Source: Tessaracoccus bendigoensis DSM 12906
Lineage (GTDB): Bacteria; Actinomycetota; Actinomycetes; Propionibacteriales; Propionibacteriaceae
Assembly: GCF_900141915.1 (NCBI RefSeq)
Contig: NZ_FQZG01000018.1
Coordinates: 1 to 62,198 of the forward strand
DNA: 62,198 nucleotides
Direction: 5' to 3'
Shown: in pieces, positions 1 to 62,198 of the stretch
How positions within the stretch are numbered: the stretch's first letter is position 1
Layout: every line of letters starts with the position of its first letter
Position numbers and translations under genes: made by a program
Notes under the pieces: generated by a model
The model's database searches: none
Told to the model about the DNA's origin: nothing
Seen by the model: the letters and a program-made list of their open reading frames with translations, nothing else

Positions 1-86
1 GGATCTACTGCTCAACGCGACGAATCCCGCATCGTCTGCTGACGATGCGGGATCGGCTTCAATGAACTCAAATCCTGCTCAAACCC
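1..86. repeat. Partial copy of a dispersed ~95-bp repeat (left window edge)
   Basis: This stretch aligns with 62087-62173 at the other end of the window, in the same orientation. Shared blocks are GGATC at the left, CTCAACGC, GCATCGTC, and an identical 18-bp right end CAAATCCTGCTCAAACCC (69-86 and 62156-62173). The copy is cut by the window edge, so its left terminus is not visible. It contains a perfect 13-bp stem with a TGCT loop (24-36 paired with 41-53) that the other copy lacks. The hairpin could also act as a terminator. Confidence 0.6.
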
Positions 87-113
87 GGGGCCAACCACCA
101 CCCCCCGGGAGAA

Positions 114-147
114 GGCGTGGGGACGGCGACGTTGACGTCCCCACGCC
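114..147 (-). terminator. Hairpin terminator downstream of pckG
   Basis: GGCGTGGGGAC (114-124) pairs perfectly with GTCCCCACGCC (137-147). It starts 7 bases past the stop codon of the PEP carboxykinase gene. There is no strong U-tract, as is common in high-GC actinobacteria. Confidence 0.65.
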
Positions 148-153
148 GGGTCT

Positions 154-1971
154 TCAGAGGCGGGAGCGGAACTCCTCATGCTGACGCTTGACGGCGTCGG
201 GCACCTTGGTGCCCATCCGGGCCAGGAAGACATCCGTATCGTCGGCCTCTGCGTTCAACGCCTCGGGATCGATCGCGAACAACGCCTCCCAATCCTCGCT
301 GCTCACCCCGGCCGCCACATAATCGATGGCACCGTCGACCGGAACCAGCCCGAAGGGCGACTCCACCGCGTCCGTGCGACCCTCGATCCGCTCGGTGATC
401 CACGCCAAGGCCCGGGAGTTCTCCGAGAACCCCGGCCACAGGAAACGACCGTCCTCACCGCGGCGGAACCAGTTCACCTGGAAGACCAGCGGCGCGTTGC
501 CCGTATCGTTCAGCCTCTCGCCGACGTTGAGCCAGTGCTGCCAGTGGTCGGCCATGTGCGTGCCGGAGAACGGCAGCATCGCGAACGGATCGCGACGCAG
601 CTCGCCCAGGACTCCTTCGGCGGCGGCGGTGCGCTCGGAGGCGAGCGTCGCACCCATGTAGACGCCGTGCTCCCAGTCGCGGGCCTGCGCCACGAGCGGC
701 ACGTTGGTGGCGCGACGACCGCCGAAGATGATCGCGTCGATGGGAACACCGGCCGGGTCATCCCAGGTGTCGGCGATCGAGGGGCACAGGTGCGCGGAGA
801 CGGTGAACCGGGAGTTGGGGTGGGCCGCCGGGCTCTCAGAGTCGGGGGTCCAGTCGCGGCCCAGCCAGTCGATCAGGTGCGACGGCGCCTCATCGGTGAG
901 CCCCTCCCACCAGACGTCACCGTCGTCGGTCAGCGCGACATTGGTGAAGACGGTGTCGCGCTCGAGCGTCGCGATCGCCGTCGGGTTGGTGGAGTGACCG
1001 GTGCCGGGGGCCACGCCGAAGAAGCCGGCCTCCGGGTTGATGGCGCGCAGGCTGCCGTCCGGTCCGGGAGCGAGCCAGGCGATGTCGTCGCCGATGGTCT
1101 CGACGGTCCAGCCGGGGATCGAGGGCTGCAGCATCGCGAAGTTGGTCTTGCCGCAGGCGCTGGGGAAGCCGGCGGCCACGTGGAAGGAGCGACCCTCCGG
1201 GTTCGTCGCCTTCAGCAAGAGCATGTGCGCGGCCAGCCAGCCCTCGCGCTCACCGATCTTGGAGGCGATCCGCAGCGCGAACGCCTTCTTCGCCAGGATC
1301 GCGTTGCCGCCGTACGCCGAGCCGTACGACCAGATCTCGCGGCTCTCCGGGTAGTGGACGATGTACTTAGTCTCGTTGCACGGCCAGACGACGTCCTCCT
1401 CACCCGGCAGGAGCGGCGCGCCGATCGAATGGACGGCGGGCACCCACTCGGTGTCCGGGCCGATTTGGGCCAGCGCACCGGCCCCCATCCGGGTCATGGT
1501 GCCGGTGCTGAGCACCACGTAGGGCGAATCCGTGACCTGGACGCCGAGGCGGGCGAGCGGGCTGCCGACCGGGCCCATGGAGAACGGCACGACATACATG
1601 GTGCGGCCACGCATCGCGCCTTCGAAGAGCCCGTTCAGCGTCTCGCGCATCTCGGCGGGCGCGGCCCAGTTGTTGGTGGGGCCGGCATCGTCCTCGTGCT
1701 CGGAGCAGATGAAGGTGCGCGACTCAACCCTGGCGACGTCGCTCGGGTTCGACCTGGCCAGGTAGCTGTTGGGCCGCTTCTCGGGGTTGAGCTTGATGAG
1801 CGTGCCCGCCTCGACCGCCTCGTCGAGCATGCGCTGACGCTCCTCGTCGGACCCGTCACACCAGACGATCCGATCGGGCTGCGTCAGCTGGGCGATGTCC
1901 TCCACCCACTCGACGACGCTGGAATCGGCGTTGGCGGGTGCGTTGCCGGTGAATGTGACGGTGGCGGTCAT
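154..1971 (-). CDS. pckG: Phosphoenolpyruvate carboxykinase (GTP)
   Basis: This enzyme converts oxaloacetate and GTP to phosphoenolpyruvate, GDP and CO2, the first committed step of gluconeogenesis; in propionibacteria it also works anaplerotically. The 605-aa product has the usual length for the GTP-dependent class. It carries the PEPCK-specific P-loop with the active-site cysteine, FPSACGKTN (about residues 269-277), preceded by the [15 protein letters not shown] segment that binds substrate. I chose the ATG at 1971 over an in-frame start 18 codons upstream because family members begin close to MTATVTFTG. It is transcribed divergently from the RamB/ScfR-type regulator at 2105, which suggests control by carbon source. 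A hairpin follows the stop codon. Confidence 0.97.
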
Positions 1972-2066
1972 GAGTTTCTCCAAACCTGGTGGGCGGGCGC
2001 TTCGCTGCGGGATGTACTCTTGCATTCACTCTAAGCAACTATCCCCGCATACACAGTGGTCAAACC

Positions 2067-2100
2067 TTGTGAAATTTGCCTCTTCTTCACGTATTGTGAA
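2067..2100. promoter_or_regulatory. Candidate operator between pckG and the RamB-like regulator
   Basis: TTGTGAA occurs twice in direct orientation (2067-2073 and 2094-2100). The second copy forms an inverted repeat, TTCAC-N5-GTGAA (2086-2100). The site sits just upstream of the regulator start at 2105 and in the shared divergent promoter region, a good place for autoregulation and control of pckG. The first copy is followed by ATTTGC, faintly like the TTTGCAAA core reported for RamB. Confidence 0.45.
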
Positions 2101-2104
2101 CTGC

Positions 2105-3535
2105 ATGGCTGATCTCTCGACGCTCGGACGCCGCATCCGGCATTTCCGCACCAAAGCAGGCTTGACGCTTGAAGAACTGGGAGACCTCACAGGAACCGCC
2201 CCCAGCCAGCTCTCCATGGTCGAGAACGGGCATCGCGAACCCCGCCTCTCCCTGCTGGAGTCGCTAGCGGCGGCGCTGAAGGTCTCGGCGTCCGACCTGT
2301 TGGCCGACGAACCCCCGACCCCGCGGGCCGCACTGGAGATCGAGTTGGAGAAGGCGCAGGCCTCGCCCACCTATCGGGAACTCGGGCTGCCTGTCCTTCG
2401 GCCCACCCGCTCCATGTCGGACGCGACGCTGGGAACGATCGTCGGCCTACACCGCGAGCTTGACCGTCGCGCCCGAATGTCGATCGCGACGACGGAGGAG
2501 GCCCGACGCGCCAACACCGCACACCGCGCGACCATGCGCGCCCGAAACAACCACCTCACCGAGATCGAACTGATCGCCGAGCAGGCGACCAAGGCCGTGA
2601 AGCACGCCTCGGGCGCGCTCACCCACCGCACCGTCGCGGAGATGGCGAAGCGGGTCGGGCTGAGCATCGTCCACACCGACGACCTGCCGCACTCGGCGCG
2701 CGCCGTGGTCGACCGCGAGGCCGGCCACATCTACATCCCGCCAGCCTCCATCCCCGGTGGCCACGGGCTCCGCTCTCTCGCGCTGCAGGCCGTGGCCAAC
2801 ACGGTGCTCGAGCACCACGAGCCGGTCGACTACGCCGACTTCCTGCGTCAGCGTCTGGAGGCCAGCTACTTCGCCGCGGCCTGCCTGATGCCGCGGGCCG
2901 CGTCGGTGGACTTCCTGGAACGCGCCAAGCGCGACCGCAACATCGCCATCGAGGACTTCCGGGACACCTTCGGCGTCACGCACGAGGCCGCGGCGCTCCG
3001 GTTCACCAACCTCGCCACGCAGTATCTGGGGATCACGCTGCACTACCTGCGCGTCGACGGCACCGGCGCCGTCGTCGGAGCCTACGAGAACGACGGGCTG
3101 CCGCTGCCCGAGGACGCGACCGGCTCGACCGAGGGCGAGGTGGTCTGCCGCTACTGGAGCGCCCGCCAGGCGTTCGCCCGGACGACGCGCACCAGCGAGC
3201 ACTACCAGTACACGGACACCCCGGCCGGCACGTTCTTCGAGTCGACACAGACCGGCACCGGCGCCACCGCCGAGTTCTCCATCACGCTTGGGGTGCCCTA
3301 CGCCGAGTCGAAGTGGTTCCGGGGCCGCGAATCACAGACGCGGACGGTGTCGACCTGCCCGGACGCGCGATGCTGTCGTCGGCCCGAGGACGGGTTGAAG
3401 GAGCGGTGGAGCGGCCGGGGTTGGGCGTCACCGCGGGTGCGCACGCACCTGTTCGCTCCCCTGCCGCAGGGCACCTACCCGGGCGTCGACGACCGGGAGT
3501 TGTACGAGTTCCTGGAGGCACATGCCCAGGACTGA
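2105..3535 (+). CDS. RamB/ScfR-family XRE transcriptional regulator
   Basis: This 476-aa DNA-binding protein belongs to the short-chain fatty acyl regulator (ScfR/RamB) family, known in corynebacteria and mycobacteria to control acetate and propionate metabolism. An N-terminal XRE helix-turn-helix spans about residues 5-60 (RIRHFRTKAGLTLEELG to the DLLAD end). A central IrrE-like region follows (REAGHIYIPP, then AACLMPR), and then the ScfR C-terminal domain with CPDARCCRRP. I chose the ATG at 2105 because the HTH starts there; the longer in-frame extension overlaps pckG antisense. The divergent position next to pckG suggests it regulates that gene and itself. The effector is not visible; an acyl-CoA is plausible from the family. 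Confidence 0.9.
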   Translation: MADLSTLGRRIRHFRTKAGLTLEELGDLTGTAPSQLSMVENGHREPRLSLLESLAAALKVSASDLLADEPPTPRAALEIELEKAQASPTYRELGLPVLRPTRSMSDATLGTIVGLHRELDRRARMSIATTEEARRANTAHRATMRARNNHLTEIELIAEQATKAVKHASGALTHRTVAEMAKRVGLSIVHTDDLPHSARAVVDREAGHIYIPPASIPGGHGLRSLALQAVANTVLEHHEPVDYADFLRQRLEASYFAAACLMPRAASVDFLERAKRDRNIAIEDFRDTFGVTHEAAALRFTNLATQYLGITLHYLRVDGTGAVVGAYENDGLPLPEDATGSTEGEVVCRYWSARQAFARTTRTSEHYQYTDTPAGTFFESTQTGTGATAEFSITLGVPYAESKWFRGRESQTRTVSTCPDARCCRRPEDGLKERWSGRGWASPRVRTHLFAPLPQGTYPGVDDRELYEFLEAHAQD

Positions 3536-3674
3536 ATCCCAGCATGACACCCCTACGGAGACACCCTCACGTCTGCGCACCCTCGGATGTCGGGAAAAGT
3601 GCGGCGAGACGGGCGGCGAACGGAGCATCTCGAGATTTCGTCGTTGTGACCGCACTTATCCGCCACTTCGCAGG

Positions 3675-3704
3675 GGTTAGCCTCGGTTAGCCTCGGTTAG
3701 CCTC
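3675..3704. repeat. Three tandem copies of a 10-bp repeat at a stop codon
   Basis: GGTTAGCCTC is repeated three times exactly (3675-3684, 3685-3694, 3695-3704). The stop codon of the minus-strand oxygenase gene (3697-3699) lies inside the third copy. Copy-number change could alter the 3' end or the spacing to the convergent regulator gene. The rest of 3536-3696 holds nothing I recognise. Confidence 0.8.
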
Positions 3705-5928
3705 GGCCCTCTCGCAGCCACGCGAGGTCTGTCGTCGCCTGGCGACGTTGCACGGCTTCACGTTCGTGAAGGTCAGGACGCTTGGCGAGGTGCAAGGTGT
3801 AGGGCCGACCCTTTCGGATCGTGTGATGGGTGACCGGCAGTTCGGCCGCCTCAATGCGTTGATGGATGTGCTGGCGTCCGTCGGTTCGCAGGGGCCAGTC
3901 GAACTCGGTGGCGCCGCGGTCGGCCAGGAAGCCCCGCAGGGTCTCGCACAGGTCGCACCCGCAGCCGGACCACACGATCGACCAGTCATCGGCAGGTCGA
4001 GGCGGCGCTGCGAGCATCACCTCCAGCCGTTTGACGGCGTCCTCGACCAGCGAGGCGGGTGCGTCGCTGCCGAGGCGACGCAGCATCGGAAGCTCCAGAT
4101 CAAGCACACCGTCACCGGTTGCGGCGAGGGTGGCGACGAACTCGTCGACCACCTCCGCCTCTGCCACCCTGAAAAGCGACTCCGCCGGTTCCACGATCGA
4201 CGACACGTTAGCCGCCCAGGCCCTCGGACCTTCCACGAGTGCCAGACCGATCGAGCCCGAAAGGTTCGCCCAGATCCGTCGGCAGATGTCAGTGACGACG
4301 CCGTCCGCACCGGCCCGCCTCAGCGCCAGTGCCACGCCTGGCAGGGTGTCGGTCGCCCATTCCCAGCGTCCGAGTCGGTGCCCTCGGGTAGGGAACCACG
4401 AACCGATCAACCTCTGACTCCAGGGCCTTCCGTATCGGTTGACGACCGCGGCGAGCGCGGGTGCGTGCTCGGCGGTCAGCCCTTCGCTGCCCAGCGGGGC
4501 GAGGAGGTCGTGGGCCAATTCGGCGTCGTCAAGGGACTCGGCCACTGCCAGGAGCGGAGCAAGCAGCTGTCCGCCGACGCGGAGGAGGTTGACGACCGCA
4601 CGCGCATCGGTTCGGGCCCGATCGAGGTCGTCACCATCTTTCAGCCGACCAATGAGCTCCGCGATCGCGTGTGGCAGGTCGGCCTCAGCGCGGGCGATGA
4701 AGTCCCGCTCCTTGGGCCAGAGGACGATCGCCGCCCGGCGGTACCAGCGGTCGACGGTGTTTCCGTAGTTGCCCATGTAGCCCTCGTACTCGGACTGGTA
4801 CGGCGTCAACGAGTCGGTCGGCGTGACAGCGCAGACCTCGCCCTGATTGACTCCCAGCCGGATCGGCTCCCCGTCGCCGACCCCGGAACGCTTCCACCAT
4901 CCCAGCGAGATCTCATCCTCGATCAGCTCACCCAAGTCGTACGACTCCGACGACCCGTCGTTGGCCAAGCTCTCATCGTCGTCGTACCGGTAGCGCCACG
5001 AACGGTGTTCCTCGTACGCGTTCCACGTCTGCCGGATCTCGGCGAGAGCCAGCGCGCTCAGGCAGTCGGCACGTCCAGCAGCCACGCGCAGCCTGTTCAC
5101 CCATTCGACGTCACGCCCCTTGAGACGGCCCGCAGCCAGCCCGCGCTCGCTGTATTGGTGATCCAGCAGGACAACCAGGTGGTTGGGCACCGAAGTCACC
5201 TCAGTCGACCAACGTGGGGTCATCGGGGTGGCGAAGTGCTCGCCGACAAGGGACGCCAGTTCTTCGTCGGGGTCGATCTCCTCCTCGGATTCGCGGGTTA
5301 CGAGCAGGTTGAACGTCAGCGTCACGCGGCGCCCTGAACGGACCGGAAGCACCTCGTGGATGCAGTCGGCGTAGAAGGCCACGAAGCCGATGGAATCCCG
5401 GGCGGAGTGGCGGTACGTCCGACTCTGCCCGCCGTGGCTGACCACCAGCTCGCCGCCGGTGTGGATTGAGGGCAGCGAGACCACCAGGGTCGCCACCATC
5501 TCGTCGTCCTTCTCGGAGTCCTGATGCGGGGCGAAAAACTGGTCGGGACCGTAGACGAGCAGCGCGTGCGGCTCGGCCCGCAGACGCGAACCCTGCGGCA
5601 ACCCGAGCCCCTCATGGACTTCAAGCAGCACCGCTTCGAGCACCTGCTCCCATGCCCCACCCAGGCTGACCTGGTCGGCGGTGAGCTCCCAGGTGTCACG
5701 CACCGAGGGATCGGTCAGCGTCTCCTCACCGTGCCCGAACATGGCCGGGCGGGCGACCGACACCAGCATCCGCTCCTGGGCCGCTCCGATCGGGAGCTTC
5801 ACCGGGCCGACTCCGTCGACCGCCAACGTCACGCCTGCGGCCGGTACCGTGGCCTCGGCGCTGAACGACCCCGTCGACTCGCCACCCTGCAACAACAGGG
5901 CGATCCTCTCCCGCGCTGGCTTGACCAT
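3697..5928 (-). CDS. Large 2-oxoglutarate/Fe(II) oxygenase-domain protein
   Basis: The N-terminal quarter of this 743-aa protein is a prolyl-4-hydroxylase-like double-stranded beta-helix. It has the iron ligands H135-x-D137 (in APHQDSEKD) and H191 (CIHEVLPV), with the 2-oxoglutarate-binding arginine at about R200-R201 (GRRVTLTFN). The remaining 500 residues have no motif I can name. They are helix-rich, with a cysteine pair (CGCDLC) near the C-terminus. The substrate is unknown, and the long tail suggests a large or nucleic-acid-linked target, but that is a guess. The start lies only 10 bases after the GH3 stop codon, so the two are probably cotranscribed. The stop codon falls inside a 10-bp tandem repeat. 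Confidence 0.75.
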   Translation of the reverse strand: MVKPARERIALLLQGGESTGSFSAEATVPAAGVTLAVDGVGPVKLPIGAAQERMLVSVARPAMFGHGEETLTDPSVRDTWELTADQVSLGGAWEQVLEAVLLEVHEGLGLPQGSRLRAEPHALLVYGPDQFFAPHQDSEKDDEMVATLVVSLPSIHTGGELVVSHGGQSRTYRHSARDSIGFVAFYADCIHEVLPVRSGRRVTLTFNLLVTRESEEEIDPDEELASLVGEHFATPMTPRWSTEVTSVPNHLVVLLDHQYSERGLAAGRLKGRDVEWVNRLRVAAGRADCLSALALAEIRQTWNAYEEHRSWRYRYDDDESLANDGSSESYDLGELIEDEISLGWWKRSGVGDGEPIRLGVNQGEVCAVTPTDSLTPYQSEYEGYMGNYGNTVDRWYRRAAIVLWPKERDFIARAEADLPHAIAELIGRLKDGDDLDRARTDARAVVNLLRVGGQLLAPLLAVAESLDDAELAHDLLAPLGSEGLTAEHAPALAAVVNRYGRPWSQRLIGSWFPTRGHRLGRWEWATDTLPGVALALRRAGADGVVTDICRRIWANLSGSIGLALVEGPRAWAANVSSIVEPAESLFRVAEAEVVDEFVATLAATGDGVLDLELPMLRRLGSDAPASLVEDAVKRLEVMLAAPPRPADDWSIVWSGCGCDLCETLRGFLADRGATEFDWPLRTDGRQHIHQRIEAAELPVTHHTIRKGRPYTLHLAKRPDLHEREAVQRRQATTDLAWLREGRG

Positions 5929-5938
5929 GAGCTAGAAC

Positions 5939-7732
5939 CTACCGGCAGGACGGCCGAGGCCAATCGTTTCGAAGCGGAGAACATCGGGTCGCGCTGCCGA
6001 TCCATTGGGCGCCAACATCTCCCGCGGCCGCCAGATCGGTTGGCACTGCGCTCGGCCCCGATCTCGTCCGGGCCGTGCCTTCAGGCGAGAAGCGGAAGGT
6101 CGAGGTCGTAGGCCAGTACCACATCAGCACGATCGCGTCCGGGAGGTCCGCCCAGTCGTCGATTATGACGGCTCCGGCGCTCTGGACCACCACGATGGTG
6201 CGGGGGCTGGCCGCGCAGGCGGCACGGATGAGCGCGACATCTGCCGAGGGAAGCCGGAGGTCGCGGCGGTCGCCTCCCGCCTCCGGTTTGCCCTTGGCCA
6301 CCTCCAGTCGCTGCATCATCGTGGCGTAGACGCGACGGTCCTCATCGGTGGCAGGCTCGGGGTAGAGACCCATCAGGTCGTCTCGCCCATAGACCCGGCC
6401 ATTGACCCACTCCCCCTCCTCGGCGGCCGTGTAACCGACCACGACGACGGTGACGTCGGCACCCGCGGCGACCTCTGCCGCACGATCAAGGTCGCTGCCG
6501 TCGTGAGCATCGACCGTCGCCTGGGGGAGGCCTGACCGGATCCCGTCCAGGACGGTCACGACGCTCGGCGGATTCACGTTGGAGGACCCCTTGTCGCCCA
6601 GATTGACGGCATCGGCAAGCTTGCCGAGGACCGCGACCCTGCCGTCGAAACCTGCATCGATCGGAAGGGCTGGGTCACCTGCGACGTCCTCGTTACGCAG
6701 GAGCACCATAGAGTGCTGTGCGACCTTGCATGCCAACGCGCGGTGGGCGGGCCCGGCAATCAGGTCGGCGGATGGCTCGATCCGGTCGCGCTCGGCGTAG
6801 TACCTGAGCTGCGCGGTGAGGATGTGCACCACCGCCCGGCGGACGGCGTCGAAGCTTGTTCGTCCCTCGCGGATCTCAGCGGGTAGCCGGTCGGCACGCA
6901 ACTGGGCGAACGGCGCTTCCAGGTCCATGCCCGCCTCAAGAGAGGCAGCCGCGTCGCGGATCGCCCAGATGAAATCACTAAGGACGAACCCGTCGAAGCC
7001 CCACTGGGTGCGCAGGATGTCGGTGAGCAGCTCGGTGCTCTCGCTCGCCCAATGCCCGTTTACCGAGTTGTAGGCGCACATGACGGCTTCTGCGCCCGCG
7101 TCAATGGCCTCCTTGAAGTGAGGCAGAAAGTCCTCGTGCATCGTGGTTTCGTCGCACGTGACGTCCACGTCGAAGCGGGCGTTCTCCATGGAGTTGAGCG
7201 CGAAGTGCTTTACGCAGGCCATGGCGTTTGGCTTCACACCGCGCACGAGGGCCGCGCCCATGCGACCCAACAGCACCGGCTGGTCGGAGTAGGTCTCCTG
7301 TGCCCGGCCCCATGCCGGGTGCCTCGGGAGATTGATGCAGACGCCACCGAAGAGGTTGCCGCCGCTCGCGCGAACCTCGACACCGATCGCGCGGCCGACC
7401 TCCTCCTCCAACGCTGGGTCCCATGAGGCACCGCGAGCCATCGAGACCGGGAATGCCGTCGTCGGCCCGACAACCGCACCCCTTGGGCCGTCGATGAACG
7501 AGATCTCCGGCACGCCCAGCCGGGGTACCCCCGACATCTCGAACGGCACGAAGTTGTAGCCGTGCTCCATGATGCGTCCGCGCCCGGGCCAGAAGGGCAC
7601 GGTGCCATGCAGGCAGGCGAGCAACTCGGCCTCGGTCATCTCTGCGGCGAGGGTCTGAGCCGCCGCCCGGGCGTCAACGCCGGATCGAACGGCCTCTACC
7701 TGGGTGTCGAATGACGATGGTGTTGTCTGCAT
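5939..7732 (-). CDS. GH3 glycoside hydrolase with degenerate C-terminus
   Basis: The protein matches family 3 beta-glycosidases through the N-terminal barrel and much of the C-terminal alpha/beta domain. CVKHFALNSMENAR is the KH motif region, and GFDGFVLSDFIWAI contains the nucleophile aspartate of the family's SDF/SDW motif. From about residue 540, after DAIVLMWY, the sequence stops looking like GH3 (expected PGxEGG...ALADVLxGxxNPSGRLP). It runs through a Ser/Thr/Arg-rich tail to 597 aa. The Fn3-like domain of typical 750-850-aa members is missing. A deletion or frameshift near 6100-6120 is likely and the enzyme may be inactive. The start has AGGAG 8 bases upstream. A divergent TetR gene probably regulates it. 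Confidence 0.75.
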   Translation of the reverse strand: MQTTPSSFDTQVEAVRSGVDARAAAQTLAAEMTEAELLACLHGTVPFWPGRGRIMEHGYNFVPFEMSGVPRLGVPEISFIDGPRGAVVGPTTAFPVSMARGASWDPALEEEVGRAIGVEVRASGGNLFGGVCINLPRHPAWGRAQETYSDQPVLLGRMGAALVRGVKPNAMACVKHFALNSMENARFDVDVTCDETTMHEDFLPHFKEAIDAGAEAVMCAYNSVNGHWASESTELLTDILRTQWGFDGFVLSDFIWAIRDAAASLEAGMDLEAPFAQLRADRLPAEIREGRTSFDAVRRAVVHILTAQLRYYAERDRIEPSADLIAGPAHRALACKVAQHSMVLLRNEDVAGDPALPIDAGFDGRVAVLGKLADAVNLGDKGSSNVNPPSVVTVLDGIRSGLPQATVDAHDGSDLDRAAEVAAGADVTVVVVGYTAAEEGEWVNGRVYGRDDLMGLYPEPATDEDRRVYATMMQRLEVAKGKPEAGGDRRDLRLPSADVALIRAACAASPRTIVVVQSAGAVIIDDWADLPDAIVLMWYWPTTSTFRFSPEGTARTRSGPSAVPTDLAAAGDVGAQWIGSATRCSPLRNDWPRPSCR

Positions 7733-7776
7733 CTGCGCATCTCCTCATCGAGTCGCTAACTTTATACTTAGCGGGT

Positions 7777-7788
7777 GCTTAATTAAGC
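7777..7788. promoter_or_regulatory. Palindromic operator candidate for the TetR regulator
   Basis: GCTTAATTAAGC is a perfect 12-bp palindrome in the 143-bp divergent region between the GH3 gene and the TetR gene. A related half-site, ACTTAGC, lies just to the left (7766-7772). The AT-rich palindrome stands out in this GC-rich DNA. TetR proteins commonly control the divergent neighbour through such a site. Confidence 0.55.
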
Positions 7789-7875
7789 GTAGGCTCGACG
7801 GTGCACGGAAGTCAAGACATCGGTGGGGCAAGCCATCGGATAACGTGGGGCCACCAACAGCGAGAGGGGCGGCAA

Positions 7876-8478
7876 ATGGTCGTGCGCGGGCGCGGTACGG
7901 GGACCAGGATGAGCCGGATGGATCGCCGAGCCCAGATCATTGAGGTCGCCACGACCCTGATCTCCGCAAACGGCTACTGGTCGGTCTCTCTTCACGACAT
8001 CGGCGTGGAGTGCGGTATCACGGACGCCGCGGTCCTGCATCACTTCGGATCCAAGGAGAACCTGCTCCTCGCTGTCATGGAGCACAGGGACGAGGCCGAC
8101 CGGTCGGCCCTGGCCGAGGCCCTGGACGTCCCACTGGAGCAACTGTATGAGTCGATCCCGGCGCTGGCCCTGGCCGACGTTTGTACCGCCATGGTGGGCC
8201 GCAACGCGCGACAGCCCGAGATCGTACGCCTGTACACCGTGCTGAGCGCCGAGTCGCTGCAGCCCGACCATCCGGTCCACGGGTACTTCCGGGAACGCGA
8301 CCAACGCGCGGTACGGACGTTCGCTTCTGCCCGCGTACCGGGGGGCGGGACCCCGCGCTTGGCCCGCCTGGTGCTCGCGACGATGGATGGGCTGCAACTC
8401 CGGTGGCTCCGGGACCCAGACGGCGTCGATCTTGTCGGCGAGTGGGAGGCTGCGGCCGCTGCAATCATTCCGCGATAG
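7876..8478 (+). CDS. TetR-family transcriptional regulator
   Basis: This 200-aa repressor-type protein has an N-terminal TetR helix-turn-helix: RRAQIIEVATTLISANGYWSVSLHDIGVECGITDAAVLHHFGSKENLL. A variable helical ligand-binding domain follows. I chose the ATG at 7876 because GAGAGGGG lies at the right spacing upstream; the in-frame ATG at 7801 lacks a ribosome binding site and would run through the likely promoter. It is divergent from the GH3 gene, so its ligand may be a sugar or glycoside (inference from position only). Confidence 0.88.
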   Translation: MVVRGRGTGTRMSRMDRRAQIIEVATTLISANGYWSVSLHDIGVECGITDAAVLHHFGSKENLLLAVMEHRDEADRSALAEALDVPLEQLYESIPALALADVCTAMVGRNARQPEIVRLYTVLSAESLQPDHPVHGYFRERDQRAVRTFASARVPGGGTPRLARLVLATMDGLQLRWLRDPDGVDLVGEWEAAAAAIIPR

Positions 8479-8551
8479 GGGTGACGGGAGACTTACATGC
8501 GAGGCACCAGGGAAATCCAGCAGGTGAAGAGCGATAACACTGGTAGCCCGG

Positions 8552-8735
8552 ACAAACCGCTGGTAACGAGGACGACCACGAAGGCGGTCAGCGCGGACAC
8601 CAACGAAATAGCGCGACACCAGCGAAATACAGCAGGTAACGGGCAATAGCGCTGGTATCGCGGACAAACCGCTGGTGTCGCGCGACAACGCTGGTAACGC
8701 GGACAAACCGTTGGTGACCAGAACAAACCGCTGGT
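8552..8735. repeat. Degenerate intergenic repeat cluster (ACAAACCGCTGGT core)
   Basis: The 13-mer ACAAACCGCTGGT, one copy with a single mismatch, occurs at 8552-8564, 8664-8676, 8703-8715 and 8723-8735. It is embedded in a wider field (about 8500-8745) of related GGTAACGCGGAC and CGACACCAGCG fragments on both strands. The block lies between the convergent ends of the TetR gene and the membrane-protein gene. No coding sequence is convincing here. Its role is unknown; a terminator or repeat-element graveyard is possible. Confidence 0.7.
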
Positions 8736-8845
8736 AGCCGCAGCGTCGGCCGACGGTTGCCGCGCCGTCCCAGGTGACGCGCGCGGGCGTCCAACCGCCA
8801 ACGCGGCTCGGTCCACACCCGACACCCTGAACGACACGCGTGTGA

Positions 8846-8973
8846 TTATCCCCAGTGTTGACAACCCTGTGGATAACCGTGTGTGCAGACCGTGGATATC
8901 CCCTCCCGGCTGTGGACGGCGCCCACGGACACGGTCAAGGCCCGCGCGGCTGCCGGATGTCCCCTGTGGACGG
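8846..8973. other. Cluster of DnaA-box-like sequences
   Basis: TGTGGATAA (8868-8876), the reverse complement of the DnaA box TTATCCACA, is accompanied by TTATCCCCA (8846-8854), CGTGGATAT (8891-8899) and TGTGGACGG (8911-8919 and 8965-8973). No dnaA, dnaN or rpmH gene lies nearby. It is not a recognisable chromosomal origin. A DnaA-titrating site or chance are the alternatives. Confidence 0.35.
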
Positions 8974-8990
8974 CGACTGCGACACACCGC

Positions 8991-10667
8991 TCAGGCTGGG
9001 TCGGCGTGCACCGCCGCCGAGTAGTTGCTGCACCCCACAGACCCACACGTGACCTGCCGTTTGCGGCCAGGCTCCTGACGGTTGCTGCTCGCCGGAGATT
9101 TGTCCCGCCTCACCTGGGCAATGATGAGTTCGTTCCTGATCGGACCCTCTGGTGCGGCGACTCGGAACCAGGCCAAGACCGTCGATGCCCCGAAGAGCAC
9201 CGAGGCGAACAGACCGGCAGTCGGCGTGCTCCGGAACTCAAAGAGCACCCAGCCGCAGCCGACGAGAATCATCGCTGCGATGCTGAGGTCCACGACTACT
9301 CGCTGAAGCCTGGACGGCGAGAACGTCGCAAAGGCAGCCATCCTGATGACTGCGACGAAGTGCCCGACAAGGACGATGCTCAAGAAGCGCGCTCCGCCGC
9401 CGCCGATGAACACCGCCCCCAAAGCCAATGTAATAGGGACTACCAGCAGCACCGCCTCCCGGAGAGCCGGACCACGTCGAGATGCTGCCGGTTCAGAGAT
9501 GCCTTCCGAAAGCCCAACGAAACGCTGGGCGACTGCCTTTAACACCCATACGCCCCCGGCCCCCAGGGCAAGAGCCACTCCGAGAACAAGGTGGACTAGA
9601 ACAGTCACAAGGACCGCCCATGGCCCGGCATTTCCCGAATCCCCCCGGGCCATGACCATCAGCTCGAAGGACACCACCACCACGGCCAACAAGGCTGCCA
9701 TCAATACCGGCGCTCCTCGGCTGATCCCTGCCTCAGCAACGCCGGATGAGGCAACAACCGGCAGGATCCAGAAGAGGAGGACCGCGGTGAAGATTGCCAC
9801 TTCAACGCCGATCATGGCCATCCGCCACTCTCCCTGCAGACCGTGCGCGAAGAAGAGCGGTACCGCAGGCGTCAAGACCCAAGCGGCGCTCCAGCCAATG
9901 ATCCACCAGCGTGAACTCGCGCGAATCCCGTCCAATCTCTTGTGGATCTTCCTCGTGAATGCCTCGTCAAGGATCGCTCGGAGGCTGTTGGAGCGTAGCT
10001 GATTCTGACCCACGACGATGAGCTGCGATCCCGACCACCCGACGCACAACACGGCGAGCGTCAGGAGGGTCAGCCTCTCCCCTTCACCTCCGACGCGTAA
10101 AGCCACCCCGGCCATTGCCCCAGCGAAGACGATGGCGGACATCGTGAGCGAGAACTCGACCCCCAACCGACCATCAAGGCGCCGTAGGTTGGTCAGCCTC
10201 GTCAAGACCACCCTGCCGTCAGCCCTGATGCCCTCAGCGTCCTGCTCATCGATCTGGGCCGAGGTCTGTCCAAGAGCCAGTGTCATCGCGACCATCAATG
10301 TAGCCAGGACGCCCAGCGCACCCAGAACCAGGGCCCCGTCCCGGTCCCCGTTGAACCAGTCAGGCGGGGCCTGAGTCACAACAAATGCAAACGCGGAAGC
10401 AGCCACCACAAAGGAGACAAGGACACCCAAGCCCGAGTCCCGTGCGCCGCGTTTCCCCGTCTCAGCAATGCAGTCGACGCAAAGGACGTAATCGGCCTCC
10501 CCATCAATGACGCGCCGACAGTTCGCGGACAGCTCAGGCACCTCGGGAACCTCTGCGTCCTCAGCCGAATGGGCCTCAGCGACTCCAGGCCGGACCCCCT
10601 CCGAGCCTGCCACCCCGGCCCCACGCCCACAGCTCAGGAGCCGATCGACCAAGCGCAACAACTTCAT
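8991..10667 (-). CDS. Multi-pass membrane protein of unknown function
   Basis: A 558-aa product with a short cytoplasmic N-terminal region containing two CxxC-like cysteine pairs (NCRRVIDG...YVLCVDC). About ten to twelve hydrophobic segments follow in paired hairpins (for example LGVLVSFVVAASAFAFVV and FSLTMSAIVFAGAMAGVAL). I recognise no transporter or enzyme signature. I chose the ATG at 10667 (MKLLRLVDRLL) because the longer form would overlap the preceding lactonase gene. The start lies 28 bases after that gene's stop, so they may share a transcript. The C-terminus is Arg/Ser-rich and ends inside the DnaA-box-like region's flank. Confidence 0.6.
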   Translation of the reverse strand: MKLLRLVDRLLSCGRGAGVAGSEGVRPGVAEAHSAEDAEVPEVPELSANCRRVIDGEADYVLCVDCIAETGKRGARDSGLGVLVSFVVAASAFAFVVTQAPPDWFNGDRDGALVLGALGVLATLMVAMTLALGQTSAQIDEQDAEGIRADGRVVLTRLTNLRRLDGRLGVEFSLTMSAIVFAGAMAGVALRVGGEGERLTLLTLAVLCVGWSGSQLIVVGQNQLRSNSLRAILDEAFTRKIHKRLDGIRASSRWWIIGWSAAWVLTPAVPLFFAHGLQGEWRMAMIGVEVAIFTAVLLFWILPVVASSGVAEAGISRGAPVLMAALLAVVVVSFELMVMARGDSGNAGPWAVLVTVLVHLVLGVALALGAGGVWVLKAVAQRFVGLSEGISEPAASRRGPALREAVLLVVPITLALGAVFIGGGGARFLSIVLVGHFVAVIRMAAFATFSPSRLQRVVVDLSIAAMILVGCGWVLFEFRSTPTAGLFASVLFGASTVLAWFRVAAPEGPIRNELIIAQVRRDKSPASSNRQEPGRKRQVTCGSVGCSNYSAAVHADPA

Positions 10668-10695
10668 GGACCGGCACGCTACCCCCGGACCGGGA

Positions 10696-11709
10696 TCAGA
10701 CGAACCGGACCCAGTTCGGGCCCTTCCCCGTCTCAACCCGGTCAAGCTCGACCAGCCGCCCGGCGACTAACCGGTACAACGCCGCATGGCCGGACAACTC
10801 TCCGACCACGACGACGTGCACACCGTCCGGCGCGACCGTCAGGCTCCGCGGCTGCGGCTCCGTCCGATTAACCACCGTGTGCTGCGTCAGGTGACCCCTG
10901 GGGTCCAGTTCGACCGCCGTCACCGTCGATTCGGTCCGCTCGGTACACAACAACCACCGACCGTCGCCCGCCAGCGCCAAGTCTGCACCCCAGACGAGGT
11001 GCCCGTCCCTCGGGTTCAGCCCGTAGCCGCTCGTGCGGAGACCCGCATCGACGTCGAAGGCCGCCACGTCTTCCTCCCGTGTCAGACGGCCGCCCTCACT
11101 ACGGTCGAACCTGATCGCCTCGCCGGTGAACTCAGTGATCAGGTACGCATTTCGGTCATCCGCGGAAAGCACCAGGTGTCGCGGGCCGGAACCGGGCGTC
11201 ACCTTCACCGTCGGCGCCGAGAGTTCCACCAGTTCACCGGCCGACCCGAGGGAGAACTGCGCGATCAGGTCTTCACCCAAGGACACGAAGTAGGCGTTGC
11301 GGCCCAGCGGGTCGGTGACGGCGGCGTGCATGTTGCGATGTTCGAAACGCGACACCTCCCGGCCGACCTCGCCGTCGGAAATGCGCCAACTCGCGCCCCA
11401 TCCTCCGTGGTAGGAGGCGCCGATGAGCGCGTGGGGGGTGATCGACAGGTAGGCCAGAGGATCGTCGACGTCGCGGCGACCCACCTCCGTCAGCGCGCCC
11501 GACTCCTTGTCAAGGGTCAGCGTGACGATCGCAGGCGACGGTTCCTTGGTCGCGCAGTAGACGAGGCTGCGGCGGGGGTTGATCGCGAACGTGCTGCAGC
11601 CAAGCCCCACCTCGGACACAACTTTGACGGCCAGGCGTTCGCCGTCGAGCTTCAGGGCAGAGATGGTGCCGCCCTTGTCGTTTCCAACCAGCAGGAGGTC
11701 TCCAGTCAT
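10696..11709 (-). CDS. Lactonase-family seven-bladed beta-propeller protein
   Basis: This 337-aa protein resembles the YbhE/Pgl-type lactonase family. Diagnostic segments are GSGPRHLVLSADDRNAYLITEF, the blade motif LLCTERTESTVTAVELD, and TEPQPRSLTVAPDGVHVVVVGE, at the spacing expected for propeller blades. Some family members hydrolyse 6-phosphogluconolactone and many are uncharacterised, so the substrate is unassigned. There is no signal peptide, so it should be cytoplasmic. It lies directly upstream of the membrane-protein gene on the same strand. Its own start faces the repeat block at 11768-11914. Confidence 0.8.
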   Translation of the reverse strand: MTGDLLLVGNDKGGTISALKLDGERLAVKVVSEVGLGCSTFAINPRRSLVYCATKEPSPAIVTLTLDKESGALTEVGRRDVDDPLAYLSITPHALIGASYHGGWGASWRISDGEVGREVSRFEHRNMHAAVTDPLGRNAYFVSLGEDLIAQFSLGSAGELVELSAPTVKVTPGSGPRHLVLSADDRNAYLITEFTGEAIRFDRSEGGRLTREEDVAAFDVDAGLRTSGYGLNPRDGHLVWGADLALAGDGRWLLCTERTESTVTAVELDPRGHLTQHTVVNRTEPQPRSLTVAPDGVHVVVVGELSGHAALYRLVAGRLVELDRVETGKGPNWVRFV

Positions 11710-11767
11710 GGCCCCATGCTAGCCAGCATCGTCAACGGGCGCGTGAAGGTGACTAACCAGGTGGGAG

Positions 11768-11914
11768 GTGGCCGATTCTCGACACCAGACACAGCAAAAT
11801 CGACCACTCGTCGATTTTCACGACCCCGCTCGGAACCACCGAACCCCAGCCAGCAAGGCAGTGGCCGATCCTCGACACCAGACACAGCAAAATCGACCAC
11901 TGGTCAATTCTCAC
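11768..11914. repeat. REP-like palindromic repeat, two units
   Basis: Two 41-bp cores (11768-11808 and 11861-11901) repeat with a 93-bp period. Each core is an imperfect hairpin with arms GTGGCCGAT and ATCGACCAC, the middle reading CCAGACACAGCAAA. The same family forms four units at 55437-55789. The array lies just past the 3' end of the ten-gene operon (TerD stop at 12009). This suggests a role in termination or mRNA 3'-end protection. Nothing else is visible in 11710-12008. Confidence 0.85.
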
Positions 11915-12008
11915 AGCTCCAGCGGCGACGGCGACGGGCGACGGGCGACGGCGGCCGCGACGCGGGTCCTCCCCCACTTCACGAGTCATCCCCGGTCCCG
12001 CTCACCGA

Positions 12009-12581
12009 TCAGCCCGGTCTGGCCCCGAAGTCCCTCACCAACGCCGGCGGGCCACCCCGGTACGGGCTCACCGACACCCTCGAGTGCCACTGGATCCCGG
12101 CGTGGTCGAGCGTCCACAACGTCACGCACGACGCGTCCAACTGGGCCTGCTGCGTGTGCTCGTAGACATACAACGTCTCACCGGTGGCCAGGTCCATCAC
12201 CCGGGTCCGCAGCGTACCGATGTTGCGCAGCGACGTCCCCGGCGTCTGCGCCGACATCGCAATCATGATCCGGCTCACCTCCGGGTTCAGCGCACCGAAG
12301 TCGACCATGATCTGCGCCCGGTCCGGCCCGACCGACTGGCCGGGCGACAGGTACGTCAGGAACGCGCTGCGATCCGGGTTCGTACGGCGCTGCCGGTAGA
12401 TGAAGTCCTGCTCGGTGGCCACCTTGTAGCCGACCCCGCTGCGGCGCACCAACAGCAGGGCGCACATGTCGATGTCCACGGAGATGTTGGTCCAGGTCGA
12501 GCCGATCAGCAGCCGCTGAACCGGCACGTTCCGATCAGTGACGAGCGGGACGGTGGCTCCCGCCAACAGTCGCTTCGCCAT
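12009..12581 (-). CDS. TerD-family protein
   Basis: A 190-aa beta-sandwich protein of the TerD family, calcium-binding proteins linked to tellurite, stress and phage-resistance loci. Visible family features are TWTNISVDIDMCALLL near the N-terminus, the segment DFIYRQRRTNPD, and VDFGALNPEVSRIMIAMSAQ, followed by MDLATGETLYVYEHTQQAQLDASCVTLWTLDHAG. The classical motif GWD...DLD is altered, so calcium binding is uncertain. The start codon overlaps the stop of the GTPase gene (TGATG at 12579-12583), so it is translationally coupled as the last gene of the operon. Confidence 0.8.
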   Translation of the reverse strand: MAKRLLAGATVPLVTDRNVPVQRLLIGSTWTNISVDIDMCALLLVRRSGVGYKVATEQDFIYRQRRTNPDRSAFLTYLSPGQSVGPDRAQIMVDFGALNPEVSRIMIAMSAQTPGTSLRNIGTLRTRVMDLATGETLYVYEHTQQAQLDASCVTLWTLDHAGIQWHSRVSVSPYRGGPPALVRDFGARPG

Positions 12582-13552
12582 CAGCGCACCCCGATCTTCT
12601 TGGTCAACGCCGCCTGCAGCACGTCGAGCACCCTGAACGGCACGATCCCGCCCCGCCCGACGGTCGACGCGTTCGGCTCCGAACCCAGCGCCGACGTCGC
12701 GAACAGCCGGTATGGGATCTGCGCCTCCGCAGCCGCCGTCAGCAACATCCCGGCGCCCATCTGGCCGAGCAGGCCGTGCAACTCGTGTTGCAGCAGGTCC
12801 GCGTCCTGCCGATTGTCGAACTCGCTGACCATCGACGGGTCCCGTTGCAGCGTAGAGCCCGGCCGGTTGAAGATCGACTGCCAAGGTGAAGCCGACAGCT
12901 CACGCATCCGCTGCAACACGTCGAACTTGCTGAGCACGATGCCCAGCACCTGCTCCGGCCCGCCCTGCTGACGGTGCGCCGCGCGGGCGGCGAGCACAGA
13001 ACGCAGCACCTCCAGGTCGTGCCCGGAACCGCGGGGCACCGTGACGACGCCCTCGAGCACCGCGGCGACCCCCGGCACCTTCAGCGGGTCGACCATCGAG
13101 ACGATCAGGTCGGCGAACCCCAGGTATCTGAACTGCGCGTCCGACGGCGCCAGTGACTCAAAGTCCTCTCCCGCGGCGTCGATGATCGAAAGACACACTC
13201 TCTGGCCGCCGTATTCGAAGCTCCACATCAGGGGTTCGAGGCCCTGGTCACGCACCGGCGGCGTGGGGGGAAGCAGGTTGCGCTGCTCAAACAGCGGCTG
13301 CCTGTACTTGTGCTCGAAGCGGTCCTTGGTGGTACCCAAAGGATTCAGGAAGCTCTGGTGCCGTTCCCCGAGGAAGTATTCGAACTGGTCCATCATCACG
13401 CCGATGAGCACCGACTTGCCCGCCGTCCTGGCTCCAGTGATCGCGAGCGCCAGCGGTGTTGAGGCAAGCCATTCGACGGGCACATCGAACTTGCAGGACG
13501 GGCAGGCGCCCGTCGAGGTCACGGCCCGATAGCAACTGGGGCACACCGTCAT
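12581..13552 (-). CDS. Zinc-ribbon P-loop GTPase (DO-GTPase2-like)
   Basis: A 323-aa protein starting with a zinc ribbon (C4, C7, C17, C20). A GTPase domain follows with P-loop GARTAGKS (40-47), Walker B/G3 IIDAAGEDFE, and a G4-like SKFD specificity motif. It resembles the TRAFAC-type GTPases that computational surveys place at the core of predicted conflict systems together with GAP1 and vWA proteins; the Pfam name is from memory. It probably acts as a nucleotide switch for the complex. The start ATG overlaps the vWA gene's stop by four bases (13549-13552), and its stop overlaps the TerD start. Confidence 0.75.
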   Translation of the reverse strand: MTVCPSCYRAVTSTGACPSCKFDVPVEWLASTPLALAITGARTAGKSVLIGVMMDQFEYFLGERHQSFLNPLGTTKDRFEHKYRQPLFEQRNLLPPTPPVRDQGLEPLMWSFEYGGQRVCLSIIDAAGEDFESLAPSDAQFRYLGFADLIVSMVDPLKVPGVAAVLEGVVTVPRGSGHDLEVLRSVLAARAAHRQQGGPEQVLGIVLSKFDVLQRMRELSASPWQSIFNRPGSTLQRDPSMVSEFDNRQDADLLQHELHGLLGQMGAGMLLTAAAEAQIPYRLFATSALGSEPNASTVGRGGIVPFRVLDVLQAALTKKIGVR

Positions 13553-14571
13553 GAGACCACCTTCGGGAAGAGGGCATCGGCCAGGTCGGGCGCCTGGGCG
13601 ACCGCGGCCGCAAGGTCGGTCGTCGACACCAATCGCACGTTGTCGAGCGCAGCCAGCTCATCGAGCGCGGCCAACTCCTCGTCCCAGAACTGAACGGCGC
13701 GATCCTCAGGCCGCAGCCCGTGCCGTGAACGGCCGACCACAACCACCAGCATCGGGGTGGCCGACTCTGCCGCGAACGCCGTCAACTCCCGGTAATCGAC
13801 CGGCACGCCGTCGAGCAGTAGCGCGACCCTGCGTCCCCCGGCCGCAGCCTGCCGCACCGCCCGGGTCACCCGCGGCCACGGGGCCGGGTCGTGGCCGAGC
13901 GTCTGGTCCCAGTCGATCGTCTCCACGTCCAGCTCCCCCACCACGTCACGCACCGGCTCGGTGGCGAGCAGCACCCCGCCCGGCAGGTTCCCGAACGCGG
14001 TGGCGGCGATCCCCGTCAACGTCTCCACGAACGACCCGATCCCGGGGCGACGCGCCTCCACCAGGATCGACGCCGAGGCGTCCAGCACGACCGCCCACGC
14101 CACGTCCGCTGTCGTCGCGTCCTGATGGTTGACGTGATAGGCGTACGCTCCTGGCCTCAGCCATGCCCTCGACCAGGCGCCCTCATCCGAGCGGCGCCCG
14201 TCGGCGAACACGTCGGTGAGCACCCCGTCGACGCCGAGCCGCACCAGCGTGACGTTGTGGTGTCCGCCGACCTCGGCCGCGGGTCGCACGATCTCGCTGC
14301 CCACACCCGCGGGGCTGCGGAACGACACCCCGATGCGGGTGCCGGAGGCGAACGGCAGCCCGGTCGACGACTTCGCGCCGATGAGCAGCTCCTTGCCAGG
14401 GACCACGACGACCTCGTTCGCCGAGACCCGGAACTGCGGCTCGACGACCTCACCTCCCGGCCCCGTCAGGAGCACCTGCGCCGGCCCGGTGGTGCTCAAC
14501 CTGATCGATACCGCCCCGGACGGGGCCTGCGCGACTCCCCCCGGCGCAAGCTGCACGATTCCGGCCATCAT
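13549..14571 (-). CDS. Soluble vWA-domain protein
   Basis: A 340-aa protein whose first 150 residues look like a beta-rich domain (SIRLSTTGPAQVLLTGPGGEVV). A von Willebrand A domain then begins at VVLDASASILVEARRPGIGSFVETLTGIAA, where DASAS is the MIDAS DxSxS motif. A helical C-terminus follows. No signal peptide is present. vWA proteins of this kind usually assemble with NTPases through a metal-dependent contact. It overlaps its neighbours on both sides by four bases, so production should be stoichiometrically coupled with the GAP1-like protein and the GTPase. The start is at the first of two adjacent ATG codons. Confidence 0.75.
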   Translation of the reverse strand: MMAGIVQLAPGGVAQAPSGAVSIRLSTTGPAQVLLTGPGGEVVEPQFRVSANEVVVVPGKELLIGAKSSTGLPFASGTRIGVSFRSPAGVGSEIVRPAAEVGGHHNVTLVRLGVDGVLTDVFADGRRSDEGAWSRAWLRPGAYAYHVNHQDATTADVAWAVVLDASASILVEARRPGIGSFVETLTGIAATAFGNLPGGVLLATEPVRDVVGELDVETIDWDQTLGHDPAPWPRVTRAVRQAAAGGRRVALLLDGVPVDYRELTAFAAESATPMLVVVVGRSRHGLRPEDRAVQFWDEELAALDELAALDNVRLVSTTDLAAAVAQAPDLADALFPKVVS

Positions 14572-15926
14572 CGGTCCTCTCGATCGGTGGCATGCGGCTG
14601 CAGAACCGCCGCAATGTCGCGCGCGGCCTGACGGAGTTCCTCCGGCTGCGCGGCGACCTGTTCAGTCAGCTGCCCCGAGAGCAGCAGTCCACGGACATCG
14701 ATCCCGGCACGGCCGAGCGCGGCCGCGCCGACAAGCGCGGCCACCAGCGGATCCGCCTCACCCGTGTCAGGGCCGACGATCTCGGTCGGCATCGAATAGA
14801 CGTCGAGGTCGGCTGCGGGAGAGGCACCGGGGGCAGGCAGCCCGACCTCTTCGGCCAGCGCGACCAACTCGTCCCAGCGGAGCACATCGTCGTTGACCGC
14901 GCCCAGCAGCTGCCGGATCGGGTCGACCCGGGCCAACTCCTGTGCACCGGGTGTCGTGAGCCACGCGGCCTGCAGGAAGATCAGTTCGTCGCGCACCATC
15001 AGCGGATGCCCGGCGGCGATGTAGCGCCTGATCATCTCGTCACGTTTGGTGAAGACGGCCTGGGCGACCTCCCGGTCGGCATAGACGAGGTCGACGGCTA
15101 GCCCCGTTATCCGGGACGCCGCCATCGACTGCCCGGTCGGGAGCAGCCAGTGCCCCGTCCGGGCCGCCTCCTCGGCGTCAAGCTGCCAACTGACGTCGAT
15201 CTGGGGCAACCCGCGCAGCGACGCCGGGTCGAGGGGGGCGTCGACCGTCACCAGCACCGGCGTGGTCGCAAGCTGCTCCACCGCGGTGTGCGGATCCTCA
15301 CCGATCCTGATGCGCACCTGCCCGGCCAGGTCGGAATCCAGCAACCAACTGAGTACCGAGACCCACCGTGCGGCCTCCTCGGTCGACGGCGCCACCAGCA
15401 ACACCCGCCGCGTGTCGAGGAGGAGGGCGAAAGCGACGTCGACGATCCACCGGATCCGGGCGATCCGGCCGGGGTCGGCACGCAGCCACCTGGCGGTGTC
15501 GGCCCAGCCTCCGGGCGCGGTGAGCCGGTCGGGAAGTCGCGTCTCCGCGATCTGGCGTGGCCCGAATGGCGCCGCCCAGCCCTCCGCGAAGAACCAGTCG
15601 ACGGGGCGCACCCCGTCCACGGCCTCGACCAGTGCACAGTGCGAGACGACGTTGCCGGGCCGACCGGTGTGGTCCGTGCCCGCCTCGGCGCTGCGACAGG
15701 CCGCGTACAGCGACCCCTGTGGGTCGCTCCGGAACCGGACGGCGCGGGTGGCCAACTGCCAAGCCGATGGGAACTGCGGCAACGTCACGGGGAGCGCGAC
15801 GCTGGTCAGTGCCAGCAACGCCTTCCTGGTCTCGGGCGTTAGGTCCGGGGTCGCCTGCAGCGTGCCCCAGCCGCCGACGCTGCGCCCGGTGATCTGGTCG
15901 GCGCTGCCGTAGAGAAGCTGCTGCAT
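14568..15926 (-). CDS. GAP1-like GTPase-associated protein
   Basis: The 452-aa product begins MQQLLYGSADQITGRSVGGWGTLQATPDLT, the typical start of GTPase-associated protein 1 (GAP1-N2, then a middle domain). This family is found next to small GTPases in predicted prokaryotic conflict systems. Segments such as FRSDPQGSLYAACRSAEAGTDHTGRPGNVVSHCAL and RVLLVAPSTEEAARWVSVLSWLL support the assignment. I chose the ATG at 15926, 19 codons inside the longest frame, because family members start there and it overlaps the upstream stop codon (TGATG). The name implies association with the GTPase; a GTPase-activating role is not shown by sequence. Confidence 0.75.
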   Translation of the reverse strand: MQQLLYGSADQITGRSVGGWGTLQATPDLTPETRKALLALTSVALPVTLPQFPSAWQLATRAVRFRSDPQGSLYAACRSAEAGTDHTGRPGNVVSHCALVEAVDGVRPVDWFFAEGWAAPFGPRQIAETRLPDRLTAPGGWADTARWLRADPGRIARIRWIVDVAFALLLDTRRVLLVAPSTEEAARWVSVLSWLLDSDLAGQVRIRIGEDPHTAVEQLATTPVLVTVDAPLDPASLRGLPQIDVSWQLDAEEAARTGHWLLPTGQSMAASRITGLAVDLVYADREVAQAVFTKRDEMIRRYIAAGHPLMVRDELIFLQAAWLTTPGAQELARVDPIRQLLGAVNDDVLRWDELVALAEEVGLPAPGASPAADLDVYSMPTEIVGPDTGEADPLVAALVGAAALGRAGIDVRGLLLSGQLTEQVAAQPEELRQAARDIAAVLQPHATDREDR

Positions 15927-18160
15927 CACACCGTCACCTCGAGCGTGCCGACCGGCGGGTCGAGCACCGCCACCGCGCCACAATCGGCCGGTGGCAGGTT
16001 CACGAACAGCCGAACGAACGCCAACGTCGGCCCGGCCGGCAGTTCGCCGACGAACGTGTGGATCCCGGCCCGCAGCGACACCACCGGTTGAGCCAGGAGC
16101 CTGCCGTCCTGCGGGTGCAGCGGGAGGCGCCCGAGCTGCCCGACGATCGCCAGTGGCGTGTCGTGCAGGTCGTCGTCGACCTGGGCGTAGATCCGGTAGC
16201 TTGCCGGGCGCGTTCCTGCCTGGGCGGGTGAGGAATCGGGACCGTAGGGCACCACCTGATACTGGAGCCGTGTGATGCCCGGATAGTCGAGCGAGGTCGC
16301 CTCGGAGTACATGGGCATGCCGTCGAGGTAGACCACGCCGTATAGATGGATGGCGCAGCCGTTGGACGGGAGCGTGCGGGTGATGCGCATGCCGCCCATG
16401 GTGATGTACTCGTCGCGGGTCAGCTGCGCGATCGGCTCAGACCCGGCCGGGTCGACACCCTGACCCCGCGGCCCCTGGTAGGCCTGCACCACCGTGACGC
16501 CCTCGGGCCACGAGAACGTGATGATCTCGGAGTCGACGCGCTCGACGATCGTCGCGTGGGTAGGGGCGTGCGGGGTGACCATCGAGACGGCCGGGCCGAC
16601 CCACACCGACTCGTCCGAGACCCAGTGGACTGCGACAAAGTGCGCCCGAACCCAGCCAGGGTCGACGGCGTACCCGGTGATCGTCATCAGCCCGCCGAGA
16701 TCGGTCGGCGGGCTGACGATCCGGAACTCTGGGGTCAGCCCCTGGCCCTCGACGATCTCCCTGGTGCGCGGCACGTCCTCGAGCCCGTGCGGCGGCCGTT
16801 CCGGGGTCGCGAACAGCACCACCCGCCCGTGCCTCGGTGCCAGCCACGAGATGTCGAAGGTGCCGGGGGTGCTGGTCGACCTGGCGACCGACACCTTGAT
16901 CTGCTGCAGTTCGGGAATGACGTGGGCCTCCGCCGTGACGGGCCGCGACACCATCGAGGTCCCGTCCGCCAGCTCAGCGACGCAGAACGCCGCGTAGACG
17001 ATGTCCTCCCCCATCGGCGGGTTGAGGTCACGGAAGCCGGTCACGGAGACCAGTTCCCGGTCCAGTTCGCGGTTTATGTCGTAGCTGACGGTGGCTCCCT
17101 TCCGGAACCGCTGGACCTCTACCCTGCTGCCTTCCGGCGTGCTCAGCAGCGCGACGACCGTCCGGTTCGCCGTCACCTGGACGGTGAGGCCGGAAGGGGG
17201 CCAGACGACCTGCGCGACCCCGACGAGCCGCGGCTGCGATCGGGTCGCGTCCAATAGTGAGTCACCCTGGTTGACCCAGACTGCCAGGTAGGTCACCGGG
17301 CCCGAGGGATGGATCTCCGCCGTTCCGGAGGTGGCCGTGGTGACACCGACCAGGCTGCCCAGCTCGGGTGCCCCGCTGGGCCAGTTCGATGCGGACTCGA
17401 CGACCCGGTACAGCGTGACGGCGGCCCTGGTTGGGACGGGGCTCCAGAACAGCTGCACGCCGTCGTCGCCGAGTTCTGCGGAGAGGTGCCCGTAGGCCTC
17501 CGCGCCACCGTACGCCCAGGAGAAGGGCGCGAACTGTGGCGTGCGCTGCCAGACGAACGGGGGGAACGGGTCGGTCTCGATGGGTTCGGGCGGTGTCACC
17601 TGCTGCGCCGCGGGCTCCTCGGGTGCCGCCTGTTCCGGCTCGTCCTCCTCCGGGGCGCCGCTCAGCACGGCGGCGACCTCCGTGGCGTGGGCCCGCACCG
17701 GCGCCTGCGCGGAGAGCCGCGCCGCCACCGCCTCCACCTCGGCCCGGGTCGTCGCCCCGCTGGAGGCCAGCCGCGCCAGGTCCTGGTCCCCGATCTGCTG
17801 GACGGCACCGTCCGGGTGGACGGAACTCCACTCCAGCAGACGGCGGAAGCGATCCTCGGGGCTCTGGCTGAGCGTTGTCGGCTCGACTCCGGCAGGTTCC
17901 GCCTCCGCCTCAGCCACCTCCGCTTCGACGGGTTCGGCAGCTGCCCTGGCCGGTTCCGGCGGGCCGTCGAGCGTCGGCGCCAACTCGTTGAAGATGTTGA
18001 GCAGCGTGTCTCGGTTCTCCCACAGGATGTGTTCGGCGACGTTGCGCAGCCTGATATCGAGGTGCCCCCAGAGTTCGAGGTCGCGTTGCGACGGCATGGC
18101 CCCGCCCCGCGCCCTTGCCGCCTCGACCAACCACCGGGCCCGGTCTGATCCGCTGCTCAC
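15926..18160 (-). CDS. Multi-domain Fn3-like/beta-sandwich protein
   Basis: A 744-aa protein with a short helical N-terminus (about 1-60) and an Ala/Glu/Pro-rich linker (about 65-195). Several successive beta-sandwich segments follow that read like fibronectin-III folds (VQLFWSPVPTRAAVTLYRVVES, FDISWLAPRHGRVVLFATPERP, IITFSWPEGVTVVQAYQGPRG). There is no signal peptide or membrane segment, so it is probably a cytoplasmic scaffold rather than a secreted adhesin. It starts with GTG at 18160 and overlaps the upstream stop by four bases. I cannot assign a molecular role beyond presumed scaffolding in this complex. Confidence 0.65.
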   Translation of the reverse strand: MSSGSDRARWLVEAARARGGAMPSQRDLELWGHLDIRLRNVAEHILWENRDTLLNIFNELAPTLDGPPEPARAAAEPVEAEVAEAEAEPAGVEPTTLSQSPEDRFRRLLEWSSVHPDGAVQQIGDQDLARLASSGATTRAEVEAVAARLSAQAPVRAHATEVAAVLSGAPEEDEPEQAAPEEPAAQQVTPPEPIETDPFPPFVWQRTPQFAPFSWAYGGAEAYGHLSAELGDDGVQLFWSPVPTRAAVTLYRVVESASNWPSGAPELGSLVGVTTATSGTAEIHPSGPVTYLAVWVNQGDSLLDATRSQPRLVGVAQVVWPPSGLTVQVTANRTVVALLSTPEGSRVEVQRFRKGATVSYDINRELDRELVSVTGFRDLNPPMGEDIVYAAFCVAELADGTSMVSRPVTAEAHVIPELQQIKVSVARSTSTPGTFDISWLAPRHGRVVLFATPERPPHGLEDVPRTREIVEGQGLTPEFRIVSPPTDLGGLMTITGYAVDPGWVRAHFVAVHWVSDESVWVGPAVSMVTPHAPTHATIVERVDSEIITFSWPEGVTVVQAYQGPRGQGVDPAGSEPIAQLTRDEYITMGGMRITRTLPSNGCAIHLYGVVYLDGMPMYSEATSLDYPGITRLQYQVVPYGPDSSPAQAGTRPASYRIYAQVDDDLHDTPLAIVGQLGRLPLHPQDGRLLAQPVVSLRAGIHTFVGELPAGPTLAFVRLFVNLPPADCGAVAVLDPPVGTLEVTV

Positions 18161-18924
18161 CAGGTCGCCCCAGGACGCTGCGTGCCGTTACCCTGGCCCG
18201 TACCCCACGGTGACGGCGGTTGCTGCCCGTTCGACTGCGGTGGCCCCTGCCACTGTGGTTGCGGAAGCTCCTGCTGCGGCGGTGCGGGCGCAGGGCGCAC
18301 CTTCAACCCGAACGGGAGCACCAGCACCGAGACGTAGGCCGTGATCAGCGCCACGAGCGCGACCCAGCCACCCGGCCCGATGTAGACGGTGATTTCGGCG
18401 CCGGAGCGGGCCTCGTCGACGAAGAGCCCGGCAGGGCCGAACAGGTAGGTCGACGCTGCAAGGATGCCCCCGATGACTGCGACGAGGATCCCGGTGGCCA
18501 GCGCGACCGGCACCCCGCCGCGGAACAGCAACCCGATCGAGCTGAGCAGCAGGCCGAGGGCCAGCACCCAGATCAGGATGGCGATCACGACCACCTCGTT
18601 CGGCGAGTATACGAACGGCTGCCCGTCAGCTCCGGTGCCGCTGACCCAGGGCAGCCAGATCGAGACCAGCACCATGAGGCCGGCCACGAACAGCATGACC
18701 ATCGAATAGCGGGCCGGGCCGGTGTTTCGGGGCTCCCCCGACGGCTGGTTCTTGAGGAAGAGCAACCCGAACCACGGCAGGAAGAACGCCGGCAGCAGGC
18801 CGTGCCACCAGGGTCGGCCCGAGCGCCGAGACAGCGCGATCCCGAACATCGCGGACGGCACCGCGTTGATCAGGTAGAAGATCACCACCGCGGTGAAAAA
18901 GTGTGCATTCAACCAGTCAGTCAT
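18157..18924 (-). CDS. Five-helix membrane protein with Pro/Gln/Trp tail
   Basis: A 255-aa protein with about five transmembrane helices (for example FFTAVVIFYLINAVPSAMFGIAL, YSMVMLFVAGLMVLVSIWLPWV and VVVIAILIWVLALGLLLSSIGLLF). It ends in a low-complexity tail rich in Pro, Gln, Gly and Trp (PQWQGPPQ to the PGATW end). The tail resembles those of the vWA membrane protein (DPWAGGG repeats) and the N-terminus of the first operon protein, hinting at a shared docking mode. It lies 12 bases downstream of the preceding gene and overlaps the Fn3-like gene by four bases. I know of no named family. Confidence 0.65.
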   Translation of the reverse strand: MTDWLNAHFFTAVVIFYLINAVPSAMFGIALSRRSGRPWWHGLLPAFFLPWFGLLFLKNQPSGEPRNTGPARYSMVMLFVAGLMVLVSIWLPWVSGTGADGQPFVYSPNEVVVIAILIWVLALGLLLSSIGLLFRGGVPVALATGILVAVIGGILAASTYLFGPAGLFVDEARSGAEITVYIGPGGWVALVALITAYVSVLVLPFGLKVRPAPAPPQQELPQPQWQGPPQSNGQQPPSPWGTGQGNGTQRPGATW

Positions 18925-18936
18925 GGCTTTCTCCCC

Positions 18937-21567
18937 CTACACGAAGCCGTCGGTCGACGGTCGGACCGGCACCGGACCATCATCGGGCGCGGGCGCCCCG
19001 GCGAACTGCCTGGCAGCGAAGGCGCCGCCGACCTGCACCACCACCAGTGCGACGTCGAGGCCGGTGGCCTCCTCCTGTGCCATGGTCTCACTCACCTGTC
19101 GGATGTCGACGACACCGCCTGCCGGGTTGAACATGCCTGGCTGGAATGAGCCGAGCACGCCAGATCGGTCGAGCCCCTCGATGAAGTCGGTGCGTGACAC
19201 CTCGTGCGGCCGTCCGAGCGAGTCACGCACCATGACGCGGCTGAGGAGACGGTCCCTGGCCGCGTCGTCGCTGCGGGTGAGCTGCACGATCCGCTGCGCC
19301 GTCTCCGGCGGCAGGGGCCGGGTGGCGGAGGCTTCGGCGAGCGCGATGCTCCACCTGGTCAGCACCGGGACGCCGTCGATTGCCGGATCGTTGCCTAACA
19401 GATTCGGATCCTGTTGCAGCAGGTGGCGCAGGTTCCCCAGGCTGGGCGGCAGGTTCGCCTTGTTGGCGCTCCAGGCTTCTGAGAGCCACCCGACCCTGAA
19501 CAGTTCCCCGCGCCAACGGTTCGCGACCTCCTCGACCGCCTCCCCGTCCGGCACCGCGACCCCGACCGCTAGGTTGAGGGGCATGCCTTGGCCGATGTGC
19601 AGGCGGCGTTCGGCCGAGGCCCCGGCGTGCCCCAGGGGGGCATGGATGAAGGCCCCGAACACCCTCGACCAGTCGAGATACTGCCGGTAAGCGCGGCTTA
19701 TGCGCCGCAGATCCTCCAGCGCCTCGAGTCGGTGCCTGGTGGCATCCTCAAGCTCGGTGGTCGCCGCCCGGAGCCGGTTCAGCCAGGCGTACAACCTGGC
19801 CGAGGCCTTGACGTGCATCCAGGCGCCCACCCCGGCCCAACCGACGATGACCAGCATCGTCGTGAGGATCAGCCAGGGCCACGCGAACACGGAAAGCGCT
19901 CCGAGCGCCGCGAAGATCGCGAGCAGGGACACGGCCACCGCCGACATCACCCGCACGTTGCTTGCCAGGCGGTCCTGGTCTTCCTGGATGGCCTCCGGCG
20001 CAGGCGGCTGCGCGCTGAGCCGCTCCACGAGGGCCGTGAGGTCCTGCACCTCGGCGATCGTCGCCCGGTGCGCGTCTCCCAACCGGCGTCCGATGTGGCC
20101 CGAATAGGAGCCCCGCACCCGGGTGGCCCACTCGCGTAGCCGGTTCCGCTCGGTGCTGATGGCCTGCGCGAGATGCGGCTGGGCCTGCGCGAGGTGGTCG
20201 AGCCGCTCGAACAGCCGTCCGACGGCGATGTCGTCGCCCGCCTCGATCCGCCAGTTCGGGAGGAATGCGGCCAGGTTCGCGGGCAGGGTGAAGGCGTCGG
20301 AAGGGTCGGTGCCGACCCGGTCGGTCGTGCTGATCACCGCCCGCTGCGAACCGAGCGTCCACGGCGGCAGCTCCGGGGAGCGGTGTCCGCCGTCGAGGAG
20401 GGTGAGGCCGCCGGCGACGAAATCCTCCCAGAGCTGCGGCTTCTGCGGGACGGGTTCGAGCTCACCGCTCACGACCGTCCGCCGGAGGACCGAGTCGAGC
20501 GACTGCTCATACTCGGCCCAGGTGGCCGATGAGCCGTCTGCCCTCACGCCGCGCACCACGACGGCGAACCCCGAGTCCGCGCCTCCGAAGACCGCGTTCT
20601 GCACGGCACCCGCGGCGACTTGCGAAACGGAACGGTCGAAGGCGTCGAGCGCGTTCTTCGGGGCGTTGGCGAGGGCCGAAGCGGCGAAAGAGACAAACCG
20701 CTTCACTGCCTCCCACGCACCGATCTTCTGCTGTGGGGGCGGCGGGGTGCGGTGCCGGACGCGCGGCATGACGTCGGCGTGCTTGCCGAGCAGTTGTTCG
20801 GCCATCGCGACGGCTTTGGCGGCCTCGTCGTCGATCGACCGGGCGTAGCTGTTGTCCACGCGGGGCGTCGGATAACGGTCGTGTACCGAGACGAGGTGCG
20901 CGGCCAGCGCGTCCTGCACCGAACCCGACGACAGCGAGCGGCTGAACGCACGCACCGGCACGATCAGGCCGCCGCTGGGGGCCTGCCGGTCGTCGAATGG
21001 GGCCTTCTCCTGCCCAGGCCACAGCGCGGTGAGGGAGCAGAGCGTGCCGGTCAGGAGCAGCAGCCAGCGCGGGTCGTCGAGCGAGCGGGTCACTGGCGCC
21101 GACCCTTGCGAGGGTGCCACTGACTCCTCGGGTGAGATCGCCAGGTTGTTCCAGCCAAACAAGGTGAGCGCCCTGGTCGACCATTCGGCTCCCGGGCTGC
21201 CTGCCGACACGTTGAGCTGCACGGTGGGAGCGTCGGGCACGCTCTGCCTGACGGCCTCCAGCACCCCGGCGGCCTGCCGCTGGTCGACGGCGGTGGCGTC
21301 CTCGTCGACCACGCCGACCACCACGACCCTGATCCGCGTGACCCTGGTGTGCGCCAGATCCTGCTGCAACGCGACGGTGTCGACGCCGTCGCCCCCGAGC
21401 ACGGCGGCAGGGATCGTCGGGTCGTCGGCCCGGACCGAATCGAGGTCGACGATGCGGCAGGGGCTGACCAACCCCTGCACCGTCCAGTCGTGCAGCACCG
21501 CCTGCAGCGCGACGGCCACCGGCCGCCGCGCCGCGATCACAACAACGTCAGACCCAGACCACGTCAT
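18937..21567 (-). CDS. Large membrane-anchored protein of the GTPase/tubulin operon
   Basis: An 876-aa protein of no recognised family. The N-terminal third has alternating strands and helices. A helical region (about 480-545) then leads into two adjacent transmembrane helices (roughly 545-600, VMSAVAVSLLAIFAALGAL and PWLILTTMLVIVGWAGVGAW). An Arg/Glu-rich coiled-coil-like stretch follows (LNRLRAATTELEDATRHRLEALEDLRR) and then a large soluble C-terminus. This topology would place both soluble parts on the same face. The gene overlaps the tubulin-like gene by 20 bases (21548-21567), which argues for coupled expression and physical partnership with it. Confidence 0.65.
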   Translation of the reverse strand: MTWSGSDVVVIAARRPVAVALQAVLHDWTVQGLVSPCRIVDLDSVRADDPTIPAAVLGGDGVDTVALQQDLAHTRVTRIRVVVVGVVDEDATAVDQRQAAGVLEAVRQSVPDAPTVQLNVSAGSPGAEWSTRALTLFGWNNLAISPEESVAPSQGSAPVTRSLDDPRWLLLLTGTLCSLTALWPGQEKAPFDDRQAPSGGLIVPVRAFSRSLSSGSVQDALAAHLVSVHDRYPTPRVDNSYARSIDDEAAKAVAMAEQLLGKHADVMPRVRHRTPPPPQQKIGAWEAVKRFVSFAASALANAPKNALDAFDRSVSQVAAGAVQNAVFGGADSGFAVVVRGVRADGSSATWAEYEQSLDSVLRRTVVSGELEPVPQKPQLWEDFVAGGLTLLDGGHRSPELPPWTLGSQRAVISTTDRVGTDPSDAFTLPANLAAFLPNWRIEAGDDIAVGRLFERLDHLAQAQPHLAQAISTERNRLREWATRVRGSYSGHIGRRLGDAHRATIAEVQDLTALVERLSAQPPAPEAIQEDQDRLASNVRVMSAVAVSLLAIFAALGALSVFAWPWLILTTMLVIVGWAGVGAWMHVKASARLYAWLNRLRAATTELEDATRHRLEALEDLRRISRAYRQYLDWSRVFGAFIHAPLGHAGASAERRLHIGQGMPLNLAVGVAVPDGEAVEEVANRWRGELFRVGWLSEAWSANKANLPPSLGNLRHLLQQDPNLLGNDPAIDGVPVLTRWSIALAEASATRPLPPETAQRIVQLTRSDDAARDRLLSRVMVRDSLGRPHEVSRTDFIEGLDRSGVLGSFQPGMFNPAGGVVDIRQVSETMAQEEATGLDVALVVVQVGGAFAARQFAGAPAPDDGPVPVRPSTDGFV

Positions 21568-24500
21568 GCTTGACTCCCTGATCGTCCACCCCTGCCGCCT
21601 GCGCCAGCTGCTTCAGCCGGTCGAGCGCCGGCAACGCCAGCGGCGCGAGCTCGGAGAACAGCGACATGCGGCGCATGCCGTCGACGTCGAGCCTGAGCTG
21701 CAGCGCCCTGACGGTGGCTTCGTCGCCTCCCCATTCGGCGGCCAGCATCCCCTTGAGCCCGTCGATCCAGTTGCAGGTCGCCTCGACCCTCGCCGCCGCC
21801 GTGTCGGCCGGGGTGGCGCCCGCGGGCACCGAGGTCAGCACCTGTGAAAGCCCGTCGCCTTCAAGGGTGACCCCTCCGAGGGTGAACGGCTGGTCATAGA
21901 ATGCCGCGTGCAGCAGCGTCGTGCCGTTCAGGCTCTGGTCGGGCTTGGACTGCTCGTTGCTGTCGGCACCGTCGATCAGCAGCCGCAGCCCCTCGTAGGG
22001 GGCCAGCGGAGTCAGGTCCGGGTCGCCGACGCAGGCGACGAACGCCCGGGTGTGGCTCATCAGGACCCCCGCGAGCACGTCGTGTGGGGTGCGGATGGCG
22101 GTCTCCTCCGAGGTGAGCAGGTCCCCGAAGCGGACCCATCCACGCGGGGTGCGCACCTCGGCCGTGCCGTAGGCGTCCTGCCGGACGAGCCCGACCAGGC
22201 GCCCGAGATACCAGCCAGCGATGATCGTCTTGGCCTCCTCGGTCGACATCCCGAGCGCCGCGTAGAGGGGCCGGGTGCGCTTCCACTGCCACAGGTCCCG
22301 CTGCGCGGTGATGGGGGACGCGGCCCAGCGCGCGTTGATCGGTTCGAGCAGCGACGTGAAGCACATCGGCGAGACCTTCTGGTACGAGCCGAACACGTTG
22401 ACCTTGCCAGCCGTCGACAACGCCCCGGACAGGGCCGTCTTGAAGTTGTCGATCGACGTGGACTCCAACTCGGGTTTGCCGCCAAGCTGGCTGACGACCT
22501 GGTCGGCGACCGGATGCGTCGCCTCGAGCGGGATCTCGGAGAACGAGTACACGAACCGGACATCCACGCCGTGGAGCCGCTTTGCCATGTCGATGTCGAC
22601 ACCGACGACGGGGCGGGCCTTGTCCATGGTCTCGATCAGCTTGGCGGCGAACCCGTCGTGACGCAGCTGCCGGTCGATCGGCGTGACCGCCGGGTCGTCG
22701 AGATAGTCGGAGATGGAGGCCCCGGCGAAGTTGGCGAACACGTCACCCACCGCCGCCAGGCGAAGGGTGGCGCGGCCGAGCAGGTCGACCGAGTCGAGCC
22801 GCAGCGAGTAGGAAGGCTTGGCCTCCGGGGTCGGGGTGCCGTCAGCCGCACGGTTGGGTAGCACCGAGGGTCGCCAATGGCTGACCTGCTGAAGCACGTC
22901 CTGCGCGACCTTCGAGCCGGTGGTCTCCCACCGCCCGGCGATCGCCTCCGCCCTGAGCTTGCCGAGGCCCTGCCGGTAGTCGGCGAACCCGCCGGCCGAC
23001 GACACGACGTCGCTGCGGAACTGCGCCGGAAAATCGTCGGCCGTCGTGAGCAGCACCTCATTCTCGGCATGGTTGAAACGCTGCGGCACCCGCTCGGTCT
23101 CATCCGGCCAATCCGCGTAGACCGCGGAGTTCAGCTGCGCGAGGCCTGCCCCGCCCGAATCCCTGGCGCGTTCGACCTCGAGCGTGTGGAGCGAGTCGTT
23201 GGCGGCCTTCTCAAGCCCGCCGAGGACGTCGGTGGCGAAGGCGCGCAGCACCCCGGCCCCGACCCGCGCGCCCTCCCTGCGCAACACGTTCTCCATCGCG
23301 CCCTGCAACGACCGGGCGGCCAACTGGCCCAGCGGATGCGTGAAGTCGACGGGCTTCTTGCCGAGCAGTTGCGCCTGCTGCCCGACGCCCGAGTCGAGCG
23401 CGACGGGGTCGGCGGCGTCGGCGGTCCGACCTGCCTCGGCCAGCTGGCCGATGATCTGGTCCGCGAGCATCCGCACCCTGGTCATCAGCTCGCGGCCGTA
23501 CGGCAGGCCGAAACCGGCCACCACGCGCAGGAACTCGGCCTTCACCGCCTCCTCGAGTTGGTAGGCCCACTGCTCACCCCAGGCGTAGGCGGCGTGCTGC
23601 AACTGGTAGCGGGCCTGTTCGCGCAGCGCCCCCACCGATGAGGCGACGGTGCTGACCCACTGGGCGGCCGGCGCCGAGCCGGAGTTGCCCATCATCGCGA
23701 CCCCCGGCGCCGCCGCGTCGCGCGCCGCAGCCTCCCAGTGCGGCCGCGGGAAGGCGACCGACTGGAACCAGTCGGGGACCGGTTGCCCGAGCTGCGGTAG
23801 CCCAATTGCCACGAGTGAGGAGCCGATCTGGTTGTCCATCAGCATCCGGAGCTGGTCGTTTCCGGGCAGTTGGCTTGTCGGGTTCAGGTGCCCTTCCACC
23901 AGGTGGTCCGACGCGGTGCGCGACAGGCGCTGCGCGGCATAGTCGAGGTAGCGGTCGCGGCCGAGTGACAGGCTCGCGAACCCGAGCGACCCGAACGGCA
24001 GCGCGCGGCGGTCCGCACGCCAACCGAACCGGTTGGTCGTGGAGTCCAGCCACTGGGGGTTGCCGAGCATGAAGTCGACATACTGGCTGGTGGCTGCCTC
24101 GGACATCATGGTGCCGGCCAGCGCGCGGGCGATCCCGCGGTAGACGCCGTCGGAGGAGCCGTCGCCGAAGAAGGCACCGTCGCCGCCGATGCGCCGTCCG
24201 ATCGGGAACACCCGTCCGAACGGCGGGTTGCCCGACGTGAACGGCACGCCCAACCGCTGGTAGGTCTCGCGGTCGAACGGCTCACTCAACCTGGTGATGG
24301 CCCCCAGGATCTCCGGCATGGCGCCCATCGCGTTGCCTTCGACGTTGGCGCGCTGGCCCGCGGTCAGTTCCGCGAACACGTCCGCGGTGAACATGAAACA
24401 GCCGATGTTCTGCGGCTTGACGCCAGGCAGCGAACCGAGCACGCGGCACACGTCGAGGAACATCGAGGCGCCGGAGCCTCCTGCCATCGAGCCGACCACG

Positions 24501-25009
24501 ATCGGGATGATCACGTTGCTGGTCTGTTCCTTGCGGGGGATGTCGCCCCAGGCGTTGGGCGCGACCGCCCGCGCCTGCGATGCGACCAGCGTCTCGTGCA
24601 GCGTGGTCAGGCGCGGCAGCGTGAGCATGCGGCCGACGGCCCGGTACTGGCCGGCCCCGTTGTTGACGGGGATGCCGTTGGCCGTCTCCCTGTCGCGGGG
24701 CGCCCAGCCCATCAGTGGGGCGAAGTTGTTCCCCTTGGAACCGAGCTGCGCCTCGACTGCGTTGGCGGTGGCGAGGTAGGTGTTGGTCGGCGACGAGAAC
24801 GACACGTACTGGCCGCCCAGGTCGCGGATGCTGCCGAGCGGCGCCGGCCCCTTGTCCGGGTCGACCGGCACGTCGATGTGTACGAACTGCCAGGCGTCCG
24901 GGAGGGAAGTGATGCCGCGGGCGCGCAGGTCGGCCCTCAACTGGTCGATCAGCAGTCGAACGGTGCGGCCGCCGGAGCCGCCGCAGCCGACAATCAGGAA
25001 CCTACGCAC
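21548..25009 (-). CDS. Tubulin/FtsZ-like GTPase (Tubulin_2-type), 1153 aa
   Basis: The N-terminus MRRFLIVGCGGSGGRTVRLLIDQL is the nucleotide-binding start of tubulin/FtsZ-like folds. The T4-type glycine loop GSMAGGSGA (about 173-181) follows at the right distance and is followed by a helix. At 1153 aa it is far longer than FtsZ (about 400 aa). The remainder, mostly helical, resembles the large tubulin-like proteins found beside vWA genes in actinobacteria. It may polymerise, or act as a GTP-dependent switch in a membrane complex with the vWA protein; neither is shown. Translation starts at GTG, 33 bases after the preceding stop codon. Confidence 0.8.
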   Translation of the reverse strand: MRRFLIVGCGGSGGRTVRLLIDQLRADLRARGITSLPDAWQFVHIDVPVDPDKGPAPLGSIRDLGGQYVSFSSPTNTYLATANAVEAQLGSKGNNFAPLMGWAPRDRETANGIPVNNGAGQYRAVGRMLTLPRLTTLHETLVASQARAVAPNAWGDIPRKEQTSNVIIPIVVGSMAGGSGASMFLDVCRVLGSLPGVKPQNIGCFMFTADVFAELTAGQRANVEGNAMGAMPEILGAITRLSEPFDRETYQRLGVPFTSGNPPFGRVFPIGRRIGGDGAFFGDGSSDGVYRGIARALAGTMMSEAATSQYVDFMLGNPQWLDSTTNRFGWRADRRALPFGSLGFASLSLGRDRYLDYAAQRLSRTASDHLVEGHLNPTSQLPGNDQLRMLMDNQIGSSLVAIGLPQLGQPVPDWFQSVAFPRPHWEAAARDAAAPGVAMMGNSGSAPAAQWVSTVASSVGALREQARYQLQHAAYAWGEQWAYQLEEAVKAEFLRVVAGFGLPYGRELMTRVRMLADQIIGQLAEAGRTADAADPVALDSGVGQQAQLLGKKPVDFTHPLGQLAARSLQGAMENVLRREGARVGAGVLRAFATDVLGGLEKAANDSLHTLEVERARDSGGAGLAQLNSAVYADWPDETERVPQRFNHAENEVLLTTADDFPAQFRSDVVSSAGGFADYRQGLGKLRAEAIAGRWETTGSKVAQDVLQQVSHWRPSVLPNRAADGTPTPEAKPSYSLRLDSVDLLGRATLRLAAVGDVFANFAGASISDYLDDPAVTPIDRQLRHDGFAAKLIETMDKARPVVGVDIDMAKRLHGVDVRFVYSFSEIPLEATHPVADQVVSQLGGKPELESTSIDNFKTALSGALSTAGKVNVFGSYQKVSPMCFTSLLEPINARWAASPITAQRDLWQWKRTRPLYAALGMSTEEAKTIIAGWYLGRLVGLVRQDAYGTAEVRTPRGWVRFGDLLTSEETAIRTPHDVLAGVLMSHTRAFVACVGDPDLTPLAPYEGLRLLIDGADSNEQSKPDQSLNGTTLLHAAFYDQPFTLGGVTLEGDGLSQVLTSVPAGATPADTAAARVEATCNWIDGLKGMLAAEWGGDEATVRALQLRLDVDGMRRMSLFSELAPLALPALDRLKQLAQAAGVDDQGVKHDVVWV

Positions 25010-25042
25010 AGGTGCTTCTCCTCGTTCGGATGTACTGGTCGA

Positions 25043-27706
25043 TCACCAGGAGTTGGGCCCACCGGTCGGGCGCTGCCCACCGGGAGGATTCGCCCACGGA
25101 TCGTTGACGGTCGGGTTCGTCGGTTGGGCCCACTGGTCGCCGGTCGGCGCCGAGGCACCGCCGCCCGCCCACGGATCGGCTGCGGGCGTCGGGGTGCCAC
25201 CACCCCCTGCCCACGGGTCGGCAGAGGGCGCACCCTGCTCGGGCGGCAGGCCCGCACGCAGCTTGGCGACGGCGGTTCGGATGTTGGCCCGCACGTCCTC
25301 GAGCAGCTCGCTGAAGCCCGGGGAGCCTGGCGCGGTGAACACCGTCACCTCGACCGCACCGCCGACGGGGCGCTGCGGGTCGAGCGCGACCATCCAGTTG
25401 CCCTGCACCGCGAGCGGCAGCCTGGCGTTACCGCCGACCGACTGCAGACTCGTGCGGCCGCCTGCCGAGGGCCCTGGGGTGTCCACGACGACGTAGCCGG
25501 GCTCGGTCGGGGCCGCCCCCATCTTCGCCTTGAGGGTCTTTCCTGCGACGGTGACCTCACGGCGGTTGTTGGTCAGGTGCGCCACCGTCAGGTTTGCAAC
25601 GTTCAACGGGACACCGTTGTCGGTGAAGGCGTGCGCGTCGTCGACCGGGCCGTAGGCGCTGCCCGCCAGAACGGCGGTGCCTGGGATCTTCGAGGTGAGG
25701 AACTTCACCAGGTAGAGGATCGCGACGGGGATCGCGACCCCGAGCAGCGTGATGAGGATCAGTGTCGACCACAGCACCGGCTGCGAAGCGGGGCGGCTCT
25801 GGCTGAGGTCGAAGGCGAGGTCTGCGACGACGGGCTCAGCGGACGAATCCGCCGCGGCCAGCGTCACCCTCGTCGACCCGATGAACGAGCCGTTGCCGAG
25901 GCCACCGGGGTCGAGCGTCAACTCCAGGCTGCCGGAGGTACACGACGCGCGGTCGGTCGCCGGTGAGGTGAGCTTGGCGTCGCCGAGGCCCTCGGGGTAG
26001 CCGGTGAACCTGGTCTCGTCGGACAGCCAGGCGCAGCCCGCACCTTCGAGGGGGACCTGGATGGTGACCGGGTCGGCGGTTTCGGTGTGGCCGAAGCTGA
26101 CCTTGTCCGGCAGGGTCGGGAAGTCGGCTGGGGGCAGGATGTTCAGCGGGATCGACGCGTGCCTGGGTTCGAGCCGGGTACCGGGGATCGTCGTGCCACC
26201 CTCCTCCCACGACTGGGTCGTGACGTCGAGGGTCAGCACCAGTTCTGCAACCCCCGGGTTGAACCCGTCGAGGTCGAGCTCGATCGGGTCCTCCATGTCT
26301 GCCTTGACGAGGCCCGAGGCCAGCTGGGTCGTCTCCCCGCCGCTGATCAGCTTGACGCCGAGCACGGTCTGGTCCGAAAGGGTTGCGGGGTCGATGCGCT
26401 GTCCGAGTCGGTCGACGGTGCCGAGTTGGAGTTCGGCCGGGGCCTCCCCGATGCGCAGGTCGAGCTGATCCCGGTTGACCAGGACGGGCGAGATGTCGCC
26501 CTTCAGCGTGATCGAGGAGCGGGCCAGCTCGTCGCTCTGCTCGTCTGCGACGAACACGATGCCCCAAGGGCCGGCCCAGTTGTCGGGACTCTCGCGCGTG
26601 AGGTCGAGGGTCAGCACGCGCGGCGTGACCCATTCCCAGGTCAGCGTCGAGCCGCCGAGGTCGCGCTCCCCCGTGCCTTGCGTCAGCTCGATGTTCTCGC
26701 CGCTGCGGGTCTTGAGGTAGATGCGGGTGCCGTCGACCGGCGCCTTTGCGGTCGCATTGACCGCCCCGATGGAGCCGTCGAGGACGAAGGTTCGGGTGCC
26801 CTCAGGACACTCGGCGTCGACGCAGGGCTTGTTCTCTCCGCCTTCGCCGGTGTTGATGGCGGTGATGAAGTCGTAGATCAGGTCGTCGACCCCGGTCGCC
26901 ATGATGAACTCGCCGGGGGTCGGGGAGGTGTTCTCACCACAACCGGCCCCGGTGCTGATCCCCTGCATCAGCTCAAAGCTCTCGGGTGGGGAGTCGACCG
27001 CCAGCCCGATGCCGATCGTGATGATGTCGAGGGACCGCAGCTGGTCGGCCAGCCCTCCGGCGCGGCAGAGGTCGTTCCGGCCGGCGGTCAGGGCGGCGTC
27101 GATGTCGGCTTCCGTCCGCAGCCGGTTGTCCGGCACCCAGGCCTTCGGGCCTCCCCACTTCTGCATCTCGGAGTCGTTGGCTCGCTGGTTGAGGTTGAAC
27201 TCCCCGTCGGAGAACCACATCAGGAGGTTGCATGGCGTCTTCTGGTCCTGGGCGCGCGCCGAGAACTCCCTGCGCACCCCGTCCATCGCCGTCCAGTAGT
27301 CGGTGTCGACGCCGTCGATCTTGTTCGCGAACTGGTCGAGGTTGCCGTTGATGGTGCCGAGGTTGTCGGCGGTCAGCGGGGTCCAGCCGAGGGAGGGTTC
27401 GAAGGTGGTGCCGAAACCGGCGACGGCAACATCGACCTCGCCGGGCACGTCGGTCAGGGACTCGGCCAAGCGGGTGACGGTCGCCGAGGCCGCCTTCACG
27501 CGTCCGGCGTCAGGATCGGTGTTGAACAGCGAACCGGAAGTGTCGATCAGCATCAGGACGTTGCCTTGGCCACCACCGTTGATACAGGAGGCGAACCTCT
27601 CCACCGGCTGCAATTCCTCTGCGTGGGCCGGTGGCGCCCCGATGCCGCCGACGGCGACCAGAGCCCCGGCGACGGCCGCTCCGAACGCACCGCTCCAGCG
27701 CCTCAC
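25043..27706 (-). CDS. Exported, membrane-anchored vWA protein with DPWA-repeat tail
   Basis: An 887-aa protein with an N-terminal signal peptide (RRWSGAFGAAVAGALVAVGGIGA, then PPAHA and a cleavage site). A vWA domain follows with MIDAS DTSGS (55-59) and WFSDGEFN, then Ig-like beta domains. A single transmembrane helix comes next (VLWSTLILITLLGVAIPVAILYLV), and a cytoplasmic domain ending in repeated DPWAGGG-type motifs. The vWA domain would therefore face outside and the tail inside. I chose the GTG at 27706 because it overlaps the upstream stop (GTGA, 27703-27706) and gives a clean signal peptide. It is a likely sensor or adhesive component passing a signal to the tubulin/GTPase proteins. 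Confidence 0.75.
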   Translation of the reverse strand: MRRWSGAFGAAVAGALVAVGGIGAPPAHAEELQPVERFASCINGGGQGNVLMLIDTSGSLFNTDPDAGRVKAASATVTRLAESLTDVPGEVDVAVAGFGTTFEPSLGWTPLTADNLGTINGNLDQFANKIDGVDTDYWTAMDGVRREFSARAQDQKTPCNLLMWFSDGEFNLNQRANDSEMQKWGGPKAWVPDNRLRTEADIDAALTAGRNDLCRAGGLADQLRSLDIITIGIGLAVDSPPESFELMQGISTGAGCGENTSPTPGEFIMATGVDDLIYDFITAINTGEGGENKPCVDAECPEGTRTFVLDGSIGAVNATAKAPVDGTRIYLKTRSGENIELTQGTGERDLGGSTLTWEWVTPRVLTLDLTRESPDNWAGPWGIVFVADEQSDELARSSITLKGDISPVLVNRDQLDLRIGEAPAELQLGTVDRLGQRIDPATLSDQTVLGVKLISGGETTQLASGLVKADMEDPIELDLDGFNPGVAELVLTLDVTTQSWEEGGTTIPGTRLEPRHASIPLNILPPADFPTLPDKVSFGHTETADPVTIQVPLEGAGCAWLSDETRFTGYPEGLGDAKLTSPATDRASCTSGSLELTLDPGGLGNGSFIGSTRVTLAAADSSAEPVVADLAFDLSQSRPASQPVLWSTLILITLLGVAIPVAILYLVKFLTSKIPGTAVLAGSAYGPVDDAHAFTDNGVPLNVANLTVAHLTNNRREVTVAGKTLKAKMGAAPTEPGYVVVDTPGPSAGGRTSLQSVGGNARLPLAVQGNWMVALDPQRPVGGAVEVTVFTAPGSPGFSELLEDVRANIRTAVAKLRAGLPPEQGAPSADPWAGGGGTPTPAADPWAGGGASAPTGDQWAQPTNPTVNDPWANPPGGQRPTGGPNSW

Positions 27707-28149
27707 CGCCACGTCCCCCGGGCGACGTCGTTGGCGATGAACCAGGCACACAGCGTGACGGCCAGCAGAGCCACCACGATGAGGATGCGGCGGCCCCAGT
27801 CGGCCAGGCCTGACGGCGCATACCAACCCGATTCACGCTTCTTCGCATCGGTGACCGCGAACATGGCGACCGACCCGATGGCCAAGGGCCCAGCGAGAAC
27901 CCAGCCGATCAGGCCGGTGGTCGCCGTGCGGCCGATCAGGACGATGACGAAGGCCGCGAGGGTCAGCAGGAGGCCTATCCCGAGCCAGGCCAGGGGCGGC
28001 CGGTTGGGCGTGACGAGCTCGATCTGCGGACCGCCACCGAAGCCGTCGGAGGCCTGACGATCGTCGTACCGCGTCGTGGGGGATGCCCAGCCGCCGGGCG
28101 GGGAACCCGGGCCGGAGGTCGCCCCGTGACCTGGCTCTGCCCAATTCAT
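27703..28149 (-). CDS. Small membrane protein, first gene of the operon
   Basis: A 148-aa protein with a Gly/Pro/Trp-rich N-terminal region (about 1-50), two closely spaced transmembrane helices (LAWLGIGLLLTLAAFVIVLI and LIGWVLAGPLAIGSVAMFAV), and a third near the C-terminus (ILIVVALLAVTLCAWFI). I know of no family. It opens the operon: its ATG at 28149 has no clear ribosome binding site, and a TACATT -10-like hexamer sits 6 bases upstream, which would give a leaderless mRNA. Its stop overlaps the vWA start by four bases. Confidence 0.65.
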   Translation of the reverse strand: MNWAEPGHGATSGPGSPPGGWASPTTRYDDRQASDGFGGGPQIELVTPNRPPLAWLGIGLLLTLAAFVIVLIGRTATTGLIGWVLAGPLAIGSVAMFAVTDAKKRESGWYAPSGLADWGRRILIVVALLAVTLCAWFIANDVARGTWR

Positions 28150-28155
28150 GGCCCC

Positions 28156-28184
28156 AATGTAGCCCAGCGGCTGAACAACATGCG
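28156..28184 (-). promoter_or_regulatory. Candidate leaderless promoter of the ten-gene operon
   Basis: On the minus strand TACATT (28161-28156) lies 6 bases before the ATG at 28149. The -35 position, 17 bp further up (28184-28179), is CGCATG, a poor match that straddles the edge of the 56-bp repeat at 28181. If this is the promoter, island insertion replaced everything upstream of about -20. Confidence 0.35.
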
Positions 28185-28236
28185 TCGCTCAGTTCGAGAA
28201 CCGGACGATGCTGTTGAACGTCCAAGCGGTCTTCGA
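28181..28236. repeat. 56-bp direct repeat, left end of accessory island (attachment-like)
   Basis: These 56 bases are identical to 35199-35254 and in the same orientation, 7018 bp apart. The right-hand copy comprises the last 48 bp of the M23 peptidase gene plus 8 bp downstream, the usual structure of an integration site at a gene's 3' end. The left copy has no peptidase coding sequence attached. Flanking bases differ immediately on both sides. Confidence 0.9.
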
Positions 28237-28455
28237 GGGCCTCAGCCACCAAAGAGCAACCGCCAAACGAGCACGCAGCATGCCCAAGGCCTGGCAACAC
28301 CACACGCCGTGACCAAACGTAAGTTCACAATTGGCAACCATGTTTCGTTGGACTTTGGATGTTGTGAGGTTGAGGCTGACCCTGCGATGGCGCCGACATT
28401 GAGGAGGAAGTGAGCCAAATGCGTATCCACTTGGGCGACGGCACCAGCACCGAGA
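28237..28455. other. Non-coding stretch inside island edge
   Basis: No convincing gene is visible between the 56-bp repeat and the next gene. A 14-codon open frame (28419-28463, starting MRIHLGDGTST) has a good GAGGAGGA ribosome binding site. It could be the start of a gene destroyed by rearrangement. Confidence 0.4.
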
Positions 28456-28794
28456 TCAGGTGAGCGCCTCGTGGACTGTGCGGCAGTTAGCTACGAGCAG
28501 CGCCAAGAACCTGGCGTCCACCCAGGGTGTCGCGCCGCGAGGTGGATCAGCGCACCCCAGGCAGTGTCGTCGTTGAGCGCCTGTGATGGATTTCATGTAG
28601 GTGAATGACGTGGTGTTCTGCAAGATCGTCCCCCCATAGCCGAAGGCGGTAGCCGAGTGGAGAGTAGATGCCCGAGGATGCCTCGTCTTCCCCATCGGCA
28701 AGAGGCAACGGCTGAGGTCGGGGGAGAGCGTGGGATCGGCCAGTTCGGGTCCGCCCGCGCTTGCCTGCTGAGCACTGACTTCGTCTTCTGTCAC
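28456..28794 (-). CDS. Small protein of unknown function next to CHAT/effector pair
   Basis: A 112-aa open frame starting with GTG at 28794, preceded by a strong AAGGAGG ribosome binding site six bases upstream, which is the main evidence that it is real. The N-terminus is acidic and looks like normal coding sequence (TEDEVSAQQASAGGPELADPTLSPD). The C-terminal half is less convincing and contains a CLGC pair. It starts 20 bases after the membrane-associated protein's stop codon, so the two form an operon. It might be a substrate or partner of the nearby CHAT protease, but that is positional inference only. Confidence 0.5.
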   Translation of the reverse strand: MTEDEVSAQQASAGGPELADPTLSPDLSRCLLPMGKTRHPRASTLHSATAFGYGGTILQNTTSFTYMKSITGAQRRHCLGCADPPRGATPWVDARFLALLVANCRTVHEALT

Positions 28795-28814
28795 CAGACA
28801 CCTCCTTCTGCTCG

Positions 28815-29306
28815 TCAACTCCAGGTTTCGCCGTCCCACATCACCGGCTCATCGTTGCCAGCACAGCGGTGCTCGAGCAGGAGGCGAAGAACGTCGAGGG
28901 CGGTGTCGGGCTCGGAGCCGGTCAGCCGGATGACCAGGCCGGACTCCTTGTCGACAATGTCCACGACTTCTGCAGCTTCGGCTGGCTGTTCGAGAACGGG
29001 CTGAAGCGTGTGCTTTGACGTCGCCCGGGTGGACTTCTTTCGTCCGCGCAGCCAGGCAAGTGCTGCCTTCACCACGGACAAGGCCCGGTCTGCTGCGATC
29101 TCGCCGAACCTCTGCGCGAAGCCCGTGCCAACGAGGGTCAGGCACGCCACAATGACCACAAGTGTCTCGGACCGTGTCTGCTGGGCCATTCCTTGCCGGA
29201 CCGTCCAACCCCCGTCCTGCAAACGGATCGTAAGGTCTGCGCGGATCTCGTCGGACACGTCAGGGGCAAGAGACAGGAAGACGGTGGCGTCGTGGTTTGT
29301 GGACAC
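28815..29306 (-). CDS. Effector-associated (EACC1-like) single-helix membrane protein
   Basis: About 163 aa. A short alpha/beta domain (ATVFLSLAPDVSDEIRADLTIRLQDGGWTVRQG) is followed by a hydrophobic segment (TLVVIVACLTLVGTGFA), a basic helix (AALAWLRGRKKSTR) and a C-terminal segment (VVDIVDKESGLVIRLTGSEPDTALDVLRLLLEHR). This order matches the effector-associated constant component 1 proteins that accompany CHAT, caspase-like and other effectors in predicted conflict systems; I infer the same here from the divergent CHAT gene. The start is uncertain: GTG 29306 avoids overlap with the CHAT gene, whereas ATG 29327 or 29339 would overlap it. Confidence 0.6.
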   Translation of the reverse strand: MSTNHDATVFLSLAPDVSDEIRADLTIRLQDGGWTVRQGMAQQTRSETLVVIVACLTLVGTGFAQRFGEIAADRALSVVKAALAWLRGRKKSTRATSKHTLQPVLEQPAEAAEVVDIVDKESGLVIRLTGSEPDTALDVLRLLLEHRCAGNDEPVMWDGETWS

Positions 29307-29337
29307 GACGACAGTCTGCCAGAGCATGATGGGCACC

Positions 29338-31770
29338 ATGGACGCGCTACGCCACCACCTGGAGTGGTCCCGTTCGCCCCGGCTCGTTCTAACCGACCCG
29401 CGGTCCGGGTGCGTGCCGGACTGGCTGGCGGACCTCTTGGTCGCAGCGGGTGACGACGGCCTTGCTGGGTTGACGGCAGTGTACCGGCAAGCAGAGCGTC
29501 GGGCGCACCAACGGGAAAACCGTGTTCTGCGCATTCGCGCTCTTCTGGCGGAGGCTTCGGTCGAGTTCGAGCGAACCGGCGTGACGCCTGCGGAGCCTCT
29601 CTACTACGTCGCAATGCAACACCGTCTGGCGCGCTCTGCCACAGCCGCTCACTACTGGATCGCCGTGCTGCTGAGCCGCGCCGACATAGCTCCCCTGTAC
29701 CAAGCACGGCTATGGCGAGAACTCGCAGCCCTGCACGAGGTCGACGGTTCCTACGAAACAGGTCTGGCATGCATCAAGGAGTCCCTCGCCATATGCGCCC
29801 GGCATCCTGCTGATGGTGCACTGCAGGCCGCCGCCAGCCAATCGCACCTGCAACGATCGACGCTGCTGCGCCTCAGCGGTCGCTACGCCGAAGCGCGCCT
29901 AGCCATCGCGTCCGCTCAGGATGCGTCGGGGTCCTCTCCTGCCCCCTTTGTTCGAGGCCTCCTCGCCCTGAGAACCGCCGGGCTGGATTTGGTCATTGGC
30001 CACCTCGACGACGCCGAACGCCGCTACGCGGAAGCTGCTGAGCTGTTCGACGGGGTGAGCGCGAACAACCGGCGCTACGCGATTCTGCGGCAAGTCACAT
30101 GCCTGCGCGGACAGGGGGACTGGGACGCAGCCGCCACCCTGGCCACCCGGCTCCTGGACGACGTGGCCGACGACCCGTACAGAACCGGGCAAGTGCTGCT
30201 GGAGCTCGCCGAGGTCGAGATCGAGCGCCGGAACGAGACCGGCCTCACGCTCGTCCTGGACCAAGCTGCACCTCTGCTCTCCGAGGGTGACGGAGTGGAG
30301 TCCCTCCGTTGGCGAACTCTCCTCGCGCGATCAGCTGTAGTTTTCCACAAGAGTGACGCCGCGACTGTTCAGCGAGCCCGAACGGCGCTGGGTGAGGTGC
30401 TTCAGATCGCCAGCAGACAGGGACGCGGTGACGTCACCCGCCTCCTTATGGCTCTGCACACGCTGGCCGAACTCTCCGCTGTCCACGAACTGCCCTTCAC
30501 CTCGCTGCACGCGACGCGGGCTGCTGTTCTCGCCGCCGAGATCCAGCGCATCGCCATGACAAACACCGAAGATCGCTGGCAGATGAAGCGAACCCGCGAG
30601 GCGGTCTACTCGCTGGCCGCGCTCCTTCACACCCAGCACGGGCGGCACGCAGACACCGCCGCTGTGCTCGAGTTGGGTAAGGCCGACCTGATCGAATTGG
30701 CACTCGGCGACCCGGTGCTCTCCCTCCTTACCGAGAACCTCGCGCCGAGTCCACCCTTGGAGACCCAGAACGAGTTGGCCGAAGCGGTGGCGCTTCTAAC
30801 CGATCTAACCGACTCCTTGTCCGACATCACGCTATCGGCAAGAACGATGCCTCCCCTGCCGGGTACCGCATTCCCTCCTGCAGGGTTCGATCAGAGCCTG
30901 ACAATCGGCCTCATCGACGACGAGAGAGGCTGGACGGCGATCCGTGCCCTCGGTTCCCCAACAGCCACGTGGTCGTCCAGCACTGTCACGGCGCCAGCCA
31001 ACGTGTCAACCCTCCTCACGCGCCTCGTGAGGTCCCCCGCCCCGAACCTCCGTGGGGTGTCGAACGACACCTGGCGACAACTCGGCCGGTTCCTGATCCC
31101 GAATGAGCTGGGCGACTCCCACAGCGGATCGCTCCTGGTCTCCCCAGACCCACGCCTATGGGGAATCCCTTGGTCCGCTCTTCCCCTGGGCGAGCGATAC
31201 CTGGTGGATCGTGGCCCCCTGACCCTGACCCCCAGCCTCCTATCCCACAGCGCCCTCCAGCAGCGGAGGCCCGTGCCTCCACTCGGCTCTGGGCCCGTCA
31301 ACACTCACCTGGACGACAGCCTGTGCGGCAGCGAGTTGGAGCGGGATGCGCTTCAACGCTGGAGCGAGTCCACCAGACCGCGGCCGGGTCTGCTCTACAT
31401 CACCGGTCACGCTTCCTCTCCGGAATCCGCCATCGGCGCCGAGAGACTCGACTTCGACACTCTTTCGCGCGCACATCTCCCCGAGATCGTGATCCTGAAC
31501 GGGTGCTGGACCGGAGCCTCGCGACCCGTCTACGGCCGAGACCCCTTCAGCCTCGCCGTCGGCGCCCTCATCGGAGGAGCGAAACACGCGATCGCTGGCA
31601 GCGGGCACATCGGCAGTGAGGCCTCCGCCCACATAGGTTCCGGGCTGCTCCGACACCTGGCCAAGGGCCTTGAGGTCGCCTCAGCCTTGCGTCAAGCCCA
31701 GATCACCGTGAGGGATGACCACCCCGAGGCCGGGCCCCTCGACTGGGGCGGCCTAGTCGCAGTGGGCTGA
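29338..31770 (+). CDS. TPR-CHAT protease
   Basis: An 810-aa cytoplasmic protein. The N-terminal two thirds are degenerate TPR-like helical repeats (for example AHYWIAVLLSRADIAPLYQARLWRELAALHEVDGSYETGLACIKESL). The C-terminal third is a CHAT (caspase-HetF-associated with TPRs) peptidase domain with catalytic H691 in LLYITGHAS and C723 in VILNGCWTG. Both catalytic residues are present, so it is probably active. CHAT proteases act as regulated effectors in several bacterial immune systems. The divergent EACC1-like gene supports such a role. The start may be any of three nearby ATGs (29326, 29329, 29338), none with a clear ribosome binding site, so translation may be leaderless. Confidence 0.85.
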   Translation: MDALRHHLEWSRSPRLVLTDPRSGCVPDWLADLLVAAGDDGLAGLTAVYRQAERRAHQRENRVLRIRALLAEASVEFERTGVTPAEPLYYVAMQHRLARSATAAHYWIAVLLSRADIAPLYQARLWRELAALHEVDGSYETGLACIKESLAICARHPADGALQAAASQSHLQRSTLLRLSGRYAEARLAIASAQDASGSSPAPFVRGLLALRTAGLDLVIGHLDDAERRYAEAAELFDGVSANNRRYAILRQVTCLRGQGDWDAAATLATRLLDDVADDPYRTGQVLLELAEVEIERRNETGLTLVLDQAAPLLSEGDGVESLRWRTLLARSAVVFHKSDAATVQRARTALGEVLQIASRQGRGDVTRLLMALHTLAELSAVHELPFTSLHATRAAVLAAEIQRIAMTNTEDRWQMKRTREAVYSLAALLHTQHGRHADTAAVLELGKADLIELALGDPVLSLLTENLAPSPPLETQNELAEAVALLTDLTDSLSDITLSARTMPPLPGTAFPPAGFDQSLTIGLIDDERGWTAIRALGSPTATWSSSTVTAPANVSTLLTRLVRSPAPNLRGVSNDTWRQLGRFLIPNELGDSHSGSLLVSPDPRLWGIPWSALPLGERYLVDRGPLTLTPSLLSHSALQQRRPVPPLGSGPVNTHLDDSLCGSELERDALQRWSESTRPRPGLLYITGHASSPESAIGAERLDFDTLSRAHLPEIVILNGCWTGASRPVYGRDPFSLAVGALIGGAKHAIAGSGHIGSEASAHIGSGLLRHLAKGLEVASALRQAQITVRDDHPEAGPLDWGGLVAVG

Positions 31771-31923
31771 CCCTCCCAACTCCTCATCAAGCGGTCCTTG
31801 GAGAACGTCCGCGGGCTACGCCCATTGCAGCAGGTCACCATCCAACTCGGCGGTCAACAACTCGACGCCGAACCCACCATCCCCAACAACATCGCCCAAT
31901 TGCTCCCACGTTTGGGTCACTAA
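31771..31923 (+). pseudogene. 3' remnant of an IS1380/IS1634-like transposase
   Basis: Directly after the CHAT stop codon, an in-frame stretch of 50 codons reads LIKRSLENVRGLRPLQQV, then TIQLGGQQLDAEP and a PRLGH end. It has no start codon of its own. This matches the C-terminal tail style of actinobacterial IS1634-type transposases (RxLRP...VTI...AEPxxP). The rest of the element is gone. The sequence from 31924 to 32037 is without recognisable content. Confidence 0.5.
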
Positions 31924-32045
31924 ACGTGTGCAAGTCCGCTTGACGAACCGCGTCAAGACACCGCTGTCGACCCGAACAACGGCGGTGCGGGGCAGGAAGC
32001 CGGACCACCCGGTCGCGGATCCTCGTGGATGAGAGGTCGGAATCC

Positions 32046-33479
32046 GGCTCTTCACAATCGAGGGTGTAGTTGGGGTCTGAAGCCGCCGGTCTCGAGGAGG
32101 CTGCGGGCGATGTAGTTGGTGAGGTTCCTGAACCCCAGGGCGGAACCGCGGAGGTGTTCGAGGCGGCCGTTCAGCGCTTCGGTAGGGCCGTTCGACGTGC
32201 CGGGTCGGTCGAAGTAGGCCAGCACGTCGGTGGCGCGTTTCTTCAGGGTGCGTCCGAGGGTGATGACCTCACGTAGGGCGCCGGGGACCCCGCTGCTGAT
32301 GCTGGCGATGAGCGCCTCCATGCGGGCGCGGCCGTTGGCTCGGTCGGGGTCGCGGTAGGCGGCGACCAGCTGCTGGTAGACGCCGTAGGTGGCCTCCAGT
32401 TGCACGTGGTCGTCGCCGGTGAACAAGGCGTCGAGGCGGGCTTGTTGTCGGGGGGTGAGGAGGTCGGCTCCGGTGTGGAGGGTGCGCCGTGCCCGGTACA
32501 GCGGATCCTGAGCGCGGCCGCGGTGGCCGTGGAGTTCCTGCTGGATCCGGCGCCGGCACTGGTCGAGGGCGTCACCGGCGAGCCTCACCACATGGAACGG
32601 ATCCATGACCGCGGTGGCCTCAGGCAACTCTTCAGTGGTGGCGGTCTTGAAGCCGGTGAACCCATCCATGGCCACGACCTCCACGCCAGCCCGCCATGCC
32701 TCGGGTCGGGCAGCTAGCCACGTCTTGAACGTGCTCTTGGAGCGGCCCTCGACCATGTCCAGCAGGCGGGCTGGGCCGGTGCCATCCCTGATCGGGGTGA
32801 GGTCGATGATCACGGTGACGTACTTGTCGCCGTGACGGGTGTGCCGCCACACGTGCTCATCGACGCCGAGCACATGGACGCCGTCGAAACGCCGCGGATC
32901 GTTGATCAGGACCCGCTTGCCCTCGGCCAGGACGGCGTCGTTGGCGGTGTTCCACGACACTGCCAGCCCTTCGGCGATCCGGGCTACGGTCAGATGCGCG
33001 ACCACGAGTCCTTCCAACGCCCACCGCAACGCCCGTCGGGACAACTTCGCCCGCGGCTCGGCGGCTCTGCTCATGTCCTGACGCCACACATGCCCGCACT
33101 CGCCGCAGCGGTAGCGACGCACGGTGACGAGCAAGATGGTGGGTCGCCAGCCGAACGGCTCGTGCGCCAGACGACGCACCACGGTGCCACGTGGCGTTCC
33201 CTCGCAGCCGCACCGCCGGCACCACTGGTCCGGCTCAACGACCCGGCAGGCCAACACGGCCCGCTTCGGCTCGATCTGTTGGCCGACGACCTCCAGGCCG
33301 AGCTCGTCGAGGCGGGTGAACGTGGTCAGGTTGGGGCGCGTGAAGGTAGCGTGAGGCACGTCGAGGTCTTCCGGATGGTGAGTGTGAGAACTTCCATCTT
33401 CGGGAGGCCTCGACCCTCATCCGCGGACCGACGCGCCGCCGTGATCACCCCGCCTTTACACCCTCAAATGTGATGAGCC
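32046..33479. mobile_element. Intact ISL3-family insertion sequence
   Basis: The 1434-bp element carries one transposase gene. Its ends form inverted repeats: GGCTCTTCACAATCGAGGGT at 32046-32065, and the complement at 33479-33460, with about 20 of 24 bases matching. It is flanked by a perfect 8-bp target duplication CGGAATCC (32038-32045 and 33480-33487), as expected of ISL3 elements. Intact ends, duplication and open frame point to a recent insertion. Confidence 0.95.
32052..33359 (-). CDS. ISL3-family transposase
   Basis: The 435-aa product has the ISL3 layout. An N-terminal zinc-binding region (CRRCGCEG and CGECGHVW) is followed by a helix-turn-helix-like stretch (VARIAEGLAVSWNTANDAVLAEG) and the DDE catalytic domain. 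In that domain VHVLGVDEHVW holds the first Asp, VEVVAMDGFTGFK the second, and the region around NGPTEALNGRLEHLRG holds the final Glu. Length is normal for intact members and no stop interrupts the frame. Translation starts at GTG. It lies between the element's inverted repeats and should be able to mobilise it. Confidence 0.95.
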   Translation of the reverse strand: MPHATFTRPNLTTFTRLDELGLEVVGQQIEPKRAVLACRVVEPDQWCRRCGCEGTPRGTVVRRLAHEPFGWRPTILLVTVRRYRCGECGHVWRQDMSRAAEPRAKLSRRALRWALEGLVVAHLTVARIAEGLAVSWNTANDAVLAEGKRVLINDPRRFDGVHVLGVDEHVWRHTRHGDKYVTVIIDLTPIRDGTGPARLLDMVEGRSKSTFKTWLAARPEAWRAGVEVVAMDGFTGFKTATTEELPEATAVMDPFHVVRLAGDALDQCRRRIQQELHGHRGRAQDPLYRARRTLHTGADLLTPRQQARLDALFTGDDHVQLEATYGVYQQLVAAYRDPDRANGRARMEALIASISSGVPGALREVITLGRTLKKRATDVLAYFDRPGTSNGPTEALNGRLEHLRGSALGFRNLTNYIARSLLETGGFRPQLHPRL

Positions 33480-33542
33480 CGGAATCCTCCGGTGCCGACC
33501 GCCGAGTCAGCTTCGATAGGTCTTCGGAGTTCGCCGCAATCG

Positions 33543-33920
33543 TGTGTGAAATCGGGTAGCCGAGAGCACGCGCACCTGTCCTACGCCGCGACCGCCTAGG
33601 GCGTCCAAGGCGCAAGCGTCGACGCCTCCCACGCGATGCACTCGGATACGACGAGCGCGGCAGGCGTCTACGTCGGCATGACCAGAGGCCGCAAGACGAA
33701 CCGGCTCCACATCGTCGCCTCCGACATGACCGACGCACGAGCACAGTTCATCGAGGCGATGGAACGCGACTCCGCAGACCATGGCCTCGACCACGCCCCA
33801 CCACGAGGGGCCGACACGCGGCCTCTGAGCATCACCAGCCGGTCGCGTCGGCCTGACGCTCACCGCAGCCCGGCAGGCGAGACACAGATGCTTCGGGCGA
33901 TTGTCAGCCGTTCAACGTAG
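33543..33920 (+). pseudogene. C-terminal remnant of a MobF/TraA-type relaxase-helicase
   Basis: The frame reads REHAHLSYAATA, a TAG stop (33597-33599), then GVQGASVDASHAMHSDTTS and GVYVGMTRGRKTNRLHIVAS. In intact relaxases of conjugative elements this region reads YAxTAYGVQG, so the stop replaces the tyrosine codon. The fragment keeps motif VI of the RecD-like helicase (VGMTRGR). Everything upstream is missing, cut by the ISL3 insertion region. It is the trace of a former conjugative or mobilisable element in the island. Confidence 0.75.
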
Positions 33921-33930
33921 GCTTGGGAAC

Positions 33931-34167
33931 ATGACACCGGACCCCGCAACTCTGATCCGAGACGGCCTCGCGCTCGACGCCGATCAGCGCGCGGTCGTCG
34001 CGAACGCCCTGCTCGAAAGCCTCCATGACGCAGGCGACACGAGCGAGGTCGATGCGCTCTGGCGTGCTGAGGCTACGCGGCGACTGGCCGAGGTGCGCGC
34101 CGGTGCCGTCGAACTGGTGGATGCTGACGAGCACTACGACCGGTTGCGCGCCTCACTGACCGTATGA
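33931..34167 (+). CDS. Addiction-module antitoxin component
   Basis: A 78-aa helical protein starting MTPDPATLIRDGLALDADQRAVVANALLESLHD. This resembles the putative addiction module component family (often about 75 aa), whose members are partners of RelE/ParE-type toxins. The C-terminus (VDALWRAEATRRLAEVRAGAVELVDADE) matches the typical toxin-wrapping segment. Its stop overlaps the toxin start by four bases (ATGA, 34164-34167), the usual antitoxin-first arrangement. It probably neutralises the toxin and autorepresses the pair. Confidence 0.85.
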   Translation: MTPDPATLIRDGLALDADQRAVVANALLESLHDAGDTSEVDALWRAEATRRLAEVRAGAVELVDADEHYDRLRASLTV

Positions 34168-34481
34168 CCCTGCCCCAGAGGGAGCACCCCGAAGCCGTCG
34201 ATGAGTTCGACGCCGCCGTGCGCTGGTATGAAGAACAAGAACCAGGAATCGGCCTCACGCTCATCGACCGGGCACGGCAAGCCCGAAAAGACCTCGACCG
34301 CTGGCCGAACGCCGCACCACCGTTCACGACCGCTGACGACGGCACCATGATCCGCAGTAAAGCCGTTCGAGGGTACCCGTACCGCATCGTCTGCACCGTC
34401 GAGCCGGACATGATCCTGATCCTCGCCTACGCCCACGAGCGCCGCGAACCCGGATACTGGCTCCACCGACTGAACGACTGA
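34164..34481 (+). CDS. RelE/ParE-superfamily toxin
   Basis: A 105-aa protein with the RelE/ParE fold signature: HPEAVDEFDAAVRWYEEQEPGIGLTLIDRARQA forms the N-terminal helices, and VRGYPYRIVCTVEPDMILILAYAHERREPGYW the C-terminal sheet with the conserved AHxRRxPGYW ending. Members either cleave mRNA at the ribosome or poison gyrase; the sequence does not decide which. It is translationally coupled to the antitoxin. Toxin-antitoxin pairs often stabilise mobile islands, which fits its position here. Confidence 0.88.
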   Translation: MTLPQREHPEAVDEFDAAVRWYEEQEPGIGLTLIDRARQARKDLDRWPNAAPPFTTADDGTMIRSKAVRGYPYRIVCTVEPDMILILAYAHERREPGYWLHRLND

Positions 34482-34555
34482 GCCGTGCAGGGAAGACGCC
34501 CGGACCTGGGCCAGCGCCACAAGTCACCGATACTTTGCTCAGGAGAATCGGTTCA

Positions 34556-35119
34556 GTGACTACCTCGGACTCTCAGCGGCCCCAGTTGTCTCGTGACTTG
34601 ACCGGCAGCGAGTTCTTACGGTGGTACTGGCTCAAGGACGAACTCATCGAGTTCGGCCGCGCTCTGGGTGTTCGGACGACTGGGGGCAAGGAACTACTGG
34701 CGCAGCGTCTCGCGGCCACGCTCGATGGGTTGCCGTTCACCGAACCGGCATTGCAAGGCTCAGCGAACAGTAAGCAACTCTCCGGCCCGCTGACCTCCTC
34801 GACGGTGATCCCAAAGGGCCAACGATGCAGTCAGGTGGTGCGTGGCTGGTTCACCGAGCAGGTGGGTGAGTGGTTCGGTTTCAACGGCGAGATGCGCGCG
34901 TTCTTCGCCAACACCGACGGCACGCAGACTCTGCAAGACGCCCTCGACCACTATCAGGCCACCCGCGACCAGGGGCAGAAGGTCATCGGCTCTCAGTTCG
35001 AGTACAACCGTTTTACACGAGCCTGGTACGAGGCGCGTCCGGACGGTTCGCGCAAGGAACTCCTCGAAGCCTGGCAGAACTACCGCAGCCTACCCGTGGA
35101 CGAGCGAGGACGAATCTGA
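34556..35119 (+). CDS. SAP-like/DUF6434-type protein
   Basis: A 187-aa protein. The first 65 residues contain a SAP-like helix pair (LKDELIEFGRALGVRTTGGKELLAQRLAATL), a fold that often binds nucleic acids. The C-terminal part (QVVRGWFTEQVGEWFGFNGEMRAFFANTDGTQTLQDALDHYQATRD and QFEYNRFTRAWYEARPDGSRKELLEAWQNYRSLP) resembles the small DUF6434 family. I chose the GTG at 34556 because AGGAGA lies nine bases upstream. Function is unknown. It is the last island gene before the right-hand 56-bp repeat. Confidence 0.7.
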   Translation: MTTSDSQRPQLSRDLTGSEFLRWYWLKDELIEFGRALGVRTTGGKELLAQRLAATLDGLPFTEPALQGSANSKQLSGPLTSSTVIPKGQRCSQVVRGWFTEQVGEWFGFNGEMRAFFANTDGTQTLQDALDHYQATRDQGQKVIGSQFEYNRFTRAWYEARPDGSRKELLEAWQNYRSLPVDERGRI

Positions 35120-35198
35120 CCCTCAGCGCCTCGGCACCGATGCCGTGGCGTCTAGTTGAGGCCCTCATGATTGCAATGCTCATGCGATCGGATTTGCT

Positions 35199-35254
35199 TG
35201 CGTCGCTCAGTTCGAGAACCGGACGATGCTGTTGAACGTCCAAGCGGTCTTCGA
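35199..35254. repeat. 56-bp direct repeat, right end of accessory island
   Basis: This is the copy identical to 28181-28236. It spans the final 48 bp of the M23 peptidase gene, encoding the last residues (KTAWTFNSIVRFSN), and 8 bp beyond its stop codon. It is probably the original genomic target, with the gene kept intact. Confidence 0.9.
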
Positions 35255-36328
35255 ACTGAAGTTGTAGCCGCCCCCCGACCTCGCTACGGCCGACACGACC
35301 GTCGTCCTGGCGTAGGACCGGCATGCCCCCTTGCCCGTCAGCGCGGTGTCGCATTCGGTGCGCCACGAGCGGCCATCGGAGGCAACCCACTCCTTCGACT
35401 TCCCGCTCGGCGCGTTCCCCAGCGGATTGTTCTTCCACAGTTCGCGTTTGGAATCGAGGTAGGTGAGGTTGTTGAACGCCCAGCCCTCCTTGCGGACATA
35501 GCTCCCGCCCTGCAACACGGCCACGGTCGCCCAGATCTCGGTGCGACACCGAGTGGTCTGCGAGTAAGGTTCGCAGGCCGTCTTCCAGGCCCGTCCGCCG
35601 ACGGAGTGCTGGCCGGGTGTCGTGTAGAGCTTGGCCGCGTCGATGGTGTCCGTGGAGGCGACGGTCGGACGAGCTTCGCCGCGCGAGGCCGCGTCGGTGC
35701 GGGCCAGGTCGGACGGGTGGATCAGGGTGTTGCTGACCTTGGGCACCGCGTAGCACGAGCGCCGCGCGTCGGCCACGATTGCGCCGTCAGAGTCGCGCGT
35801 CCAATAGCCGCAGTAGGACCCACCGGTGCTGTGGATCGTGTAGCCGCCGAGGGAGAGCCCGTCGATGGGCTTTTCGACACCGTTGCGCAAGAGAGTGAAA
35901 TGCAGGTGGCGGAAGTTGCCCCTGCCGCAGGTCTCCGACCCGGGCATCGCGGTCATGCCGAGCTTGGTGCCCGCGCTGATCTTCTGTCCGACGCTCAGGC
36001 TGGTGATGGACTTGAGGTGGTAGTACTTCGTCTCCCAGCCGCCGGAGTGCGTGATCACCACCTGGCAGTTCGCCTGCACCTGCTTGACCACACCGTCGGC
36101 GGCGGCCACGACCGCCACCGAGACGCCTCCGGAGGCCCCCAGGTCGACAGAGCTGCGCACCCCGGTGCTGAAGGTGTGTGTGCCGCCACCCTGCACGGTG
36201 AGGCCCCAACCGATGGGCAGCGCCATCGGAAAATCAGGCAGTTCGGCCGCTCGTGCCGTCGGCGCGGCAGCAACGTTGGCTGCACCGATCAAGAGCGCGA
36301 CAAATACTGCCAACAACGTCTTTCTCAC
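35207..36328 (-). CDS. Secreted M23-family metallopeptidase
   Basis: A 373-aa precursor with a signal peptide (RKTLLAVFVALLIGAANVAA, cleaved near PTARA). The LytM/M23 peptidase domain has zinc ligands H51 and D62 (HTFSTGVRSSVDLG) and H141-x-H143 (RHLHFTL); it probably cuts peptidoglycan cross-bridges. The C-terminus has two tandem cysteine-containing repeats (GRAWKTACEP...EGWAFNNLTYL and GRSWRTECDT...KTAWTFNSIVRF), perhaps wall- or substrate-binding. I chose the GTG at 36328, with GAGGGGAAG upstream. The 3' end doubles as the island's attachment-like repeat. Before the insertion this gene probably lay just upstream of the ten-gene operon. Confidence 0.88.
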   Translation of the reverse strand: MRKTLLAVFVALLIGAANVAAAPTARAAELPDFPMALPIGWGLTVQGGGTHTFSTGVRSSVDLGASGGVSVAVVAAADGVVKQVQANCQVVITHSGGWETKYYHLKSITSLSVGQKISAGTKLGMTAMPGSETCGRGNFRHLHFTLLRNGVEKPIDGLSLGGYTIHSTGGSYCGYWTRDSDGAIVADARRSCYAVPKVSNTLIHPSDLARTDAASRGEARPTVASTDTIDAAKLYTTPGQHSVGGRAWKTACEPYSQTTRCRTEIWATVAVLQGGSYVRKEGWAFNNLTYLDSKRELWKNNPLGNAPSGKSKEWVASDGRSWRTECDTALTGKGACRSYARTTVVSAVARSGGGYNFSSKTAWTFNSIVRFSN

Positions 36329-36476
36329 GTTCGGTCTTCCCCTCGAGCGTTCGACATCTGGCTCGATCACCTTAACCGATACTGAGAGTTCCTGTATATA
36401 GCTGAGGATCTCTAATGTTTCACAAGTTGGTCTTGATTCCTCGCACCGTCGATCGACGACGCCCGGCACGCGCCGC

Positions 36477-37376
36477 TCAGGCCAGCTGGACCGCCCGGGT
36501 CGCGATGATCGCGATGAAGATCAGCACGACGGCGCCGATGAGCGGCCACTGGAGCTTGCGCTTGTCCTTCGGGAGGTAGACCAGGATCGCAGCAACGGCG
36601 GCACCGCCCAGCAGGCCACCGATGTGCCCCTGCCAGGAGACGTTGGCGATGGTGAAGGAGATGGCGACGTTGATCCCCAGCCACACCAGGATGTTGCGGA
36701 TGTCGCCCTTGTAGCGGATGGAAAGCACCAACAACGCGCCCATCAGGCCGTAGATGGCACCCGAGGCGCCCACCGTCGTGCTGTACGGCTCCGAGAACAG
36801 CATCACGCCTGCCGAGCCGCCGAGCAGCGCCACGAGGTACACCGCCAACAGCCTGGTCCGGCCGAGCGCCTGCTCCAGGCTCGGCGCAAGCATCCACAGC
36901 ACGAGCATGTTGAACAGGATGTGTACCACACCGACGTGGGTGAACCCTGAGGTGATGACCTGCCAGAACGCGCCGGAGGCCACGCCGTCGATCCAGGTCA
37001 TGTTGTTGGTGACGCACAGGGCCTCGGTGAGGTCGTAGATCATGTTGTCCGGTGAGACGCACAGGCCCTGGGGCGATAGAGCGAACAGGTCGTAGACGCG
37101 GCTGGTGTAGCGCCCGGTCAGCAGGATCGCCACCCACACGGCGAGGTTGATCCCGATCAGCGCGATCGAGGTGCCGCGCGGGTTACGGCTGCGCGTCCCA
37201 CCGTGTGGCAACTCGTTCTGCCTGGTCTCCTTCATGCCACGGGCCACGCACTCTGGGCACTGGAACCCGACCGACCCGGGAATCATGCACTGGGGACAGA
37301 TTGGTCGCTCACAGCGTTGGCAGGTGATCCTGGTCGGTTGATCGGGGTGCCGGTAACAACTGGGAGCCACATCCAT
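36477..37376 (-). CDS. Rhomboid-family intramembrane serine protease with zinc finger
   Basis: A 299-aa membrane protein. The N-terminus is a B-box-like zinc finger (CYRHPDQPTRITCQRCERPICPQCM...CPEC). Six or seven transmembrane helices follow, with the rhomboid catalytic serine in GASGAIYGLMG and histidine in WQGHIGGLLGG. FTHVGVVHILFNMLVLW is the conserved HxxxN region. This combination is usual in actinobacterial rhomboids. It cleaves transmembrane substrates within the membrane; the targets are unknown. The gene stands alone between the M23 gene and the divergent YibE/F gene. Confidence 0.93.
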   Translation of the reverse strand: MDVAPSCYRHPDQPTRITCQRCERPICPQCMIPGSVGFQCPECVARGMKETRQNELPHGGTRSRNPRGTSIALIGINLAVWVAILLTGRYTSRVYDLFALSPQGLCVSPDNMIYDLTEALCVTNNMTWIDGVASGAFWQVITSGFTHVGVVHILFNMLVLWMLAPSLEQALGRTRLLAVYLVALLGGSAGVMLFSEPYSTTVGASGAIYGLMGALLVLSIRYKGDIRNILVWLGINVAISFTIANVSWQGHIGGLLGGAAVAAILVYLPKDKRKLQWPLIGAVVLIFIAIIATRAVQLA

Positions 37377-37435
37377 AGGCAGGAGGATACCGTCGAGGCC
37401 AATCGGGTCGACCCGCAGGCCGGTAGGTTGTGCGC

Positions 37436-38653
37436 ATGGGCCACGGACACTCGCACGGCAACCACGGGGTGGTGGAGGTCGGGCAGCGCGCCCGCAACTA
37501 CCTGCTCGGGATCCTTATCGCGTTCGGGGTGCTCTCGGTCGCCGGGATGATCTGGCTCTGGCCCACGTCAGCAGAGGTCGACGACGCGATGACCAGGGTG
37601 ATCGACGCACCCGGCCTCACCTACGTCGACGCCACCGTCAGGTCGGTCGAGGACGGTTGCGAGTCATCTGTCGAGACGCCGTCGGGGACGGCGTCGTGCA
37701 TCACGCTCGAGGTCGACTTCCTGAGCGGCCCGGAGGAGGGGCAGCAGCACCCCCTCGAACTCACCGGCGCCAACGTACACAGCGGGCTCCAGGTCGGCGA
37801 CCGGATCGAGGTCGCCCGGGTCGACACCGCCGACGGCGTGCACTACAACTTCAGCGGCGTCAACCGCATGCCCGTGTTGATCGTGCTCGGCCTGCTGTTC
37901 ACGGTGGCAGTGCTTGCCGTGGCCCGTTGGCGCGGATTGTTCGCGCTCGTCGGCCTGGTCGTTGCGGCCGGGGTGCTGATCGGCTTCATGCTGCCTGCGA
38001 TCATCGTCGGCAAACCCGGCATGGCGGTGGCGCTCGCCGGGTCGACGGCGATCATGTTCGTCGTGCTCTACGTGGCTCACGGGGTCTCGCTGCGTACGTC
38101 GGCCGCGCTGGCCGGCACGCTCCTCGGGTTGGTGGTGACCACCGCGCTCGGTGCGATCGCCGTACGCGCGGCCAGGTTGTCCGGGTTCGCCGACGAGAAC
38201 GAGTACGACCTCGCTCAGCTTGCCCCCGCGATCAACTTCCAGGATCTGCTGATGGTTGGCATCATCATCGGGGGGCTCGGAGTGCTCAACGACGTGACGA
38301 TCACGCAGGCGTCCGCCGTCTGGGAGTTGCGGGCTGCGGCGCCCCAGTGGACGCGGGCGCAGGTGTTCGCGGCCGGGATGCGGATCGGGCGCGACCACAT
38401 CGCGTCGACGATCTACACCATCGTGTTCGCCTATGCCGGTGCATCGTTGACCGTCCTGCTGCTACTCCACTTCACGACCAGGGAACCGCTGGCGCTGCTG
38501 TCGACCGAGATGTTCGCGGGCGAAGGCGTGCGCACGCTGGCGTCGGCGATTGGTCTGATCCTGGCGGTGCCGATCACGACGGGGATCGCGGCCATCACCG
38601 TCGGCCCGGCCAGGGTTCCGGCGACCGGCCCGGAGCACGGCGAATCCGAGTAA
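37436..38653 (+). CDS. YibE/F-like multi-pass membrane protein
   Basis: A 405-aa protein with a His-rich start (MGHGHSHGNHG), one anchor helix, and an extracytoplasmic domain (VRSVEDGCESSVETPSGTASCITLEV...GDRIEVAR). About seven further helices contain the YibE/F hallmark VGIIIGGLGVLNDVTITQASAVWEL. The family is widespread and its transport substrate is not established; the histidines suggest a metal but do not prove it. I chose the ATG at 37436, with GTG 37430 an alternative. It is divergent from the rhomboid gene. Confidence 0.85.
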   Translation: MGHGHSHGNHGVVEVGQRARNYLLGILIAFGVLSVAGMIWLWPTSAEVDDAMTRVIDAPGLTYVDATVRSVEDGCESSVETPSGTASCITLEVDFLSGPEEGQQHPLELTGANVHSGLQVGDRIEVARVDTADGVHYNFSGVNRMPVLIVLGLLFTVAVLAVARWRGLFALVGLVVAAGVLIGFMLPAIIVGKPGMAVALAGSTAIMFVVLYVAHGVSLRTSAALAGTLLGLVVTTALGAIAVRAARLSGFADENEYDLAQLAPAINFQDLLMVGIIIGGLGVLNDVTITQASAVWELRAAAPQWTRAQVFAAGMRIGRDHIASTIYTIVFAYAGASLTVLLLLHFTTREPLALLSTEMFAGEGVRTLASAIGLILAVPITTGIAAITVGPARVPATGPEHGESE

Positions 38654-38757
38654 CACCCCTGTGCCTGCGTGCACAAATCTCTCTATGCGTGGAGGCAGTC
38701 GCCATCCGGGGTCGCCTCGACGTATGGAGAGAACTGTGCACGGGCCGGGCCCTCAGG

Positions 38758-39324
38758 TCACCGACCTCGACCGGGGACCGGCAGCCCGAGCCAGCCCGAC
38801 GTCGCGCCGTGGCCGTCGTTGACGCGCGTCACGCTCTCCAGCAGCGGATATCTGGCCCTCACCGCAGCCTCGATCCGGTCGTGGAGGGTCGCCCCGGCAG
38901 CCGGGCAGTCCTCGCAGGCACCCCCGAAGTCGAGCCGCAGCGACGTCGCGGTCGCACCTTCGACGGTGATGTGGCCGCCGTGCGAGGCGACGTAGCTCTT
39001 CAACTCGCCTTCCAGGACCTCCGTGGCGATGAGCCGCAGCAGCTCGGCCGAGCCCTCCTCAACCTCCCAGCCGTCCAACTCGAGCGAGACGCCGAGCGCG
39101 TCGCGGATCCGTGGGCCGTGCTCCGTCCACTTCTGCGCTCCATCGAGCCACGTCCAGACGCCGCCGCGTTCGACCAGCACCTTCGTCAGGACGCCGTACT
39201 CCAGCATCGGCCCGATGGTGCCTGGCGCGTTGACGACCCGTCCGACCGGCAGGTCGACCTCGGCGACCCAGCGCAGCGCAAACGGCTCGCCGTCGACGCG
39301 TTGGGGATGCAGGGTTGACTTCAT
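38758..39324 (-). CDS. NifU C-terminal domain-like Fe-S scaffold protein
   Basis: The C-terminal half of this 188-aa protein matches the Nfu/NifU domain. It has YVASHGGHITVEGATATSLRLDFGGACEDCPAAGATLHDRIEAAVRARYP, including the cluster-binding CxxC (CEDC). The N-terminal half resembles the small lipoyl-like NifU-N/Scaffold domain of actinobacterial homologues. It would carry or transfer iron-sulfur clusters. The gene lies 13 bases downstream of feoB, so iron uptake and cluster assembly appear to be one transcriptional unit. Confidence 0.82.
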   Translation of the reverse strand: MKSTLHPQRVDGEPFALRWVAEVDLPVGRVVNAPGTIGPMLEYGVLTKVLVERGGVWTWLDGAQKWTEHGPRIRDALGVSLELDGWEVEEGSAELLRLIATEVLEGELKSYVASHGGHITVEGATATSLRLDFGGACEDCPAAGATLHDRIEAAVRARYPLLESVTRVNDGHGATSGWLGLPVPGRGR

Positions 39325-39336
39325 CGGAGCTCCTTG

Positions 39337-41265
39337 TCAGACGAACAGGCCGACGACGGTGTGGGCGAGCAGCGCCATCAGCCAGGCCGCGACGCTGAGG
39401 TAGCCGAACGCGATCAGCGACCACTTCCAGGTGCCGGTCTCACGACGCATCACTCCTAGCGTTGCCATGCACTGCATGGCGTACACGAAGAAGATCAGGA
39501 GCGCCGCGATGGTGGGCGCGGTGAACACCGGTTCACCCTCGTGCGGGCCGCTGTCGTGCGTCATGGTCGCCAACGCCTCGGCCGGGTTTTCCGGATCGGA
39601 CGCCGAAGCGATCTGCCCGAGCGTCGAAACGAACACCTCGCGGGCCGCCAGGGAGGACAGCACGCCGACGTTGACCCGCCAGTCGAAGCCGAGCGGCTCG
39701 AAGACCGGCTCGACGGCGTGCCCGATCCAGGCGGCGGCCGAATGGTCGAGCGTGTAGGCGGTGACGGCGACCTGGTCGGACGGATCGACCCCGGCCTCCA
39801 GCAGGTCGGAGGTGCTGCGCACCGGCAGGTTCAGCAGCGTCCACAACACGACGGTGGTGAGCAGGATGATCGACGTCACCTTACGCAGGAACGCCTTGCA
39901 GGAATCCCAAACCGAGATCCCGACGGTCTTGAGCTTGGGCAGCCGGTATGACGGCATCTCCATGTAGAAGGGCAACCCGACGCTTGAGCGTCCGATGACC
40001 CGTTTGAAGAACCAGGCGGCCGTCATGGCCGAGGCTGCGCCCAGCAGGTACAGCCCGAACATGATCGTGCCCTGAGCCCGGAACGGACCCCAGCCCAACT
40101 CGGGCGAGACGAGCATCCCGACCAGCAACACGTAGACGGGCAGCCGGGCCGAACACGTCATCAGCGGCGCGGCCATCATCGTCGCCAGGCGGTCCTTGGC
40201 CGACGGCAGGGTCCGGGTCGCCATGATCCCGGGGATGGCGCAGGCCAGCGAGCTGAGCAGCGCAACGAACGCGCGGCCCTCCAGCCCGGCCGTCGACATG
40301 ATGCGGTCCATCAGATAGGCGGCGCGGGACAGGTACCCGGTTCCCTCCAGCAGCGAGATCAGCACGAACAGCAGCGCGATCTGCGGTAGGAACACCAGCA
40401 CGCCGCCTACGCCGCCGATCAGCGCGTCGGCGACGAAGCTGGAGAGCCACCCGATCGGGATGTTGGTGCGCGCTATCTCACCGAGCCAGGCGAAGCCCTC
40501 CTCGATCCACCCCTGCAACGGGGCTGCGACCACGAAGATCGTCTGGAAGAACAGGTACATCGTGGCGAAGAAGATCACCGTGCCCCAGATGGGGTGCAGG
40601 AGGATGGAATCGAGTCTCCCGGTGCGGGAGTCGGGGTCGGGCTGTGAGTAGTGCGCCGACTTCAGGACCGACCCGGCCCAGCCGGTGACGGCGTCAGGCT
40701 CGGTTGGCGGCGCAAACGGCGGTTCGTCCCAGGACCCGGGATCGGCCAGTACCTCGCGCAACGCCTCGACGCCGCGCCTCTCGCCAGCGACCACCGGGAT
40801 CACGTTGACGCCGAGCGCCCGGCTGAGGGCCTCGTGGTCGACCCGCCCGCCCCGTCGCACCAGTTCGTCTACGAACGTGAGCACCACCGCGGTCGGCAAC
40901 CCGGCCTGCATGACCTGCGCCACGAGCCCGAGCCCGCGCCGCAGGTTGGTGGCGTCGATGACCAGCAGCACGCCGCTGAGCGAGTCGGCCTCGTCGAGCA
41001 CGGCCGCGACGATCTCCTCGTCGGGGCTGATCGGGTCGAGCGAGTAGGCGCCCGGGAGATCCTCGACCACCACAGGCCCCGCGGTCGTCTCGACGGCGCC
41101 CTCATAGCGGGCAACGGTCACACCGGGATAGTTTCCGGTCTTGGCGCGGAGCCCGGTGAGTCCGTTGAACAGCGTCGTCTTTCCGGCGTTCGGCGACCCG
41201 ACCAGGGCCACTCGCCCCACCCCCGGCTGCGTCGGCGCGGCTGGACCGTGGTGGTGGTGCGTCAT
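39337..41265 (-). CDS. feoB: Ferrous iron transporter B
   Basis: A 642-aa protein with an N-terminal G domain (G1 GSPNAGKT at 23-30, then KTGNYPGVTVARYEG, DLPGAYSL). Two Gate/FeoB membrane regions follow; LERGAFVALLSSLACAIPGIMATRTL-type sequence is visible as GRAFVALLSSLACAIPGIMA. It imports Fe(II). The start is the ATG at 41265, which overlaps the FeoA stop by four bases; the much longer in-frame extension runs through feoA antisense frame and is not real. Unlike E. coli, the operon carries NifU in place of FeoC. Regulation by the IdeR-like box upstream of feoA is likely. Confidence 0.96.
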   Translation of the reverse strand: MTHHHHGPAAPTQPGVGRVALVGSPNAGKTTLFNGLTGLRAKTGNYPGVTVARYEGAVETTAGPVVVEDLPGAYSLDPISPDEEIVAAVLDEADSLSGVLLVIDATNLRRGLGLVAQVMQAGLPTAVVLTFVDELVRRGGRVDHEALSRALGVNVIPVVAGERRGVEALREVLADPGSWDEPPFAPPTEPDAVTGWAGSVLKSAHYSQPDPDSRTGRLDSILLHPIWGTVIFFATMYLFFQTIFVVAAPLQGWIEEGFAWLGEIARTNIPIGWLSSFVADALIGGVGGVLVFLPQIALLFVLISLLEGTGYLSRAAYLMDRIMSTAGLEGRAFVALLSSLACAIPGIMATRTLPSAKDRLATMMAAPLMTCSARLPVYVLLVGMLVSPELGWGPFRAQGTIMFGLYLLGAASAMTAAWFFKRVIGRSSVGLPFYMEMPSYRLPKLKTVGISVWDSCKAFLRKVTSIILLTTVVLWTLLNLPVRSTSDLLEAGVDPSDQVAVTAYTLDHSAAAWIGHAVEPVFEPLGFDWRVNVGVLSSLAAREVFVSTLGQIASASDPENPAEALATMTHDSGPHEGEPVFTAPTIAALLIFFVYAMQCMATLGVMRRETGTWKWSLIAFGYLSVAAWLMALLAHTVVGLFV

Positions 41266-41549
41266 GCGGCCACCAGGATGCGGTGTGCCTCGGCGCGGCG
41301 CAGCACGATTTCGATGCCGCCGACCCGGAACATCAGCGGGTCGCCGAGGGGTGCACGGCGCAGCCGCTCGACAGGCTCGCCAGGCACGAAACCGAGGTCG
41401 AACAGCCGACGGGTGACGACGTCGTCGGTGTCGAATCCGACGATGCAGGACGCCTCTCCCGCGGGTAGCGCGTCGAGCGCCTGGGTCGCCTGGGCGAGGG
41501 CCTGGGCCGTGATGCAGCGCCGGGAGGCGAATCGTTCCGCGAGGGTCAT
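41262..41549 (-). CDS. feoA: Ferrous iron transport protein A
   Basis: A 95-aa protein whose C-terminal 75 residues form the SH3-like FeoA domain (GEASCIVGFDTDDVVTRRLFDLGFVPGEPVERLRRAPLGDPLMFRVGGIEIVLRRAEAHRI). It is the cytoplasmic partner required for FeoB-mediated Fe(II) uptake. It is the first gene of feoA-feoB-nifU, and an IdeR/DtxR-like box lies about 45 bp upstream. Confidence 0.95.
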   Translation of the reverse strand: MTLAERFASRRCITAQALAQATQALDALPAGEASCIVGFDTDDVVTRRLFDLGFVPGEPVERLRRAPLGDPLMFRVGGIEIVLRRAEAHRILVAA

Positions 41550-41591
41550 GAAAATAAGCTAACACCGCCTTGGCTATTGAAGCTCGTCGGG

Positions 41592-41611
41592 GTGAGGTAA
41601 GCCTCAGCTTG
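41592..41611 (-). promoter_or_regulatory. IdeR/DtxR-like iron box upstream of feoA
   Basis: TGAGGTAAGCCTCAGCTTG (41593-41611) matches about 12 of 19 positions of the consensus TTAGGTTAGGCTAACCTAA, including the AGGTnAG core. It lies 43 bp upstream of the feoA start, where iron-bound IdeR would block transcription. Confidence 0.6.
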
Positions 41612-41756
41612 CCGCAGCATCGAAAGCCACCCGGAAGCGTCAGCCACAGCGGCAATCCAAGCGTCGACGGGCCTCTAGGGATGGACTATGCGGAGCCGGA
41701 CCTTTGAAAATGGCCCGTTCGCGTGGAAAGCTGGTCAAGGTCGAAGGCGGTTCAAC

Positions 41757-41807
41757 CCACGTGCCGACCTCTGGCGCCCTATCGAAGGGACCGACCATGG
41801 CACGTGG
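41757..41807 (+). promoter_or_regulatory. Leader inverted repeat enclosing RBS and start codon of sigma gene 1
   Basis: CCACGTGCC (41757-41765) is the exact reverse complement of GGCACGTGG (41799-41807), which begins at the G of the ATG. Inside, CCCT and AGGG, 5 bases apart, pair across the AAGGGA ribosome binding site. The same two nested elements precede the paralogous sigma gene at 45754. This suggests translational control, or two operator half-sites with a CACGTG core. Confidence 0.55.
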
Positions 41808-42573
41808 ACACTTGGCCACAACCACGGTGATCGAACGAGAACAGCGCACCGAAGAGCTTTTCGACAAATTGACCCACACATCTGGTTCGGAAGCCAGACA
41901 AGGTGTGGTCGACACCATCGCGGAGACCAACCTGCCGATGAGCGACGCCTTGGCGCGTCGCTACGTCGGACGGGGTTGTGAACTCGATGACCTGATGCAG
42001 GTGGCAAGGGTTGGGCTGATGCTCGCCATCGACAGATTCCAACCCGACGCCGGGCGCAAGTTCGTGAGGTTCGCGGTGCCCACGATCACAGGCGAACTTA
42101 AGCGCTACTTCAGGGATGGCTCTTGGATGGTCAGGCCGCCTCGCCGGGTTCAGGAGCTGCGCCCGCAGGTGGAATCGGCCCGCAATGAGCTTGCACAGGA
42201 GTTGGGGAGAGAGCCCAGCGAAGCCGAATTGTCGGCCCGACTCCAGGCCAACCCGAAGCTCGTCCGGGAATGCCTCAACAGCACCACCAGCTTCCGGCCC
42301 GTCTCGCTCGATGCCCCGGTCCTCCGGAACTCGTGGGTGTCTTTGGGCGACAGCCTCGCCTCTGGGGAGCGTGAGCCGAGCACAGCGGTGGCCATGCTCG
42401 ACCTGAGGGCAGCACTCGAATCGCTCTCCAAGCGGGAGAGGAAGGTCATCAGCTGGCGCTTCGTTGACGACCTCACCCAGTTGCAGATCGCCCAGCGCCT
42501 GGGTTGCTCGCAGATGCAGGTCTCACGGATCCTGAGACACGCCCTGAAACTCTTGCGCGCGTTCCTGGATTGA
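41797..42573 (+). CDS. SigF/SigB-type (group 3) RNA polymerase sigma factor, copy 1
   Basis: A 258-aa sigma factor with the full group-3 layout. Region 2 contains LARRYVGRGCELDDLMQVARVGLMLAIDRFQPDAGRKFVRFAVPTITGELKRYFRD. Region 3 is RRVQELRPQVESARNELAQELGREPSEAEL, and region 4 has a helix-turn-helix (TQLQIAQRLGCSQMQVSRILRHAL). SigF/SigB factors direct stress and stationary-phase transcription, usually under anti-sigma control; no anti-sigma gene is present here. I chose ATG 41797 (MARGHLATTT), matching the paralogue's MARGLDSTST and the GAAGGGA site. The 3' end overlaps the convergent PAS-ANTAR gene by 51 bp. Confidence 0.92.
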   Translation: MARGHLATTTVIEREQRTEELFDKLTHTSGSEARQGVVDTIAETNLPMSDALARRYVGRGCELDDLMQVARVGLMLAIDRFQPDAGRKFVRFAVPTITGELKRYFRDGSWMVRPPRRVQELRPQVESARNELAQELGREPSEAELSARLQANPKLVRECLNSTTSFRPVSLDAPVLRNSWVSLGDSLASGEREPSTAVAMLDLRAALESLSKRERKVISWRFVDDLTQLQIAQRLGCSQMQVSRILRHALKLLRAFLD

Positions 42574-43665
42574 CCCGGCGCCCTGCACGAGGTCGCTGTC
42601 CGGGTCGAGCCCCGTCTCGACAATCCGGGCGGCGAGGTCACGCAGCTTGACGTTGTGCCTCTGGCTCGCGGCTCTGAGTAGTTCGAATGCCGCACCGGGA
42701 AGGATGCGGCGGCGTTCGACCAGGACTCCAGTGGCCTGGCCCACCAGGCGGTGGCTTTCGATGGCCGCCTTGAGGTTGCCGAGGCGTTCGGCAACCTCCT
42801 CGGCGGTCATTAGCCTCGCCACGGCGGACGCGAAACTAGCAGCCAGCAGATCTGCGACCACCATCTCGTCCACGGAGACGCGGCGTGGGCGGGGGAACTG
42901 CACCCACGCCCTGCAGCGAGCATCGGATAGACGGGGGGCCAGGAGGATCCCCGGCCTGAGAGAAATCGAGTCGGTGCTCGGCTCTCCCGCCAACCCGATC
43001 CGCACGGTAAGCGGCAATTCACTGAGGCTCGTGTGCTCTCTTGGGTTGAGCAGTAGGTTCACGTCGCCGTCGGATAGTTGAATGGTGCAGTCGCCGTCAA
43101 AGAGAAGGTTGAAGCCGTGCTCGGCCACACCGACGAGTTCTGCCAGGTCGCCCACTTCAACAAAGGCCCGGCTCACCGAGGCAGCCGCCTCTCGGCGGTG
43201 TTGTGCCTCTCTTTCTCTTGTGGTCTCACGAAGCACACAGAGATAGGTGACGCCGAGGGTGCCGTGCTGAATCGGGGTTCCCCTCATACGGACCCACACG
43301 CTGGCGCCGTCGCGCGTTACGAAGACCAGTTCCTTTTCAGGGGTCGACCCAGCCATCACTTCCTTGTAGAAGCACTGTGCGCTGTGCCGGGCCTCCGATT
43401 CCTCCTCTGGGGGCCACCAGGGATACGGCGGGTGGAAGGGCCCATCCTCGAGTCGGTAGCCGAACAGATCGGTGAAGGCCTGGTTCATTTCCAGGACCAG
43501 ACCATCGGCATCGCAGAGGACAATCCCATCGCGGATGGATTCCAGGATCGCTCGGCGCCACTCGGCCTCCGTCGCGTAGCTCAACGCACCATTCCCGTCG
43601 CCTTCAGGGGGCGGGCCGAACCCGGTCTCATGTGGTTGGTCTGCGGGTTGCCGCTTCACCCCCAT
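42523..43665 (-). CDS. PAS-ANTAR regulator, copy 1
   Basis: A 380-aa protein. A PAS domain (about 40-150; ILESIRDGIVLCDADGLVLEMNQAFTDLFGY) is followed by a GAF-like middle region. A C-terminal ANTAR RNA-binding domain comes last (LGNLKAAIESHRLVGQATGVLVERRRILPGAAFELLRAASQRHNVKLRDLAARIVETG). ANTAR proteins bind hairpins in nascent RNA and prevent termination. The PAS domain likely senses a small molecule or redox state. It runs convergent to the sigma gene with a 51-bp antisense overlap. ATG 43665 has AGAGGA upstream. It is paralogous to the protein at 46553-47632. Confidence 0.85.
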   Translation of the reverse strand: MGVKRQPADQPHETGFGPPPEGDGNGALSYATEAEWRRAILESIRDGIVLCDADGLVLEMNQAFTDLFGYRLEDGPFHPPYPWWPPEEESEARHSAQCFYKEVMAGSTPEKELVFVTRDGASVWVRMRGTPIQHGTLGVTYLCVLRETTREREAQHRREAAASVSRAFVEVGDLAELVGVAEHGFNLLFDGDCTIQLSDGDVNLLLNPREHTSLSELPLTVRIGLAGEPSTDSISLRPGILLAPRLSDARCRAWVQFPRPRRVSVDEMVVADLLAASFASAVARLMTAEEVAERLGNLKAAIESHRLVGQATGVLVERRRILPGAAFELLRAASQRHNVKLRDLAARIVETGLDPDSDLVQGAGSIQERAQEFQGVSQDP

Positions 43666-43768
43666 GGTGCGGTCCTCTCTCGATGGAAAATCAAGATCCT
43701 GCCGAAACCTCCGAGACATATTATCACCGCCGATCAAGGTTTTGCTGCGTCTACCTTCGGGCATGAAG

Positions 43769-43800
43769 GATGGCCGACCAGCAAAGACTGATCGGCCATC
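43769..43800. terminator. Stem-loop between csbD-like and PAS-ANTAR genes
   Basis: GATGGCCGACCAG (43769-43781) pairs with CTGATCGGCCATC (43788-43800) over 13 positions with one mismatch and a 6-base loop. It lies about 107 bp past the csbD-like stop codon and 104 bp upstream of the PAS-ANTAR start. Confidence 0.55.
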
Positions 43801-43906
43801 GCCTCGCGACGGTGGGTGCCGGCGCTAGGTACTACGTCGACCGACGACAACGAAGTCAGTCGCCCGAATGGCGCCCCATACCCGTGCAATTAGGCGCGAC
43901 GGGCCA

Positions 43907-44173
43907 CTAGATATCCCGCCGCTGGGAGTGTTCCCCAGAGGCCCGCTCAGCTTCGGCTTCGAGTTCCTGACGGGCGCCTTCGGCTTCCAGGCGTTCATCG
44001 TCGGTCACGTCGGCGAATTTCTGCTTGAATTTGCCAGCCGCTCTGTTGACCGCCTCCTCGGCCTTGTCTCGGATGCCAGGCTCATCGTCTTGACCCTCTA
44101 TCTCTTCCGAGGGGAACACGTTGGGGCCGCCAGGGGGTGGTACATCGTCCTCGCGATACAGCGAATCGTCCAT
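43907..44173 (-). CDS. CsbD-like stress protein
   Basis: An 88-aa, very hydrophilic protein. The C-terminal half has the CsbD pattern (RDKAEEAVNRAAGKFKQKFADVTDDERLEAEGARQELEAEAERA). CsbD proteins are SigB-type general-stress products of unknown mechanism, which fits the neighbouring sigma factor. I chose ATG 44173 because AAGGAGG lies eight bases upstream; the ATG at 44224 lacks a good site. It follows the YHS gene closely and is probably cotranscribed. Confidence 0.7.
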   Translation of the reverse strand: MDDSLYREDDVPPPGGPNVFPSEEIEGQDDEPGIRDKAEEAVNRAAGKFKQKFADVTDDERLEAEGARQELEAEAERASGEHSQRRDI

Positions 44174-44243
44174 ATTGAGGTCCTCCTTGTGGGGTCGGTC
44201 CTTGTCATTGGGAGATGCAGTCATTTTTCTCTTTCTGCTCGGC

Positions 44244-44396
44244 TCAGGCGCGAGCGTAGCGCTCGGGGTCCATCAGGAACTGCTCACGGCAGGTCTCTGA
44301 ACAGAAGCTGTACTCCTGGTCCCTGAATGTCTCTGACGGTGCGTCAGCTGGATTCACGTCCATGTTGCAGACGGGACAGGTTCTCAGATCGGCCAT
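44244..44396 (-). CDS. Small YHS-domain metal-binding protein
   Basis: A 50-aa protein consisting almost only of a YHS domain, with RTCPVCNMDVNPADA then YSFCSETCREQFLMDPERYA. Four cysteines (CPVC and CSETC) are set to bind a metal, often copper, iron or zinc. The start at 44396 has an AAGGAGA ribosome binding site five bases upstream. It precedes the csbD-like gene on the same strand and may act in metal stress. Confidence 0.8.
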   Translation of the reverse strand: MADLRTCPVCNMDVNPADAPSETFRDQEYSFCSETCREQFLMDPERYARA

Positions 44397-44505
44397 GTCA
44401 CTCTCCTTGTCTGTTCTCTGGCTTGCGCTATCAGTACCCACCCGGTCGGGCGGCAAACCGTCCCGGTCCCGTGCGCGGGCGTGGCGGCACGGGTAGTTTT
44501 GGTTC

Positions 44506-45252
44506 ATGGCCAGGATTTCGTCGCTGAAGCAAGCCAACCGCATCCTCATCCTCAGCGGCGCTGGCGTGTCCACCGCGGCCGGGATCCCCGACTTCCGAGG
44601 CCCGGACGGGCTCTGGACCCGTGACCCGTACGCGGAATTGGTGTCGAACCTCTCGTGGTACCTACGCGATGAGGATGTCCGCCGGGCCGCCTGGCGGCGC
44701 CGCGTCGACCCAGTGACATGGGCCGCCACCCCGACAGCTGCGCACCGGGCCATCGTCGGCCTGGAGAAGCAGGGAAGATTGCGGGCCGTGGTCACGCAGA
44801 ACACCGACGGCCTGCAGCAGTTGGCTGGCTCCTCTCCGGACCTGGTGCACGAAGTACACGGCTCGATGCGCACCTGGCGCTGCGAGATGTGTGGCCGCAC
44901 CGGCCCGATGGAGGAGATGATCACCCGCGTCAACGCCGGGGAGGAGGACCCACGCTGCATCCATTGCGGAGGGATCACCCGGGCGACAGTGATCCTCTTC
45001 GAGGAGGTCCTGGACGCCGACGTTCTTGAGGCCTCTGTGGAGGCGGCGGAAGACTGCGATGCGATCGTCGCCGTCGGGACGACGCTTAGTGTCTACCCCG
45101 TTGCGGCGTTATTCCCGTTGGCACGGAGGAACGGCGCGTATTCGGTCATCGTCAACGACTCCCCCACCGAATACGACGACGAGGCCGACGAGGTCATCCG
45201 GGGAGATCTGAACGAGACGCTGCCCGCCCTGCTCGGTGTCGGGGAGGGGTAG
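44506..45252 (+). CDS. Sir2-family NAD-dependent protein deacylase
   Basis: A 248-aa sirtuin with all core motifs: GAGVSTAAGIPDFRG (NAD binding), VVTQNTDGLQQLAG (catalytic loop), VHEVHGS (catalytic histidine), a zinc site (CEMCGRTG...CIHCGG) and VGTTLSVYPVAAL. The segment RATVILFEEVL replaces the usual RPxVVxFGE, a mild variation. It removes acyl groups from lysines using NAD, for example regulating acetyl-CoA synthetase. The stop is 2 bases before the next gene, with which it is cotranscribed. Confidence 0.93.
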   Translation: MARISSLKQANRILILSGAGVSTAAGIPDFRGPDGLWTRDPYAELVSNLSWYLRDEDVRRAAWRRRVDPVTWAATPTAAHRAIVGLEKQGRLRAVVTQNTDGLQQLAGSSPDLVHEVHGSMRTWRCEMCGRTGPMEEMITRVNAGEEDPRCIHCGGITRATVILFEEVLDADVLEASVEAAEDCDAIVAVGTTLSVYPVAALFPLARRNGAYSVIVNDSPTEYDDEADEVIRGDLNETLPALLGVGEG

Positions 45253-45254
45253 CC

Positions 45255-45617
45255 ATGCCTCCCCCTGCCCGCCCCGGCACTTTCGACGTCCTTGCCGAAC
45301 GCGTGCTCCAAGCCGTCGAGCAACTGCCGCGCGGATCGGTCGTCAGCTACGGCGACCTGGCCGAGCTCGTCGGCACCACCCCACGGATGGTGGGTGCTGT
45401 GATGTCCCAGTTTGGCTCCGAGGTCGCCTGGTGGCGCGTGGTCGGCCACGACGGCCGGCTCCCGGCGCACCTCCTTGACCGGGCGCGTCGTCACTGGGCT
45501 GACGAGTCGATCGCCTCGACGGAGAAGGGTTGCCGCATCGAGCGACACCGGGCGGACCTTGACGAATTGGCTGAGCGATACGCCGAGGCGGTTGACCAAC
45601 TCGACAGAGATCGTTGA
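45255..45617 (+). CDS. Alkyltransferase-like (ATL) DNA-repair protein
   Basis: A 120-aa protein matching the DNA-binding domain of O6-alkylguanine alkyltransferases (VLQAVEQLPRGSVVSYGDLAELVG). The helix-turn-helix VGAVMS is intact. The active-site PCHRV motif is replaced by AWWRVVGHDGRLP, so the acceptor cysteine is a tryptophan. ATL proteins of this type bind alkylated guanine without removing the alkyl group and flag the lesion for nucleotide excision repair. It is translated directly behind the sirtuin. Confidence 0.88.
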   Translation: MPPPARPGTFDVLAERVLQAVEQLPRGSVVSYGDLAELVGTTPRMVGAVMSQFGSEVAWWRVVGHDGRLPAHLLDRARRHWADESIASTEKGCRIERHRADLDELAERYAEAVDQLDRDR

Positions 45618-45714
45618 GCCTCGCTCCGGTTGCCCGCCAAACCTGTGTCCTTCTCAGAATTGAGAACGTCTGACCCCGGCATGTGGCACGATGAGATTAG
45701 TCAGAGCGGTCAAA

Positions 45715-45764
45715 CCACGTGCCGACTTTGGCCCCTCATGAAGGGAAACCGCCATGGCACGTGG
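45715..45764 (+). promoter_or_regulatory. Leader inverted repeat enclosing RBS and start codon of sigma gene 2
   Basis: CCACGTGCC (45715-45723) pairs exactly with GGCACGTGG (45756-45764), overlapping the start codon. Inside, CCCT-CATGA-AGGG can close over the AAGGGA ribosome binding site. The arms and the inner CCCT/AGGG are identical to those before sigma gene 1, while loop bases differ. Confidence 0.55.
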
Positions 45765-46551
45765 GCTCGATTCCACATCCACGGTGACAGAGCGTGAACA
45801 GCTCACCCGGGAACTCATCAACCGGCTGCAGTCCGAGGACGATCCGATGGCTCGTGAAGAACTCGTTGAGAAGCTCACGCGCACGAACCTGCCCCTGTGC
45901 GACTCGCTGGCCAATCGCTACGCGGGGCGGGGCATCGAGTTCGACGACCTGCAACAGGTGGCGCGGATGGGGCTGCTCCTTGCGATCGAACGCTTTCGTC
46001 CCGGCCCTGACCGTACGTTCGCCAAGTTCGCAGTGCCCACGATCCTGGGCGAACTCAAGCGGTACTTCCGAGATCATTCCTGGACCGTTCGCCCGCCGCG
46101 TGCCATCCAGGAGTTGAGGCCGCGGGTTGAGGCCACACGTACACGGCTGGCGCAGGAGCTCCGACGAGAACCCACCCAGTCCGAGTTGGCCGAGCTCCTT
46201 GAGGCAGACCCCGGAGACGTGAGTTCCTGCCTCGAGTCGTCGACGAGCTACCGGTCGATCTCGCTGGACGCACCGTTGCACCCGGGAACCGAGGTGAGCC
46301 TCGGCAATTCACTGGCCACTGCTGTCGGTCTCCACGAGGAGCTAGCAGCGCGGGTGGACCTTCAGCGGGCTCTAGCCAGGCTGCCTCGCCGGGACCAGCA
46401 AGTGGTCGTCTGGCGGTTCGGCGACGAACTGACACAGGCTGAGATCGCTGAACGCCTGGGTGTCTCTCAGATGCAGATCTCACGGGTCTTGCGTCGAGTC
46501 ATCGAACGACTCCGATCCGACCTGAGCCCGGCGCTTGCGGGAGCAGCCTGA
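45754..46551 (+). CDS. SigF/SigB-type RNA polymerase sigma factor, copy 2
   Basis: A 265-aa paralogue of the sigma factor at 41797. It has the same region 2 (LANRYAGRGIEFDDLQQVARMGLLLAIERFRPGPDRTFAKFAVPTILGELKRYFRDHSW), region 3 (RAIQELRPRVEATRTRLAQELRREPTQSELAEL) and region 4 (TQAEIAERLGVSQMQISRVLRRVIERL). It likely reads related promoters in a different stress condition. It is convergent with a PAS-ANTAR gene whose stop codon lies one base away, mirroring copy 1. The shared leader hairpin implies common post-transcriptional or operator control. Confidence 0.93.
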   Translation: MARGLDSTSTVTEREQLTRELINRLQSEDDPMAREELVEKLTRTNLPLCDSLANRYAGRGIEFDDLQQVARMGLLLAIERFRPGPDRTFAKFAVPTILGELKRYFRDHSWTVRPPRAIQELRPRVEATRTRLAQELRREPTQSELAELLEADPGDVSSCLESSTSYRSISLDAPLHPGTEVSLGNSLATAVGLHEELAARVDLQRALARLPRRDQQVVVWRFGDELTQAEIAERLGVSQMQISRVLRRVIERLRSDLSPALAGAA

Positions 46552-46552
46552 T

Positions 46553-47632
46553 CTAGGCCGATCCGGGCCCTTCTGGGTCGAGACCCGATTCGATCACCCA
46601 TTCGGCAAGCTCTCGGACCTTGATGTTGCGGTGTTGGCTTGCCCGTCGTAGACGGTCGAATGCCTCGTTCGGAAGGATGTGGTGGCGCTCCACCAGAATG
46701 CCTGTAGCCTGACCGACCACCCTGTGGCTCTCCACGGCCACCATGAGATTACCGAGCCGGTCGGAGGCTTCCACCTCGGTGGTGAGACGCTCGAAGCCAG
46801 CGGCGAACGCCGCAGCGAGCAGGTCGGCGGCGATCATCTCATCGACCGTGATCCTGCGCACGCGCGGAAACTGCACCCATGCCCGGCACGTGACGCTTGA
46901 CGTCTGCGGCACAAGGAGGATCCCGGCCCTGAGTGCTTTCGTGTCGGGGTTGGGTTTGCCCGCGAGCCCCAACTCTACGGGCGGTGGCAGCGGCGCATGG
47001 CTATGTGGGAGGCGGGAGTTGAAGCTTCGTTGCTCGTCCCCCTCACCGAGTTGGATGGTGCAGTCGCCATCGAACAGGAGGCCGAACCCGTACTCGGCCG
47101 TTCCGATGAGATCATCGAGGTCCTCGGTGGTCGCGAATCGGTGGCTCACGTCCGCGGCAGCGGCCCGCCGCTCCTGGGCCACCCGTTGCCGCGTGATGTC
47201 ACGCACCACACGTAGGTGGGTGACACCTCGCGCAGCGTGGTGGATCACAGCACCACTCGACTGCACCCACACCTTCGCGCGCTCCCGGTTGTAGAACGCG
47301 AACTCCGTCTCGGGCGTTCGCCCATTCAGAACGTCTTCAAAACTGGTTTGAATCTCACGTAGGGCCTCGGCATCCTCCTCAGCCGTCGGCCACCAGGGAT
47401 AGGGCGGTCGCAGTGGCGCGTCCTCCATCCCATAGCCCATCAGATCGATGAAGGCCTGGTTCATCTCGACGACGACCCCGTCGGCATCGAAGAGCAACAA
47501 CCCATCGCGCATTGACTCCATCGCGACACGACGCCATTCGGCGTCGATGGCCATGTGATCCACCATCGCGTCGGTCGGCGCGGACGGGAGGCCGACAGAA
47601 GGCAGCTGCGGAACGCCACCAAGAACAGTCAC
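46553..47632 (-). CDS. PAS-ANTAR regulator, copy 2
   Basis: A 359-aa paralogue of the protein at 42523, with N-terminal PAS (MESMRDGLLLFDADGVVVEMNQAFIDLMGYGMEDAPLRPPYPWWP). The middle region contains LLFDGDCTIQLGEGD. The C-terminal ANTAR domain is LGNLMVAVESHRVVGQATGILVERHHILPNEAFDRLRRASQHRNIKVRELAEWVIESG. It should act as a ligand- or redox-responsive antiterminator. I chose the GTG at 47632, preceded by AAGGAGT. The start codon sits in the 12-bp palindrome AGTCACGTGACT, which shares the CACGTG core of the sigma leaders. Confidence 0.82.
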   Translation of the reverse strand: MTVLGGVPQLPSVGLPSAPTDAMVDHMAIDAEWRRVAMESMRDGLLLFDADGVVVEMNQAFIDLMGYGMEDAPLRPPYPWWPTAEEDAEALREIQTSFEDVLNGRTPETEFAFYNRERAKVWVQSSGAVIHHAARGVTHLRVVRDITRQRVAQERRAAAADVSHRFATTEDLDDLIGTAEYGFGLLFDGDCTIQLGEGDEQRSFNSRLPHSHAPLPPPVELGLAGKPNPDTKALRAGILLVPQTSSVTCRAWVQFPRVRRITVDEMIAADLLAAAFAAGFERLTTEVEASDRLGNLMVAVESHRVVGQATGILVERHHILPNEAFDRLRRASQHRNIKVRELAEWVIESGLDPEGPGSA

Positions 47633-47638
47633 GTGACT
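47627..47638. promoter_or_regulatory. 12-bp palindrome at the PAS-ANTAR copy 2 start
   Basis: AGTCACGTGACT is perfectly palindromic and covers the proposed GTG start codon. Its CACGTG core matches both arms of the sigma-gene leader repeats, so one regulator could bind all of them. Confidence 0.4.
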
Positions 47639-47793
47639 CCTTCGGATCCGGTTCGACCCCGGGAAAGGCAATTGTGCCACTAATTGACGCCTCACCGCTC
47701 GGGTAGGAGCCCCGAGACTGGCACCGGTCACAGGCGCGACGCGGTGCCTGAGAAGCGACAGCGAACCCACCAGGAAAGAGCACAAACCACGAC

Positions 47794-47822
47794 GGTGGCC
47801 GGGCGCCGCCCGCCCGGCCACC
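47794..47822 (-). terminator. Terminator downstream of xylA
   Basis: GGTGGCCGGGCG (47794-47805) pairs perfectly with CGCCCGGCCACC (47811-47822) around a 5-base loop. It lies 20 bases past the xylA stop codon. Confidence 0.75.
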
Positions 47823-47842
47823 GACGTTGGGCTCGGAGCGGC

Positions 47843-49018
47843 TCAGCCGATCAGATGACGCAGTGCCGCCTGGTACAGCTCGACGTAGCGGTACTCGCGG
47901 GCACCCGCGGCGTCGGCGTCGAAGTCGGCGTCGGCCGCCCGGAAGTCGGCAAGCGACTCGCCTTCTGCGATCGTCGGCAACGCCAACTGGTCGACGGCGT
48001 TGGCACGCAGCAACGCGTCGACCGCCGGGTCGGCACGGAACGCCCTCGCCTTCTCCGCCAGCATCAGGTACATCTCCATGTTCGCTTTCGCCGAATCCCA
48101 GATCCCCTGCATGCCCTCGGTGCGCGAGGGCTTGTAGTCGAAGTGGACCGGGCCGTCGTAGCGCGGCGCATTGGGGGAGAACGGGAAGCCGTTGACTAGC
48201 AGGTCGACGGTGAAGAAGGCGCTGATCAGGTCGCCGTGGCCGAACACCAGGTCCTGGTCGTACTTCAGTCCCTTCTGCCCGTTGAGGTCGATGTGGAACA
48301 GCTTGTCGCTGAACAGCGCCTGCGCCAGGCCGTGCGTGTAGTTCAGGTTCGCCATCTGTTCGTGGCCGACCTCGGGGTTCAGTCCGACGATATCGCCATG
48401 GTCGAGGTCGGCGATCAGCCCGAGCGCATGCCCGATCGAAGGGAGGAAGATGTCACCGCGGGGCTCGTTCGGCTTCGGCTCAAGGCCGATCTTGAGGTCG
48501 TAGCCTTGCGACTTGATGTATCCCGCGACGGTGTCGAGGCCCTCCTTGTAACGCGCCAGGGCGGCGTACAGGTCCTTCGAGGAGTCGTACTCCGCTCCTT
48601 CGCGGCCTCCCCACATGACGAACGTCGAGGCGCCGCACTCGGCAGCGGTGTCGACGGCGTCCAGCACCTTGCGCAGGCCGAACCGGCGAGCCGAACGGTC
48701 GTTGGCGGTGAGCCCGCCGTCCTTGAAGCAGGGGTGCGAGAACGTGTTGGTCGTGACCATCTCGATCGTCAGGCCGGCCTTGGATGCGGCGTCCCGGAGC
48801 TGGTTGAGGCGGGAGGCTTTCAGCTCCGGAGACGCGTCGAACGGGTAGACGTCGTTGTCGTGGAACGTGATGCCCCAGGCGCCAAGCTCAGCCAGGCCAT
48901 CGGCGTACTGCCAGGGGTCGAGCGCGGGGCGGGTGCTCGTGCCGAACGGGTCGGTGCCTGTCCAGCCGACGGTCCAGAGACCGAAGGAGAACTTGTCTTC
49001 AGGTGTCGGGGTGCGCAT
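47843..49018 (-). CDS. xylA: Xylose isomerase
   Basis: A 391-aa enzyme of the actinobacterial (short) xylose isomerase class, converting D-xylose to D-xylulose. Visible active-site segments are [12 protein letters not shown] (catalytic His), [29 protein letters not shown] (metal-binding Glu), [14 protein letters not shown], and [25 protein letters not shown] (metal-binding Asp cluster). It is divergent from a ROK-type regulator with a strong palindromic operator between them. No xylulokinase gene is present in the window. Confidence 0.97.
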
Positions 49019-49059
49019 GAAACCTCCAGGTGGGTAAGCGGGCGGACGTCTTCGTCCGG

Positions 49060-49104
49060 TTTAGTTTTGACACAAGACTAAAGCGGTTGGGGTTTAGTGT
49101 CAAC
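49060..49104. promoter_or_regulatory. XylR operator candidate
   Basis: TTTAGTtTTGacaCAAgACTAAA style palindrome spans 49060-49082: arms TTTAGT and ACTAAA with inner TTG/CAA, 11 bases between the outer arms. An extra half-site TTTAGTGTCAA lies at 49093-49103. This matches ROK-type XylR operators, which contain TTTAGT/ACTAAA half-sites. It sits between xylA and the regulator. Confidence 0.75.
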
Positions 49105-49131
49105 CTACAGAGCCAACTCATTGGAGGACAG

Positions 49132-50322
49132 ATGACGGTGGATCCGGCGGCCATGCGAATGACCCAGTCCTCGGTGCGCGCCGCCAATCTGGCGCTGGTG
49201 CTGAGCCGGATCCCTGGGCAGCAGGGCACCATCTCGCGTGCCGACATCGCCGCACAGGTCGGAATGACGCGCTCCACGGTCTCGCGGCTGGTCGACGACC
49301 TGATCATGGGCGGGCTCGTCCGTGAAGGAGGAACGACAGCCGGAGCAAGGGGACGCCCAGCCGTGCCGCTCAGCCTGCAGAAGGGCACGGTCGTCTCGCT
49401 CGGGCTTGAGATCAACATCGAACGGATCGTGGCGACGGTGGTCGACCTCGCAGGCGAAATGATCGATGTCCAGCAGCGCGACCTCGACGTGCTGGGCCTC
49501 TCCCCCGCCGACGCGGTCGCCCTGCTGATGGAGTTAGCCAACACCGCCCTCGAATCCCGCCCCGACGGGGCCCGCCTCACCGGGGCCGTCCTGGCGCTGC
49601 CCGGCCTGCTCGACCGCACCGGCACCCGCGTACTCCGCGCGCCCAACTTGGGCTGGGAGGGGGTCTCACCGAGCGACTTCTGGGACCTCACCGTCGACGG
49701 CGACCCGGTTCCGCTCCGCTGCGCGAACGACGTCGACTGCTCGGCCCTCACCGTCCTTCGCGACGACCCCCAGGCATCGTTCATCTACGTCACCGGCGAG
49801 GTGGGGATCGGTTCGGCCATCGCCATCGACGGCGCGTTGCTGACCGGAAGAAGCGGATGGGCCGCCGAACTCGGCCACGTCTGCGTCGACCCGGACGGCG
49901 AACTCTGCGGGTGCGGCTCCGTCGGCTGCCTCGAGACGGTGGTCGGCGCACGGGCGCTGCTCGATCGCCACGGCTACCCGGACCTGGATTCACTGATCGC
50001 CGATGCCGAGTCCGGGCAGGACGCCGCAGTGACGGTGATCACCGAGGTCGCCGTCGCACTCGGCATCGCGCTGGGCGCCGCGCTCAACCTCCTGGACGTC
50101 GAGAACATCCGGCTCGGGGGGCACCTGGGCAGGTTGGAACCGTTGCTGCGCGACAGGCTCGCCGCCGAACTCGACCGTCGTGTCCTGTGGGCGCAGCATT
50201 CGGGTATCGAGACGCAGGTCGTCGAGGACGCACCGCTGCGGGCGGCGATGGGCGCGGGCCTTTCGGGGCTCGGCCGGGTCCTCACCGACCCGGCGAGCTG
50301 GATCGACCCGATTCTGGTCTGA
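49132..50322 (+). CDS. xylR: ROK-family transcriptional regulator (XylR-like)
   Basis: A 396-aa protein with an N-terminal winged helix-turn-helix (TISRADIAAQVGMTRSTVSRLVDDLIMGGLV). A ROK sugar-kinase-like domain follows, with EVGIGSAIAIDGALLTGRSGWAAELGHVCVDPDGELCGCGSVGCLET, which contains the ROK zinc motif CGCGSVGCLE. It likely represses xylA and is released by xylose. The start ATG 49132 has GGAGG five bases upstream; the longer frame runs through the operator. The position divergent to xylA supports the XylR name. Confidence 0.88.
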   Translation: MTVDPAAMRMTQSSVRAANLALVLSRIPGQQGTISRADIAAQVGMTRSTVSRLVDDLIMGGLVREGGTTAGARGRPAVPLSLQKGTVVSLGLEINIERIVATVVDLAGEMIDVQQRDLDVLGLSPADAVALLMELANTALESRPDGARLTGAVLALPGLLDRTGTRVLRAPNLGWEGVSPSDFWDLTVDGDPVPLRCANDVDCSALTVLRDDPQASFIYVTGEVGIGSAIAIDGALLTGRSGWAAELGHVCVDPDGELCGCGSVGCLETVVGARALLDRHGYPDLDSLIADAESGQDAAVTVITEVAVALGIALGAALNLLDVENIRLGGHLGRLEPLLRDRLAAELDRRVLWAQHSGIETQVVEDAPLRAAMGAGLSGLGRVLTDPASWIDPILV

Positions 50323-50323
50323 A

Positions 50324-51514
50324 TCAGGCGTCGAAGGTCGTCCGGCCAGTCGGCACCGGCACGTCGTGCCACCGGCCGTCCTCGGCGGACGCCGCGGCGG
50401 CGCTGACGATCCCCGCCGCCACCAGGCCGTCGGCGACGCTCGGCGCCAGCTGTCGCCCGGTCAGGATCGACTCCAGGAACAGCTTGGCCTCGATCGTCTT
50501 GAGGTCGTCGAAACTGAGCCCCATGCCCGCACCGGGCTGGAAACGGCCGAACTCACCGAAACCGGGCTCGGTCATGACCCGGGTGAACCCGTAGTGCAGT
50601 TCGCCGGACAGGCAGACCTCGACCTCGTTCATCCGCTCGAAGTTCCACCTCGCGGCCCCGAGGCTGCCTGAGAGCTCGAAGCCGTAGTCGCAACGCGACC
50701 CGATCGCGATGCGCGACGACTCGAAGGTGCCCATCGCACCGGACTGGAAGCGGGCCAGCACCGAGGCGTAGTCCTCGTTCTCGACCGGCAGCGGCGGCGC
50801 GTCCGAGTCGGCGGTGACGGAGTGGCCGACACCGCGGCCCGGTGCCGGTCGCTCGGTGATGAAGGTGCGCGTCGCCGAGGTGACCTCCACGATCGGCCCG
50901 ACCAGGTACTGCGCCAGGTCGAAGCCGTGGCTGAGCAGGTCGCCGAGGACGCCGGTGCCGGCCATCTCCTTGACGAAGCGCCACGTGCGCGGCCCGTCGG
51001 GAGCCGCCGAATAGTCGGCGTTCAGCCAGACCCGGACCGACCTGATGTCGCCAAGTGCACCTTCCCTGACCAGGCGGCGCACGTGTGCCACGGCCGGCGC
51101 GTGCCGGTAGTTGAACCCGACCGCGGTGATCAGCCCTGCCGACTCGACGGCGTCGGCGATCTCCCGCGACTGGGCGACGCTGGCGCCCATCGGCTTCTCG
51201 ATCCAGAACGGCTTTCCTGCCGCTGCGGCGGCGAGCGCGAACTCTCGATGCAGGAAGTTGGGCGCGCAGATGGAGACCGCATCGACGTCAGGGTGGTTCA
51301 GCACCGCCTGGATGTCGGCGGTCGTCTCCCGGTAGCCGAAGCGCTCCGCGGCAAGGTGTGCGTTGACCTCGATCGGGTCGGCGACGATCACGAGGTCGGG
51401 GTCGACTCCGAGGTCGGGCCAGGTTTCACGGACGGCGCGGTACGCGGTCGAGTGAAGCATCCCCATCCACCCGGCGGAGATCAGTCCGATTCCGATGCGA
51501 CGACGGTCCGTCAT
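50324..51514 (-). CDS. Gfo/Idh/MocA-family NAD(P)-dependent oxidoreductase
   Basis: A 396-aa sugar or inositol dehydrogenase. The N-terminal Rossmann fold begins IGIGLISAGWMGMLHSTAYRAV (a slightly unusual glycine motif). The conserved EKP motif is KPFWIEKPMGASVAQSREI, and the C-terminal domain contains GVLGDLLSHGFDLAQYLVG, holding the catalytic-region histidine. The substrate is unknown; the neighbouring sugar porter, LacI protein and second Gfo/Idh gene suggest a polyol or inositol pathway. ATG 51514 has AAGGAAC upstream. It is 11 bases downstream of the frameshifted dehydrogenase, probably in one operon. Confidence 0.88.
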   Translation of the reverse strand: MTDRRRIGIGLISAGWMGMLHSTAYRAVRETWPDLGVDPDLVIVADPIEVNAHLAAERFGYRETTADIQAVLNHPDVDAVSICAPNFLHREFALAAAAAGKPFWIEKPMGASVAQSREIADAVESAGLITAVGFNYRHAPAVAHVRRLVREGALGDIRSVRVWLNADYSAAPDGPRTWRFVKEMAGTGVLGDLLSHGFDLAQYLVGPIVEVTSATRTFITERPAPGRGVGHSVTADSDAPPLPVENEDYASVLARFQSGAMGTFESSRIAIGSRCDYGFELSGSLGAARWNFERMNEVEVCLSGELHYGFTRVMTEPGFGEFGRFQPGAGMGLSFDDLKTIEAKLFLESILTGRQLAPSVADGLVAAGIVSAAAASAEDGRWHDVPVPTGRTTFDA

Positions 51515-51525
51515 GGGAGCGTTCC

Positions 51526-52529
51526 TTAATTCTTGAGGTCTGAGATGAGGACGGGGGCTCCAGAGGCCAGCGAACGGTTCGCAGCCTCGGCGATGTAGAG
51601 CGCTTCGAGTGCCTCGGCGGGCGTACACGCCTTACTGGGGGCACCTTCGAGCACGTCGAGGAAATGGGCGAGCTCGGCCACGTAGGCGCCCTCGAAACGC
51701 TCGTGGTAGACGAGGTATGGCTCCCCTTGGGCCCACGAAAGGGTCTCCTCTGCGGTCACGAGCGGAGCGCGATCGTCGAGCCCGACGAACATGCCGCCGT
51801 CGATCCCGAAGATCTCGAGGCGGACGTCGTGGCCTGCCCCGCTGTTTCGGCTCGCGCTGACCAGTGCGACCATCCCGTCGTCGTAGGTGACCAGGGAACT
51901 GCCGGAGTCGACGTCCCCGAGGTCGCCGAAGAAGGGCTCGCCCATGTTCGACCCCACGGTGTAGATGCTCACTGCCTGACGACCCGTCAGCCACGCGATC
52001 GCGTCGAAGTCGTGGCTGGAGCAGTCGCGGAACAACCCGCCGGACGTGGGCACATAGGCCGCCGACGGCGGCGCCGCGTCCAGGGTGGTCGCATGGAGGG
52101 TGTGCACCGGTCCGAACTCACCGGCCCGGTAGGCGGCACGGGCGCGGTTGTACCCGGCGTCGAACCGGCGCTGGAACCCGATCAGGACGGGTGCCTCCGG
52201 AACCTGGGCCGCGTGTTTGACCACCGCACGGGTCGCACCGATGTCGAGGGCGATGGGCTTCTCGCAAGGGCCGGGATCCCGGCGTCAAGTGCCCGGTGGA
52301 TCAGATCGGCGTGGAAGGCGGTCTTCGCGGTGATCACCACCCCGTCGACATCCTGGCCAAAGGCCTCGTTCACCGAGACGGCGCGCGCCTTCGGCAGCTT
52401 CTCGGCGAGTTCGGCGGCGCGCCCGTCAACGAAGTCGGCGACGAGCAACTCCTCGACGCGTGGCATGGCGTCGAGGCGCGCGGCGTGGGCGGAGCCGATC
52501 AGGCCGGCCCCCATGAGCGCGATTCGCAT
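51526..52529 (-). pseudogene. Frameshifted Gfo/Idh/MocA-family dehydrogenase
   Basis: Two reading frames together make one protein of about 334 aa. The upstream frame starts MRIALMGAGLIGSAHAARLDA at 52529 and runs to DAGIPAL. The downstream frame continues with EKPIALDIGATRAVVKHAAQ and ends at 51526. The join lies at about 52267, where one base is missing before TGCGAGAAGCCC, the CEKP motif of inositol 2-dehydrogenase-like enzymes. Apart from this the sequence is intact, so the loss is recent or is a sequencing error. A good ribosome binding site precedes the ATG. Confidence 0.85.
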
Positions 52530-52587
52530 TCGGTTGTCCTCTCGGTGCGGGGAGACAGCCACCCGACAGCAGCGTCGGCGACCAATC

Positions 52588-52599
52588 TGGATCGGTCCA
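52588..52599. promoter_or_regulatory. LacI operator candidate (dehydrogenase/regulator promoter)
   Basis: TGGATCGGTCCA is a near-palindrome with TGGA and TCCA arms around CG. It differs by one base from TGGAACGGTCCA at 55343-55354 upstream of the sugar porter gene. It lies in the divergent region between the dehydrogenase operon and the lacI-type gene. Confidence 0.6.
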
Positions 52600-52682
52600 T
52601 TCCCTGTCCAACAACCCTATGACCGACACCGGGGAGCGTCAAGGACGACTATCCTGACCTCTCAGTGAGAAAGGGGGACACC

Positions 52683-53699
52683 GTGAGCACGCAGCCTGAG
52701 GGCAGACGTCCGACCATCCGCACGGTCGCCGACCGCGCGGGCGTTTCCAAGTCGCTGGTCTCGCTCGTCATCCGCAACTCACCCAACGTCAGCCCTGAGC
52801 GGCGCGCGGCGGTGCAGGTCGCCATGGACGAACTGGGCTACCGCCCCAACGCCTCGGCCAGGGCGCTCGCCGAGGACCGGACCAGGTTGATCGCGGTGTT
52901 GGTCAACGACCTGCGCAACCCCTGGTACATCCATGCGCTCGAGGGGATCAACGCCCTCCTGCACCGGCGCGACCTTCGGATGATGATCGGCGACCAGCGC
53001 CTCGACCTGTTGGGCGACGAGGTCCTGACCGCCGCATTCCTCGAAATGGACGTCGACGGCCTGGTCATCACAGGGTCGATGGTGCAGTCGGAACGCCTCA
53101 TCCACACCGCGACGCACCTCCCCACCGTCGTGGTCGGCTCGCGGAGCCTGGCCCTCCCCCGCGGCGACCTGGTTTGCAACGACGACGAGCAGGGCTCACG
53201 CCTCGCGGTGGACCATCTGGTCGGGCACGGCCACCGGAGCATCGCCTTCTTGAACGCCCCGACCGATGCAGCAATCTTCCGCGAACAGGGATACCGCGAC
53301 ACGATCGCCGGACACGGGCTCGAAACCTTCGTCGACATGGACGACCCGTCCGAGGACGGTGGGTACCGGGCGACCGTCCGCCTGTTGACGGCGAATCCGC
53401 GGCTGACCGCGATCTTCGCCTACAACGACCTGATGGCGCTCGGCGCCCTCTCCGCCGCCGAGCAGTTGGGCCTCGACGTGCCGGGCGACCTTTCAATCGT
53501 CGGCTACGACGACACCACGATGGCCCAACTCAAGGCCATCTCGCTGACCACCGTCGACAACGCGAGCTACCGGATCGGGTACCGCGCCGCCGACCTGCTC
53601 GTCGACCGGATCGCGGCCCCCAGCCGGCCGCCGCAGACCTTGCTCTTGGAACCTCAGTTGGTCGTGCGCCGAACCACAGGTCCGGCGCCGACCGACTGA
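52683..53699 (+). CDS. LacI-family transcriptional regulator
   Basis: A 338-aa repressor. The LacI helix-turn-helix with hinge is PTIRTVADRAGVSKSLVSLVIRNSPNVSPERRAAVQVAMDELGYRPNASARALA. A periplasmic-binding-protein-like sensor domain follows (VDGLVITGSMV, AIFAYNDLMALGAL, GDLSIVGYDDTTMAQLKAISLTTV). The GTG at 52683 is preceded by AAAGGGGGA. It is flanked by the Gfo/Idh operon and the sugar porter, each with a TGGAnCGGTCCA site, so it likely controls both in response to a sugar or inositol. Confidence 0.93.
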   Translation: MSTQPEGRRPTIRTVADRAGVSKSLVSLVIRNSPNVSPERRAAVQVAMDELGYRPNASARALAEDRTRLIAVLVNDLRNPWYIHALEGINALLHRRDLRMMIGDQRLDLLGDEVLTAAFLEMDVDGLVITGSMVQSERLIHTATHLPTVVVGSRSLALPRGDLVCNDDEQGSRLAVDHLVGHGHRSIAFLNAPTDAAIFREQGYRDTIAGHGLETFVDMDDPSEDGGYRATVRLLTANPRLTAIFAYNDLMALGALSAAEQLGLDVPGDLSIVGYDDTTMAQLKAISLTTVDNASYRIGYRAADLLVDRIAAPSRPPQTLLLEPQLVVRRTTGPAPTD

Positions 53700-53716
53700 C
53701 CACCGCAGCGGATGCG

Positions 53717-55162
53717 TCAGGACAGCTGCTCCTGGAAGTGGCTCTCCAACTTCTCCAGGGAGATGCCCCGCGTCTCTGGCACCTTCTTGTAGATGAACAA
53801 GATCGCCAGCAGCCCCACGGCCGCGAAGGCAAAGAACGTCCCGAAGCCGATCGCCTCTGTCAGGATCGGGAAGACCAGCGAGACGATCATGTTGGTGCCC
53901 CAGAGCAGAAAGACGGTCACTCCGAGCATGGCGCCACGCGACTTGAGCGGGAAGATCTCCGAGACCATCAGCCACACCAGCGGGCCTACGGTGCCCTGCA
54001 TGATGAACACGAACACGACGATGATCAGCAGCAACAGCCAACGGCGCAGCTCGTTGTCAGTGGGTAGTTGGGTACCGACGACGCCAGCAAGGACGTGGCA
54101 GATGGTAGTGCCGGTGAACCCGAACAGCAGGATCGTGCGGCGGTTGAACCGGTCGATGACCCACTTCAGGGCGATCAGCATCGCGCTGACGGAGGCCACG
54201 CCGTTGAAGATGTTGACGATCAGCGCGACCTGATGGCTGAAGCCCGCGTCCTGCAGGACGAGTTCGCCGTAGTACATCATCGAATTGATGCCGGTGAGCT
54301 GCTGGCAGACGGCCAGGCCGATGCCGATGAACAGTAGGCGACGCATCCAGCGGACGCGGAGCACCTCGGCCAGGGTCCCCTCCTGTTCGGCGCGGGCGAC
54401 GGCGGCCAGCGCGCGGACCTCGTCCATCTCCGCGACGGCCCGCTCCTCGCTGCGGACCTGTCGCAGCACGTCGAGGGCCTCCTGGTCGCGCCCCTTCAAG
54501 ACGAGCCAACGCGGGCTCTCGGGCATCTTCAGCATGCCGAAGAACAACGCGATCGCCGGGAGCGCCGCCACCGTCATCATGTAGCGCCAGGTGTGAGCAT
54601 CGGCCTGGAAGGCGTTGCCGATGATGGCGTTGATGACGAAGGCGAGGAACTGGCCGCCCACGATCATCAGTTCGTTGCGGCTGACGATCGAGCCGCGGTG
54701 TTCGAACGGCGCCACCTCACCCAGGTAGACCGGCACCGTCACCGACGCCCCACCGACCGCGAGCCCGAGGATGAATCGGAACGCGAGGAGGATGGCGTAG
54801 TTCGGTGCGAGTACACAGCCGATCGCAGCCACGAAGAAGATGACCGCGAGGTTGATGATGAGGCGGCGCCGCCCGTACCGGTCGGATAGCCGACCGCCCG
54901 TCACCGCGCCGATTGCGGCGCCGGCGAGCAGGATCGAGGTGATCAGACCGATCTGGGTCGCGCTCAACTCGGCACCGACGGCACCGGTGAGCGAAGGATC
55001 GGTCTTCATGAATCCGAGCGCCCCATTGAGGACGCCGGTGTCGTAGCCGAACAGCAGGCCACCGAAGGTCGCGATGACCGCGACCCAGCCCAGTCGCCGG
55101 TTGTACGACCCTTCGCCCAAAGGAGGGAGTTGACCCTCCAGCGCTTCTACCTTGCTTGACAT
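53717..55162 (-). CDS. MFS sugar:proton symporter (inositol/xylose-type)
   Basis: A 481-aa, 12-helix sugar porter. It shows FGGLLFGYDTGVLNGAL, the sugar-porter signature GGRLSDRYGRRRLI, PVYLGEVAPFEHRGSIVSRNELMIVGGQF, PESPRWLVLKGR after helix 6, QQLTGINSMMYYG in helix 7, and PLVWLMVSEIFPLKSRG. Close families transport myo-inositol (IolT), xylose or galactose. The adjacent inositol-dehydrogenase-like genes favour inositol, while xylA nearby leaves xylose open. ATG 55162 has AAAGGAG five bases upstream. It converges with the lacI-type gene. Confidence 0.9.
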   Translation of the reverse strand: MSSKVEALEGQLPPLGEGSYNRRLGWVAVIATFGGLLFGYDTGVLNGALGFMKTDPSLTGAVGAELSATQIGLITSILLAGAAIGAVTGGRLSDRYGRRRLIINLAVIFFVAAIGCVLAPNYAILLAFRFILGLAVGGASVTVPVYLGEVAPFEHRGSIVSRNELMIVGGQFLAFVINAIIGNAFQADAHTWRYMMTVAALPAIALFFGMLKMPESPRWLVLKGRDQEALDVLRQVRSEERAVAEMDEVRALAAVARAEQEGTLAEVLRVRWMRRLLFIGIGLAVCQQLTGINSMMYYGELVLQDAGFSHQVALIVNIFNGVASVSAMLIALKWVIDRFNRRTILLFGFTGTTICHVLAGVVGTQLPTDNELRRWLLLLIIVVFVFIMQGTVGPLVWLMVSEIFPLKSRGAMLGVTVFLLWGTNMIVSLVFPILTEAIGFGTFFAFAAVGLLAILFIYKKVPETRGISLEKLESHFQEQLS

Positions 55163-55275
55163 GTTGCTCCTTTCACGGCCCGCCGCGGCGGGCCGTCCTA
55201 TGAGGGCGCCTTCGGCGGTGCCACTCCCAGAAGATCTAGCAGTTGTCCTGACAATCACCCATCTGTGCAAGACGC

Positions 55276-55354
55276 TGGAACGAGCGTCCGTGCCGCGTTC
55301 CAACTTGCTGTCATAGGAAGCATAACCGAATCTGGACGAAAATGGAACGGTCCA
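55276..55354. promoter_or_regulatory. Operator region upstream of the sugar porter
   Basis: TGGAACG (55276-55282) and CGTTCCA (55296-55302) form an inverted repeat. TGGAACGGTCCA (55343-55354) is a near-palindrome matching the site at 52588-52599. These are candidate binding sites for the neighbouring LacI-type protein. Confidence 0.55.
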
Positions 55355-55436
55355 TGGACACATTCAATAAACTTTGTTCTGACAAGCTCCGGAGCGGTGT
55401 GGGGCGGCGACGTCGAGACCGGCACTGGGTCGGGTC

Positions 55437-55789
55437 GTGGCCGATCCTCGATGCCGGACGGGGGAAAACCGACCACTGGCCGATACTCGGGAGCCCAGCG
55501 TGCGGACCCCGCGACAGGTCAGCGCCCGTAGAACACCGTCCCACCAAGCAGTGGCCGATCCTCGACCCCAGACACAGCAAAACCGACCACTGGCCGATTC
55601 TCAGGAGCCCAGCGCGGGGACGACCGAACCAGCAAGGCAGTGGCCGATCCTCGACCCCAGACACAGCAAAACCGACCACTGGTCGATACTCGGGAACCCA
55701 GCGCGGGGACGACCGAACCCAACCAGCAAAGCAGTGGCCGATCCTCGACCCCAGACGGGGGAAAATCGACCACTGGTCGATTTTCGGGA
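55437..55789. repeat. REP-like palindromic repeat array, four units
   Basis: GTGGCCGATCCTCGA begins units at 55437, 55551, 55640 and 55734 (periods 114, 89 and 94 bp). Each unit has the hairpin arms GTGGCCGAT and (A/C)CGACCAC around CCAGACACAGCAAA or GACGGGGGAAA. A second half-motif, TGGYCGATWYTCGGGA, follows, and then a spacer (CCCAGCGCGGGGACGACCGAACC-like). The same family lies at 11768-11914. The array is just past the 3' end of the lgt/DCC transcript. In 55163-55851 I see no gene. Confidence 0.88.
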
Positions 55790-55851
55790 GCCCGGTGTGC
55801 GGAGCGCGGAGCCCGACGCCCGGCGCCCGACGCGCGGAGCCCGACGCCCGG

Positions 55852-56226
55852 TCAGAGCCTACAGGCCGCCGTACCTCCGGGCAGTTCGTGACGGCGACGG
55901 GCGACCAGCCGGTAGCAGCGCTCCACCACCCACCGGATACCGGGCACCGTCATGGCCGCGCCCACGACGGGCCAAGGACCGCGCGAGGCGCGCAGGGTCC
56001 GCGCGATGGCCGCTCCCCCGACGAACACCCGCGTACCGTCGACCACGTGCAGCGACTCCTCACAGCGTTCCGCCGTCAGGCCGTGAACCGTCAGGTCGAC
56101 GCGCTGGAACGGCTCGGCCGTGACCTCGGCCCGGAACCAGCGTCCCCGCATGACCCGCACCGATGCCGCGCAGAATCCGCAGTCGCCGTCGAAGAGGACA
56201 AGCGGCCTCGCCCCAGGCGGTGTCAC
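55852..56226 (-). CDS. DCC-family (DUF393) thiol-disulfide oxidoreductase-like protein
   Basis: A 124-aa protein starting [23 protein letters not shown], the DxDCxxC signature of the DCC family. The C-terminal part [18 protein letters not shown], with conserved YxxxAxxR, supports this. Members are thought to act in thiol-disulfide exchange, but substrates are unknown. It starts with GTG overlapping the lgt stop by four bases, so it is coupled to lgt. Confidence 0.88.
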
Positions 56227-57128
56227 TGTGGCCCATCCTCCACATCCGGAGGAGTCGTCTGGGCCTCGACGGCCGCGCCATCCTCGACGGCCGCGCCGTC
56301 CTCGACGTCACTGATCCGGCGTGCGCGGGCCCACCCCCACAGGGCGACACCAGCGAGCACCATCGGGATCGACAGCCACTGCCCCATGCTGAGACCCAGC
56401 CCGAGCAGTCCGAGGTAGGAGTCGGGCTCGCGCCAGAACTCGGCGACAAACCGGAAGAATCCGTAGCCGGCCAGGAAGAACCCCGTGACCTGTCCGCGAT
56501 AGCGGGGCTTGCGTGCGTACAACCAGAGCAGGACGAACAGCAGGATGCCCTCGAGCAGCATCTGGTAAAGCTGCGACGGGTGCCTCGGCACGTCGCCGCC
56601 GGTCGGGAAGATCATCGCCCATGGGAGGCTGGCGGGCGCTTCGCGCCCCCACAGCTCGCCGTTGATGAAGTTGCCGAAACGGCCGGCCGCCAGGCCGATG
56701 GGAGCGGCTGGCACCAGGAAGTCGGCGACCTGCAGGAAGGGGCGCTTGCGTCGCCACGCGCACCAGGCGAGCGCGAGGGCAACGCCGATGGCGCCACCAT
56801 GGAAGCTCATGCCACCGTCCCACACCTTGATGATGTCCAGCGGATTAGCGAGGTAGTGCGCGGGTTGGTAGAAGAGGCAGTAGCCGAGTCGACCACCGAT
56901 CAGGACGCCAGCGATCGCGCCCAGCAGCAGGTCCTCGATGTCGGTTGCGCTCCACGGCTCAGGTTTGGTGATCGACCGGAACGGTTCGTGCCGCAGCCGC
57001 CTGCGCATCAGTACATAGGCCAGCGCGAAGGCCAGCAGGTACATGATGGCGTACCAGTGGATCTTCAATCCGAAGAGGTTGATGGCCACCGGATCGAAGT
57101 CGGGGAACGTCAGCACCAGTCTCGTCAC
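56223..57128 (-). CDS. lgt: Prolipoprotein diacylglyceryl transferase
   Basis: A 301-aa integral membrane enzyme that attaches diacylglycerol to the lipobox cysteine of prolipoproteins. It has [53 protein letters not shown] (essential histidine region) and the Lgt signature [14 protein letters not shown], plus [13 protein letters not shown]. The C-terminal tail is extended and acidic, with a duplicated VEDGAA motif, as in other actinobacterial Lgt. The start codon is GTG at 57128. It precedes the DCC-family gene in an operon. Confidence 0.97.
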
Positions 57129-57158
57129 GGGGTCAAGCTTGCCATGCCGCGCTGACGG

Positions 57159-57809
57159 TCAGTCGACGTCGGCGTCGTGGACGATGATGGCGACCTGGAC
57201 CCGGTTGGTGGCGCCGAGCTTTTCAAGGATGCGGGTGACGTGTGCCTTGACGGTGGCGACGCTGAGATAGTGCGCACCGGCGATCTGGGCGTTGGTGCGG
57301 CCCTGCCCGATATCCAACGCGACGGCACGCTCCCGTTCGGTGAGGGCGTCGAGCGCGGCACGTGCCGATTCGCGTCTTCCCAGCTCGGCACGGTTGGTGG
57401 CGACCGCGATCACCTGGGCCGCCACCGACGGGCTGAGAGTGGGCTCACCGTCGGCGACCTTCCGGATGTCTTCCAACATCCGTTCCGGTGGGGTGTCCTT
57501 GAGTAGGAAGCCGGACGCGCCGACGCTGAGCGCCTTGAGGACCATGTCGTCGGCGTCGAAGGTGGTCAGGATTATCACCCTTGGCGGGTCCGGGAGCGCG
57601 ACGACCCGTTCCGTGGCGACCAGGCCGTTGACCCGCGGCATCCTGATGTCCATCAGCACCACGTCGGGCCGATGCTCCCGCACGAGGTCGACGGCGCCGT
57701 CACCGTCGGTGGCCTCTGCCACCACCTGCATGGCCGGATCGGCGCCCAGGATCAGCCTGAGCCCGGCCCGCACGAGCGGGTCGTCGTCGATGATCGCCAG
57801 CCTGGTCAC
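57159..57809 (-). CDS. NarL/LuxR-family response regulator
   Basis: A 216-aa regulator with receiver domain (AIIDDDPLVRAGLRLIL; phosphoacceptor D54 in VVLMDIRMP; K in FLLKDTPPE). The C-terminal LuxR helix-turn-helix is LTERERAVALDIGQGRTNAQIAGAHYLSVATVKAHVTRILEKL. I chose GTG 57809, which overlaps the kinase stop by four bases. With the kinase it forms a two-component system of the DesK/LiaS type and probably controls the divergent ABC transporter. Confidence 0.93.
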   Translation of the reverse strand: MTRLAIIDDDPLVRAGLRLILGADPAMQVVAEATDGDGAVDLVREHRPDVVLMDIRMPRVNGLVATERVVALPDPPRVIILTTFDADDMVLKALSVGASGFLLKDTPPERMLEDIRKVADGEPTLSPSVAAQVIAVATNRAELGRRESARAALDALTERERAVALDIGQGRTNAQIAGAHYLSVATVKAHVTRILEKLGATNRVQVAIIVHDADVD

Positions 57810-59008
57810 CACGGGAACCACACCTCCACCTCGAACCGTCCTTCTCCGTCGACCCCGTACGACATCCTGCCACCGAGCATCGACGCCCGTTCGCGCAGGC
57901 CGATGAGGCCGACTCCGGAGCCCGGCAGCGCGGCATCGCCGAGCTGGCGCGGATTGCCCGATCGGATCGTGAGGCCGTCACCCGGCGCACCGGTGAGTTC
58001 GATCTTCACCGGCGAGTTCGGCGCATGCTTGCGGGCGTTGGTGACGAGTTCCTGCACCACCCGGTAGCAGTGGCGTCCGGTCAGCGTAGGCAGCAATTCC
58101 GCATGCTCGACGGCCTCGACAACCTCGATCCGCTGCCCCACGCGGCGCGCCTCCGCAAACAGCGTCTCGAGCTGATCGATGCCGGGCTGTGGGGCGGCGG
58201 GCTGTGCAGGGTCGCCCTCTTCGGCCTGCCTCAGCGACCCGAGGATCGCGCGCAGTTCCGTCATCGACTGGCGCGCGTTGTCCTGGATCACGCCCGCGAT
58301 CTCGCGCACCTGCTCGGCCGGTAGGTCATCGCGGTAGGCGAGGACGCCCGCGTGCATGCTCACGAGCGAGATGCGGTGGGCCAACACGTCGTGCATCTCC
58401 CGAGCGATGCGGTTGCGCTCCTCTGCCTGCCCCTGCAGCACGCTCAGCTCCTGGCGCCGCTCCGCCTCCTCGGCACGCTCGTGCAGGGCACGGATCAGGT
58501 CGCGGCGGGCCCCGGTGTAGGAGCCGATCACGGTGGCGAACGCCACGACGATGACCGCTCCGAACACCGTCGTAAAGATCTCGGGCCAGGTGCTCCCGAC
58601 ACCTTCTTGTCCGAACAAGGGGCTGTAGCCTGAACCCAACACACCGATGGCCGCACTCAGCCCGCCGAGCGCCAGGATCTCGGGCCAGCGGCGACGGGTG
58701 GCCAGGTGAGCCAACGCCCAGAAGGCGGGCACCGATCCGCTCACCGAAACGACGCTGAGCAGCGTGAACACCACCACAAGAACGCGTGGCGAGCGGTACC
58801 GGAACCTCATGGCCCAGACCATGACGGCCCCCAGCACCAGGTCGACCGGAGCCGCCCAGGCGGGCACCGCGTCAACGGCCACCTCGGAGGCGACGATATA
58901 GCCCACGGCGACGAGCACCCACCACAGGATCGCAAGGCCATAGCGCCAGATCTTCGGCCAGCAGCCGTCATCGACGCCTCGGATGGGTGTGGTGGGGGAC
59001 ACGGCCAT
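57806..59008 (-). CDS. Membrane sensor histidine kinase (HisKA_3 type)
   Basis: A 400-aa kinase. About five transmembrane helices (YGLAILWWVLVAVGYIVASEV and others) occupy the first half and there is no large extracellular domain, suggesting intramembrane sensing. A coiled coil leads to the HisKA_3 motif EERNRIAREMHDVLAHRISLVSMHAG (phosphoacceptor His in EMHD). The ATPase domain follows (VQELVTNARKHAPNSPVKIELTG; GSGVGLIGLRERASMLGG). Its gene overlaps the response regulator gene, and it is divergent from an ABC transporter. Confidence 0.93.
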   Translation of the reverse strand: MAVSPTTPIRGVDDGCWPKIWRYGLAILWWVLVAVGYIVASEVAVDAVPAWAAPVDLVLGAVMVWAMRFRYRSPRVLVVVFTLLSVVSVSGSVPAFWALAHLATRRRWPEILALGGLSAAIGVLGSGYSPLFGQEGVGSTWPEIFTTVFGAVIVVAFATVIGSYTGARRDLIRALHERAEEAERRQELSVLQGQAEERNRIAREMHDVLAHRISLVSMHAGVLAYRDDLPAEQVREIAGVIQDNARQSMTELRAILGSLRQAEEGDPAQPAAPQPGIDQLETLFAEARRVGQRIEVVEAVEHAELLPTLTGRHCYRVVQELVTNARKHAPNSPVKIELTGAPGDGLTIRSGNPRQLGDAALPGSGVGLIGLRERASMLGGRMSYGVDGEGRFEVEVWFPW

Positions 59009-59164
59009 CAGCCTACGGCCCCGCACGCCCACGAGCCTGAGCCGGAAGTCTTGAGCCGACCGACTTTGGTCGGCCTTCCCGGCCTGCACGACCTACCAAT
59101 GGCCAGTCGTCCTCCTACCCTCACCAGTCGCGCGCAACCTCGTGGCTTCAGCAGAGTTGGTCAC

Positions 59165-59887
59165 ATGATCACGATCCAGAACCTGACGAAACGCTACGGC
59201 TCCTTCACCGCCGTCGACGACATCACCTTCACCGCCCCGCCCGGCAGCGTCACCGGCTTCCTCGGCCCCAACGGGGCGGGCAAGTCGACCACCATGCGCA
59301 TCGCCGTCGGCCTGACCCGCCCAACCTCGGGCTCGGTGCATGTCCTGGGCGCAAACTACCGCGACCTGCCGAATCCCGCCGCTAGGGTCGGGGTGCTGCT
59401 CGACGCATCCGCGCAGCATTCCGGGCGCACGGGTCGAGAGGTGTTGACCCTCGGCGCCATGACGCTCGGGACGCCCCAAAACCGTGTTGATCAGGTGCTC
59501 GAACAGGTCGGGCTGACCGCACGTGAAGCCAATTCCCGCGTCGGCACCTATTCGCTGGGCATGCGGCAGCGGCTCGGGGTCGGGCACGCGCTGCTCGGTA
59601 ACCCCGAGGTCCTGATCCTCGACGAGCCGGCCAACGGGCTCGATCCGCAGGGCATCCATTGGATGCGCTCCCTGCTGCGAGGTTTCGCCGACGCCGGCGG
59701 CACCGTCCTCCTCAGCTCCCACCTGCTGCATGAGGTGCAGATGATCGCCGACCGGATCGTGATGATCGGCCAGGGCCGGATCGTCGCCGACGGCGCCATC
59801 GACCAACTTCTCTCCGACGGCACCGATCTCGAGACGCTCTTCCTCACCTCCACCATGTCCACCTCGCGCGAAGGGATCGCAGCATGA
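59165..59887 (+). CDS. ABC transporter ATP-binding protein
   Basis: A 240-aa ATPase with Walker A GPNGAGKST, signature YSLGMRQRLGVGHALLG, Walker B VLILDEPANGLDP and the switch histidine in LLSSHLLHE. It belongs to the DRA/Nod-type group that pairs with ABC-2 permeases for lipid, peptide or antibiotic export. ATG 59165 is the start; the longer frame runs antisense through the kinase gene. Its stop overlaps the permease start by four bases (ATGA). The divergent two-component system suggests induction by membrane-active compounds. Confidence 0.93.
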   Translation: MITIQNLTKRYGSFTAVDDITFTAPPGSVTGFLGPNGAGKSTTMRIAVGLTRPTSGSVHVLGANYRDLPNPAARVGVLLDASAQHSGRTGREVLTLGAMTLGTPQNRVDQVLEQVGLTAREANSRVGTYSLGMRQRLGVGHALLGNPEVLILDEPANGLDPQGIHWMRSLLRGFADAGGTVLLSSHLLHEVQMIADRIVMIGQGRIVADGAIDQLLSDGTDLETLFLTSTMSTSREGIAA

Positions 59888-60684
59888 CCACCATGACCAT
59901 TCCGAACACCCGCCCGGCAAAGATGCTGCCACCGGTGCAGGTGGCACCGGCCATCACCATCGGCACGCTCACCAGGGTCGAGCTGCGCAAACTGGTCAAC
60001 ACCCGTGCCAATCGTTGGCTCATCGGCATCGCCCTGGTCGGCACCGGGGCTGCGGTCGCGCTCTGGTTCACGCTGCTGGACCTGTTCCAGGGAGACGTCA
60101 CCTGGCTCGACCCGCTGTTCCTGGTGTCGAGCCCGCTGAGTGTGCTGCTTCCGGTGCTCGCGGTCCTCACCTTCACTCAGGAATGGGGCCAACGCACCTC
60201 GCTCACGACCTTTGCCCTGGAGCCCCGCCGCGGGAGGGTGATCGGGGCCAAACTGCTGGCCCTCGGGGCGGTGACGGTGCTCGGCGCCGTCGTCTTCCTC
60301 GCAGCCAGCACGATCGCCGCGGTCCTGACCGGCCCGCTCACCGACAAGGTCGTCGTCTGGTCCGGGAACCTCGTCCCACTCGGATCCGCGGTGATCCTGC
60401 TGGCGATCGCGATGGCGAGCGGCGCGGGATTCGGGATGTTCGTGATGAACTCACCTGCCGCAATCGCCTTGTACTTCATCATCCCGGTGGCGACGGCCTC
60501 GGCCTCGACATTCCCGGGCGTGATCGGCCAGGTCGGTCAGTGGCTCAGCGGCGACACCTGGGGGCTGATCCTCACCCCGATGACGACGACCCAGTGGGGT
60601 CAGGCGGGAACCGCCTTCGCCCTCTGGGTCGCCCTCCCCCTGGCGCTCGGCATCTGGCGGAGCTTCCGGGTGGAAGCCAAGTAG
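59884..60684 (+). CDS. ABC-2 type transporter permease
   Basis: A 266-aa protein with about six transmembrane helices (WLIGIALVGTGAAVALWFTLLDLF, VSSPLSVLLPVLAVLTFTQEW, LLALGAVTVLGAVVFLAAST). The segment EWGQRTSLTTFALEPRRGRVIGAKLLA is the typical cytoplasmic loop of ABC-2 permeases with RTSLTTFALEPRR. It forms the membrane half of the exporter encoded with the preceding ATPase. It ends 15 bases before the convergent alcohol dehydrogenase stop. Confidence 0.88.
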   Translation: MTTMTIPNTRPAKMLPPVQVAPAITIGTLTRVELRKLVNTRANRWLIGIALVGTGAAVALWFTLLDLFQGDVTWLDPLFLVSSPLSVLLPVLAVLTFTQEWGQRTSLTTFALEPRRGRVIGAKLLALGAVTVLGAVVFLAASTIAAVLTGPLTDKVVVWSGNLVPLGSAVILLAIAMASGAGFGMFVMNSPAAIALYFIIPVATASASTFPGVIGQVGQWLSGDTWGLILTPMTTTQWGQAGTAFALWVALPLALGIWRSFRVEAK

Positions 60685-60699
60685 CCGATGCCGGTTCGG

Positions 60700-61833
60700 C
60701 TACAGCGACATGTCGACGACGGCGCGCCCGCGGATCTCACCGCGGCGCAGCGCCTCGTACCCTGCCGGCACCTCATCGAGCGAGAACTTGCGGCTGACGA
60801 TGGAGCGGTAGTCGATCTGGCCAGCGGCGGCCATCCGCACGACCTCAGGCAGATCCTGCCTGGTGCGGGCACCGTTGGAGCCGAGGATCGACTGGGAGCG
60901 ACGCACCGTCCGGTTGATCTCGACGTCCGCGGTCTGGACTCCGGCTCCGAGGCCGATCGGCACCATCCGTCCTCCGTCGGCGAGCGCCTCGAGCGCCGTC
61001 TTCCAGGTCTCGGGTCGTCCGAGGACCTCGAAGGCGACGTCGACGCCGCGTCCGCCGGTGAGTTCGAAGACCCGGTCGCGGACGTTGCCCTCACCCGAGT
61101 TGACGGTGTCGGTCGCGCCGAGGCGGCGGGCGTCCTCCAGCTTGTCCTGCGAGATGTCGATCGCGATGATCTGCCTGGCTCCGAAGCTCTTGGCGATCTG
61201 GATGATGTTGGAACCGACGCCACCGACGGCGACGACGGCGACCGTCTCACCGTGGCGCAGGTCGGCACCGCGGCGCACCGCGCCGTACGCCGTCATCGCA
61301 GCACAGCCGAGGATCGAGCCGGCTACCGGATCGATGTCATCAGACAGCGTCGTAACCGATGTGGAGGGGATGACGCAGTATTCGGCCAGTCCGGCCATCG
61401 AATACATCCAGATGGGCTCGCCCGACTTGCTGGAGAGGCGGGTGGTGTCGTCATAGAGGCGGCCCTTGAGCCGGTTCAGGTCGAAGAACGGGCCGCACAG
61501 GTCGTCGCGTCCGGCCGCACAGGCCGGGCACTGGCCGCAGGGCATCAGGAAGGCGCCGGCGACCCGGTCGCCGACCTTGAGGCCGGTGTGCTCGTTGTGG
61601 GGTCCGACCTCGACGATCTCGCCTGCGACCTCATGTCCGAGGACGCAGGGCAGCGGGAAGGCGATCGCGCCACCCAGCACGTGCAGGTCGGAGTGACACA
61701 TGCCACAGGCCGACACCTTCACCAGCACCTCCCCCTCCTTTGGGTGCGGTGTGAGAATCTCCTCGATCTGCATGCCTGTCGCGACATCGCGCAGGACGGC
61801 GGCTTTCATGGTCTCCGGGATCGACACTGACAT
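60700..61833 (-). CDS. Zinc-dependent alcohol dehydrogenase (medium-chain)
   Basis: A 377-aa MDR-family dehydrogenase. Catalytic zinc ligands lie in VSACGMCHSDLHVLGG, VLGHEVAGEIVEVG and the LGCAAMTAYGAV region. Structural zinc cysteines are in PCGQCPACAAGRDDLC, and the NAD-binding glycine motif is VAVGGVGSNIIQIAKSFGA. The sequence resembles class III/NDMA-type aryl or alkyl alcohol dehydrogenases; the substrate is not fixed. ATG 61833 has AGAGGAAG upstream. A promoter-like pair with 17-bp spacing lies 54 bp further up. Confidence 0.92.
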   Translation of the reverse strand: MSVSIPETMKAAVLRDVATGMQIEEILTPHPKEGEVLVKVSACGMCHSDLHVLGGAIAFPLPCVLGHEVAGEIVEVGPHNEHTGLKVGDRVAGAFLMPCGQCPACAAGRDDLCGPFFDLNRLKGRLYDDTTRLSSKSGEPIWMYSMAGLAEYCVIPSTSVTTLSDDIDPVAGSILGCAAMTAYGAVRRGADLRHGETVAVVAVGGVGSNIIQIAKSFGARQIIAIDISQDKLEDARRLGATDTVNSGEGNVRDRVFELTGGRGVDVAFEVLGRPETWKTALEALADGGRMVPIGLGAGVQTADVEINRTVRRSQSILGSNGARTRQDLPEVVRMAAAGQIDYRSIVSRKFSLDEVPAGYEALRRGEIRGRAVVDMSL

Positions 61834-61886
61834 GAGACTTCCTCTGTGGGTGTTGGGTAAGGCCACCAGTTCGGGCCAGTGATTAC

Positions 61887-61915
61887 AGCATACGCCGTCC
61901 GAGATCGTTTGTCTA
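61887..61915 (-). promoter_or_regulatory. Promoter candidate for the alcohol dehydrogenase gene
   Basis: On the minus strand TAGACA (61915-61910) and TATGCT (61892-61887) are separated by exactly 17 bp, close to the housekeeping consensus, and lie about 54 bp upstream of the ATG at 61833. The rest of 61834-62076 shows no gene. Confidence 0.5.
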
Positions 61916-62076
61916 TACAAATGCGAATCATTCGATATGCGCTTGGCTGGGCGTCTCGGGCTCGGCGCCGGGTCGGGAGATCGGCCACGCGGACGCGGAG
62001 GCTTTCCTTATCGACCTACCATCTATTGATTGACCGAACATTGTGGTTGGCTGGGCAGGTGCCGCGGTTGGGTGCT

Positions 62077-62173
62077 GGTTTGAGCAGGATCCGACACTCA
62101 ACGCCGAGCCCGACGCATCGTCAGCAGACAACACACCCCGACGGCAAATGACATGCAAATCCTGCTCAAACCC
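62077..62173. repeat. Dispersed ~97-bp repeat with inverted ends (right window edge)
   Basis: GGTTTGAGCAGGAT (62077-62090) and ATCCTGCTCAAACC (62159-62172) are perfect 14-bp inverted ends. The interior aligns with 1-86 at the left edge of the window. It has no coding capacity. It looks like a small palindrome-ended element such as a MITE or REP-type sequence. Confidence 0.65.
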
Positions 62174-62198
62174 CCGTCACCCAGCCCCACCCCCAAAC

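Follow-up and report, generated by a model that had tools for sequence, protein, structure and literature searches.

A ten-gene operon on the minus strand fills positions 28149-12009 of the window, the 62,198-nt stretch of Tessaracoccus bendigoensis DSM 12906 (NZ_FQZG01000018.1) that was analysed here (Table 1). The ten open reading frames and their overlaps were found as the original prediction had claimed: 20 bases are shared by C/D, 4 bases by E/F, G/H and H/I, and 1 base by F/G and I/J, with gaps of 33 bases at B/C and 12 bases at D/E. The A/B overlap is contingent on the start codon picked for B, which is GTG 27712 or slightly inside; TerD and the GAP1 protein start at 12581 and 15926. 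The motifs named beforehand (DTSGS, GSMAGGSGA, GARTAGKS, DAAGED, SKFD and MQQLLY) are all present.

Table 1. Genes of the operon, in window coordinates
Gene	Position	Strand	Description	Basis
A	27703..28149	-	148 aa, about 3 membrane helices; core gene	hydropathy; no Pfam match
B	25043..27712	-	predicted exported vWA protein; core gene	VWA_2 2.7e-6, hydropathy, MIDAS
C	21548..25009	-	1153-aa tubulin-like protein (Tubulin_2/FtsZl1), G-box retained, large helical insert; core gene	
D	18937..21567	-	876-aa membrane protein, probably a second, degenerate tubulin; core gene	
E	18157..18924	-	255-aa polytopic membrane protein; addition in the window's clade	hydropathy
F	15926..18160	-	744 aa, sits where published systems have the FNIII component; core gene	
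G	14568..15926	-	452-aa GAP1-N2 protein; core gene	GAP1-N2 3.2e-17
H	13549..14571	-	340 aa, vWA-type MIDAS in second half; core gene	
I	12581..13552	-	323-aa zinc-ribbon DO-GTPase2; core gene	DO-GTPase2 1.9e-6
J	12009..12581	-	190-aa TerD; downstream addition in the clade	TerD 6.3e-14

Pfam searches confirmed all five families for which an HMM check had been proposed, VWA_2 (B), Tubulin_2 (C), GAP1-N2 (G), DO-GTPase2 (I) and TerD (J), each above cut-off, with VWA_2 (28.4 bits) and DO-GTPase2 (28.2 bits) barely exceeding the Pfam cut-off of 27; A, D, E, F and H had no match over the cut-off. At E <= 0.1, PADLOC matched none of the ten proteins apart from a single 0.053 match in A; this match aside, none of them resembled a described anti-phage defence family. 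NCBIfam gave weak matches only, none credible, for the ten proteins, and a PDB sequence search gave none for C and one match at 0.91 for I.

Pfam, hydropathy and the modelled fold together bear out a GTPase/GAP1/tubulin/vWA system of the predicted NTP-dependent conflict type. Systems of this kind have been published from comparative genomics. In the sections consulted, Makarova & Koonin 2010 (PMC2875224) describe FtsZl1-vWA-GTPase operons, and Kaur et al. 2020 (PMC7159879) describe a tubulin theme among GAP1-N2 GTPase systems, with DO-GTPase, GAP1-N2, a single tubulin, FNIII and membrane vWA components in actinobacteria. The earlier view that the combination is poorly described is therefore not supported. 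Like the FtsZl1 (Tubulin_2) family in the sections consulted, C has an N-terminal FtsZ-like domain with a G-box and a long helical part, and its gene is linked to genes for vWA, GTPase and membrane proteins. Consistent with the sections of Kaur et al. 2020 consulted, there is one tubulin gene with a long C-terminal part, a zinc-ribbon DO-GTPase with a Walker B glutamate, a GAP1 protein with the N2 domain, a membrane vWA protein and another protein filling the FNIII slot; as for the variable effectors of the theme, the eight-gene core is constant, and E and J vary. TerD and gene E are extra compared with the systems in those sections, where TerD appears once, for other systems. We conclude that the operon belongs to the GAP1-N2/DO-GTPase systems of the actinobacterial tubulin theme.

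The catalytic and structural motifs of the partner proteins were then compared among relatives. In GTPase I, P-loop residues G40, G45 and K46 are conserved in 70/70 rows, D125, A127, G128 and E129 (the Walker B glutamate) in 65/65, and K209 and D211 in 52/52; the zinc-ribbon cysteines are kept in 67/70, 55/70, 54/67 and 55/67. The MIDAS residues D56 and S60 of B are conserved in 74/74. Across the motifs of I, B and the tubulin-like C, some other letters, e.g. T57, A126, G173 and S179, vary. With its VWA_2 domain, a signal-like N-terminus and one membrane helix at about 641-675 by hydropathy, B is predicted to be exported, as had been proposed; the MIDAS D-x-S-x-S presumably lies outside and a C-terminal tail of about 210 residues inside. 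Hydropathy also gave more membrane proteins than the three claimed, since B has a membrane helix as well. Of the two vWA proteins anticipated, B was recovered by Pfam and H was not; H is assigned from its D-x-S-x-S column (D164 in 67/72, S166 in 66/72, S168 in 67/73) and is the most divergent of the eight core proteins (mean p-distance 0.755). GAP1-N2 was found in 30/30 members of G, and GAP1-M at 3.7e-4 in G, below cut-off, and in 27/30 members at E <= 0.01; no GAP1-C match was listed by Pfam for G or its 30 members. G is 452 aa long in the window versus 800-950 aa at many other loci, suggesting a short form in the window's clade. For F and 30 relatives (31 members), no Pfam match was obtained at E <= 0.01, and Pfam found neither FNIII nor HRDC in these members or in B. 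The earlier label of F as an Fn3-like scaffold is therefore without Pfam support, and the name derives from Kaur et al. 2020 (PMC7159879, sections consulted).

Conservation of the operon was assessed in named loci, the best 80 of at least 184 stretches encoding relatives, 45 of which were picked for diversity as a reference set. These loci were retrieved with an alignment of thirty tubulin-like proteins, chosen from 120 listed of 240 found, and the other operon genes were located by iterated HMMs. One locus (L019) was dropped from the counts as its genes are split over frames: in this T. coleopterorum assembly, several operon genes are broken into several frames each, perhaps by sequencing frameshifts. 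The complete core (A, B, C, D, F, G, H and I) occurs at 64/79 named loci, and 60/79 keep these eight genes in identical order (L019 excluded from both counts), indicating that the order is not shared by chance. Several of the 15 incomplete loci stop at a contig or fetch limit; L062 is without A and B despite 10 kb visible upstream. Gene A is present in 74/81 loci including the window, and F in 76/81. As gene positions were taken from stop-to-stop frames, the B-A swaps observed at four loci may be artefactual. Over 65 sequences, the distance matrices of the eight core proteins correlated at 0.67-0.96, or 0.29-0.92 without close pairs, suggesting that the core proteins travel largely as one block; the correlation was highest for B-D and lowest for the GTPase, the latter in part because many of its sequences are truncated where the locus ends. 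All ten genes had been expected to stay together elsewhere; only eight are shared, and E and TerD fall outside the core. The ten genes as a conserved unit were rejected, as E was found in 5/81 loci with the window counted; its named loci are records of Propionibacterium, Tessaracoccus and Propionibacteriaceae. E also occurs in genomes G296, G310, G314 and G323.

TerD lies after the GTPase in the window's clade and, in some other genera, upstream of the operon, in 15/66 loci with at least 4 kb visible upstream. Among genomes of the class, 7/40 contain TerD, in 1 to 16 copies each, and the single TerD match in the window's genome (G000) is J in the operon. In the upstream frames, TerC was found in 3/75 and StiP in 1/75. 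At L038 and L051 (Pseudarthrobacter and Arthrobacter), four opposite-strand TerD frames precede the operon.

Named genera that carry the operon include Corynebacterium, Mycobacterium, Rhodococcus, Nocardia and Gordonia, and its presence is patchy: relatives of C occur in 11/39 genomes of the genus, and Tubulin_2 in 10/296 genomes of the phylum sample. A Tubulin_2 match was also obtained in Corynebacterium glutamicum. In G314, G323 and G310, the operon sits between Lactonase and Rhomboid genes, with an M23 peptidase gene intervening in G314; in G296 it adjoins the Rhomboid gene. In G315 and G328, for which the search returned no C relative, the Lactonase and Rhomboid genes are about 1.1 kb apart, and in G333 an M23 gene adjoins the Lactonase gene. 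We read this as an accessory block gained or lost at one slot in this clade. The system in G298 is divergent (33% in C), lies over 500 kb away from the Lactonase gene of that genome and was probably acquired separately. Two distant Propionibacteriaceae loci have a Rhomboid gene close to the operon (L026:5244-5876 and window 36477-37376), reflecting either a shared slot or a functional partner. A phage or common plasmid element was rejected on record counts, with the operon in 0 of 50,697 phage records and 2 of 72,556 plasmid records, both Rhodococcus.

Two neighbouring genes of the window were also inspected. A divergent gene at 29008-31770 (plus strand) encodes a CHAT-domain protein (CHAT 5.4e-23); its one strong match in the genus, in G304, is on a different contig from the tubulin of that genome, and weak partial matches were found in G312, G317 and at a second place in G000. 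It was therefore rejected as a part of the system and is probably a separate gene. At 32052-33359 (minus strand) lies an ISL3-type transposase that shares 98% identity with a G333 copy over 418 residues, a recent mobile element beside the operon. Upstream of the operons, 75 of 173 listed frames were sampled. The 25 Pfam families listed of 137 are mostly metabolic or housekeeping, Ter genes included, and the 25 listed of 60 PADLOC families at 1e-10 match one frame each, JetC included; these counts, made without a background control, neither show nor exclude a defence neighbourhood.

C matched Tubulin_2 at 1.2e-40 over residues 5-366 of 1153, the one Tubulin_2 match in its genome. The tubulin glycines G177, G178 and G180 are conserved in 80/80 rows, and a pattern scan found T1 and T4 kept in 29/30 and 30/30 proteins; the canonical T7 sequence is absent from C among the aligned relatives. 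Both tubulin domains were modelled, in agreement with the tubulin fold originally predicted, and the model suggests a two-domain fold split by a large helical insert, which seems new. In the sections consulted, Kaur et al. 2020 (PMC7159879) treat the tubulin C-terminus as an uncharacterised helical domain, whereas here it is modelled as completing the tubulin fold; likewise, the FtsZl1 description (PMC2875224, sections consulted) leaves elements after H5 unplaced, without similarity to the second domain of FtsZ/tubulin, whereas our model places one after the insert. Profile comparison of C with FtsZ yielded local hhalign E values of 0.033 and 0.047, over 17 and 15 columns, and led no further; the same method, applied to C with D, F or G and to pieces, gave nothing useful either. 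C might instead be a switch or scaffold that binds GTP without ever forming filaments, in keeping with the lack of a canonical T7 sequence and with the large insert inside the fold; we consider this unlikely, as the model has both tubulin domains and C retains its T1 and T4 loops. In a different gene setting, L165:10515-14141 (minus strand) encodes two short adjacent Tubulin_2 proteins of 573 and 498 aa (E 9.1e-8 and 1.2e-8).

D stands immediately behind C in 78/78 loci holding both. Hydropathy places a transmembrane hairpin at about 534-580 within long helices; the orthologues in L067, L071 and L073 have only one membrane helix above threshold. The D alignment covered 38/45 references (L016, L043, L050, L062, L066, L071 and L092 were left out), and alignments A3, A4 and A5 were likewise built from part of their references. 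We propose that D is probably a second, nucleotide-blind, degenerate tubulin with a transmembrane hairpin, which seems new; the original prediction overlooked this possible kinship. In the deep relative L164, a Tubulin_2 protein occupies the D slot (the homologue scan covered 7/8 homologues, leaving out the fragment P0160), but fold and sequence evidence for tubulin identity on D itself is only moderate. That C retains the T1/T4 loops and D does not fits one active and one passive tubulin.

Alternatively, D may be no tubulin and instead an unrelated alpha/beta plus helical membrane scaffold, a reading we hold to be rather doubtful. A homologue search with D returned 39 proteins, none with a Pfam domain, and Tubulin_2 matched none of 39 D proteins; the T1 or T4 pattern, representing the nucleotide-binding glycine loops of the tubulin superfamily, was found in 0/39. 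No tubulin was among the Foldseek matches listed, hhalign gave a C-D probability of 0.7%, and a viral fold search with D returned nothing useful. The VIA ranking, the fixed place behind C and the Tubulin_2 protein in the D slot of L164 argue against an unrelated scaffold. As a second tubulin, D would depart from the sections consulted of Kaur et al. 2020 (PMC7159879), which count a single tubulin; the Firmicutes versions described there would then share two tubulin proteins per system, although D, compared by description only, differs in having membrane helices and no nucleotide loops. L172:5590-8838 (minus strand) encodes a 1083-aa relative of D with a C-terminal trypsin-like domain (Trypsin_2 1.3e-28), a protease fusion and possible effector. 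For actinobacterial systems, we tentatively propose, with slightly more doubt than belief, that a tubulin and a membrane-anchored, nucleotide-free pseudo-tubulin form an obligate pair, a counterpart of the tubulin heterodimer in which the membrane-fixed partner is the seed and assembly is licensed by a GTPase-GAP1 switch and an outside vWA sensor.

The gene set, its order, the motifs, the modelled folds and the shared inheritance were observed; the following scheme adds, by inference, the interactions, polymerisation, the way B and D sit in the membrane, the signal and the output. The metal-dependent vWA domain of B would lie outside, and an envelope or invader signal would pass through its membrane helix. 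D, a tubulin fold without nucleotide loops, would be anchored by a membrane hairpin that caps a helical stalk and would present a fixed tubulin end onto which C, with its GTP-binding loops, would add. GTPase I and its GAP1 partner G, with F and H as adaptors, would gate when assembly proceeds, and A, E and J would adjust it. The resulting structure, local and membrane-bound, would wall off, remodel or kill. Such membrane-seeded, GTPase-gated tubulin assembly in response to an envelope or invader signal is, in our judgement, about evenly poised between right and wrong.

Two published proposals were weighed against this scheme. Following Kaur et al. (PMC7159879, sections consulted), the operon would be an anti-invader (phage) conflict system, in which sensing by GAP1/FNIII proteins and a GTPase threshold switch lead a tubulin effector to contain the invader or kill the cell. 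Family membership, the patchy presence in the genus (11/39 genomes), the occupied and unoccupied versions of one site and the divergent copy at another site in G298 speak for it, but it appears improbable given the blank PADLOC result for the ten proteins (E <= 0.1, save the 0.053 match in A), the constant core with no recognised toxin and the phage and plasmid counts. The upstream families listed, mostly metabolic or housekeeping in Pfam (25 of 137) and matching one frame each in PADLOC (25 of 60), also weigh against it, both without a background control. The other proposal, a membrane-remodelling or vesicle machine serving envelope maintenance and not defence (Makarova & Koonin, PMC2875224, sections consulted), agrees with the several membrane components, the predicted exported vWA protein, the upstream TerC and StiP frames and TerD near the operon in 15/66 loci versus any TerD in 7/40 class genomes, although TerD reaches 16 copies in some genomes of the class and the loci lack independence. 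The system is absent from most relatives (28/39 in the genus and 286/296 in the phylum sample), suggesting that it is not essential, and we regard this proposal, too, as unlikely. On this evidence, defence and envelope remodelling look about equally likely to us.

Four features were not found in our search of open-licence papers: the completion of the split tubulin fold in C, the reading of D as a pseudo-tubulin, the nearly fixed order of the eight genes and the repeated occurrence of TerD beside the operon. The operon is spread over many named genera, yet no experimental study of such an operon was found among open-licence papers. If D is a pseudo-tubulin, a direct prediction is the membrane-seeded assembly of C on D; if true, this would help to separate the published guesses of membrane remodelling and conflict.
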